DNA from: an uncultured Oscillospiraceae bacterium | Lineage (GTDB): Bacteria; Bacillota; Clostridia; Oscillospirales; Oscillospiraceae | Direction: 5' to 3' | Assembly: GCA_949916125.1 (NCBI GenBank) | Contig: CATLEJ010000009.1 | Location: 1 to 34,310 of the forward strand | DNA length: 34,310 bases | Part shown: positions 1 through 34,310 of the stretch, piece after piece | Position numbering within the stretch: the stretch's first letter is position 1 | Layout: every line of letters starts with the position of its first letter | Translations under genes and position numbers: made by a program | The notes under the pieces: generated by a model | The model's database searches: none | What the model was told of the DNA's origin: nothing | What the model saw: the letters and a program-made list of their open reading frames with translations, nothing else

Positions 1-600
1 GATATGCCCACCAAGCAGGCCGCCGCCGCGGTGGGACAGTGCGAGCTGATGTATACCTACGACAAGCTGTTCGGCGAGTACAACCACACCGTGGCCCAGC
101 TGCTGCTCACCGGGGAGGACGTGCGCTTCCCCCACCGGCGGCAGAACTTCGTCAACGCCATGGAGCGCCTGCTGGCGCTGGGCGTGCTGCCCATCGTCAA
201 CGAGAACGACGCGGTGGCCACCGACGAGGTGGGGGAGGCCACCACCATCGGGGAGAACGATACCCTGGCCGCCATTGTGGCGGAGTGCGTGGGGGCGGAT
301 CTGCTCATACTCCTCAGCGACATCGACGGGCTGTACACCGCCGACCCCCACCGGGACGCGGGGGCGGCCCTCATCCCCGAGGTGCGGGAGATCACGGCGG
401 AGCTGCGGGCGCTGGCGGGGGATCCCGGCTCCGCCCTGGGCACCGGGGGGATGGCCACCAAGCTGAAGGCGGCGGACATCGCCATGGCCTGCGGCTGCGA
501 CATGGTGATCGCCAACGGCCAGCGGCCGGAGCTGCTGTACGACATCGCGGCGGGCCAGCCCGTGGGCACCCGCTTCGTGGGAAGGAGGGGACAGGCATGA
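1..600 (+). CDS. proB: Glutamate 5-kinase, C-terminal part (5' end outside window)
   Basis: Phosphorylates glutamate to glutamyl-5-phosphate, the first step of proline synthesis in the cytoplasm. The visible ~199 residues are the second half of the amino-acid kinase fold: KQAAAAVGQ near the start, then [37 protein letters not shown] and [12 protein letters not shown], which are the glutamate- and ATP-binding stretches of ProB. The reading frame is open at base 1, so the start lies upstream. The protein ends soon after GTRFVG, so it lacks the C-terminal PUA domain found in longer ProB proteins; this short form is common in Firmicutes. Its stop codon overlaps the proA start (ATGA), which implies translational coupling and an operon. 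Confidence 0.96.
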
Positions 601-1853
601 CCACCCGGGAGCTGCTGGAGCGGGCCAAGGGAGCAAAACTCGCCATGGCCCTGGCGGACAGGTCAACCAAAAACCGGGCATTGCTGGCCATGGCCGACGC
701 GCTGGTGGACAACACCCAGGCCGTCCTCACCGCCAACGGCCTGGATCTCATTGAGGCCAAGGGCACGGTGTCCAATGTGATGCTGGATCGGCTGGCGCTG
801 AACGAGGAACGCATACTCGCCATGGCCCAGGGGATGCGGGAGGTGGCCGCCCTTCCCGACCCGGTGGGGGCGGTGCTGCGCCGGGAGGAGCGGCCCAACG
901 GCCTGGTGATTGAGAAAACCGCCGTCCCCATGGGCGTGATCGCCATCATCTATGAGAGCCGTCCCAACGTCACGTCGGACGCGGCGGCCTTAGCCCTGAA
1001 GGCGGGCTCCGCCTGCGTGCTGCGCTGCGGGAAGGAGGCCCACCGCTCCGCCGCCGCCATCGTGTCCGCCCTGCGGGAGGGCCTGGCTGCCGCCGGGCTG
1101 CCCCAGGACGCCCTGGGGCTGGTGGAGGACATCTCCCGCCAGTCCGCCGTGGAGCTGATGCAGGCGTCCGGGCTGGTGGATCTGCTCATCCCCCGGGGAG
1201 GCGCGGGGCTCATCCGGGCCTGCGTGGAGCAGGCCACCGTCCCCGTCATCGAGACGGGCACCGGCATCTGCCACATCTACGTGGACCGGGACGCGGACCT
1301 GGATATGGCGCTGGACATCGTGGAAAACGCCAAGTGCTCCCGGCCCAGCGTGTGCAACGCCGCCGAGGTGTGCCTGGTCCATCGGGATATCGCCAACCCC
1401 TTCCTGCCCCGCCTGCGGGAACGGCTGGTGGCCCGGCGGGGAAAGGGCGGCCTGCCCCCGGTGGAGCTGCGGCTGGACGAACAGGCCGCCGCTCTCATCC
1501 CCGGCAGGCCCGCCGGGGCGGAGGACTTCGACACGGAGTTTTTGGACTACATCCTGGCGGTGAAGGTGGTGGACGGGGTGGACGGGGCCTGCGCCCACAT
1601 CGCCGCCCACTCCACCGGCCACTCGGAGGCCATTGTCACGGAAAACGCGGAAACGGCCAAGCGCTTCACCGCCCTGGTGGACTCGGCGGCGGTGTACTGG
1701 AACGCCTCCACCCGGTTTACCGACGGCGGGGAGTTCGGCCTGGGGTGCGAGATGGGCATCTCCACCCAGCGGCTCCACGCCCGGGGGCCCATGGGGCTGG
1801 CGGAGCTGTGCAGCTACAAATACGTGATCCGGGGGACAGGACAGACCCGATGA
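597..1853 (+). CDS. proA: Glutamate-5-semialdehyde dehydrogenase (gamma-glutamyl phosphate reductase)
   Basis: Reduces glutamyl-5-phosphate to glutamate-5-semialdehyde with NADPH, the second step of proline synthesis, and is thought to work in complex with ProB. The 418-residue length is normal for the family. Visible motifs include [37 protein letters not shown], the cofactor/active-site stretch [14 protein letters not shown], and [14 protein letters not shown], whose Cys-Asn region holds the catalytic cysteine. The C-terminal [17 protein letters not shown] and LCSYKYVI are also typical. The start is the ATG of the ATGA overlap with proB, preceded by GGAGG; the same frame stays open further upstream inside proB, but those codons are antisense-style noise. 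A stem-loop follows the stop closely. Confidence 0.98.
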
Positions 1854-1861
1854 CAAATTTT

Positions 1862-1888
1862 GGGGCCCCTGGCAAAGCCGGGGGCCCC
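1862..1888. terminator. Terminator-like hairpin between convergent proA and the DUF6512-like gene
   Basis: Twelve-bp stem (1862-1873 with 1877-1888, one G-T pair) around an AAA loop, directly after the proA stop and just before the stop of the convergent minus-strand gene. Tails are only modestly T-rich on either strand, so it probably serves both genes. Confidence 0.7.
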
Positions 1889-1892
1889 TTCG

Positions 1893-2414
1893 TCATACGG
1901 GAATGGTCAGGAAGGTGCGGATGGCGTCGCTCAAATCGGCGAACAGCGCCGCGTCCGGCGGGAAGAAGGTGAACCAGACGATGAGCGCCCCCAGCGCCGC
2001 CGTCAGGCCCCAGGCCGCTTTTTCCGTCCCCGGCCACTCGGTGAGGGGCCACAGCGCCCGAGGCAGCAAAAACCCCAGGGCCAGGGGGAAGAAAAACAGG
2101 ATCAGATCCACGATCATGGACTCCCCCCGGAACACCACGTGGTACAGGTAGCCCGTCCCCAGCATCACCGCGCAGGCGGCGGCCATGCCCAGCAGCCAGG
2201 GGGCCCGGCCCAGCCCCTTTCCCCGGCCCAGCACCAGGGAGACGGCCAGCAGGGGGAAATAGAGCAGCTTCACGTGCTCCCACACGCTCTCCCGCACCGG
2301 GGAAATGAGGGCGAATACCGGGTTGGGCAGCCACTGGTACAGGAAGTGGAACAGCACCCCGGCCACGGCGGCCAGGGCATAGGCCAGCAGCAGTTTTTTG
2401 GTCGTTTTTTCCAT
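1893..2414 (-). CDS. Small polytopic membrane protein, DUF6512-like
   Basis: A 173-residue integral membrane protein with about five hydrophobic segments: roughly residues 8-28, 48-62, 71-92, 99-118 and 132-150. Conserved-looking features are FHFLYQWLPNPVFALISPVRESVWEHVK near the first loop, and a PPDAALFADL segment before the C-terminus. The HFLYxW and SPVRESVWEH pattern matches small membrane proteins of unknown function grouped as DUF6512 in Firmicutes, recalled rather than searched. No enzymatic motif is visible. It runs opposite to proA and is divergent from spoIVB, so context gives no function. The start ATG has GAGGTG upstream. Function unknown. Confidence 0.75.
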   Translation of the reverse strand: MEKTTKKLLLAYALAAVAGVLFHFLYQWLPNPVFALISPVRESVWEHVKLLYFPLLAVSLVLGRGKGLGRAPWLLGMAAACAVMLGTGYLYHVVFRGESMIVDLILFFFPLALGFLLPRALWPLTEWPGTEKAAWGLTAALGALIVWFTFFPPDAALFADLSDAIRTFLTIPV

Positions 2415-2742
2415 AAATACACCTCACTTTGGTATTAAGGATATGCCCGGAATAGGGCAAACTATGTTTGTCCCATTGAAAAAATGCGGGAAATCGCCGC
2501 ATTTCAAATTTGGAACGAACAGGGACCCTGTCCAAATCCGGGGCAAATTCCCAGCTCCCCCCAGCGCGGGCCCCAAAAATCCGCCCGGGCGGAGAACTGG
2601 TTCCGCCGCCCTTGTCAAACCCGCCTGACTTTGCCACGGTGAAAATCCTGTGCCGCCGCCATATTAAAAAGGCGGACGTTAGGGCGCTGACGGAGATTTT
2701 TCCGCCAACGCCCGGCCGCCCGTAGTTTCAAAAAGGCGGTGA
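2415..2742. other. Divergent intergenic region upstream of spoIVB
   Basis: About 330 bases without a credible gene. It contains an 8-bp hairpin (2482-2489 with 2497-2504) followed on the minus strand by a T-run, which could be an attenuator ahead of the DUF6512-like gene. CATATTA at 2660-2666 resembles the -10 of forespore sigma-G promoters, expected for spoIVB, but no well-spaced -35 is visible, so this is weak. A degenerate ribosome binding site (AAGGCGGTGA) precedes spoIVB. Confidence 0.4.
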
Positions 2743-3795
2743 ATGGATTTGAATGAAGAAGCAAGACCATTTGTGGGGGCGGCGGCGCTGCGGGGCGCGG
2801 CGCTGCTGCTGGGGTTGGTGCTGACCATGTGGCCCGCCGTGGCCACGGCTTGGGCCAGCCCGGTTTCCGTGGTGCCCGTGGGCCGGGCGGTGGGCATCAA
2901 GCTTTTTTCCGACGGCGTGGTGGTGGTGGGCACCTCCGACGTGGCCGGGGAGGGGGGCAGCGTGAACCCGGCCAAGGCCTGCGGCCTGAAGGAGGGGGAC
3001 ATCATCACCCACATCAACTCCACCGAGGTGGACACCATTGAGGAGGTGTCCGCCCTGCTCCAGGAGCTGGAGGGGGAGACCATGAGCATCCGGGCCATCC
3101 GGGACGACAAGCAGGTGCAGCTCACCGCCCAGGCGGTGCTGTGCCCGGCCGACGGGGCCTACAAGCTGGGGGCCTGGATCCGGGACTCCATGGCGGGCAT
3201 CGGCACGGTGACCTTCTACGACCCGGCCACCGGGGCCTTCGGGGCGCTGGGCCACGGCATCAACGACGTGGATACCGCCCTGCTCATGCCCCTGGAGAGC
3301 GGCTCCATCCTGCCCGCCACCGTGGCGGGGGTGGAGAAGGGCAAAAGCGGCGCGCCGGGGCAGCTCAAGGGGATTTTTGACACCTCGTCCACCCTGGGGC
3401 TGCTCAGCGCCAACACCGACGGCGGCGTGTTCGGCACCATGACGGACGGCCGCTGGGCCCAGGGCGACCCGGTGGAGGTGGCGGCCAGGGACGAGGTGCG
3501 GCCCGGCCCCGCCCAGATCCTGTGCAATATCTCGGGCGACCGGGTGGACCGGTTTGAGGTGGAAATCGCCAAGGTGTTCGCCCAGCGGGAGGGCGACTGC
3601 CGGGACTACCTGCTCAAGGTGACCGACCGGCGGCTGCTGGACGCCACCGGCGGCATCGTCCAGGGCATGAGCGGCAGCCCCATCCTCCAGGGCGGCAAGA
3701 TCGTGGGGGCGGTCACCCACGTCATGGTGGACGACCCCACCAGCGGCTACGGCATCTATGTGGGCCGAATGCTCCAGCACAGCGGCGCGGCATAA
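2743..3795 (+). CDS. spoIVB: SpoIVB serine peptidase (sporulation signalling protease)
   Basis: Forespore-secreted serine peptidase (family S55) that cleaves SpoIVFA and so releases pro-sigma-K processing in the mother cell. Order of features: an N-terminal signal anchor (about residues 15-38), a PDZ domain (about 50-130, with GLKEGDIITHINS), then the peptidase domain. The catalytic His lies in ALGHGIND (H171) and the nucleophile Ser in GMSGSPIL (S310/S312); the characteristic HVMVDDPTSGYGIYV ends the protein. At 350 residues it is shorter than the Bacillus subtilis protein (about 426), mainly N-terminally. It marks the host as a spore former. A strong promoter for the next gene starts right after the stop, so it is probably transcribed alone. 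Confidence 0.96.
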   Translation: MDLNEEARPFVGAAALRGAALLLGLVLTMWPAVATAWASPVSVVPVGRAVGIKLFSDGVVVVGTSDVAGEGGSVNPAKACGLKEGDIITHINSTEVDTIEEVSALLQELEGETMSIRAIRDDKQVQLTAQAVLCPADGAYKLGAWIRDSMAGIGTVTFYDPATGAFGALGHGINDVDTALLMPLESGSILPATVAGVEKGKSGAPGQLKGIFDTSSTLGLLSANTDGGVFGTMTDGRWAQGDPVEVAARDEVRPGPAQILCNISGDRVDRFEVEIAKVFAQREGDCRDYLLKVTDRRLLDATGGIVQGMSGSPILQGGKIVGAVTHVMVDDPTSGYGIYVGRMLQHSGAA

Positions 3796-3798
3796 GGC

Positions 3799-3828
3799 TT
3801 GACAGGGGCGGGGGCGGAGTAGTATGAT
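3799..3828 (+). promoter_or_regulatory. Sigma-A promoter for the HD-domain gene and trmO
   Basis: TTGACA (3799-3804), an 18-base spacer and TATGAT (3823-3828), immediately after the spoIVB stop and about 30 bases before the HD-protein start. Confidence 0.85.
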
Positions 3829-3860
3829 CCTTTCATCACAGAAAAAAGGAGATGTCCGCC

Positions 3861-4418
3861 ATGATACCCACCCCGGACCAGGCATGGGAGCTGTTATGCG
3901 AATACAACGAGGGGGAGTTCCACCGCAAACACGCCCGCACCGTGGGCGACGTGCTGCGCTGGTTCGCCCAGGAGCTGGGCCACGGCCAGGAGGCCGACTA
4001 CTGGGAGGCCGTGGGCATCCTCCACGACCTGGATTTTGAGCGGTGGCCCGACAAGCACTGCGTCAAGTGCCAGGAGCTCATGCGGGAGAAGGGCATCGAC
4101 GAGTCCCTGATCCGGGCGGTGGCCTGCCATGGCTGGCCCGACTGCGTGGACATCGAGCCCCAGCTGGAGATGGAAAAGGTGCTCTTCGCCGTGGACGAGC
4201 TGACGGGCCTCATCGGCGCGGCGGCCATGATGCGCCCCTCCAAGAGCGTGAGCGACATGGAGGTCAAGTCGCTGAAAAAGAAGTTCAAGGACAAAAAATT
4301 CGCGGCGGGCTGCTCCCGGGACGTGATCCAGAAGGGCGCGGAGCTGCTGGGCTGGGAGCTGGACGACCTGATGGCCCGCACCATCGAGGCCATGCGGGCC
4401 AGCCCCAACGTGGACTGA
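3861..4418 (+). CDS. HD-domain hydrolase-like protein
   Basis: A 185-residue cytoplasmic protein of the HD phosphohydrolase superfamily. Metal-ligand-like residues are in EFHRKHARTV, the HD pair in GILHDLDFERW, and VACHGWPD and the Asp of FAVDELTGLI further on. The order H...HD...H...D is what HD proteins use to bind one or two divalent metals. Similar small HDIG proteins are widespread in Clostridia but their substrate is unknown, so none is assigned. Start choice: ATG 3852 sits directly on the AAGGAG sequence with no spacing, while ATG 3861 is nine bases downstream, so 3861 is preferred. It shares a promoter with trmO, which begins two bases after its stop. Confidence 0.88.
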   Translation: MIPTPDQAWELLCEYNEGEFHRKHARTVGDVLRWFAQELGHGQEADYWEAVGILHDLDFERWPDKHCVKCQELMREKGIDESLIRAVACHGWPDCVDIEPQLEMEKVLFAVDELTGLIGAAAMMRPSKSVSDMEVKSLKKKFKDKKFAAGCSRDVIQKGAELLGWELDDLMARTIEAMRASPNVD

Positions 4419-4419
4419 C

Positions 4420-5091
4420 GTGGAGCCTGTCGCCCGTATCCGCACCGATTTCCCCACCAAATTCGGCGTGCCCCGGCAGGCGGGGCTGGTGGAGGGGCTG
4501 TCCGCCGCGGTGGTGTTTGAGCCGGAATACCGCGTCCCCGACGCCCTGCGGGGGCTGGACGGCTTCTCCCACCTGTGGCTGATCTGGGAGTTTTCCGAAA
4601 ACAGGGGGGCGGGGTGGTCGCCCACCGTGCGCCCGCCCCGGCTGGGCGGGAACGCGCGCCTGGGGGTGTTCGCCACCCGCTCCCCCTTCCGGCCCAACCC
4701 CATCGGCCTGTCCTGCGTACGCCTGGAGCGGGTGGAGCTGTCCACTCCGGACGGCCCGGTGCTCTTTGTCTCCGGGGCGGACCTGGTGGACGGCACCCCC
4801 ATCCTGGACATCAAGCCCTATGTGCCCTATGCCGACTGCCATCCCGAGGCGTCCGGGGGGTTCGCGGGGGAGGCCCCGGAGCCCCGGCTGGCGGTGGAGT
4901 TTCCGCGGTCGCTGCTGGCGCTGGTGCCGGGGGACCGCCGGGCGGCGCTGATCGGCGTGCTGGCCCAGGATCCCCGGCCGCCCTACCAGCACGACCCGTC
5001 GCGGGTGTACGGCTTCGGGTTTGCGGGGCTGGAGGTGCGCTTCACCGCGGGGGACGGGGTGCTCACCGTGACCGATGTTTTCAAAAAATAA
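4420..5091 (+). CDS. trmO: tRNA (t6A37) N6-methyltransferase TrmO
   Basis: SAM-dependent enzyme that methylates N6-threonylcarbamoyladenosine at position 37 of certain tRNAs, improving decoding of ACC codons. The TsaA/YaeB beta-barrel signature is clear: IRTDFPTKFGVPRQ, GLDGFSHLWLIWEF, the family hallmark GVFATRSPFRPNPIGLS, GADLVDGTPILDIKPY and the C-terminal half with PPYQHDPSRVYGF. The length of 223 residues is usual. The start is a GTG one base past the preceding stop; there is no convincing separate Shine-Dalgarno, so translation is probably coupled to the HD gene. A strong terminator follows immediately. Confidence 0.95.
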   Translation: MEPVARIRTDFPTKFGVPRQAGLVEGLSAAVVFEPEYRVPDALRGLDGFSHLWLIWEFSENRGAGWSPTVRPPRLGGNARLGVFATRSPFRPNPIGLSCVRLERVELSTPDGPVLFVSGADLVDGTPILDIKPYVPYADCHPEASGGFAGEAPEPRLAVEFPRSLLALVPGDRRAALIGVLAQDPRPPYQHDPSRVYGFGFAGLEVRFTAGDGVLTVTDVFKK

Positions 5092-5140
5092 AACAGTCCC
5101 GCACATAACCGCGTTCGGTATGTGCGGGACTGTTTTGTTT
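5090..5140. terminator. Bidirectional intrinsic terminator after trmO
   Basis: Arms 5090-5107 and 5119-5136 are complementary over about 17 bp (AAACAGTCCCGCACAT and its complement) around a short loop that can itself pair. The tail is T-rich on the plus strand (TTTTGTTTTT) and on the minus strand, so it ends trmO and could back up transcripts arriving from the right. Confidence 0.93.
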
Positions 5141-5151
5141 TTAAGTGCAGC

Positions 5152-5180
5152 TTGACAAATTTTCAAGCGGCGGCTATAAT
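5152..5180 (+). promoter_or_regulatory. Consensus sigma-A promoter of the antisense RNA
   Basis: Exact TTGACA (5152-5157), a 17-base spacer and exact TATAAT (5175-5180). No plus-strand gene follows for hundreds of bases; the first element downstream is a hairpin terminator at 5253-5294. It therefore drives a short RNA expected to start near 5187. Confidence 0.88.
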
Positions 5181-5210
5181 AAAAAGTGTGGAACCCAGAC
5201 GGTTGCCACA
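5181..5210 (-). terminator. Terminator of the toxin-like mRNA
   Basis: On the minus strand, GTGGCAACC pairs with GGTTCCAC (loop GTCTG, one bulged C), followed by ACTTTTTATTAT. It lies inside the start region of the antisense RNA, so the peptide mRNA would run from about 5506 to about 5180. Confidence 0.6.
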
Positions 5211-5294
5211 ATTTGATACGTTACTCTGAACTGGGGCTATGCCCCAACCTCAGTGAGCCGATCTGTTGCAGCAGACGGCTCACTTCTTCTTTCT
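5187..5294 (+). ncRNA. Candidate type I antitoxin RNA (~108 nt)
   Basis: Predicted RNA from the perfect promoter at 5152-5180 to the terminator at 5253-5294. It folds into three hairpins: 5189-5210 (GTGGAACC / GGTTGCCAC with one bulge), 5226-5253 (core TGGGGC-TAT-GCCCCA) and the terminator stem. It is antisense to the entire 3' UTR and last five codons of the small minus-strand peptide gene at 5280-5432, the layout of txpA/ratA and bsrG/SR4 in Bacillus subtilis. Its first 12 nt (TGTGGAACCCAG) also form the predicted 5' end of the peptide's mRNA. No ORF of note lies in it. The role is inferred from layout only. Confidence 0.62.
5253..5294 (+). terminator. Terminator of the antisense RNA
   Basis: Stem GTGAGCCG (5253-5260) with CGGCTCAC (5276-5283), extended inward by TCTG/CAGA, then a T-rich tail TTCTTCTTTCT. 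The right arm overlaps the stop codon of the convergent toxin-like gene. Confidence 0.75.
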
Positions 5295-5432
5295 ATCGTA
5301 CAGGTACAGTACGAAGGAAGCAATGCTGGCCAGGGCGCCAACGGCGCCGAAAATGCCAAGCAGACCTTCAGAAGTTATATGTATCACCTCCCCCGGGAGA
5401 AATTCCCGCGAGGGCTTTACACACGCCTCCAT
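5280..5432 (-). CDS. Small holin-like membrane peptide, putative type I toxin
   Basis: A 50-codon ORF. The last ~32 residues hold a glycine/alanine-rich hydrophobic helix (GLLGIFGAVGALAS...FVLYLY) ending in DRKKK. This is the build of short putative holin-like/TxpA-type toxins in Firmicutes: one membrane helix and a basic tail. The true start is uncertain. ATG 5432 has a poor ribosome binding site and lies inside a hairpin (5405-5412 with 5439-5446), while the only strong Shine-Dalgarno (GGGGGAGGTGAT) is internal and eight bases before an ATA codon, giving a ~32-residue peptide; a GTG overlaps it. It may use a rare start or have lost its ATG. It has its own consensus promoter, an antisense RNA over its 3' end, and a terminator. 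The family match is from memory. Confidence 0.6.
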   Translation of the reverse strand: MEACVKPSREFLPGEVIHITSEGLLGIFGAVGALASIASFVLYLYDRKKK

Positions 5433-5512
5433 TCCGCTCTCGCGGGACAGCAGGCAACCGTCTTTATCCTCTGCCGCGCCGGGACGGCCCGGCAGCTGGG
5501 TTCCACAGGTTT

Positions 5513-5540
5513 ATTATAACAAAATCCGCGGCGTTGTCAA
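5513..5540 (-). promoter_or_regulatory. Consensus sigma-A promoter of the toxin-like gene
   Basis: On the minus strand: exact TTGACA (5540-5535), a 16-base spacer and exact TATAAT (5518-5513). The predicted RNA starts near 5506 with TGTGGAACCCAG. A 7-bp inverted repeat CCGCGGC (5526-5532 / 5546-5552) brackets the -35 and could be an operator or part of an upstream hairpin. Confidence 0.82.
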
Positions 5541-5561
5541 TTCCCGCCGCGGCACAATAGA

Positions 5562-5586
5562 GGGGAGCGGGCTGTACCCGCTCCCC
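5562..5586 (-). terminator. Hairpin, probable original terminator of the rubrerythrin gene
   Basis: Ten-bp perfect stem GGGGAGCGGG / CCCGCTCCCC with a 5-base loop, 18 bases past the stop of the displaced rubrerythrin 3' end. Tails are only weakly T-rich. Before the element inserted, this would have ended the rubrerythrin transcript. Confidence 0.6.
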
Positions 5587-5603
5587 CCTTCTGCTGTAAT
5601 GAT

Positions 5604-5729
5604 TTACTTGAAATATCTTTCAAGTAAGCCCTTCAGGGCCTTGCCGTGGCGGGCCTCGGCATTAGACTGTTTCCAAAAGTCGTTGGAAATACAGGCTTTT
5701 TCAATGGTTGCAATCTGATTACACACCAT
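5604..5729 (-). pseudogene. Displaced 3' end of the rubrerythrin gene, fused to element DNA
   Basis: Bases 5604-5660 encode [18 protein letters not shown] and a stop, matching the C-terminus of the intact rubrerythrin at 11726-12313. Codons left of the core (5604 to ~5650) are mostly GC-rich like the host; sequence right of it is AT-rich like the element. An in-frame ATG at 5729 makes a 41-codon chimeric ORF, but its first half resembles no known protein and no ribosome binding site stands out. This is read as the chromosomal 3' remnant left at the left junction of the integrated element, not a functional gene. Confidence 0.88.
5650..5658 (+). repeat. Left attachment core (attL)
   Basis: CGGGCCTCG, identical to 11772-11780. 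Base composition changes sharply here: GC-rich rubrerythrin codons to the left, AT-rich element sequence to the right. On the gene strand the core spells the codons for the E-A-R of the EARH diiron motif. Confidence 0.72.
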
Positions 5730-5739
5730 ATTACACAAC
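5719..5739 (+). repeat. Left-end integrase arm-site candidates
   Basis: Two direct TTACACA copies 12 bases apart (5719-5725, 5731-5737). The second lies in CACCATATTACACAAC (5724-5739), repeated exactly at 11625-11640. Spaced short repeats inside each element end are what arm-type integrase binding sites look like; the role is inferred. Confidence 0.5.
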
Positions 5740-5742
5740 TGT

Positions 5743-7077
5743 TTAATGTGGGATCAGGGCACCAGCCTTTGCTATCGCCTTGGCTCGGCTCTCAAGCACA
5801 AGTTGGGTCCCGCCGTACCCGTCCGGGGCCTCCACATATCTTTCCTCTGTGGTGATACCATTAAGGGCACTCAATAACTGCCGTCTGCTTTCCTCGGACT
5901 GGTTCACGTAGTATTTCATAGTAGTCTCGAATTTTTTGTGGCCCGCCCTATTCATTACCTCAATGGCTGGGATATTCAAGTTTGCCAGATAGGTCAAATG
6001 GGTTTTTCTTAGAGCGTGGAAATTGAAGTCGATCCCTGTGTCTGCCTTTATTTTCTTACTATAATACTTGATGGAGTTGATTGTCAAGAGTTCACCATTT
6101 TCTTTTCTGTTGATGAAGTCCCCGCCTTGAATCTCGGTAACAACTCGGCTCTTGGTCTTGTCCAAAACAATCTCGCTTGCCCTGCTCCTGTATGCCTGGG
6201 TAGGGTGCTTTTTTTGCTCTCTGAACTTCTCTTTCAAATGCTCATGCAACAGGTCAGGCACATCAATCACCCGCACACTCTTTAAGGTTTTCACGGGGCG
6301 CAAGCAGAAACAACCATCCTCATAGGTCATCTGTCTGCACACTGTTAATTGGTGGGTGTCCCAGTTGTAGTCACTCCACAACAACCCAAACACCTCGGCA
6401 ATCCTTAACCCACACGTATACCCAAGCAAAAAAGCTGTGTAGCAATTACCAGTTTCAAAAATCTTGCTTATCTGGCTGATCTCATAAGAATCGAAAGTCC
6501 TTATTTTTTCGTATTCCTCAAAATCTTCCTGCGTCATTTTTGGCATTTGTAACTTGGTGCCCTTGTCCAAAAACATCCTTGTGTATCTCTCTGGGTCTAT
6601 TTTTTCCTCTGCATATGCAATCCCGAACAACTGATAGAACAGTTTCAGAAATCCCTCCACATACTTGTAAGACAAACCAGAGTTATACAGTTCTTGGAGA
6701 TACGAGTTCATGTCTGCCACTGTTATTTCACTTATGAGCCTATCCCCAAACTCGCCTTTGATATGCTGATTCCAAAGAGACGAATATTTCCGAACTGTGG
6801 CAGGTGCTTTCCCTGGAGCAACTTTGTCAAGGTACTTATCCCACATTTCTGACAACTTGCAGTCTGTGAATGTTTCGGTTACAGGCTGGGCAGTTCGCAT
6901 TTCAAGGATTTTCTGCTCCCGCGCTCTTTTGGCATCAATCTTCCTGGTAAATGGGTTGCCGTTCTCGTCCCGTCTGAAAGTGGTATCTTTCTTCTTTCCA
7001 CCTTGGGTAACAGTCACCCGGAAACCCCAATTTCCATTTGCCAGTTGAAACAATCCCACGTCGTTATTCTTTGCCAT
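5743..7077 (-). CDS. int: Tyrosine recombinase (integrase) of the element
   Basis: Site-specific recombinase of 444 residues, the Tn916/phage integrase type. An N-terminal AP2-like arm-binding region (about 1-60, with GNWGFRVTVTQGGKKK) is followed by a SAM-like core-binding domain (about 70-170) and the catalytic domain. Catalytic residues are R225 in TCGLR, K263 in RPVKTLK, H354 and R357 in FHALR, H380 in AGHKK, and Y390 in MKYYVN. A further ~50 residues follow the tyrosine. The gene ends 85 bases from the left core, the usual place for an integrase. It has a clear ribosome binding site (TTGGAGGA) and its own promoter. All catalytic residues are present, so it is probably active. Confidence 0.96.
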   Translation of the reverse strand: MAKNNDVGLFQLANGNWGFRVTVTQGGKKKDTTFRRDENGNPFTRKIDAKRAREQKILEMRTAQPVTETFTDCKLSEMWDKYLDKVAPGKAPATVRKYSSLWNQHIKGEFGDRLISEITVADMNSYLQELYNSGLSYKYVEGFLKLFYQLFGIAYAEEKIDPERYTRMFLDKGTKLQMPKMTQEDFEEYEKIRTFDSYEISQISKIFETGNCYTAFLLGYTCGLRIAEVFGLLWSDYNWDTHQLTVCRQMTYEDGCFCLRPVKTLKSVRVIDVPDLLHEHLKEKFREQKKHPTQAYRSRASEIVLDKTKSRVVTEIQGGDFINRKENGELLTINSIKYYSKKIKADTGIDFNFHALRKTHLTYLANLNIPAIEVMNRAGHKKFETTMKYYVNQSEESRRQLLSALNGITTEERYVEAPDGYGGTQLVLESRAKAIAKAGALIPH

Positions 7078-7113
7078 AGTGGTATATCCTCCAATCCCTT
7101 TTTATTTAAGTAC

Positions 7114-7142
7114 ATTATACCACTACACACTAAAAAACACAA
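7114..7142 (-). promoter_or_regulatory. Promoter of the integrase gene
   Basis: On the minus strand TTGTGT (7142-7137), a 17-base spacer and TATAAT (7119-7114), 37 bases before the integrase ATG. Confidence 0.7.
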
Positions 7143-7173
7143 TACCATACACGAAACTTTTTGAAATAAAAAT

Positions 7174-7205
7174 AGGCACCAGCTACTTGGCAAAGGCTGG
7201 TGTCT
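7174..7205 (-). terminator. Terminator of the XRE repressor gene
   Basis: Ten-bp stem AGACACCAGC / GCTGGTGCCT (one G-T pair) followed on the minus strand by ATTTTTATTT. It overlaps the repressor stop codon and separates that gene from int. Confidence 0.8.
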
Positions 7206-7428
7206 ACTTTTTGGGGTATTCTCTTTTTATATTGCTTGCTCCGGTAATATAGTCCAGTGATACATTGTAGAACCTGGCAAGGATCAAAATGCTGTCCACT
7301 GGGATTCTGGTCTTTCCACTCTCATAATCGGCGTATGTTCGTTGTCCAACATGGAGCAGGGCGCCAACATACTTTTGTGTTAAAGAGCTATCTTCTCTTA
7401 ACTCCCTTATTCGCTCGTTCCACTGCAT
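7204..7428 (-). CDS. XRE/Cro-CI family transcriptional regulator of the element
   Basis: A 74-residue protein that is almost entirely one helix-turn-helix domain: IRELREDSSLTQKYVGALLHV, then RTYADYESGKTRIP, the canonical recognition-helix region of Cro/CI proteins, and LARFYNVSLDYITG. It is divergent from the SLH cargo gene. A perfect 7-3-7 palindrome lies between them next to the cargo promoter, so it probably represses that promoter, its own, or both. A GAGGTG ribosome binding site precedes the ATG. Such small XRE proteins commonly control excision or cargo in mobile elements; its exact targets are not shown by sequence. Confidence 0.9.
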   Translation of the reverse strand: MQWNERIRELREDSSLTQKYVGALLHVGQRTYADYESGKTRIPVDSILILARFYNVSLDYITGASNIKREYPKK

Positions 7429-7479
7429 AGGCTACACCTCAACACCAGTATAAGGGAAAAGAAGTGCAACCCCTAAAAT

Positions 7480-7496
7480 TAGAGTTATAAACTCTA
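7480..7496. promoter_or_regulatory. Palindromic operator candidate between the XRE and SLH genes
   Basis: TAGAGTT-ATA-AACTCTA, a perfect 7-bp inverted repeat directly abutting the -35 of the SLH-gene promoter and 52 bases upstream of the XRE start. Probable XRE-protein binding site. Confidence 0.6.
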
Positions 7497-7525
7497 TTGA
7501 CGTTTAAAGCCATGAGCGCTATAAT
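7497..7525 (+). promoter_or_regulatory. Promoter of the SLH cargo gene
   Basis: TTGACG (7497-7502), a 17-base spacer and TATAAT (7520-7525); the ribosome binding site AAAGGAG follows at about 7542. Confidence 0.85.
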
Positions 7526-7557
7526 TAGATAAATACCAAATAAAGGAGTAACAACCC

Positions 7558-8499
7558 ATGAAGAAAAGAATAATGTCACTATTAGCCCTGGTTTTGATTC
7601 TGTCTCTTGTTTCTGTTCCCGCCTATGCTGCAAGTGATGAAGCAACCACCAGTGCCCAAGCACTTTACCAACTGGGCCTATTCAATGGCACCGGCAAAGA
7701 CGCCCAAGGAAATCCAGTCTTTGACTTGGACAGGACACCGACACGATACGAAGCAGTCACGCTCCTGGTCAGACTGTTGGGACGAACCAATGAAGCAGAA
7801 TCAAAAGAGTGGAACACTCCCTTTACCGATCTAAATGCTGGCTGGGCAAAACCCTATGTGGGGTATGCCTATGCGAATAAGTTGACAAGTGGCACATCAG
7901 GTACAACCTATGGTGGGGCCGGAAATGCCACTGTATCGCAATACATCACTTTCGTTTTGAGGGCATTAGGCTATGAGAGTGGTATTGACTTCCAGTGGGA
8001 TAAAGCATGGGAATTGTCTGATAAACTCGGTATCACCAATGGACAGTACAACAGCACAACACACTTTACTCGTGGCGATGTTGTGATTATTTCCTTCAAT
8101 GCTCTTTCTGCAAAGATTAAGAACAAAGATACCACCTTGTTTGAGGATTTGACAGCGAGGGGAGTTGTCAAAGAGCATACCCATAATTATATTGAACAGG
8201 CCATTCCTGGTTCTGGACATTATGAGCAAGTTCAAGTTGGAACTGAAACAGTTGTAGTTGGAACAGAAAAATATTGGATTATTGAATGTAAATGCTGTAG
8301 GCAAACATTTGATAATTCAGATGATTTTAATTGGCATACAGAACCAAATAACCCTAATACTGATGTAAAATGTTGGTTTGCCGCGTCTAATATGTACCAG
8401 CGAAAACGAGAAATAACACAAACACAACCTGTGTATGAGAACAGATGGGTAGAAGATACAATCCGGGTCTGTTCCATCTGTGGACAGCAAGAGCCATAA
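7558..8499 (+). CDS. Secreted SLH-domain protein with Cys/His-rich C-terminus (element cargo)
   Basis: A 313-residue exported protein. Residues 1-25 are a clear signal peptide (KKR, hydrophobic core, cleavage near AYA-AS). Three S-layer-homology repeats follow at about 28-75, 83-135 and 140-190 (FDLDRTPTRYEAVTLLVRLLG; FTDLNAGWAKPYVGYAYANK; WELSDKLGITNG), which normally tether proteins to pyruvylated wall polymers. After HTHNYIEQ, the last ~110 residues hold a CKCC cluster, histidines and a C-terminal CSICG, suggesting one or more metal- or disulfide-stabilised knuckles. This arrangement is not one recognised here. It is the only clear cargo gene, under its own promoter next to a phage-type repressor, and is followed by two terminators. 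Function unknown; a surface interaction role is plausible. Confidence 0.88.
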   Translation: MKKRIMSLLALVLILSLVSVPAYAASDEATTSAQALYQLGLFNGTGKDAQGNPVFDLDRTPTRYEAVTLLVRLLGRTNEAESKEWNTPFTDLNAGWAKPYVGYAYANKLTSGTSGTTYGGAGNATVSQYITFVLRALGYESGIDFQWDKAWELSDKLGITNGQYNSTTHFTRGDVVIISFNALSAKIKNKDTTLFEDLTARGVVKEHTHNYIEQAIPGSGHYEQVQVGTETVVVGTEKYWIIECKCCRQTFDNSDDFNWHTEPNNPNTDVKCWFAASNMYQRKREITQTQPVYENRWVEDTIRVCSICGQQEP

Positions 8500-8517
8500 T
8501 CCCTATTAGGGCACAAC

Positions 8518-8557
8518 AAAACCCAACTCCATCATGGGGTTGGGTTTTCTATTTTTA
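8518..8557 (+). terminator. Intrinsic terminator of the SLH gene
   Basis: Thirteen-bp stem (8518-8530 with 8536-8548, one G-T pair), loop ATCAT, then TCTATTTTT. Confidence 0.92.
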
Positions 8558-8613
8558 GGATTGAATTCTCTATTAACCTAATCGCTCTGGTCTTCCCCCG
8601 CGGGGAAGCGCGC

Positions 8614-8648
8614 CAGCGAGGTGTAAACACCTCGCTGTTGTAATTTTT
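8614..8648 (+). terminator. Second terminator-like hairpin
   Basis: CAGCGAGGTGT / ACACCTCGCTG, a near-continuous palindrome, followed by TTGTAATTTTT. It is preceded by another 7-bp hairpin (8592-8608). Confidence 0.65.
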
Positions 8649-9027
8649 AGGTTGATTTTATATAGTCCAGTGTTTGCATATTCCCAAAATTGACCAATTA
8701 AAGTATGCTGTAACTGCAACATATCAATCCGGTATAATCAATCTGTTTCTTTGTTTGTTAGTCCTCCCCCCGCTTGCGGGGGGCTGGGGGGGTGGTAGTT
8801 ATCCCGATATACTCTAAAAAACGATGTATTTTCAATCCATTTTCTAATTTGGGAAACTTCAAACCCTCGTTTGGGCAGACTTGTCCTGCGAAAACGCAGA
8901 CAAGTCAACCCTAAACGTTAAAATCATCAAAAAAATTAAAACATTTTAATCCACGACTACTTCCAATCAGTATAAAAAACTGATTTTCCATCACGTTTTC
9001 TACAAGCACTCCACGCCAGTCCACTTG

Positions 9028-9327
9028 ATCGGGATTTCTCCCTAAATACGTGTGTCCTCTCCCCGATTACCATAAGGGAGAACGATTGACCATTGCCACC
9101 CGAGGGATAGTTTTAACCATGCCCCAGATTTTGGTATCTGGGGTGTAGGCGGTGGGCTTTCTTCCTCTTTCACCCACTGACGGGCCTATTACAGGTGGAT
9201 TTTGGTTGCAGTAATAAGGTCCGGGGCGATTTTATAGCGTCGGCTCGTCCACACCTATTTGTTGAAGCAGGTTTGCTCTCTGCTGTCTGCGGGGCATGGG
9301 TAATATGGAAATTCGTCTAGATCCCCG
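9028..9327. ncRNA. Candidate large structured RNA (strand and identity unknown)
   Basis: Stems seen: ATCGGG/CCCGAT (9028-9033, 9062-9067) interleaved with TTCTCCCT/AGGGAGAA (9036-9043, 9075-9082), which form a pseudoknot or two alternative folds; CCCCAGAT/ATCTGGGG with a 6-base loop (9122-9143); GTGGG/CCCAC (9152-9177); an 11-bp stem with one bulge (9182-9192 with 9211-9222); AGCAG/CTGCT (9266-9284); CGGGG/CCCCG (9290-9327). The density of stems without coding potential suggests RNA structure. It does not match tmRNA, RNase P, SRP, 6S, T-box or group II intron signatures. No clear promoter on either strand was found. Confidence 0.35.
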
Positions 9328-9508
9328 TCAGATTTCTTATTTTGATGTTAGCATTAAAACAAGCAAAAATGCGCTCTCAAAAAGAGCTGTGATATTCAGT
9401 TTTTAAGTTCTACGTTTATAATATGGTAGAAAAAATATTTTCAAGAAAAAGAAATTTGTAAACAATTTATGAACAAATAGAAGCAGAAATTTTAGGTCTA
9501 ATTTTCTG

Positions 9509-9586
9509 ACTTTCGATTTTGTGATAAGACGCAACGCGGATTGTCACAAAATCGAAAGTGTCGCCAGGAGCGTCACGAAGTGACGC
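9509..9586. repeat. Long inverted repeat plus adjacent hairpin
   Basis: Perfect 16-bp arms ACTTTCGATTTTGTGA (9509-9524) and its complement (9544-9559) around a 19-base loop, followed by GCGTCA-CGAAG-TGACGC (9570-9586). It lies just upstream of the promoter of the small-gene/mobilization region. It could be a protein binding site, a single-strand origin or a copy-control signal; neither T-run nor ORF is associated with it. Confidence 0.7.
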
Positions 9587-9643
9587 GGGACGCGTAGGCC
9601 CAAAATGCACATGGAAAAAATATAAAAAATTTTCAAAAACCTA

Positions 9644-9671
9644 TTGACACTATATGGGAATATGTTATTAT
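9644..9671 (+). promoter_or_regulatory. Promoter of the small-protein operon
   Basis: TTGACA (9644-9649), a 16-base spacer and TATTAT (9666-9671). It overlaps an upstream in-frame ATG at 9670, which argues that the gene starts further down at 9721. Confidence 0.75.
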
Positions 9672-9720
9672 GTTAATAGAACGAAAGTTCTACTGCGATA
9701 GAAAGGAGGTTATGAAGTAT

Positions 9721-9891
9721 ATGGAATACTGGAGTAACGACGCTTGCGAAGGGTATGCTATTATGGCTATGGAAGATGCAGGCTTGGACAATGAAACAAT
9801 ACGCAAAGTATTAAGGATAATGAGTTGCGATTTATTTGATTCTGTGTCCGTTGACGAAGCAAAAGAGTATTACCTCAAGAAACGTTTTTAG
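9721..9891 (+). CDS. Small conserved-looking protein of the element
   Basis: A 56-residue acidic protein: EYWSNDACEGYAIMAMEDAG, then a predicted helix (NETIRKVLRIM), then a DLFDSVSVDEAKEYY segment. A similar W-x-N-D-x-x-x-G-Y-x-I-x-A-M-E pattern is remembered from small ORFs near mobilization genes of clostridial elements; no function is known. Start choice: ATG 9721 is 11 bases after the strong GAAAGGAGGT, ATG 9712 only 2 bases, and ATG 9670 lies within the promoter. It is followed 72 bases later by another small gene with its own ribosome binding site; the two probably form an operon ending at 10211-10249. Confidence 0.75.
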   Translation: MEYWSNDACEGYAIMAMEDAGLDNETIRKVLRIMSCDLFDSVSVDEAKEYYLKKRF

Positions 9892-9963
9892 AAACTAAAA
9901 ATATATCATATTTAGTATACCAGGAGGGCACAAGAGTGCTTTTATAGCAAGGAGGGATAACAA

Positions 9964-10209
9964 ATGAGCAACAAAAAATCAATAGAAGAATTAGAACAGT
10001 CTGCACGAAAAGCAGAAGCACGAGCAAAGGCGTTAAGAGAAAAGGCAAGGAAACAAACCCAAGCAGAAGAAGCCAAACAAAACGCCGAAATCATAAAGGC
10101 AATAGAATACTGGAACGATACAAGGCAAGTTCCGATTGCTAAAAATGATATTGCCGGAAAGTTCTATGAATGGGCAGAAAAGAACAAAGTGAAATATGCA
10201 CATGAATAA
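9964..10209 (+). CDS. Small coiled-coil protein, possible mobilization accessory factor
   Basis: An 81-residue, highly charged protein. Residues 5-45 are rich in Ala, Lys, Glu and Arg with heptad-like spacing (SIEELEQSARKAEARAKALR), predicting a coiled coil. The second half (IEYWNDTRQVPIAKNDIAGKFYEWAEKNK) looks globular. It has an excellent ribosome binding site (AAGGAGGG) and a terminator directly after the stop. Its place between an operon promoter and oriT/mobV resembles accessory relaxosome or regulator genes, but no family was recognised with confidence. Confidence 0.78.
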   Translation: MSNKKSIEELEQSARKAEARAKALREKARKQTQAEEAKQNAEIIKAIEYWNDTRQVPIAKNDIAGKFYEWAEKNKVKYAHE

Positions 10210-10210
10210 A

Positions 10211-10249
10211 AAAGCAGGAGCGAAAGAAATTTCGTTCCTGCTTTTGTTT
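10211..10249 (+). terminator. Terminator of the small-protein operon
   Basis: Stem AAAGCAGGAGCGAAA with TTTCGTTCCTGCTTT (one G-T pair), short loop, tail TTTTGTTTC. Confidence 0.9.
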
Positions 10250-10300
10250 CATATTGTAGATATGAAACATGGGGGTCAAGGGGGCTGTGCCCCTTTGCTC

Positions 10301-10336
10301 ACACTTTGCTTGCAAAGTATAGTGAGTTAGACTTGC
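10301..10336 (+). other. oriT: Origin of transfer (oriT), pMV158/MobV type
   Basis: Contains ACTTTGC-TT-GCAAAGT (inverted repeat 1) overlapping AAGTATAGTGAGTTAGACTT (inverted repeat 2). The core TATAGTGAGTTA closely matches the MobM nick region TAGTGTG/TTA of pMV158, predicting the nick between 10326 and 10327. It lies 80-115 bases upstream of the relaxase gene in the same orientation, as in MobV plasmids. Confidence 0.85.
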
Positions 10337-10415
10337 CCATTAAAAATTTACCGGGAGGTAAATTCTTAATGTGGCAAAGTCTGACGAGCGCGCAATTCTA
10401 AAGGAGGTTTTTTAT

Positions 10416-11459
10416 ATGGCAAGTTATGGAATAATGAGAATTGAGAAGCGAGGACGTTCAGCAATCTATGGATTGCAAATCGAAGCAAACAGGACAGCAC
10501 AAGACCACGAATCCGGGCGAGATTTTGACAGCTCAGACATTGACTGGTCAAAGACAAAGGACAACATACATATAATTCATACTGTAAACTGGAATAGAGA
10601 AATCACAAGGCAAATCAAGCAATATGGATTGAAAGAGCGAAAGGACAGCATTGTGCTCTTGGACGCCCTTTATACTGCAAGCCCTGAATGGTTTGCAACA
10701 CACACACAACGAGAAATGTTGGAGTATTTCCGAGACTGTTTGCGTTTTCACGTGAGGGAATATTGCGGAGGGGATAAGAGCCTACTTGTAAACGCTGTGA
10801 TTCACTTAGATGAAGCAACCCCGCACATGGCCGTGGCCTCCCTCCCAGTCATTACAGACGAAAAGGGCGCACATCTATCGGCTAAAATCATTATGGGAAA
10901 TAAAGACGATTATAGGCTAAGACAAGATAGATTTTATAGCGAGGTATCTTCCCGCTATGGCATGGAACGAGGTGAACCAAAGCGCCCGGAGGAAATTAAA
11001 AAGCACACTACCAAGAGAGAATGGCAAACAGCACAACAAGAAAGCAAAATCAGTAATTTACAACTTCAAAAAGAAATGTTGGAATTTGATGTGAGCTCAA
11101 TCACTGCAACACGTCGATATGAGGACAGGAAAGCAGAGCAAGCCAAGCAGAAAAGGAAAGAAATTGAAAACGAGATCAATGCATTACTCGAAAAGCAGAA
11201 TAGCTTGCAAGAGTGCCACAATAAAAATGTGGAGTACGTCAATAACTGGGCGAATCAGGCTGTTGATAGAATCAAGAAAGCCAACGCCAAACTAACCGAG
11301 TACGAAGAATGCACAAGCACCTTGGAGCGTCAATTTATGGCCGAACTCGAAGAAGCCGTATTGCAGACGCTCGGTGATATTCCAGAACCCCCAGAAATCG
11401 ACTTTGAAGCCCCTGTGGCGCAATTTACTAACTACGATGAAGAAGAATATGAACTATAA
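10416..11459 (+). CDS. mobV: MobV-family relaxase (Mob/Pre)
   Basis: Nicks oriT and stays bound to the transferred strand during mobilization. The protein has 347 residues. The N-terminal ~200 are the Mob_Pre relaxase domain: MASYGIMRIEKRGRSAIYGL, then the metal-binding signature HLDEATPH (H130, D132, E133, H137), and YSEVSSRYGMERGE. The C-terminal part (about 205-310) is a long Lys/Glu-rich coiled coil, probably for dimerisation or membrane and coupling-protein contact, as in MobM. An upstream GTG (10371) is in frame, but AAAGGAGGT sits 7 bases before ATG 10416, which is chosen. It is short for the family (often 400-500), with the missing length in the C-terminal half. Confidence 0.95.
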   Translation: MASYGIMRIEKRGRSAIYGLQIEANRTAQDHESGRDFDSSDIDWSKTKDNIHIIHTVNWNREITRQIKQYGLKERKDSIVLLDALYTASPEWFATHTQREMLEYFRDCLRFHVREYCGGDKSLLVNAVIHLDEATPHMAVASLPVITDEKGAHLSAKIIMGNKDDYRLRQDRFYSEVSSRYGMERGEPKRPEEIKKHTTKREWQTAQQESKISNLQLQKEMLEFDVSSITATRRYEDRKAEQAKQKRKEIENEINALLEKQNSLQECHNKNVEYVNNWANQAVDRIKKANAKLTEYEECTSTLERQFMAELEEAVLQTLGDIPEPPEIDFEAPVAQFTNYDEEEYEL

Positions 11460-11564
11460 CCAGGTGCCCTCAAATGCCCTTAAAATGGCTTTGGGGGCAT
11501 TGGTGTGTACCCACTGTGTACACACTCAAAGGACTATTTGCTTGCTGGCATTGCGCCCAAAAAC

Positions 11565-11640
11565 TTACACACTTCCGACACGGTGTGTAACCACTTAAAG
11601 GACGATTTAACACACAAATATACCCACCATATTACACAAC
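11565..11640. repeat. Right-end integrase arm-site candidates
   Basis: TTACACA at 11565-11571, its inverse TGTGTAA at 11584-11590, a variant TTAACACA at 11607-11614 and TTACACA at 11632-11638. The last is within CACCATATTACACAAC (11625-11640), an exact 16-bp copy of 5724-5739. They lie in the 266-base gap between mobV and the right junction, which also holds the palindrome TGTGTACACA and no gene. Confidence 0.5.
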
Positions 11641-11725
11641 CACATGGGCAAAAAATCAGGGGTGTGTGAGTTTCCCCACACACCCCAAAAATGCCGGAAA
11701 TCGTTGAAATTACAAGGTTTTTCGC

Positions 11726-12313
11726 TTACTTGAAGTAACGCTCCAAAAGCCCCTTCAAGGCTTTTCCATGCCGGGCCTCGTCCCGGGCCATCTCATGCAC
11801 GGTGTCGTGGATGGCGTCCAGGCCGTTCTTCTTGGCGCAGGCGGCCAGGTCGAACTTGCCCTGGGTGGCGCCGAACTCGCAGTCCACCCGCCAGGCCAGG
11901 TTCTTCTTGGTGCTGGCGGTCATGTTGGGCTCCAGCTCGGTGCCCAGCAGCTCGGCGAACTTGGCGGCGTGCTCGGCCTCCTCGTAGGCGGCCTTCTCCC
12001 AGTACAGGCCGATCTCGGGGTAGCCCTCGCGGTGGGCGATGCGGGCCATGCACAGGTACATCCCCACCTCGGAGCACTCGCCGGTGAAGTTGGCCATGAG
12101 CTGCTCCAGGATGTACTTCTTGTCCTCGTCGCTGATGTCGGGGTTGTCCTTCACGGTCTTGGCGTAGATGCCGTACTCATGCTCGGCGGCCAGCTTCATC
12201 TCGCCCTCCTGAAGGGTGAACTTGGCGCCGGTGACGTGGCACACGGGGCACTCGGCAGGGGGGTTCTCACCTTCGTGGACATAACCGCACACCGGGCAGA
12301 TCCATTTTTTCAT
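11726..12313 (-). CDS. Reverse rubrerythrin (NADH peroxidase component), 3' end supplied by the element
   Basis: Non-heme diiron protein that reduces hydrogen peroxide, and indirectly oxygen, in anaerobes. The rubredoxin domain is N-terminal (C6, C9, C22, C25: CPVCGY and CPVC) and the ferritin-like four-helix bundle follows (about 45-195), the reverse order to classical rubrerythrin. Diiron ligand motifs are visible in [21 protein letters not shown] and the terminal DEARHGKAL. It has 195 residues; the start is the ATG after TTTGGAGGAAA. The gene lies 19 bases downstream of a PerR-like regulator, so peroxide-responsive co-transcription is likely. Its last 15 codons differ in style (CAT GGA AAA, TTG, CGT) because the integrated element replaced them; the protein sequence is unchanged. 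Confidence 0.95.
11772..11780 (+). repeat. Right attachment core (attR)
   Basis: CGGGCCTCG, the partner of 5650-5658. GC-rich host rubrerythrin codons lie to its right and AT-rich element-derived codons to its left. Confidence 0.72.
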
Positions 12314-12332
12314 GATAGTTTTCCTCCAAATG

Positions 12333-12722
12333 TTAAAATTCTTTGCAGTCCTCGCACAGACCGCGGACAATGAATTCCCAGCTCTCCGCCGTGAACCCAT
12401 ATTGCACGCCCAGCCGCTCAACGCAGCCCTCCCCCGGCGAGAGCCGGGGCAGGTCGGCGACGCGACCGCAGCGGTTGCAAATAAAGTGGGAATGGGGGGC
12501 CGTCTGGCCGTCGTACCGCTCCTGACCGTTCACCGTGCCCACCCGGCGCACCAGGCCCTGCTCGCACAGCTGGCCCAGGTTGCGGTAGACGGTGGCCAGG
12601 CTCAGGTCTGGGTAATCCGGCTTGAGCCCCTGGTACACCTGCTCCGCCGAGGGGTGCCGGCCGGTGGCCCGGAGCAGGGCCAGCATGGCGTCCCGTTTTT
12701 TGCTCTGTCGTACAATCGGCAT
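12333..12722 (-). CDS. Fur-family regulator, PerR-like
   Basis: A 129-residue repressor. A winged helix (about 1-80: [34 protein letters not shown]) is followed by a dimerisation/metal domain with [18 protein letters not shown], the Asp of RVADLP and a C-terminal CEDC. The two CxxC pairs form the structural zinc site, and the H/D cluster resembles the regulatory iron site of PerR. The start at ATG 12722 is chosen over longer upstream options because the Fur family begins here and AAGGAT lies nearby. The promoter and an almost perfect palindrome precede it, suggesting autoregulation. Its partner is the peroxide-reducing rubrerythrin just downstream, which favours a PerR over a Fur or Zur role. 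Confidence 0.9.
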
Positions 12723-12744
12723 AGCAACAAATCCTTGCTTGTGA

Positions 12745-12767
12745 TTAATAGGAATAATTCCTGTTAA
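12745..12767. promoter_or_regulatory. PerR/Fur-type operator candidate
   Basis: AGGAAT-A-ATTCCT, a perfect 6-1-6 palindrome extended by TTAA on both sides. It is located just downstream of the promoter -10, where a bound repressor would block transcription of the regulator-rubrerythrin operon. Confidence 0.7.
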
Positions 12768-12769
12768 GG

Positions 12770-12798
12770 ATACTACCACACTTGTCCCGGTTTGTAAA
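12770..12798 (-). promoter_or_regulatory. Promoter of the perR-rubrerythrin operon
   Basis: Minus strand TTTACA (12798-12793), a 17-base spacer and TAGTAT (12775-12770). Confidence 0.7.
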
Positions 12799-12849
12799 GG
12801 GCTTTTTTGAAAAAACCGAAAAAAATTTTTCCACCGGGAAAAAGGCGCG

Positions 12850-12880
12850 AAACGGGGAGGGGCCCAGCCCCTCCCCGTTT
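12850..12880 (-). terminator. Terminator of the metal-ATPase operon
   Basis: Thirteen-bp perfect stem AAACGGGGAGGGG / CCCCTCCCCGTTT, 5-base loop, directly after the ATPase stop; a T-tract follows after CGCGCC on the minus strand. Confidence 0.8.
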
Positions 12881-12884
12881 CCTG

Positions 12885-14858
12885 TTACCGTTTGGTGTTC
12901 AGCATCCGGGTGGCGTTGAGGATGGCGATCACCGCCACCCCCACGTCGGCGAACACCGCCTCCCACATGGAGGCCATGCCGAAGGCCCCTAAAATCAGGC
13001 ACGCCCCCTTCACCCCCAGGGCGAACACAATATTCTGCTTTACGATCCGCAGGCACTTCCAGGCGATGTCCATGGCGCAGGCCAGCTTGGCCGGGTCGTC
13101 GTCCATGAGCACCACGTCGGCGGCCTCGATGGCGGCGTCCGAGCCCATGGCCCCCATGGCGATGCCCACGTCCGCCCGGGACAGCACCGGCGCGTCGTTC
13201 ACGCCGTCCCCCACGTAGGCCAGCGCGCCCTTTTCTCCTTTCCGGGCGAGCAGGGCCTCCAGCCGCTCCACCTTGTCCCCGGGCAGGAGCTGGGCGTGGA
13301 CCTCGTCCAGCCCCAGCTGGGCGGCCACGGCCTCCCCCACCGCCTGGCTGTCCCCGGTGAGCATCACGGTGCGGATGCCCCGGCCATTCAGGGCCCGGAT
13401 GGCGGCGGGGGCGGTGGGCTTGACCTGGTCGGCGATGACGGCGCAGCCCAGGTATTTGCCCTCCCGGGCCACATGGACCACGGTGCCCACGTCCCCGCAG
13501 GGCCGGAACGCCACGCCCTCCCGGCGCATCAGCTTTTCATTGCCCGCCAGCACGCGCTTCCCGTCCACCAGGGCGGACACGCCGTGGCCGGGGATCTCCT
13601 CCACGCCGGTTACCCGGCTGGGGTCGATCTCTCCGCCCAGGGATTTTCGCAGGGATTGGGCGATGGGGTGGCCCGAGTGGGCCTCCGCCAGGGCGGCGCA
13701 CTCCAGCAGCTCCCCCTCCGCCGTGCCGGGGGCGGGGTGGAGGGCGGACACCTCAAACACCCCCTGGGTGAGGGTGCCGGTCTTGTCGAACACCACGGTC
13801 TCGGTCTTGGCCAGCAGCTCCAGGTAATTGCCGCCCTTCACCAGGATGCCCTGGGCGGAGGCCCCGCCGATGCCCCCGAAGAAGGACAGGGGGATGGAGA
13901 TCACCAGCGCGCAGGGGCAGGAAATCACCAGGAAGGTCAGCGCCCGGTGGACCCATACGCTCCAGTCCCCGGTGACGAGAGATGGGATTACCGCCAGGGC
14001 CAGGGCGGCGAACACCACGGCGGGGGTGTAGTATTTGGCGAAGCGGGTGATGAAGTTCTCCGCCTTTGCCTTTTTGGAGGCGGCGTTTTCCACCAGATCC
14101 AGGATTTTCGCCACGGTGGACTGGCCGAACTCCTTGGTGACCCGGGCCTTTAAAAGCCCGGTGAGGTTGACGCAGCCGCTGAGCAGCTCCCCGCCCACGG
14201 CCACGTCCCGGGGGGCGGACTCGCCGGTGAGGGCGGCGGTGTTCAGGGAGGACGCCCCCTCGGTGACCACGCCGTCCAGGGGGATCTTCTCGCCGGGGCG
14301 GACGACCATGATCTCGCCCACCGCCACCTCGTCGGGGTCGACCTCCACGATCTGCCCGTCCCGCTCCACGTTGGCCACGTCGGGCCGGATGTCCATGAGC
14401 TGGGCGATGGACTTCCGGGACTTGCCCACGGCCACGCTTTGGAACAGCTCGCCCACCTGGTAGAACAGCATCACGCCCACGGCCTCGGAGTACTCCCCCA
14501 GCACCAGTGCGCCGATGGTGGCCACGCACATGAGGAAGTTCTCGTCAAAGACCTGCCCGTGGCCGATGTTGCGGACGGCCTTCCACAAAATGTCCCAGCC
14601 GATGACGAGGTAGGCCAGGAGATAGAGGTAAAGGCGGTTGATGAAATAGAAGGTCATCTCCTGCCCGATGCCGCTCAGCTCAGCCGACACGACGCCCACG
14701 CCGAAAAACCGCGGCGACGGCGGCCAGGATGTGACCACCGCCAGATCCAGTACCGTGGTCTCGGACAGATAGATGGGCGTGGGGCACAGCGCGCAGAACA
14801 GCAGCAGCGCCGCCGCCGCAATGATGCGCACCAGCGTCTTTTTTTGCTTCCTTGTCAT
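12885..14858 (-). CDS. P1B-type heavy-metal-transporting ATPase (CadA/ZntA-like, no N-terminal HMA domain)
   Basis: Membrane pump that exports soft divalent metals such as Zn, Cd or Pb using ATP. It has 657 residues. N-terminal membrane helices are followed by the actuator with TGES, the metal-channel helix with ISCPCALV (about 313-319), the phosphorylation motif DKTGTLT (D358), the P1B-specific SGHPIA and the hinge GDGVNDAP, then two C-terminal helices. Family members usually carry one or more HMA domains at the N-terminus; here the HMA is a separate gene two places upstream in the same operon. The segment between helices 1 and 2 is unusually long and low in similarity. ATG 14858 is preferred over TTG 14864 because AAGGAG is 10 bases before it. 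Exact substrate is inferred from the CadC-like regulator. Confidence 0.94.
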   Translation of the reverse strand: MTRKQKKTLVRIIAAAALLLFCALCPTPIYLSETTVLDLAVVTSWPPSPRFFGVGVVSAELSGIGQEMTFYFINRLYLYLLAYLVIGWDILWKAVRNIGHGQVFDENFLMCVATIGALVLGEYSEAVGVMLFYQVGELFQSVAVGKSRKSIAQLMDIRPDVANVERDGQIVEVDPDEVAVGEIMVVRPGEKIPLDGVVTEGASSLNTAALTGESAPRDVAVGGELLSGCVNLTGLLKARVTKEFGQSTVAKILDLVENAASKKAKAENFITRFAKYYTPAVVFAALALAVIPSLVTGDWSVWVHRALTFLVISCPCALVISIPLSFFGGIGGASAQGILVKGGNYLELLAKTETVVFDKTGTLTQGVFEVSALHPAPGTAEGELLECAALAEAHSGHPIAQSLRKSLGGEIDPSRVTGVEEIPGHGVSALVDGKRVLAGNEKLMRREGVAFRPCGDVGTVVHVAREGKYLGCAVIADQVKPTAPAAIRALNGRGIRTVMLTGDSQAVGEAVAAQLGLDEVHAQLLPGDKVERLEALLARKGEKGALAYVGDGVNDAPVLSRADVGIAMGAMGSDAAIEAADVVLMDDDPAKLACAMDIAWKCLRIVKQNIVFALGVKGACLILGAFGMASMWEAVFADVGVAVIAILNATRMLNTKR

Positions 14859-14892
14859 AACCAATCAACTCCTTCGCGGCACAAACTCCACT

Positions 14893-14923
14893 CCCCACAA
14901 AGCCAAAGGGCGGCTTTGCGGGG
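14893..14923 (-). other. Intercistronic hairpin between methyltransferase and ATPase genes
   Basis: Twelve-bp stem (14893-14904 with 14912-14923, one mismatch) in the 92-base gap. It lacks a T-run, so it is more likely an mRNA-stability or processing element than a full terminator. Confidence 0.5.
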
Positions 14924-14950
14924 CCCATAAAAGGCCGCATTCACGTCAGC

Positions 14951-15565
14951 TCAACACTTCTCCAGCACCCCGATGCCCTCCGGCACCCTGCCGGGGATCA
15001 CCTCCACCGCCGCCGGGGCCAGGCCCAGGCCCTCTAAAAACCCCCGGTAGCTCTCCGCCGTAAAGGCGTGTTCGTAGTGGAAGCCCACGCCTTGGTAAAT
15101 TTTGATCATCGTCCCGTAGGCGGCCCCCACCGTCCCCTGGAGGTAGGTGGGCAGGATGAGCCGCCCAACCGGGGCGGTCACACGCCACAGCTCCCGGACG
15201 GCGGGCCCCGGATCCGGCAGCAGGTGGAGGACGTTGGCGGCGATCACCGCGTCAAAGCTGCCATCCGGATCGGGCAGGGCGGTCACGTCCCGGACGGCAA
15301 AGCCTACGTTGGCCAGCTTACGCTTCCGCGCCTTTTTCCGCGCCTGCCTCAGCATGGCCTCCGACCGGTCGGTGCACAGCACCGAGCCCGCCCGCTCCGC
15401 CGCCGCCAGGGTGAACAGCCCCGTCCCGGCGGCGCAGTCCAGCACCCGCGCCCCCGCGGGGATCAGCCCGGCCACCCGGGCGGCCGCCGCCGCGTTCACC
15501 CCGCGGTTGCTCCGCTCCGCCAGGTCGTAAAACCGGGCCCAGCGGTCCCAGAAGGTACGGCTCAC
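14951..15565 (-). CDS. Class I SAM-dependent methyltransferase
   Basis: A 204-residue Rossmann-fold methyltransferase: FYDLAER near the start, motif I VLDCAAGTGLFTL (about 42-54), the acidic VLCTDRSEAML of motif II, FDAVIAANVLHLLPDP as motif IV, and a GRLILPTYLQG motif. It resembles UbiE/Methyltransf_11-type small-molecule enzymes and gives no clear substrate. Its GTG start overlaps the stop of the HMA gene by four bases (GTGA), so it is translationally coupled into the metal operon. A methyltransferase between a metal-binding protein and a metal pump invites a metalloid-methylation idea, but the cysteines typical of ArsM are not evident, so this is only a possibility. Confidence 0.88.
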   Translation of the reverse strand: MSRTFWDRWARFYDLAERSNRGVNAAAAARVAGLIPAGARVLDCAAGTGLFTLAAAERAGSVLCTDRSEAMLRQARKKARKRKLANVGFAVRDVTALPDPDGSFDAVIAANVLHLLPDPGPAVRELWRVTAPVGRLILPTYLQGTVGAAYGTMIKIYQGVGFHYEHAFTAESYRGFLEGLGLAPAAVEVIPGRVPEGIGVLEKC

Positions 15566-15774
15566 AGCACGATCTCGCAGTCGGGCTCCACCTTGCGGCA
15601 GGCCTTCACCACGTCCTTCATCACGGCGTCCACATCGTCTGCCTCGATGGTCATCTTCTGGGTGAGGAAGCTGACGGTGGCGCCGGTGACGCCGGGGAGC
15701 TTTTTGATGGCGTCCTCCATTTTGGCGGCGCAGTTGGCGCAGTCCAGGTCGATGAGCTTAAAGGTCTTTTTCAT
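15562..15774 (-). CDS. Free-standing heavy-metal-associated (HMA) domain protein
   Basis: A 70-residue ferredoxin-like metal-binding protein with LDCANCAAKMEDA (Cys12 and Cys15), the soft-metal-binding loop, followed by the typical PGVTGATVSFLTQKM. The LDCANC form is the one seen at the N-terminus of CadA-type ATPases, where the usual copper-chaperone form is GMTCxxC. As the ATPase in this operon lacks its own HMA domain, this protein probably supplies metal to it in trans. ATG start with AAGGGGAG nearby. Confidence 0.93.
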   Translation of the reverse strand: MKKTFKLIDLDCANCAAKMEDAIKKLPGVTGATVSFLTQKMTIEADDVDAVMKDVVKACRKVEPDCEIVL

Positions 15775-15789
15775 AACAGTCTCCCCTTA

Positions 15790-16152
15790 TCATTCATTAA
15801 TATGTTCCATGCCCTGGGCGATGATCTTGCGCACGTGGTCGTCAGCCAGGGAGTAGAAAACGGTTTTCCCGTCCCGGCGGAACTTCACCAGGCGGCTGTT
15901 TTTCAGCACCCGCAGCTGGTGGGACACCGCCGACTGGGTGAGCCCCAGCAGCTTGGAGATGTCGCACACACACAGCTCCGCCTCGAACAGGGCGTAGAGG
16001 ATTTTGATCCGGGTGGAGTCGCCGAACACCTTGAACAGCTCCGCCAGGTCGTACAGCGTCTCGTCGTCCGGCAGGTGGCCCAGCACCTCCCGCACCGCGT
16101 CCTCGTGGACCTGTACGCAGCCGCACCGCTCGATCCCGCTGCTGTCCGTCAT
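15790..16152 (-). CDS. ArsR/SmtB-family metal sensor, CadC-like
   Basis: A 120-residue winged-helix repressor that is released from DNA on binding metal. The metal-thiolate site is recognisable: N-terminal ERCGC plus ELCVCDIS in the third helix, the alpha3N site of CadC (Cd/Pb/Zn). The C-terminal helix also carries DDHVRKIIAQGMEHINE, the D-x-H...H-x-x-E layout of the alpha5 zinc site. The recognition helix is LTQSAVSHQLRVLK. The start at ATG 16152 (after GAAAGGGGG) is preferred over an upstream in-frame ATG, because the latter lies over the operator. First gene of the HMA-methyltransferase-ATPase operon, with promoter and operator directly upstream. Confidence 0.93.
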   Translation of the reverse strand: MTDSSGIERCGCVQVHEDAVREVLGHLPDDETLYDLAELFKVFGDSTRIKILYALFEAELCVCDISKLLGLTQSAVSHQLRVLKNSRLVKFRRDGKTVFYSLADDHVRKIIAQGMEHINE

Positions 16153-16179
16153 GGGGATGCCCCCTTTCATTTTACAAAC

Positions 16180-16199
16180 ATATGAACATCTGCTCATAT
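16180..16199. promoter_or_regulatory. ArsR-family operator
   Basis: ATATGAACA-TC-TGCTCATAT, a 9-2-9 inverted repeat with one mismatch, overlapping the promoter -10 and start site. It matches the usual ATATGA..TCATAT pattern of CadC/CzrA/SmtB operators. Confidence 0.8.
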
Positions 16200-16226
16200 A
16201 TTAGCGCGTTGTCCCCTGTTTGTCAA
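16198..16226 (-). promoter_or_regulatory. Promoter of the metal-resistance operon
   Basis: Minus strand TTGACA (16226-16221), a 17-base spacer and TAATAT (16203-16198), overlapped by the ArsR operator. Confidence 0.85.
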
Positions 16227-16235
16227 TAGGGCGGG

Positions 16236-16270
16236 CAAAAAAATTTTGGGCCGCATGGCGCGGCCCAAAA
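16236..16270 (-). terminator. Terminator of the sigma/anti-sigma operon
   Basis: GGGCCGC / GCGGCCC stem followed on the minus strand by AAAATTTTTTT, 12 bases past the anti-sigma stop. Confidence 0.9.
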
Positions 16271-16281
16271 CGTGGCGGAAT

Positions 16282-16914
16282 TTAACAGGCGTAATTGGTC
16301 TCAAAGGCGGTAATCAGCTGATCCCCGTCCAGGGAAGAATGATCGCCGTTGTAGACGAAGCGGAACATATAGCCATACTCCGGGTTGACGGGGAAACCGG
16401 CCAGCTGTTCCTCGGTAAAGGCGCCCACCACTATGGTGTAATACTCCTTTTCCCCCTCGCCCCGGTAGGTCCACGCCTCCGCCTCGCAGAGGGTGAAGCC
16501 CAGCTCCGTCAGGCGCCGGTATTCGGCCCGCCGCTCATCCTCCGTCACCCCGGGCTGGACGGAGCCATTCTTGAACAGATCAAAGGCAAGCACAAACGCC
16601 ACGTCCTCGCCCGCGTAATGCCTGCGGGCCTCCCTTACGTCCATCGTGCAGAAATACTCGCCGGGCTGGGGTACGGGATACTGGCCTCCCGTATTGCCGG
16701 GATATCCGCTGACGATTGCGGTTGTGTACGTGTCCACCAGATTTCCAATAGGCCGCAGCTCCCAAGCCGCCAGCGCGGCGGCAGCGCACAGGCAGGCCGC
16801 GGCCGCCGCCCATCCGCGCCACGGAGGCCGTTTGACCTTGACTCCTTCCCGGGCCTGCCGCACGTACTCCCCGTTGACCTCCCCCAGCGCCTCATAAAGC
16901 TGTATCCCTGTCAT
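16282..16914 (-). CDS. Putative membrane-anchored anti-sigma factor
   Basis: A 210-residue single-pass protein encoded directly behind an ECF sigma factor with a four-base ATGA overlap, the standard place for its anti-sigma. Residues 1-30 (LYEALGEVNGEYVRQARE) resemble the short sigma-binding N-terminus of Firmicute anti-sigma proteins. A transmembrane helix at about 34-51 (WAAAAACLCAAAALAAW) follows, and the rest (about 55-210) is an extracytoplasmic domain without recognised fold, with YFCTMDVREARRHYAGED and a C-terminal NYAC. It probably senses an envelope signal and releases the sigma. The assignment rests on topology and context more than on a strong motif. Confidence 0.8.
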   Translation of the reverse strand: MTGIQLYEALGEVNGEYVRQAREGVKVKRPPWRGWAAAAACLCAAAALAAWELRPIGNLVDTYTTAIVSGYPGNTGGQYPVPQPGEYFCTMDVREARRHYAGEDVAFVLAFDLFKNGSVQPGVTEDERRAEYRRLTELGFTLCEAEAWTYRGEGEKEYYTIVVGAFTEEQLAGFPVNPEYGYMFRFVYNGDHSSLDGDQLITAFETNYAC

Positions 16915-17468
16915 AACTCAAAACCCCTTTCCAAAAGATAGCGCCGCAGCCTCGCCCGCAGGCGGTTGAGCGCCATGGAGACGGTCCCCTCCCTCATGCC
17001 ATACCGGGCGGCGATCTCCGAGATGCTGTCGGAATACCAGTACCGGCACAGGAAGATCCCCCGCTTCTCCGGGGAAAGCGCGGCCAGAAACGCGTTGATG
17101 GCCTCGATCAGCTCCTTTTGATCCAGCGCCCGCTCCACATCGTCCGCGCCGGACACGCACTGGCCCAGCTCATCCAGCACCGCGGCGATCCCGCCGCCCC
17201 GCTTGTCCGCCCGGCTCCGCTTCCAGCGGTTGATGGACAAATTGCGGGTGATTTTGCCCAGAAAGGTGGAGAGCGCCTCCGGCCTGTGGGGCGGGATGGC
17301 GTTCCAGGCCCCCAGCCAGGTGTCATTGACGCATTCCTCCGCGTCCTCCGGGCTGTCCAGGATATTCCGGGCGATGGCGGAGCAGTAGCCGCCGTATTTC
17401 GCCGCCGTCTCCGGGACGGCCTGCTCGCTGCGCTCCCAGTACAGGCGGACGATCTCGCTGTCCTCCAA
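16911..17468 (-). CDS. ECF-type RNA polymerase sigma factor
   Basis: A 185-residue sigma-70 family protein with only regions 2 and 4. Region 2: AAKYGGYCSAIARNILDSPEDAEECVNDTWLGAWNAIPP and the -10-melting stretch LSTFLGKITRNLSINRWK. Region 4: LSPEKRGIFLCRYWYSDSISEIAARYGMREGTVSMALNRLR, a helix-turn-helix for -35 recognition. The start is a TTG with AAGGAGG eight bases before it; no ATG fits. Upstream, TGTGAGATT and, about 15 bases later, TGTATATA could be an autoregulated ECF promoter. The anti-sigma overlaps its end. A histidine kinase gene lies 66 bases upstream on the same strand with no terminator between. Confidence 0.94.
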   Translation of the reverse strand: MEDSEIVRLYWERSEQAVPETAAKYGGYCSAIARNILDSPEDAEECVNDTWLGAWNAIPPHRPEALSTFLGKITRNLSINRWKRSRADKRGGGIAAVLDELGQCVSGADDVERALDQKELIEAINAFLAALSPEKRGIFLCRYWYSDSISEIAARYGMREGTVSMALNRLRARLRRYLLERGFEL

Positions 17469-17534
17469 GGCGATCGCCTCCTTTCACCTATATACACAGC
17501 GTCCGCGGCGGAATCTCACACTTTTTTTAAAATT

Positions 17535-18773
17535 TTATGCCAGCGGCAGGGTAACGGTGAAGGCCGTCCCCTCCCCCGCCTCGCTGCGCACGGCGATCTT
17601 CCCCCGGTGCCGCTCCACGATGGCCGCCGCGATGGACAGCCCCAGGCCGCTGCCCCCCTGCTCCCGGCTGCGGGCGGCGTCCGCCCGGTAGAACCGCTCG
17701 AACAGGTGGGGCTGGGCCTCCGCCGGGATGGGCTCGCCGGTGTTGTGGACGGTGAGCGCCGCCCGCTCGCCCCCGGACAGGGTGACGGTCACCGTCCCGC
17801 CGGGCTCGCAGTATTTGCAGGCGTTGTCCAGCAGGATGACCGCCAGCCGGCGCAGCTCATCCCCGTCCCCGGTGACGGACACGCCGGGGGCCAGGCTGCT
17901 GTTCAGGGTCAGGCCCGCCTCAAAGGCCACGGGCTCAAAGGACAGCAGGCAGCTCTCGCACAGGGCGGACAGGTCGGCCCTCCCCCTGGGGCGCTCCCGC
18001 CCGCCGGCGTCCCCCCGGGCCAGGAACAGCAGGTCCTGCACCAGCGCCTTCATCCGCAGGCCCTCGGCCTGGATGTGCTCCACCCATTTGCGCTGGCTGC
18101 CCACCGTCTCCTCCTGGCGGGCCAGCAGGATGTCCGCGTCGGCCAGCAGCACGGTGAGGGGGGTTTTCAGCTCGTGGGAGGCGTCGGCCACAAACTGCTG
18201 CTGCTGCTTCCAGCTGCGCTCCACCGGGCGCACCAGCCACCGGGACAAAAACCAGCTCACCGCGAAGAACCCCGCCGCCGCCGCGGCAAAGAGCAGCAGG
18301 GCGGTGAGGATCTGCCGCCCCGCCCCCGTCCGCTCCCAGGACAGGTCGGCAAAGGCAATGTGCAGATACCGCCCCGACCGCTGGATCTGATAGCGCAGCC
18401 CCTGGCCGCTCAGCCTCCCCGCCGGTCCTCCGGCGGCCAGCGCCTCATCCACCGCCCGCACCACGGTATTTTTGTCCACCACCGCGTTGTAGGCCAGGGC
18501 CAGCACGATCTGCCCGTCCCCGTCCACCACGGCGCAGAAGGCGGGTATGGCGGTGTACAGCTCGTCGTCCCGGTCCAGGGAGCCGTTCCCGGCGGAGCCC
18601 CAGGGGTCCAGCGCCGCTTGGGTGCGCTGGAGGATGGTGCGCAGGGCCTGGTCCGTCCCGGCCCGGTACTGGCGGACCGTGGACACGGTCTGCACCGCCA
18701 GCACCGCCGCCAGCACCCCGCACAGCAGCAGCATGAGGATCAGCGTAAATTTCCAGCGCAGGCGTCTGAGCAT
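17535..18773 (-). CDS. Sensor histidine kinase without adjacent response regulator
   Basis: A 412-residue membrane kinase. TM1 at about 9-28, an extracytoplasmic sensor of about 125 residues (29-153), TM2 at about 154-177, then HisKA with ASHELKTPL (H200), and HATPase_c with N box LDNACKYCEP, G1-like HNTGEP, FERFYRADAARS and G2 GGSGLGLSIAAAIVERH. The EmrK/PhoR-like cytoplasmic half is complete. Normally an OmpR-type regulator gene precedes such a kinase, but here the upstream neighbour is the divergent pot operon, and downstream is the ECF sigma pair. The partner must be elsewhere, or has been lost. Confidence 0.94.
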   Translation of the reverse strand: MLRRLRWKFTLILMLLLCGVLAAVLAVQTVSTVRQYRAGTDQALRTILQRTQAALDPWGSAGNGSLDRDDELYTAIPAFCAVVDGDGQIVLALAYNAVVDKNTVVRAVDEALAAGGPAGRLSGQGLRYQIQRSGRYLHIAFADLSWERTGAGRQILTALLLFAAAAAGFFAVSWFLSRWLVRPVERSWKQQQQFVADASHELKTPLTVLLADADILLARQEETVGSQRKWVEHIQAEGLRMKALVQDLLFLARGDAGGRERPRGRADLSALCESCLLSFEPVAFEAGLTLNSSLAPGVSVTGDGDELRRLAVILLDNACKYCEPGGTVTVTLSGGERAALTVHNTGEPIPAEAQPHLFERFYRADAARSREQGGSGLGLSIAAAIVERHRGKIAVRSEAGEGTAFTVTLPLA

Positions 18774-18803
18774 GGGCCCGCCCCCTTTTCCTTGTCTGGC
18801 TAT

Positions 18804-18832
18804 AGTTTATCTGGATTTCCGCCCCCCGTCAA
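18804..18832 (-). promoter_or_regulatory. Promoter of the histidine kinase gene
   Basis: Minus strand TTGACG (18832-18827), a 17-base spacer and TAAACT (18809-18804). Confidence 0.6.
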
Positions 18833-18882
18833 GCGGCGATGGAATCCACGACAAAATACAAGGGGAAATTCCCCCAAAGTGA

Positions 18883-18911
18883 TTGACAAACGGGAGACAA
18901 ACGACTATAGT
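18883..18911 (+). promoter_or_regulatory. Promoter of the polyamine transporter operon
   Basis: TTGACA (18883-18888), a 17-base spacer and TATAGT (18906-18911). The ~120-base leader before potA contains the hairpin GCCGGAG-CCT-CTCCGGC (18938-18954) and further GC-rich pairing but no ORF and no recognised riboswitch. Confidence 0.85.
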
Positions 18912-19036
18912 GTATCTCGCTATCCGTGAAACCCCGGGCCGGAGCCTCTCCGGCTGCTCGCCGCGGCGGGCACATGGCCGGGACCTATAACAAGGGAGCT
19001 GACAAAACACTCATTATTTGAAATGGGGGAGGATCA

Positions 19037-20224
19037 ATGTCCAAGGAGCTGATCCGCCTGCGGGACTGCGTCATGTCCTACGGCGACGAGGTCGTGCTCG
19101 ACCACATCAACCTGTATATCAATGATAAGGAATTCCTCACGCTGCTGGGCCCCAGCGGGTGCGGCAAGACAACCACGCTTCGGATCATCGGCGGGTTTCT
19201 GTCGCCTACCTCTGGGGACGTTTTGTTTGACGGCGTGAGGATTAATGATGTCCCGCCCCACCGGAGGGCCGTCAACACCGTGTTCCAGCGGTACGCCCTG
19301 TTCCCCCATCTGAACGTGTTTGAAAACGTGGCCTTCGGCCTGCGCATCCCGAAAACGGAGCGGGACGGCCGGAAGGTAAAGCTCCCCGAGCGGGAGATCC
19401 ACGAGCGGGTGATGGAGATGCTGTCCATCGTCAACCTGAAGGGCTTCGAGCGCCGCCCGGTGTCCGCCCTGTCCGGCGGGCAGCAGCAGCGGGTGGCCAT
19501 CGCCCGGGCGCTGGTGAACCGGCCCCGGGTGCTGCTGCTGGACGAGCCCCTGGGGGCGCTGGATATGCGCCTGCGCAAGGATATGCAGAACGAGCTGAAG
19601 CGGATCCAGCAGGAGATGGAGATCACCTTCATCTACGTGACCCACGACCAGGAGGAGGCCCTGGCCATGTCCGACACCGTGGTGGTGATGGACGGCGGCC
19701 GCATCCAGCAGATCGGCACCCCCGAGGACATCTACAACGAGCCCAAAAACGCCTTTGTGGCCGACTTCATCGGCGAGTCCAACATCATCGACGGCGTCAT
19801 GCGCGCCGACGGGGTGGTGGAGATCTTCAACCGGAAGTTCCAGTGCCTGGACAAGGGCTTCGCCAAGGACGAGCCGGTGGACGTGGTCATCCGCCCGGAG
19901 GACGTGGACATTGTGGACGAGGCGGCGGGCCAGCTCCGGGGCACCGTCACCTCCGTGACGTTCAAGGGCGTCCACTACGACACCATTGTGGACTTTTACG
20001 GCTTCAAGTGGCTGATCCAGACCACCGACTTCTGCCCGGTGGACAGCCGCATCGGCATCAAGATCGACCCGGACGGCATCCACGTGATGAAAAAGAGCCA
20101 GTACTCCGGGATGTTCGGCGACTATTCCTCCTACTCCGAAGAGTACGAGGAGCTGGACGTGGTGGAGGACGAGGACGAAGACGGGGAGGGGCGCGACGCC
20201 CGGGAGGGCGGCTATGAGGAATAA
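19037..20224 (+). CDS. potA: Spermidine/putrescine ABC transporter ATP-binding protein
   Basis: Cytoplasmic ATPase that powers polyamine import. The 395-residue protein has Walker [10 protein letters not shown] (38-46), the Q-loop region [13 protein letters not shown], signature [10 protein letters not shown] (145-154), Walker [13 protein letters not shown] and the switch His in [12 protein letters not shown]-terminal TOBE regulatory domain (about 240-355) follows, with [10 protein letters not shown]. The final ~40 residues are very acidic ([18 protein letters not shown]), an uncommon tail. A GGGGGAGG site precedes the ATG. It overlaps potB by 11 bases. The PotA label is favoured by the PotBC/PotD partners downstream. 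Confidence 0.96.
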
Positions 20225-21065
20225 GCGGGGCTGGTTTGCCGTCCCCTACGTGATCTGGATGGCGCTGTTTGTGGTGGTCCCCATTGTGATTATGGCGGTA
20301 TACGCCGTCACCACCGCCGACCCCGCCACCGGGGAGCTCCAGCTCACCGGAAGCAACTTCACCGGCATGGGGGCGTACCTGTCCGTATTCCTGCGCTCCT
20401 TCTGGCTGGCGGTGGTGGCCACCCTGGTGTGCCTGCTCATCGGCTACCCGGTGTCCTACTGGATGGCCAAGGAGGGCCCCCGGTTCCAGCGGGTGGCCAT
20501 GGCTCTGATTATGCTGCCCATGTGGATGAACTTTTTGCTGCGCACCTACTCTTGGATGTCCATCCTGGAGAACAACGGCCTTTTGAACCAGCTGTTCCGG
20601 GCCATCGGCCTGCTGGACCTCTTAGGGGTGGATCACATCCAGATGATCGGCACCCCCGGCGCGGTGGTGCTGGGCATGGTGTATAACTACCTGCCCTTCA
20701 TGATCCTGCCCATCTACTCCGTCATTGTCAAGCTGGACAACTCCCTCATCGAGGCCGCCCGGGACCTGGGGGCGGACGGCGCGCGGGTGTTCACCAAGGT
20801 GATCTTCCCCCTGTCCCTGCCGGGGATTTTGTCCGGGGTGACCATGGTGTTTGTGCCGTCGGTGTCCACCTTCGCCATCTCCCGGCTGCTGGGGGGCGGC
20901 ACCCAGATGATGCTGGGCGACCTCATCGAGCAGCAGTTCCTGGGCGGGGCCTACAACCCCCACCTGGGCGCGGCCATCTCCATGGTGATGATGGTGATCG
21001 TCGTCCTGTGCATGGTGGTGATGAACCACTTCGGCGAGGGCGAGGAACAGGCGGTGATGCTATGA
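20214..21065 (+). CDS. potB: Polyamine ABC transporter permease PotB
   Basis: First of two permease subunits forming the membrane channel. The 283-residue protein has about six hydrophobic helices and the cytoplasmic EAA loop [26 protein letters not shown], which contacts PotA. The N-terminus ([20 protein letters not shown]) and the [15 protein letters not shown] segment are characteristic of PotB/PotH. Its start lies inside the potA end, so translation is coupled. A 28-bp palindrome separates it from the next gene. Confidence 0.95.
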
Positions 21066-21104
21066 CTTACTTTTTCTCGAGAGAAAAAGTAAGCAAAAAG
21101 AGCT
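21066..21104. repeat. Perfect long palindrome between potB and potCD
   Basis: CTTACTTTTTCTC-GA-GAGAAAAAGTAAG (21066-21093) begins at the base after the potB stop. Its GTAAGCAAA right end can alternatively pair with TTTGCTTAC at 21118-21126, enclosing GAGCTTGAAGCCGCTTCGG. It has no T-run and is AT-rich against the GC-rich operon, so it is more likely an inserted intergenic repeat or mRNA-processing site than a terminator. Confidence 0.75.
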
Positions 21105-21170
21105 TGAAGCCGCTTCGGTTTGCTTACGTCATCCACCGTTGTGCGACGGCCACGAAAAGGGGGCTGTGAC

Positions 21171-23177
21171 ATGAAACAGAGTAACCGTATCGGGGGCCGG
21201 ATCTTTATCGGCCTGACCTTCCTGTTCCTGTACCTGCCCATCTTTCTGCTGATCATCTTCTCCTTCAACGCCGGGGACTCCAGCGCCGTGTGGAAGGGCT
21301 TTTCCCTGGAGTGGTACAGGGCCCTGTTCCAGAACCGGCTGATTATGGAGAGCCTGTACACCACCCTGCTGGTGTCCCTGCTGGCCACGGCCATCGCCAC
21401 CGCCGCGGGCACCTTTGCCGCCATCGGCCTGTACTCCCTGGGCAGGCGCAAGCGGGATGCCCTGCTGGTGGTGAACGACATCCCCATGATGAACGCCGAC
21501 ATCGTTACCGGCGTGTCCCTGTGCCTGTTCTTTGTGGCCTTCTTCCAGGGCTGGGGGGCTTTCGCCCGGTGGTTCAACGGCGTACAGGGCGTGGTGGAGC
21601 TGCCCGAGCGGCTGGTGCTGGGCTTCGGCACCATGCTGCTGGCCCACATCGCGTTCAACATCCCCTATGTGATCCTCAACGTGGCCCCCAGGCTGCGGCA
21701 GATGGACAAAAACCTGGTGGACGCCGCCCAGGACCTGGGCTGCACCTGGATGCAGGCGTTCTGGAAAGTGATCCTGCCTGAGATCAAGCCAGGCATCGTG
21801 TCCGGGGCGCTCATCGCCTTCACCATGTCCATCGACGACTTTGTGATCTCCTATTTCACCGCCGGCTCGTCCACCTCCACCCTGGCCATGCGGATCTACT
21901 CCATGACCAAAAAGCGCATCACCCCGGAGGTGAACGCGGTGTCCACCCTGCTGTTTTTGTCGGTGCTGGTGCTTCTGGTGCTCAACAACGTCCGGGAGGT
22001 GCGGCAGGAGCGCCGGGCCCAGCGGCAGGACGTCCGGCCCCCCTCCTTCTTCGAGAAGCTGTCCATGCGCCTGTCCTCCCCCGCCTGGAAGTGGGCGCGC
22101 CGGGGGCTGGCGGGGGCCATGGCCTGCGCTTTTGTGGTACTGACCGTCCTGCTCACCGGGGCCACCAGCTCCCAGCCGGTGGTGAACGTGTGCTCCTGGG
22201 GGGAGAATATCGACGAGGAGCTGATCACCCGGTTTGAGGACGAGACCGGCATCCGGGTGAACTACCAGACCGCCGAGAGCAACGAGACGCTGTACTCCCT
22301 GCTGAAAAGCGGCGGGGCGGACTACGACGTCATCGTCCCCTCCGACTATATGATCTCCCAGCTCATGGAGGAGGGGATGCTGGAGGAGCTGGACTACAGC
22401 CGGATCCCCAACTTCGCGCTCATCGACCAGCGCTTCCGCAACCTGCCCTACGACCCTGAGAATAAATACACCGTCCCCTACGCCTGGGGCACCCTGGGCC
22501 TGATCTACAACACGTCCATGGTGGACGGGGAGATCGACAGCTGGGGGGCGCTGTACGACGACCAATACGCCGGGGACGTGCTGCTCATCGGCAACTCCCG
22601 GGACGCCCTGGGGGTGGCCCTGCTGTACCTGGGCTACTCGGTGAACACCACCGACGAGGGGGAGATCCGGGAGGCCTTCGACCTGGTGGCCGACGCTGGC
22701 CGCCGGGGGGTGTTCCAGGGTAAGGTGATGGACGAGGTGTTCCAGAAGATGGAGGGCGGCAACGCCGCCATCGCCACCTACTACGCCGGGGACTACCTGT
22801 CCATGCTGGACAACAACGAGGACCTGGCCTATGTCATCCCCAAGGAGGGGGCCAACTGGTTTGTGGACGCCATGTGCGTGCTGAAGGACGCCCCCCACTA
22901 CGATGAGGCCATGGAGTGGATCAATTTCATCGCCTCCACCGACGCCAACCTGGCCAATATGGACTATATCTGGTACGCATCCCCCAACACCGAGGCCCTG
23001 GAGCGGTACCCCGCCTACTACCAGGAGAACAGCGAGGACGGCGAGCCGCTGGATCTGGAGCTGTACGAGATCATGGCCCCCCCGGCGGAGGTGCTGGAGC
23101 GGTGCGAGATGTACACCGTGCTGCCGCCGGAGACCCGGACGCTGTATAACGACCTGTGGATCCGGCTGGGCACATGA
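21171..23177 (+). CDS. potCD: Fused polyamine ABC permease and substrate-binding protein (PotC-PotD)
   Basis: A 668-residue fusion. Residues 1-~285 are the PotC permease: six helices and EAA loop DAAQDLGCTWMQAFWKVILPEIKPGI. After a cytoplasmic linker rich in Arg (RQERRAQRQDV), a further transmembrane helix at about 315-335 carries the chain outside, where the PotD-type periplasmic-binding domain follows (about 340-668: VVNVCSWGENIDEELITRFEDETGIRV, YDVIVPSDYMISQL, VPYAWGTLGLIYN, YPAYYQENSEDGEPL). Binding protein and channel are thus one polypeptide. Such fusions are known in several Firmicutes. The start at ATG 21171 follows GGGGGCTGTGAC; the upstream in-frame codons belong to the repeat. A strong terminator follows. 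Confidence 0.95.
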   Translation: MKQSNRIGGRIFIGLTFLFLYLPIFLLIIFSFNAGDSSAVWKGFSLEWYRALFQNRLIMESLYTTLLVSLLATAIATAAGTFAAIGLYSLGRRKRDALLVVNDIPMMNADIVTGVSLCLFFVAFFQGWGAFARWFNGVQGVVELPERLVLGFGTMLLAHIAFNIPYVILNVAPRLRQMDKNLVDAAQDLGCTWMQAFWKVILPEIKPGIVSGALIAFTMSIDDFVISYFTAGSSTSTLAMRIYSMTKKRITPEVNAVSTLLFLSVLVLLVLNNVREVRQERRAQRQDVRPPSFFEKLSMRLSSPAWKWARRGLAGAMACAFVVLTVLLTGATSSQPVVNVCSWGENIDEELITRFEDETGIRVNYQTAESNETLYSLLKSGGADYDVIVPSDYMISQLMEEGMLEELDYSRIPNFALIDQRFRNLPYDPENKYTVPYAWGTLGLIYNTSMVDGEIDSWGALYDDQYAGDVLLIGNSRDALGVALLYLGYSVNTTDEGEIREAFDLVADAGRRGVFQGKVMDEVFQKMEGGNAAIATYYAGDYLSMLDNNEDLAYVIPKEGANWFVDAMCVLKDAPHYDEAMEWINFIASTDANLANMDYIWYASPNTEALERYPAYYQENSEDGEPLDLELYEIMAPPAEVLERCEMYTVLPPETRTLYNDLWIRLGT

Positions 23178-23185
23178 CGGGGAAA

Positions 23186-23215
23186 CGCCCCCTGCCGCGA
23201 AAGCGGCAGGGGGCG
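23186..23215. terminator. Bidirectional terminator between potCD and the convergent EIIC-like gene
   Basis: Thirteen-bp perfect GC-rich stem CGCCCCCTGCCGC / GCGGCAGGGGGCG with a GAAA tetraloop, between two convergent stop codons. T-tracts are weak on both sides. Confidence 0.8.
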
Positions 23216-23241
23216 CTGTGATGTGCGCGGGCAGGGGGCGG

Positions 23242-24339
23242 TCAGTCCAGCTTCAGGTCGCCCTCGCGGATCCAGCCGATCTTCCGGAACCACAGCCCGA
23301 AGGCCCAGCACAGCAGGGCGGGCAGCACAAAGGAGATCAAAATCAGCCCCGTCCACTCAAAAACCCCCGGGGTGATGGCGGACGCGCCGTTGGCCACAGC
23401 CTGTTCGCTGGGGGCGATCCAGCCCGTCCACACGCCGATCTGCCCCACCAGCCCGCAGGTGCCCATGCCCGCCGACACCGGGGGGCCGTTCATCTCCAGC
23501 TTGAACACACAGGTGGCCAGCGGCCCGGTGATGGCCGACGTGAGGATGGCGGGCAGCCAGATCCGGGGATTCTTCACGATATTGCCCATCTGGAGCATGG
23601 AGGTGCCGATGCCCTGGCTCACCAGCCCGCCCCAGCGGTTCTCCTTAAAGGACAGCACCGCGAAGCCCACCATGTTGGCGCAGCAGCCCGCCACCGCCGC
23701 GCCCCCCGCCAGCCCGGTGAGGGAGAAGGCGGCGCAGATGGCGGCGGAGGAGATGGGCAGGGTCAGCGCCACGCCGATGACCACGCTGACGATGATACCC
23801 ATGAGTAGGGGCTGCTCGTCGGTGGCCAGCCGGGTGACGGCCCCGATGGCGGTGGCGGCGGTGCCGATGGCCGGGGCCAGCAGGGCGGACAGGCCCACCC
23901 CCGCCAAAATCGTCACCAGCGGGGTGACAAGGATATCCACTTTCGTCTCTTTAGACACGGCCTTGCCGCACTCGGCGGCGAGTATGGCGATGAACAGCAC
24001 CGCCAGCGGGCCCCCGGCCCCCTTGCCGCCGTCCAGGGTGGTGCTGCCCAGGGCGTTGGCGGCGTAGCCCACCGTGGCCAGGGAGAACAGCACCATAGGG
24101 GGCGCTTTCAGCGCCCAGCCGATGGCGACCGCCATGGCCGCGCCGCTCATGGCGGAGGCGTAGCCCCCCACGTCGATCAGGAACTGCACCCCGATCTGCT
24201 CGCCCAGGGTTTTCACGATGGTGCCGATGAGCAGGGAGCAGAACAGGCCCTGGGCCATGGCCCCCAGGGCGTCGATGCCGTACCGCCGGGCGGATATGAC
24301 GATATCCTTGCGCTTCAGGAACGCTTTGAGCTTTTCCAT
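23242..24339 (-). CDS. PTS EIIC-like membrane protein (PfoR family)
   Basis: A 365-residue membrane protein with about ten hydrophobic segments, rich in Gly and Ala. The N-terminal LKRKDIVISARRYGIDALGAMAQGLF and the C-terminal GPPVSAGMGTCGLVGQIG match the PTS_EIIC_2 group, which includes PfoR, linked to perfringolysin expression in Clostridium perfringens. These proteins are annotated as sugar-specific IIC components but usually lack partner IIA and IIB genes, as here, so the substrate and even PTS dependence are uncertain. It follows a regulator gene on the same strand but is separated from it by a hairpin. Confidence 0.85.
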   Translation of the reverse strand: MEKLKAFLKRKDIVISARRYGIDALGAMAQGLFCSLLIGTIVKTLGEQIGVQFLIDVGGYASAMSGAAMAVAIGWALKAPPMVLFSLATVGYAANALGSTTLDGGKGAGGPLAVLFIAILAAECGKAVSKETKVDILVTPLVTILAGVGLSALLAPAIGTAATAIGAVTRLATDEQPLLMGIIVSVVIGVALTLPISSAAICAAFSLTGLAGGAAVAGCCANMVGFAVLSFKENRWGGLVSQGIGTSMLQMGNIVKNPRIWLPAILTSAITGPLATCVFKLEMNGPPVSAGMGTCGLVGQIGVWTGWIAPSEQAVANGASAITPGVFEWTGLILISFVLPALLCWAFGLWFRKIGWIREGDLKLD

Positions 24340-24363
24340 AAGTATCCCTCGACTCTCAAAAAG

Positions 24364-24399
24364 TAGTCCGCACAGGTGTCAAGACACCTGTGCGGACTA
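24364..24399 (-). terminator. Terminator after the first XRE-membrane gene
   Basis: Seventeen-bp perfect stem TAGTCCGCACAGGTGTC and its complement around two bases, followed on the minus strand by CTTTTTG. It ends the XRE gene; the EIIC-like gene starts 24 bases further on, so partial read-through may express it. Confidence 0.85.
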
Positions 24400-24422
24400 T
24401 TATACCGGGTTGCGGGGAAATG

Positions 24423-25091
24423 TCAACCGGCGTTTTGCCCAAAACCGGCGGCCTTCCGCATTTTGCGGCGGAACACCGCCAGCACCGCCGTCAGCACCCC
24501 GCTCATCAGCAGGTCGAAGGACAGGTACACCGTCCAGGTCAGCACCGAGGGGTAGGGCCTGACGGCATAGTCGAAGATCCACCAGCACAGCCCCGCCGCC
24601 GGAATGGGCAGCACCAGCCAGTTGGCGATCATGTAGAAGCCCAGCCGGGCGGCCCGGCCCCCCTCCCCCATGCGGGGGGCGGCCAGCTCGAACAGCAGCA
24701 GGCCCCCCACCTGGACGATGAGCCCGATCACCAGCGGCCCGGCAGCCTGCTGGCTGTGCCAGCCCCCCAGCGCCAGCAGCAGCCCCACGGCGCACACCGC
24801 CAGCGACAGGGCGAAGGCGTTGTGCACCCACCCCCGCTGGTTCAAGTGGGTTTCGCCGGGGGTGGGGGCGGGGATGGGCGCGCCCCGCTCGTCCACCTCG
24901 TCCAGCAGCAGGTAGTCGCAGCTCACGCCGAACAGGCGGCTGAGCTGCACCACGTTGTCTGTGTCGGGCATGGTCTCGTCCAGCTCCCACTTGGACACCG
25001 CCTGGCGGGAGACGGAGAGCCGTTCCGCCAGCTGCTCCTGGGACAGGCCGCCCTGCCTGCGCAGGCGCTGTAGTTTTTCTCCTAATGTCAT
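24423..25091 (-). CDS. XRE-family regulator with C-terminal membrane domain
   Basis: A 222-residue protein. Residues 1-65 form a Cro/CI helix-turn-helix: LQRLRRQGGLSQEQLAERLSVSRQAVSKWELDETMPD and LSRLFGVSCDYLL. After a Pro-rich linker (about 70-85) come four or five hydrophobic segments (about 92-110, 118-135, 150-168, 170-182 and 187-205). A DNA-binding domain tied to the membrane suggests direct signal-to-promoter coupling, but no ligand motif is visible. Start ATG after AGGAGGG. First of three neighbouring genes with the same domain pair, each with a GCAACC-type palindrome upstream. Confidence 0.92.
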   Translation of the reverse strand: MTLGEKLQRLRRQGGLSQEQLAERLSVSRQAVSKWELDETMPDTDNVVQLSRLFGVSCDYLLLDEVDERGAPIPAPTPGETHLNQRGWVHNAFALSLAVCAVGLLLALGGWHSQQAAGPLVIGLIVQVGGLLLFELAAPRMGEGGRAARLGFYMIANWLVLPIPAAGLCWWIFDYAVRPYPSVLTWTVYLSFDLLMSGVLTAVLAVFRRKMRKAAGFGQNAG

Positions 25092-25189
25092 GGTATTTCC
25101 CTCCTGATCCGGCCGCCCCTCCGGGGGGCGGTCTATATTCAGGATAGCTGATTTTTTGCGCGCAATCCACCAAATCGGGCTGGAAATCC

Positions 25190-25206
25190 CGCAACCTCAG
25201 GTTGCG
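25190..25206. promoter_or_regulatory. Palindromic operator upstream of XRE-membrane gene A
   Basis: CGCAACC-TCA-GGTTGCG, a perfect 7-3-7 palindrome. It lies 20 bases upstream of a weak -35 (TGGATT), with TATCCT as -10 after 17 bases. Confidence 0.75.
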
Positions 25207-25226
25207 AAGGGGAAAACCCGCCCGAT

Positions 25227-25601
25227 TTACCCGCCCAGCAGCTCGTCCACCGTCACCTGGTACATCCGGGCCAGCGCCATCAGGTTGGCGGTGCTGGGCT
25301 CCGACGTGCCGTTCTCCCATTTGGACACCGCCTGACGGCTCACCCCCAACGTCTCCGCCACGTACTCCTGGGTGTAGCTGGCGGCGGTTCGGCGGGCCTT
25401 AAGGGCCTCGCCCAGACTCCGGCTCTGCTCCGGCGGGCTTCGCCGGTCATCGGAGCGCAGGTACTTCAGCAGGGCGCGGATCAGCAGGACGATCAGCGTT
25501 ACCGACAGTGCCGCGCCGATGATGCCGATCACCAGCGCAATCCCAAACATACTCACCGCCCGGGCACCCGGCGCGTAGGCTGGCCCTGAACCACTCATCA
25601 T
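25227..25601 (-). CDS. Membrane-anchored XRE regulator (membrane segment first)
   Basis: A 124-residue protein with the opposite order to its neighbours: one transmembrane helix near the N-terminus (about 16-42, VSMFGIALVIGIIGAALSV and on) and the helix-turn-helix at the C-terminus (LGEALKARRTAASYTQEYVAETLGVSRQAVSKWENGTSEPS, MALARMYQVTVDELLGG). Three ATGs follow one AAGGAGGT; the middle one (25601) has the best spacing of eight bases. The HTH sequence SRQAVSKWE is shared with both flanking proteins, so the three are probably related by duplication and rearrangement. Confidence 0.88.
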   Translation of the reverse strand: MMSGSGPAYAPGARAVSMFGIALVIGIIGAALSVTLIVLLIRALLKYLRSDDRRSPPEQSRSLGEALKARRTAASYTQEYVAETLGVSRQAVSKWENGTSEPSTANLMALARMYQVTVDELLGG

Positions 25602-25669
25602 AATCATTACCTCCTTCTTATGATGGGCCAATTCTACCGGAAAAACCCGGTTGCGTCCACCAAATATCG

Positions 25670-25686
25670 GGCAACTATAGGTTGCG
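25670..25686. promoter_or_regulatory. Palindromic operator upstream of XRE-membrane gene B
   Basis: GGCAACT-ATA-GGTTGCG, an imperfect copy of the same 7-3-7 palindrome, 11 bases upstream of TGGACG (-35), with TAGAAT (-10) after 17 bases. A further GGTTGCG half-site is at 25649-25655. Confidence 0.65.
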
Positions 25687-25703
25687 GAGAAGCCGGGAGA
25701 AAG

Positions 25704-26348
25704 CTACGGCTTTTTGTTCCCCTTTTGGTAGAGGTAGACCGCCAGCACCGCCCCGGCGACCATGGTGAGGACGCCGACGACAAGGATGACCGTGGCGAAG
25801 CCCAGGAAAAAGTTCGCAATTCTGCTGAAATCCGAGAGATTCCGTGTGCTCCATTCCATGGTCTCCTCCAGCACCGGGGAGATCTCCATCCCCCCTATGT
25901 CTCCGAACCCGCCTATCGGGCCTATGGATGCGGCGAACATGGCGCCGAAGCCCCACCGGGCCAGCGCGCCGGCGGCGGCGATCCCCAGCCCGCTCAGGGC
26001 CACCCGCACCCCAAAGAGCCAGCCGTACCGCTGGATCAGCCTGCCGATCAACCCCGTGGCTTTGTCAAAGTTATTCCCCGCCGGGGCATTGGGGACGGGA
26101 TCGACGGGTTCCTCCCGGGGCGGCGGGGCCTGCTCCCCCGCCCCGGCGGGCTCATCCCCGCTGAGCAGCTCGTCGGTGGTCACGCCGAAGGCCTTTGCCA
26201 GCGCCAACAGCTTGTCCACCTCCGGCGTAGCGTCGCCCAGCTCCCATTTGCTCACCGCCTGGCGGGACACCCCCACCCGGGCGGCCAGCTCCTCCTGGGA
26301 CAGCTTGGCCGCCTTGCGGTAGTACAGGATCTTTTCGTTCAGCTTCAT
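25704..26348 (-). CDS. XRE-family regulator with C-terminal membrane segments
   Basis: A 214-residue protein: helix-turn-helix at 1-65 (ILYYRKAAKLSQEELAARVGVSRQAVSKWELGDATPE, ALAKAFGVTTDELLSG), a long Pro/Glu-rich linker (about 66-95), then hydrophobic stretches at about 112-135 and 180-207 with a region rich in Gly, Met and Ile between them (SIGPIGGFGDIGG). The C-terminus is basic. It differs from gene A in its membrane part, so any sensed signal need not be the same. The start ATG follows AAGGAGGTGG. It shares the palindrome-plus-promoter design upstream. Confidence 0.9.
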   Translation of the reverse strand: MKLNEKILYYRKAAKLSQEELAARVGVSRQAVSKWELGDATPEVDKLLALAKAFGVTTDELLSGDEPAGAGEQAPPPREEPVDPVPNAPAGNNFDKATGLIGRLIQRYGWLFGVRVALSGLGIAAAGALARWGFGAMFAASIGPIGGFGDIGGMEISPVLEETMEWSTRNLSDFSRIANFFLGFATVILVVGVLTMVAGAVLAVYLYQKGNKKP

Positions 26349-26423
26349 CAGAAAGCCACCTCCTTCATGGCTTTATGGTAGCAGAAAACCCGGTTGCGCT
26401 CCACCAGCGGGGGCTGGAAGTTT

Positions 26424-26442
26424 GCGCAACCATTGGTTGCGC
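26424..26442. promoter_or_regulatory. Palindromic operator upstream of XRE-membrane gene C
   Basis: GCGCAACC-ATT-GGTTGCGC, a perfect 8-3-8 palindrome, 21 bases upstream of TGGAGC (-35), with TACCAT (-10) after 17 bases. Another GGTTGCG half-site lies in the spacer at 26392-26398. Confidence 0.75.
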
Positions 26443-26458
26443 TCGGCGTGAAAGCGTC

Positions 26459-26968
26459 CTATTTTACCAAAAACCCAGCCTGATCCAGGGCCTTCCGCAC
26501 CCGTTCCAGCGCCCCCTCGTCCGGGCAGCGCAGCCGGTGCAGGTGCACCCCGTCCGTCAGGGCGGACAGGGGCTGGGCCTCGCACTCCTGCACCCTGCGG
26601 ATGAATGACCACACGTCGTACCGGGAGGACAGCTCCAGCGGCCCAGTGAGCTGGCCGTACACGGGGTGCTCCACAATGACGTTCTCCACCGTGCAGCCCT
26701 GATCCACCATCAGGGTCAGCTCCCGCTCCATGTCCGCCCCGCTGTGGGCGCAGGCCACGGTGGCCACAATTCCCGGCCGGGGGGCGTCCAGCACATAGCC
26801 CCGGGGGGTGGCGGTAATCCCCTCCCCCGCCGCCCGGAGCAGGGCCACGTCCCCCACGATGATCTGCCGGCTCACCGACAGCCTCTGGGCCAGGGCGGCG
26901 GCGGGCAGCGGCCCCTCCGCGACCTTCAGCTCCTCCAAAATGCGCCCCCGGCGCTGCGCTGCGTTCAT
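26459..26968 (-). CDS. niaR: Niacin-responsive repressor, NiaR type (HTH-11 plus 3H domain)
   Basis: A 169-residue regulator of NAD-precursor synthesis and uptake. Residues 1-60 form an HTH_11 winged helix (RRGRILEELK, LAQRLSVSRQIIVGDVALLR). The 3H domain follows, named for three conserved His: the first in CAHSGAD, the second in VEHPVYG, and the third in DGVHLHRL, which bind a metal and niacin. No NAD genes are in the window, so its targets lie elsewhere, unless it also controls its own promoter. ATG 26968 after AAAGGAGGG is preferred over an upstream in-frame ATG that overlaps the promoter. It has a clear sigma-A promoter. Confidence 0.9.
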   Translation of the reverse strand: MNAAQRRGRILEELKVAEGPLPAAALAQRLSVSRQIIVGDVALLRAAGEGITATPRGYVLDAPRPGIVATVACAHSGADMERELTLMVDQGCTVENVIVEHPVYGQLTGPLELSSRYDVWSFIRRVQECEAQPLSALTDGVHLHRLRCPDEGALERVRKALDQAGFLVK

Positions 26969-26997
26969 GGCGGGCCCTCCTTTGTCTGTTTGGGCCC

Positions 26998-27026
26998 ATT
27001 GTACCATAGGCGGTCGGCCTTGACAA
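26998..27026 (-). promoter_or_regulatory. Promoter of niaR
   Basis: Minus strand TTGTCA (27026-27021), a 17-base spacer and TACAAT (27003-26998). Confidence 0.8.
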
Positions 27027-27030
27027 GACA

Positions 27031-27056
27031 CCCGGCCCCGCTGACGCGGGGCCGGG
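27031..27056. terminator. GC-rich hairpin between the TIM-barrel-like gene and niaR
   Basis: Eleven-bp perfect stem CCCGGCCCCGC / GCGGGGCCGGG with a 4-base loop, just past the stop of the minus-strand gene. The better T-tail is on the plus strand, but no plus-strand gene ends here. Confidence 0.65.
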
Positions 27057-27061
27057 ATTTT

Positions 27062-27829
27062 TCACGCGCCGGGTCCGAAGATCTCCTCCAGGTGCTCCTC
27101 GATCTCCGGCTGGGGCAGCAGGGCCGTCCCCACCCCCAGCCGATCCGCCAGGGACAGCTTCTCCCGGATGGAGCGGGGGGTGTCGAACAGCACAAAGTGG
27201 GCCTTCGCCCCCGCCATATAGGTGAAGTAGTGGGCGCACAGCCCCCGGTCGAAAAACACCGCCGGCTCCAGCCGGTGGAGCATCCCCTCCAGGGCGTCGG
27301 GGGCCAGGGGCGCCCCCCGGCCGGCGGCGGGCAGGGGGAAGTCCTCCCGCACCCACTCCACCGCCAGGGCGGTACGCTGGGGGCCGTACCGCCCCAGGGC
27401 CTCCCGGAGCCGCCGCTCCAGGGTGCCGTGGGTGAGGGCGGAGGGCACCAGCGCCCGGGCGTGGGGGACGGACATATAGCCCTCCGGCACATAGAGCGCC
27501 CAGCCCTGGGCGGCGCAGTTGCGGTCTAAAATCTCCACCAGCTTCCCCAGGCAGCCGCAGGGCGGCCCCTCGAAGTCGCACACGATCCCCCGGCAGCCCC
27601 GGCGGCGGCACTCGCCCAGGATCTGGCGGCAGCAGGGCACCGGATCCCCCGCCCCGTCGAACCCGGCGCAGTCGATCTGCATCAGCCCGCCCCGCACGGA
27701 CGGCGGCAGGCGGGCCCCCAGCAGCCGGGGCCCCGGCCCGATCCGGTAGGCCATGTGGGCGGGGGTGAGGCCGAAGTCCCGGCCCCGGCTCTCCCGTCCG
27801 GCGGGCAGGGCCAATAACAGTTCTTTCAT
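27062..27829 (-). CDS. Hypothetical protein, glycoside-hydrolase-18-like TIM barrel
   Basis: A 255-residue protein without a signal peptide. Hints of a barrel glycosidase: GIVCDFEGPP (about 81-90) looks like the strand-4 D-x-E of GH18-type enzymes, ALYVPEGY and AVEWVRED resemble following strands, and the C-terminal AHFVLFDTPRSIREKLSLADRLGVGTALL resembles the end of spore-associated GH18 proteins, where a Ser-Ile-x-x-Lys helix precedes the last strand. The usual catalytic D-x-x-D-x-D-x-E is incomplete, so activity is doubtful. It runs opposite to yqeG. ATG 27829 follows AAGGGGGTG; longer in-frame starts overlap the divergent promoter area. Confidence 0.6.
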   Translation of the reverse strand: MKELLLALPAGRESRGRDFGLTPAHMAYRIGPGPRLLGARLPPSVRGGLMQIDCAGFDGAGDPVPCCRQILGECRRRGCRGIVCDFEGPPCGCLGKLVEILDRNCAAQGWALYVPEGYMSVPHARALVPSALTHGTLERRLREALGRYGPQRTALAVEWVREDFPLPAAGRGAPLAPDALEGMLHRLEPAVFFDRGLCAHYFTYMAGAKAHFVLFDTPRSIREKLSLADRLGVGTALLPQPEIEEHLEEIFGPGA

Positions 27830-27924
27830 GGTGGCACCCCCTTGTAGACGGCACAATTTTGTGATATAGTCAAGGCGTTCTCTCTGAAGCATATGCCCGT
27901 CCCGGGCGGAATAGAAGGTGAGGC

Positions 27925-28428
27925 ATGACATTGTTCCGGGCCAAATATATCTATCATGACATTTACGAGATTACCGGCGCGGCGCTGGAACGCCGGGGCA
28001 TCCTCCTGTTGCTGGCGGATCTGGACAATACGCTGGTGCCCTACGGCGTGCCCCTGCCGGATGAGAAGCTGAAGGCGTGGCGGGACGACCTGACCGCCCA
28101 CGGGGTGACGCTGTTCATCCTGTCCAACAACCGCCACGAGAGCCGCCCCCGCCTATTCGCCCAGGGGCTGGACGTGCCCTACATCGGCCACGCCGGCAAG
28201 CCCAAGTCCCCCTCCTTCCACAAGGCCATGGAGCGCCTGGGCGTGACCCGTGAGCAGACCGCCATTGTGGGGGATCAGATCTTCACCGACGTGCTGGGCG
28301 GAAACCGGGCGGGTGTGTCCACCATCCTGGTGGAGCCCATCCGGCTGGCGGGCAACCCGGGGCGCTACCTGCGGTACGCCGCCGAGTGGCCCTTCCGGCT
28401 GCTGTCGGGAAGGGGGGCGAAGCTGTGA
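27925..28428 (+). CDS. yqeG: YqeG-family HAD phosphatase
   Basis: A 167-residue HAD superfamily IIIA phosphatase. Motif I is LADLDNTLVPYG (nucleophile D32, acid/base D34), motif II is FILSNN, the motif III lysine is in GHAGKPKSPSF, and motif IV is VGDQIFTDVLGGNRAG. YqeG proteins are conserved in Firmicutes, often beside GTPase yqeH and sporulation or translation genes; the substrate may be phosphatidylglycerophosphate or another phosphate ester, which is not settled. Its end overlaps the start of the following gene by four bases (GTGA), showing coupling. Confidence 0.94.
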   Translation: MTLFRAKYIYHDIYEITGAALERRGILLLLADLDNTLVPYGVPLPDEKLKAWRDDLTAHGVTLFILSNNRHESRPRLFAQGLDVPYIGHAGKPKSPSFHKAMERLGVTREQTAIVGDQIFTDVLGGNRAGVSTILVEPIRLAGNPGRYLRYAAEWPFRLLSGRGAKL

Positions 28429-29279
28429 GCGCCCGGTTTGGCCCCGCGGGGAACGCCGAGAATTTCCCCTACAAGTCGTCGGCGGACGCGCCTCGCTGGC
28501 TGAGGGAGATCGGCCTGGACTGCTATGAGTACCAGTGCGGCAAGGGCGTCCACGTGGGGGAGGCCACCGCCCGCAGGGTGGGCGCGGCGGCCGCTGAGCA
28601 CGGCATCGCCCTGTCCCTCCACGCGCCCTACTTCATCAACCTGGCCAACCCAGACCCCGAGGCGCTGCAAAAGACCATCGGCTACATCACCGGGGCCTGC
28701 CTGGTGGCGGACTGGATGGGGGCGCGCCGGGTGGTGATCCACTCCGGGGCCCTCATGGGCCGCACCCGGCGGGAGGCGCTGGACATCGCCCGGCGCTCGT
28801 TGGCGGAGGTCGTCGCCGCCTGCGACGGGGCGGGCTTCGGCCACCTCACCCTGTGCCCGGAGACCATGGGCAAGATCAACCAGCTGGGCGATCTGGACGA
28901 GGTGCTGGAGCTGTGTACCCTGGATGAACGGCTGCTCCCCTGCGTGGACTTCGGCCACCTGTACGCCCGCTCGCTGGGGGCGGACGATGGGGCCGAGGCC
29001 ATGGAGCGGATGCTGAACCGGATGGAGGAGGTGCTGGGCCCGGATCGGGCCTCCCGCTTCCACAGCCACTTCTCCCACATCGAGTTCACCCCCAATGGCG
29101 GGGAGAAGTGCCACCGCACCTTTGCGGACGACGGCGGCTACGGCCCGGACTGGGCGCCCTTAGCGGAAGCGGTGGCAAGGCGGGGGTGGAGCCCCACCTT
29201 CATCTGCGAGAGCGCCGGGACGCAGGCTCAGGACGCGCTGGAGATGAAACGGATCTATCAGGAATTCCTGTCAAATTAA
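28425..29279 (+). CDS. AP endonuclease family 2 / endonuclease IV-like TIM-barrel protein
   Basis: A 284-residue protein with the Nfo-type Zn-dependent barrel. Metal-ligand-like residues in order: LHAPYFINL, VIHSGAL, LCPETMGK, CVDFGHLYAR, HSHFSHIEF and FICESAG. Endonuclease IV cuts DNA 5' to abasic sites. The sequence is diverged from classical Nfo and could have another substrate, as xylose-isomerase-like barrels share this layout. The GTG start lies in the yqeG stop overlap, with GAAGGGGGG upstream; the same frame is open further upstream within yqeG, but that is disfavoured. The next gene follows after 19 bases. Confidence 0.88.
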   Translation: MSARFGPAGNAENFPYKSSADAPRWLREIGLDCYEYQCGKGVHVGEATARRVGAAAAEHGIALSLHAPYFINLANPDPEALQKTIGYITGACLVADWMGARRVVIHSGALMGRTRREALDIARRSLAEVVAACDGAGFGHLTLCPETMGKINQLGDLDEVLELCTLDERLLPCVDFGHLYARSLGADDGAEAMERMLNRMEEVLGPDRASRFHSHFSHIEFTPNGGEKCHRTFADDGGYGPDWAPLAEAVARRGWSPTFICESAGTQAQDALEMKRIYQEFLSN

Positions 29280-29298
29280 ATAAAGGAGATGTTTTCCC

Positions 29299-30360
29299 AT
29301 GACCCATTTTGAAAAAATCGCCGCAAACCTGAACGGCCGCGGCCTGGACGCCATGCTCATCACCAGCGAGCCCGGCGAGTTCTACGCCATGGGCTTCCAC
29401 GGGGAGGGCGCGGCCCTCGTCACCCCGGGCAAGACATGGTACTACACTGACTCCCGGTACATCGAGGCCGCCCAGCAGATCCCCGGGGCGGAGGTCATCA
29501 TGTGGACCACAGAGCACCCCTTCCGCAAGCAGATCGCGGATCTGGTGAAGGAGCACAACATCGCCAAGCTGGGCTTTGAGGAGCGGTATATGTCCGTGGC
29601 CAGCCACACCGACTGGACCCGCGAGGTGGAGGCCGAGTTCGTCCCCGCCTCCGAGCTGCTCACCCAGCTGCGCCAGGTGAAGGACGCGGAGGAGCTGGCC
29701 GCCATGAAGGAGGCCCAGCGCATCACCGACGAGGCCCTGCTGGAGATGCTCAACTTCCTCAGGCCGGGGCTCACCGAGAGCGAGGTGGCGGCGCGGCTCA
29801 CCTACATCATGGCCCGGAAGGGCGCGGAGCGCAACTCCTTCGATCCCATCGTGGCCTGCGGCCCCAACGGCTCCAAGCCCCACGCCATCCCCGGCCCCGC
29901 CGTCATCCAGAAGGGCCAGTTCGTCACCATGGACTTCGGCTGCGTGGTGGGGGGCTACTGCTCCGACATGACCCGCACCGTGGCCATCGGCCAGCCCTCC
30001 GAGGAAATGGAGCTGGTGTACAACACCGTGCTCCGCGCCCAGCTGGCGGGGATCAAAGCCGCCCACGCCGGGGTCACCGGCAGGGAGGTCCACGAGGCGG
30101 GGGCCAAGGTCATCGCCGACGCGGGCTACGGGGACTACTTCGGCCACGGCTTCGGCCACTCCCTGGGTATCGAGATCCACGAGGACCCCGGTTTCCACAC
30201 CCGCAACGACAAGCCCATCCCCGCCGGGGCCCTGCTGTCCGCCGAGCCGGGCATCTACATCCCCGGGAAGTTCGGCGTGCGCATCGAGGACGTGATCATG
30301 CTCACCGAGGGGGGCTGCGTCGACATCACCCGCTCCCCCAAGCAGCTCATTATCCTGTAA
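29299..30360 (+). CDS. pepP: M24B Xaa-Pro aminopeptidase
   Basis: Cytoplasmic metallopeptidase releasing N-terminal residues before proline. The 353-residue protein has a creatinase-like N-terminal domain (about 1-125) and the pita-bread catalytic domain with all five metal ligands: D212 (MDFG), D223 (CSDMTRT), H287 (GHGFGHSLG), E316 (SAEPGIY) and E330 (RIEDV). Further hallmarks are ASHTDWTREVE and ACGPNGSKPHA. The ATG follows AAAGGAGATG with standard spacing. It precedes efp as is common in Clostridia, though efp has its own promoter. pepP and pepQ cannot be told apart with certainty from sequence. Confidence 0.94.
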   Translation: MTHFEKIAANLNGRGLDAMLITSEPGEFYAMGFHGEGAALVTPGKTWYYTDSRYIEAAQQIPGAEVIMWTTEHPFRKQIADLVKEHNIAKLGFEERYMSVASHTDWTREVEAEFVPASELLTQLRQVKDAEELAAMKEAQRITDEALLEMLNFLRPGLTESEVAARLTYIMARKGAERNSFDPIVACGPNGSKPHAIPGPAVIQKGQFVTMDFGCVVGGYCSDMTRTVAIGQPSEEMELVYNTVLRAQLAGIKAAHAGVTGREVHEAGAKVIADAGYGDYFGHGFGHSLGIEIHEDPGFHTRNDKPIPAGALLSAEPGIYIPGKFGVRIEDVIMLTEGGCVDITRSPKQLIIL

Positions 30361-30386
30361 AAAGCGGACACCGCCCACAAACCCTC

Positions 30387-30415
30387 TTGCAATCAACACA
30401 AAGATAGGGTATAAT
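30387..30415 (+). promoter_or_regulatory. Promoter of efp
   Basis: TTGCAA (30387-30392), a 17-base spacer and TATAAT (30410-30415). Confidence 0.82.
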
Positions 30416-30468
30416 GTCTTGATTGATTCTTCGGATGAATAAACTTTCGATATAGGAGGACGATACCA

Positions 30469-31035
30469 ATGGCAATGATCACAGCAGGCGATTTCCGCAA
30501 CGGCGTGACCTTCGAGATGGAGGGCAAGGTCATGCAGGTCGTCGAGTTCCAGCACGTCAAGCCCGGCAAGGGCGCGGCCTTCGTGCGCACCAAGATGAAG
30601 AACGTCATCACCGGCGCCGTCACCGAGACCTCCTTCAACCCCACCGCCAAGTTCGAGCAGGCCTTCGTGGACCGCAAGGACATGGAGTACAGCTACAACG
30701 ACGGCGACCTGTACTACTTCATGGACATGGAGACCTATGAGATGCTGCCCGTGAACAAGGACGTGCTGGGCGACAACTTCAAGTTCGTGATGGAGAATAT
30801 GACCTGCAAGGTCATGTCCTACAAGGGCAGCGTGTTCGGCGTGGAGCCCCCCAACTTCGTGGAGCTGGTGGTCACCGAGTCCGACCCCGGCGTGAAGGGC
30901 GACACCGCCACCAACGTCACCAAGCCCGCCACCCTGGAGACCGGCGCGGAGATCAAGGTGCCCCTGTTCATCAACCCCGGCGACAAGATCCGCATCGACA
31001 CCCGTACCGGCGAGTATCTGGAAAGGTGCAAGTAA
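30469..31035 (+). CDS. efp: Elongation factor P
   Basis: Binds stalled ribosomes and stimulates peptide-bond formation at polyproline stretches. The 188-residue protein has three beta-barrel domains: KOW-like (1-65), the OB domain (about 66-127) and the C-terminal domain (128-188). The tip loop [10 protein letters not shown] carries K34, the residue modified in some bacteria. ATG 30469 has AGGAGGA 9-10 bases upstream. The product begins MAMITAGDF rather than the more common MISAGDF, so the second ATG (30475) is an alternative. GC-rich codon choice is very uniform, consistent with high expression. Confidence 0.97.
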
Positions 31036-31172
31036 GAAGCGCGGAGAAGCGGACAGTGAGGGAGCTTGGAACGGAGCGAAAGCAAAAGCCCAAGGCCCGC
31101 ATAGCGGGGCTGGGTTTTGCTTGAGCCGCAGTGAAAGCGACCGAACGTCTTGGCCGCTTCGCAGCGTGACAA
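31036..31172. repeat. GC-rich imperfect palindromic repeat after efp
   Basis: Begins at the efp stop and ends at the next ribosome binding site. Contains GCAAAA-G-CCCA (31082-31092) with TGGGTTTTGC (31111-31120), outer GAAGCGG (31046-31052) with CCGCTTC (31154-31160), and AAGAAGCGCGGAG in common with the repeat after the shikimate-kinase-like gene. No ORF or promoter is seen in it. Confidence 0.6.
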
Positions 31173-31182
31173 GGAGTTTATT

Positions 31183-31605
31183 ATGACGATTTCTGAAAAG
31201 GTAGCCTATATCCAGGGCCTGTACGACGGCCTGGGCCTGGACGGGGAAAAGTCCGGCGAGGCCCGGATCCTGTCCGAGGTGCTGGACGTGCTGAAGGAAG
31301 TGGGCCAGCAGCTGGACGGCATGGACGCCGCCATGGACGAGTTCGACGGGGAGCTGGACGCCCTGAGCGACACCGTGGCCGAGCTGGAGGACGCGGTGTT
31401 CGACGACGAGGAGGACGACGACGGCCTTGACGGCTTCGACGGCGACCTGGACGAAGACTTCTTCGAGATCCCCTGCCCCACCTGCGGCGAGGACCTGGTG
31501 GTGGACGACGAGGCCCTGGCCGCCGGGGTGGTGGACTGCCCCGCCTGCGGCGGCAAGTTCGCCCTGTCTTTTGAGGACGGGGAGGACGGCGGGGAGGACG
31601 AATAA
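31183..31605 (+). CDS. CD1247-type protein with C-terminal zinc ribbon
   Basis: A 140-residue acidic protein. The N-terminal MTISEKVAYIQGLYDGLGL with a following helix matches the CD1247 N-terminal domain of Clostridia, recalled from gut Firmicute annotation. A coiled-coil-like helix (about 30-75) and an Asp/Glu-rich linker follow, then a zinc ribbon CPTCGEDL...CPACGGKF. It has an acidic C-terminal tail. Function is unknown; the position just downstream of efp is the usual one for the family. ATG 31183 follows AAGGAG with an eight-base gap; an upstream in-frame ATG lies within the repeat. Confidence 0.86.
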   Translation: MTISEKVAYIQGLYDGLGLDGEKSGEARILSEVLDVLKEVGQQLDGMDAAMDEFDGELDALSDTVAELEDAVFDDEEDDDGLDGFDGDLDEDFFEIPCPTCGEDLVVDDEALAAGVVDCPACGGKFALSFEDGEDGGEDE

Positions 31606-31626
31606 CCCCCGGACACAGCATAGGAG

Positions 31627-31658
31627 AGCCCCCGGAGCGCAGCTCCGGGGGCTTTTTT
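31627..31658 (+). terminator. Strong intrinsic terminator
   Basis: Stem AGCCCCCGGAGC / GCTCCGGGGGCT with a 3-base loop followed by TTTTTT. Confidence 0.95.
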
Positions 31659-31681
31659 CGGAGGATACGGTTCCGCCCCCC

Positions 31682-31710
31682 TTGCGCTGGCATGGTTTTC
31701 CTGATATAAT
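31682..31710 (+). promoter_or_regulatory. Promoter of the shikimate-kinase-like gene
   Basis: TTGCGC (31682-31687), a 17-base spacer and TATAAT (31705-31710). Confidence 0.75.
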
Positions 31711-31772
31711 ATCATATTCCCCTGCGGCCGACGGAGGGCCGTGGGAAAATCCTGGTATTGGGAGAGGGCCGG

Positions 31773-32285
31773 ATGGACAACATAATTTTGATCGGGATGC
31801 CCGGCTCGGGCAAGAGCACCGTGGGCGTGGTGCTGGCCAAGGCCCTGGGGCTGCGCTTCCTGGACGTGGACCTGCTCATCCAGGAGCGGGAGGGGGCCCT
31901 GCTCCAGGAGCTGATCGACAGCCGGGGGGTGGAGGCGTTCCTGGACCTGGAGCGGGACGCCATCCTGTCCCTGGACTGCCGGGGCACGGTGGTGGCCCCC
32001 GGCGGGAGCTGCGTGTGCCGGGAGGAATCCATTGCCCAGATGCGGCGGCTGGGCACGGTGGTTTACCTGAAGCTGCCCCTGGAGGCGGTCATAGGGCGCA
32101 TCCGCAACATGGCGTCCCGGGGCATTGCCCTCTCCCCCGGCCAGACCCTGGCCGACGTGTACCAGTACCGGGCCCCGCTGTACCAGCGGTGCGCCCACAT
32201 CACCGTCCCGTGCGGGGGCCAGAGCCTGACGGACACGGTGGAGGCTGTGAAATGTGCTCTGGCAAGAAGCGCGGAGCCGTCGTGA
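31773..32285 (+). CDS. Shikimate-kinase-like protein with altered substrate pocket
   Basis: A 170-residue P-loop kinase of the AroK fold: Walker A GMPGSGKST (8-16), LDVDLLIQ (the usual D-x-D around 31-33), VVAPGGSCV as the glycine-rich Walker-B-like GG, and lid/R-loop YRAPLYQ. The substrate-binding Arg normally found in the F-R-x-x-E motif is replaced: the sequence reads VEAFLDLE with Leu at 57. Real shikimate kinases rely on that Arg, so the substrate may not be shikimate. No other aromatic-pathway gene is nearby. ATG 31773 is chosen over an upstream TTG. The last few residues are encoded by the intergenic repeat that starts within the gene's end. Confidence 0.72.
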   Translation: MDNIILIGMPGSGKSTVGVVLAKALGLRFLDVDLLIQEREGALLQELIDSRGVEAFLDLERDAILSLDCRGTVVAPGGSCVCREESIAQMRRLGTVVYLKLPLEAVIGRIRNMASRGIALSPGQTLADVYQYRAPLYQRCAHITVPCGGQSLTDTVEAVKCALARSAEPS

Positions 32286-32398
32286 GCAGCGGGCTAAGTC
32301 CGGAGCGGAGCGAATTGGCCGGAGCTGCCAAAGGCGGCGCAGGACAATTTGCGCAGTCGGGGGACTTAGAGCCGCGTCGCGAACAGGCGGAGCATGAC
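32264..32398. repeat. GC-rich imperfect palindromic repeat after the shikimate-kinase-like gene
   Basis: Starts with AAGAAGCGCGGAG, as at 31036, and runs over the gene's stop codon. Inverted pairs include CTAAGTCC (32294-32301) with GGACTTAG (32362-32369) and GCGCA/TGCGC around 32337-32354. The two copies share layout more than sequence. Confidence 0.55.
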
Positions 32399-32438
32399 AA
32401 CAGATGATTATATTTTAAGATAGGACGTAGAAAAGGAC

Positions 32439-34301
32439 ATGAATTTCCGTGACCTGGGGCTCACCGCCCCCATTTTGAAGGCTCTCACCCAGGAGGGCTA
32501 CACCGACCCCACCCCCATCCAGCGCAAGGCCATCCCCCCCGCCCTGGCGGGGCGGGATGTGCTGGGCTGCGCCCAGACGGGCACCGGCAAGACCTGCGCC
32601 TTCGCCGCCCCCATCCTCCAGCGTTTGAGCGGCAAGGCCCCCAAGCCCAGGGTGATCCGCGCCCTGATCCTCACCCCCACCCGGGAGCTGGCCCTCCAGA
32701 TTCAGGACAGCTTCGTGTCCTATGGCCGCAACCTGCCCCTGCGCTCCGCCGTCATCTTCGGCGGCGTGGGCCAGCAGCCCCAGGTGGACGCCATCCGCCG
32801 GGGGCTGGATATCCTGGTGGCCACGCCGGGGCGGCTGCTGGACCTCCACGGCCAAGGGCTGCTGGACCTGTCCCACATCGAGATCTTCGTGCTGGACGAG
32901 GCGGACCGGATGCTGGACATGGGCTTCATCCACGACGTACGCCGGGTGCTGAAGCTACTGCCGGACAAGAAGCAGACCCTGTTTTTCTCCGCCACCATGC
33001 CCCCGGAGGTGATGGGGCTGGTGAACGGCCTGCTCCACGACTATGCCCGGGTGGCCGTGGATCCCGTGTCCTCCCCGGTGGAGGTCATCAAGCAGTCGCT
33101 GTACTACGTGGACAAGGCCAACAAGACCAAGCTGCTGGCCCATCTCATGGAGGAGCGGCACATCACCTCCGCCCTGGTGTTCTCCCGCACCAAGCACGGG
33201 GCCAACCGCATCGCCCAGGATCTGGTGAAGCGGGGCATCTCCGCCGCCGCCATCCACGGCAACAAGAGCCAGACCGCCCGGGTGCAGGCCCTCAGCGACT
33301 TCAAGGCGGGCCGGGTGCGGGTGCTGGCCGCCACCGACATCGCCGCCCGGGGCATCGACATCGACCAGCTCCCCTTTGTGTTCAACTACAACCTGCCCGA
33401 CGTGCCCGAGACCTACGTCCACCGCATCGGGCGGACGGGCCGGGCGGGCCACGAGGGGGAGGCCATCTCCTTCTGCCAGTTCGACGAGAAGGACGAGCTG
33501 AAGGCCATCGAGAAGCTGCTGGGCAAGCCCATCCCGGTGGTGGAGGATCACCCGTATCCCATGGAGAACTTCGACCCGCCCCAGAAGGATAAGCACGGAC
33601 GGCCCGTCAACGCCGAGGACGCGGAGGCCCGGGCCGCGGCCAAGGAGCGCCGCCGCCAGAAGGATGAGGAGAATAAGGCCCGCGCCGAGGAGCGTAAAAA
33701 GGCCGCCGCCCAGGTGGCAGCGGCCCCGGTTCCGCCTGCTTTGGAGGAAGAACCCGGCGCCCCGAAAAAGAAAAAGCGCCGCCGCAAAAAGGGCGGGGCC
33801 GCTCAGGCGGACGCCCCCGTAGTGGAGGCCATGGCCCCGGCGGAGCAGGAGCCGCTGGTTCTGCGGGATAAGCCGATTGGGCGGGGGGTGCGCCAGGGGC
33901 ACATTGAGGACACCCTGCCTGACGATCCCGCTATGCCCGTCACCGACTTCTACAAGCCTAACCCGCTGGACTCTGACGTGATCCTGGATGCCACCGCCCG
34001 GCTGCTGGCCCCCCGGAGGCCTGCTACCCGACCTCAGCCCCAGCCTCAGCAGAAAAAGCAGGAGCAGGAGCCGGTTCGGAAGCAGGGCCGCCAGAAGCCC
34101 CGCCGTCAGGGCAAGAAGCAGGGAGCTCCGGCTCAGCCGGTGAAGGAGCCAGTGTTGCCGCCCTCCCTGTCCGGGAAGCGGAAACGCCGCCGGGACGACC
34201 GGCCCCGGCCCATCGAGGCCGCGCCCCGCTCCGACCGGCAGAAGGACTCCACCCAGCAAAAGAGCCTGATGCGGCCCTACTACCTCCATGACGACGACTG
34301 A
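32439..34301 (+). CDS. DEAD-box RNA helicase with long basic C-terminal tail (RhlE/CshA-like)
   Basis: A 620-residue ATP-dependent RNA helicase. The Q motif is at 1-27 (FRDLGL...DPTPIQ), motif I AQTGTGKT (45-52), Ia PTRELALQ, Ib TPGRLLD, II VLDEAD (151-156), III SAT (184-186), [21 protein letters not shown] and [12 protein letters not shown]. The helicase core ends near 375. The remaining ~245 residues are low-complexity, rich in Lys, Arg, Gln, Pro and Ala ([26 protein letters not shown]), typical of disordered RNA-binding tails in RhlE-like proteins. It probably acts in ribosome assembly or RNA turnover, but the exact paralogue is not determined. ATG follows AAAAGGA. Confidence 0.94.
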
Positions 34302-34310
34302 GCGGGGGGG

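Follow-up and report, generated by a model that had tools for sequence, protein, structure and literature searches.

A putative integrative mobilizable element in the 3' end of a reverse-rubrerythrin gene, and an integrase clade that mostly uses this site in gut Clostridia

Two copies of a rubrerythrin gene end, lying in the same orientation about 6.1 kb apart, raise the question of how the second copy arose and what the DNA between them does. The window analysed here, i.e. the whole stretch of 34,310 nucleotides, comes from an uncultured Oscillospiraceae bacterium (assembly GCA_949916125.1, contig CATLEJ010000009.1). The original prediction read the intervening AT-rich segment as an integrative mobilizable element (IME) with a tyrosine integrase, oriT and MobV relaxase and no replication or mating-pair genes, sharing a 9-bp core with its target and restoring an intact gene. 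All these features were recovered in our analysis, with the refinement that the target, correctly named as rubrerythrin, is by its domain order of the reverse type. We consider it very probable that an IME has entered the 3' end of the reverse-rubrerythrin gene through its integrase acting at the 9-bp core and that the gene end was swapped; MobV and oriT would serve mobilization.

The element has 6,122 bp and a low GC content (42% against 67% in the flanks). It is flanked by two copies of the reverse-rubrerythrin 3' end, both on the minus strand, at 5604-5658 and 11726-11780, with starts 6,122 bp apart; this 55-nt pair is the longest direct repeat (D1) reported in positions 4800-13000. The copies are 75% identical at the DNA level (25% of bases differ), and they encode the same 17-residue peptide, all differences being synonymous. 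Common to both is the 9-mer CGAGGCCCG, delimited by the run of identity. One copy of this attachment core, 5'-CGAGGCCCG-3' on the gene strand, lies on the E-A-R codons at 11772-11780 (minus strand), within the end that the element would have supplied (11726-11780, core included), and the second at 5650-5658 (minus strand), in the putative displaced, pre-insertion end, which carries its own stop codon (5604-5658).

The restored gene (11726-12313, minus strand) is intact and encodes 195 aa, with matches to RUBY_RBDX (2.1e-13, residues 4-32) and Rubrerythrin (3.9e-13, residues 70-189); since the rubredoxin-like domain is N-terminal and the ferritin-like domain C-terminal, the protein is a reverse rubrerythrin. 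On the same strand, 19 bp upstream, lies a host gene for a Fur/PerR-family regulator (12333-12779, minus strand; Pfam FUR 9.9e-24, NCBIfam PerR model 2.1e-27, below its cut-off). The core falls on the E-A-R codons of the conserved DEARHG motif, which start 17 residues ahead of the stop. The nonamer GACGAGGCC, which shares 7 nt with the core, ranks 3rd in conservation among the 591 9-nt windows of the gene, and the exact core 9-mer only 61st. Directly past the restored stop codon, at 11659-11686 (minus strand), we noticed a terminator-like stem-loop of 12 pairs followed by TGATTTTTT (-24.5 kcal/mol), in a region where such stem-loop and TGATTTTTT-type sites show overall no excess over shuffles. 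Neither RNA families nor tRNAs were found in the window.

This arrangement suggests the following course of events. The tyrosine integrase would recombine the element's 9-bp core with its identical counterpart in the host gene. The element would bring its own copy of the gene remainder past the core, together with the terminator, so that integration would swap the 3' end for a synonymous one. The old gene end would thereby be pushed 6.1 kb away; the resulting architecture is observed directly, and we infer the event itself. Excision would be carried out by the same integrase, and mobilization would start from oriT by means of MobV and a helper conjugation system.

The integrase gene (5743-7077, minus strand) encodes 444 aa with matches to Phage_integrase (3.5e-15) and Phage_int_SAM_3 (1.3e-6), and its product belongs to the clade of rubrerythrin-site integrases described below. 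It is full length and retains R225, H354, R357, H380 and Y389/Y390, which we take to be the catalytic residues, as do eight aligned relatives. It is followed, in order of coordinates, by an HTH_3 regulator recognised by profile match (7204-7428, minus strand), up to 82% identical to integrase-adjacent regulators in Lachnospiraceae elements that occupy this site, and by a cargo gene for a protein with an S-layer-homology (SLH) domain, likewise a profile match (7558-8499, plus strand), with a relative in another rubrerythrin-site element (58% over 184 aa). Two small plus-strand ORFs of 73 aa (9670-9891) and 81 aa (9964-10209), the latter upstream of oriT and mobV, match no family above cut-off. 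The pMV158-type oriT (10298-10338, plus strand) contains the exact pattern AAAGTATAGTGAGTTA at 10314-10329, 86 bp ahead of the mobV start codon; the pattern did not occur in 100 shuffles. By reference to described pMV158-type origins and nick sites (PMC5863519, PMC5090054), the predicted nick, TAGTGAG/TTA, lies between 10326 and 10327. The MobV gene (10416-11459, plus strand; 347 aa) matches Mob_Pre at 3.3e-33, but its NCBIfam model score of 94.8 falls short of the cut-off of 100. The six element ORFs scanned yielded no replication or mating-pair families. The element combines its own integrase and attachment sites with a relaxase and oriT, as expected of an IME. Defence families were not matched by the three window ORFs tested, but some of seven sister-element proteins did match.

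An oriT upstream of the relaxase gene agrees with the MOBV1 group, but the metal motif departs from the HxDExxPHUH given for that group in PMC5090054: it reads HLDEATPHMA, the third histidine of HUH being replaced by alanine in alignments with MobM (4lvi) and pOM1. In the region of motif I (HxxR), the MobM alignment begins at residue 33, and both the window MobV and pOM1 have E-x-N-R at the likely place. Because the third HUH histidine is an alanine, the relaxase may be weakened, and from its sequence its catalytic competence may be considered uncertain.

That rubrerythrin ends would recur beside this integrase in related genomes was a check set beforehand, and the result was clearly positive. 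We compared 96 distinct related integrases, the window integrase among them, that reach at least 150 bits with profile A1; 82 have a displaced or restored rubrerythrin 3' end within 1 kb, as compared with none of 31 more distant integrases. In the set of named genomes, isolates included, the end lies within 700 bp at 68 of 80 loci, and a reversed-peptide control in the same scan gave 3 matches in all 1.3 Mb. Rubrerythrin-site integrases group in one clade of a quick tree (a branch with SH-aLRT 98 separates 63 of the 90 rows from the rest), within which the long branches L156 and L157 also fall. Elements have lower GC than their flanks in 37 of 39 cases. Six of the 14 integrases that miss the target begin no more than 254 bp from a contig edge; L134, L136 and L157 score in range and have no rubrerythrin end nearby. 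The related integrase of L057 (60% identity) occupies another site, and the target is therefore a strong preference and not absolute. The integrase group is found in many gut Clostridia, and rubrerythrin is the docking site that it mostly uses. No other locus of the clade yielded a relative of the window MobV, and mobilization by MobV is therefore not a property of the whole clade.

An empty site was found for a sister element. Comparison of filled and empty loci revealed it in three genomes that belong to the same genus as the window, matching the predicted junction at 91.4, 90.0 and 88.6% over 790-844 bp. The window element's own empty site was not found when flank 2700-5660 was compared with 42 genus genomes, its own included; the trmO/SpoIVB block beyond 5604 is present but located elsewhere in the closest relatives (G405, G406 and G409).

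Replaced ends were compared in 38 element pairs. Out of 494 codons, 341 are identical, 135 differ synonymously and 18 nonsynonymously, i.e. 135 of the 153 changed codons are synonymous. The E and A codons have unlike third bases in the two ends in 15-22% of 27 pairs, and crossover may therefore lie elsewhere in some sister elements; identity blocks begin at three conserved stretches across these elements. The crossover position may vary, or the element arm may carry extra rubrerythrin sequence. At five loci (L188-L192), where the integrase lies just downstream of the full gene, the distal displaced end was not found, and two-ended integration is thus putative for that arrangement. We also tried composition as a pointer to the native 3' end, and it was not decisive. 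Third-position GC is 67% in both window ends and 94% in the body of the gene; by this measure the displaced end does not stand out as old host DNA, and it may descend from an earlier insertion. Of 29 genus copies, 15 are closer to the displaced end and 3 to the supplied end, with 11 ties; some of the 29 carry elements themselves.

Could the element have integrated as proposed and since lost its mobility, leaving a relic with a damaged relaxase and no replication gene? The metal motif ending in PHMA, where pOM1 and MobM have PHMH, and the lack of any ORF of at least 80 aa between 8500 and 9963 speak for it, but the integrase is full length with the residues listed above kept, oriT is exact and the main ORFs are open; we regard such a history as possible but doubtful. 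A small prophage or phage satellite in place of an IME is highly unlikely. It would account for the tyrosine integrase with an HTH regulator, and one sister element encodes a protein of 92 aa that resembles the end of RecE-like exonucleases, while a second has a weak match to replication initiation; against it, no structural genes occur among the element ORFs scanned, and MobV and oriT are present. The viral contig collection, moreover, held no relative of the integrase alignment (a single-protein query gave one partial match of 43 residues), and the best 20 of 317 phage records reached only 22-25% identity. With the integrase clade nearly absent from viral contigs, we rejected phage origin.

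Recognition of a short generic motif, with rubrerythrin as one of many sites and the pattern due to sampling, would suit L057 and the three loci lacking a nearby end, but is extremely improbable given one gene common to 82 of 96 integrases, the codon stretch shared by the pairs and the contig edges beside six of the 14 misses. The genome is a draft of 239 contigs, and a gene duplication or chimeric contig might in principle yield a second 3' end; the chance of this is next to negligible, as the ends differ at a quarter of their bases and synonymously only, the integrase is paired with a rubrerythrin end in isolates too, and a mis-join would be unexpected at a repeat as short as 9 bp.

Integration of an IME into the rubrerythrin gene remains our preferred reading, and it can be set beside known systems. 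By analogy, the window system is comparable to the dusA-targeting integrases (Farrugia et al. 2015, PMC4482086), tyrosine integrases that are described there as the sole universal feature of otherwise diverse islands. In both cases one group of integrases is tied to one conserved protein gene across hosts; the coding sequence is restored here, and for dusA restoration was proposed as a possible outcome of integration. The dusA gene is entered within its 5' end in Proteobacteria, whereas the reverse-rubrerythrin gene is entered at its 3' end in Clostridia; excision was shown by PCR for dusA islands, whereas here we infer it. IMESag-rpsI of Streptococcus agalactiae (9.1-9.5 kb; PMC5090054) resembles the window element in its tyrosine integrase, HTH regulator, MOBV relaxase and pMV158-type oriT. 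It is named for its rpsI site and, unlike the window element, has Rep proteins and a toxin-antitoxin pair; its excision and working relaxase were shown. According to Guedon et al. (2017, PMC5704250), IMEs with tyrosine integrases commonly insert at the 3' ends of housekeeping protein genes and leave these undisrupted, as seen here; the words rubrerythrin and rbr do not occur in the main text of that paper. We found no description of rubrerythrin as an integration target in open-licence papers, in line with the earlier view that it is not among the common ones. The best-ranked plasmid match of the window MobV (43% over 213 residues) is pOM1 of Butyrivibrio fibrisolvens (NC_002059), a free plasmid annotated with RepL, with the metal motif HFDEATPHMH as against HLDEATPHMA.

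These results point to the rubrerythrin gene end as a hotspot of repeated insertion in Clostridia of gut and rumen. A coding motif fixed by protein function would offer the same docking site across many hosts, and, being held constant in this way, it makes the small displaced ends a ready search tag for mobile elements, which may catch those missed by gene-content tools; the sister elements are mostly uncharacterised. For strict anaerobes, where genetic tools are scarce, site and integrase are candidates for a natural landing-pad system. A link to oxygen stress is also conceivable, though we judge it unlikely: element traffic across families of Clostridia would be keyed to metal-ligand codons of a PerR-linked peroxide-defence operon, position would matter for control, and stress transcription of perR-rubrerythrin would reach the element and tie excision or transfer to oxygen stress, and some elements, which bring a rubredoxin gene in addition to the rubrerythrin end, would protect the operon further. 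If so, read-through would run against mobV in the window element, and straight into the integrase in elements that have it some 350 bp beyond the end of the full gene.

The source genome is a draft of 239 contigs and 2.76 Mb, of which the window is contig 9. The reverse-rubrerythrin gene (11726-12313, minus strand) lies 19 bp after a PerR/Fur-like gene, and its last 55 nt are repeated in the same orientation at 5604-5658, the copies being 6,122 bp apart. At 75% DNA identity they specify one and the same 17-residue peptide, and both contain CGAGGCCCG exactly where similarity on the upstream side ends. The DNA between them (42% GC, surroundings 67%) contains an integrase, an HTH and an SLH protein, two small ORFs, an oriT and MobV. 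Beyond the restored stop codon lies a hairpin with a T run that resembles a terminator. The repeat, GC and gene content confirmed the predicted paired rubrerythrin 3' ends around a low-GC insert with integrase, oriT and MobV.

In order to follow the target in related genomes, as the original prediction had proposed, the integrase was used as a query against 400 genomes of the family. At E < 1e-60 it matched 11, own genome counted; in all 10 others a rubrerythrin C-terminal piece adjoins the integrase, and within the DNA stretch examined 6 of these 10 have a complete, co-oriented rubrerythrin gene at a distance of 6 to 13 kb. Named species genomes were scanned with an alignment of nine integrases and the best 80 of 100 relatives were taken; at 68 of these 80 loci a rubrerythrin tail, i.e. 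a 3'-end piece, lies at most 700 bp from the integrase. Reversed tails, used as a control in the same scan, gave 3 matches in 1.3 Mb, and the same tail scan at the own genome's five other tyrosine-recombinase matches found no tail. Genus, family, class and phylum searches, added to these sets and with copies removed, brought the total to 127 distinct integrases: 96 at or above 150 bits (window and nine profile sequences included) and 31 below. A displaced or restored tail was found within 1 kb of 82 of the 96; near the 31 distant ones none was found in a flank of about 1.5 kb or less per locus, so a tail farther out would be missed. The target is largely conserved, and the interpretation first given to one element is supported and widened to an integrase clade.

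Among the 14 integrases of the upper group without a near tail, six begin at most 254 bp from a contig edge (L076, L082, L088, L096, L131, L135), with a cut rubrerythrin piece visible at the edge in L082 and L076. L146 and L143 are the first and second halves of one split integrase gene, and it is L146 that has the tail; L100 is flanked on both sides by tails about 2 kb off, and a full rubrerythrin gene lies 3.6 kb from L106 and 2.3 kb from L114. L134, L136 and L157 have no near tail and no explanation, and L057 is at a different site. The integrase regions of L057 and L058 share 96.8% DNA identity, but the L057 element end beside GACGAAGCTAG runs into unrelated sequence, probably at a secondary site of partial resemblance. 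L057 also differs in having a Rep_OBD/helicase protein, a kind of gene that the window lacks. In contig G074:C6 a clade integrase is present in two parts about 37 kb apart (101598 and 139156), apparently split by another insertion.

Integrase matches were found in 4 of 42 genomes of the genus (E < 1e-30), in 34 of 391 of the class (E < 1e-20; 11 of them above 156 bits, own genome counted) and in 12 of 398 of the phylum, where none of the 11 besides the own genome scores more than about 106 bits. A quick tree of 90 rows was built excluding 24 hand-removed rows (duplicates, partial proteins), proteins shorter than 300 residues and even-numbered named loci of the commonest arrangement, and was rooted for drawing only. 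All rows with a rubrerythrin neighbour fall on one side of a branch (63 rows, SH-aLRT 98), and the remaining 27 rows have none; the 63-row side also holds 10 rows without a near tail, all among the 14 misses.

Three arrangements were distinguished. The integrase lies at the displaced end and points towards it (window, L058-L060, with L156 and L140 similar), lies there pointing away (the majority of loci), or follows the gene in the same direction at a distance of 349-647 bp (L144, L150-L155). Of the seven loci with this third arrangement, five show the full gene and two are cut by a contig end; the DNA examined around these loci revealed no displaced end. In Lachnospiraceae elements with the integrase pointing away, the HTH reaches 82% identity to the window's, and the order HTH-integrase-tail is common to both, with the integrase orientation reversed; this suggests that modules were exchanged between families at one site. 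At L128, L098, L123, L193 and L058 several displaced tails succeed one another, or element-edge sequence lies past the displaced tail, which we read as repeated insertion (accretion) at one site.

According to the original prediction the element restores an intact rubrerythrin coding sequence. We compared the 13 codons 3' of the core, the proposed 9-bp recombination site (5650-5658 and 11772-11780), in 38 of 39 two-ended elements, leaving out L076, whose first tail is cut. Among 494 codons 341 were identical, 135 had synonymous and 18 nonsynonymous changes. Of random single changes in the window's end, about 21% are expected to be synonymous; the supplied ends are thus maintained as functional coding DNA. 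Downstream of the restored stop, 29 of the 38 elements have a terminator-like structure, a count made without a shuffled control; in the window region overall such sites are no commoner than in shuffles. In L063 (8754-8909) and L121, two of the nine elements without this structure, the rubrerythrin end supplied by the element is followed by a rubredoxin gene. A similar rubredoxin gene follows the displaced end and also the rubrerythrin gene of L031 (the Pfam Rubredoxin scan covered the L063 and L031 copies). These two elements restore a two-gene operon, beyond the gene end alone.

The predicted empty site was found for a sister element and not for the window's own. Genome G429, from the same genus as the window, carries a sister element of 10.8 kb that ends at a displaced tail, and a small ferredoxin-like gene comes immediately after that tail; in G431, G404 and G427 the same gene (Fer2_BFD in G431) stands immediately behind an intact rubrerythrin gene. 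The predicted pre-insertion G429 sequence is 91.4, 90.0 and 88.6% identical to these three genomes, respectively, over 790-844 bp. The window's own element gave no empty-site match, the block adjoining 5604 being present in the closest relatives away from rubrerythrin.

In the core alignment 27 of 39 element pairs were placed and 12 skipped. In the E and A codons all 27 pairs agree at positions 1 and 2, and 85 and 78% of pairs, respectively, agree at the third, so some sister elements need not recombine exactly at the core; upstream of it pair identity drops to about one-quarter to one-third by 30 nt. In 69 distinct full rubrerythrin genes GACGAGGCC (nt 532-540) ranks 3 of 591 9-nt windows in conservation, and the exact core 9-mer, two bases further on, ranks 61. 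At least 98% of these genes share each of the residues E179, A180, R181 and H182, and this ExxH pair binds the di-iron centre. Conserved stretches at about nt 502-513 and 517-525 coincide with starts of longer identity blocks in some sister elements. Downstream of rubrerythrin in L054 (2034-2600, G066), L041 and L042 there are tandem short units with repeated gene tails, similar terminators and an inverted core copy, CGTGGCGGGCCTCGTC; they resemble attachment-site scars or mini-units, and no clade integrase was found in these genomes.

The window has an oriT region that corresponds to that of pMV158 and includes the nick sequence TAGTGAG/TTA (reference oriT and nick sequences from parts of PMC5863519 and PMC5090054). 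Its relaxase aligns with MobM (4lvi) and pOM1 MobV, with PHMA in place of PHMH, and no relative of it was found in the other clade loci examined (own-genome loci and pOM1 excluded). By protein clusters, named from one or two members each (Pfam covered 20 of 316 sister-element ORFs), the commonest partners in the 39 elements are a serine-resolvase family (24) and a WYL-domain family (19), found beside the tyrosine integrase at L020 13412-15114 and in relatives (one member each scanned). An often paired family of about 145 residues comes third (18/39; L020 5502-6445 and relatives), two members of which have no Pfam or PHROGs match. No relative was found in IMG/VR with the integrase alignment, and the single protein gave one partial match of 43 residues. 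Phage and plasmid records gave weak integrase matches (22-25% identity in the best 20 of 317 and 21-26% in the best 20 of 29, respectively).

Integration at protein-gene 3' ends is of a known kind; the rubrerythrin target and the clade were not found in the open-licence literature searched, although the target could figure undiscussed in a TIGER/Islander-type table (PMC12424338). Passages of PMC5025042 and PMC9674144 concern other matters, and the main text of a gut mobile element survey (PMC6907783) contains "rubrerythrin" 0 times.

Three further features were noticed in the window. In the ORF-poor part of the element there is an inverted repeat (9509-9559; 24-nt arms, 88% complementary, 3-nt spacer). 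The end of the displaced copy (5604-5627) is a palindrome, TTACTTGAAA-TATC-TTTCAAGTAA, with AT-rich synonymous codons. A 50-residue ORF with a hydrophobic segment (5280-5432), without a match in the Pfam scan, resembles small holin-like toxins.
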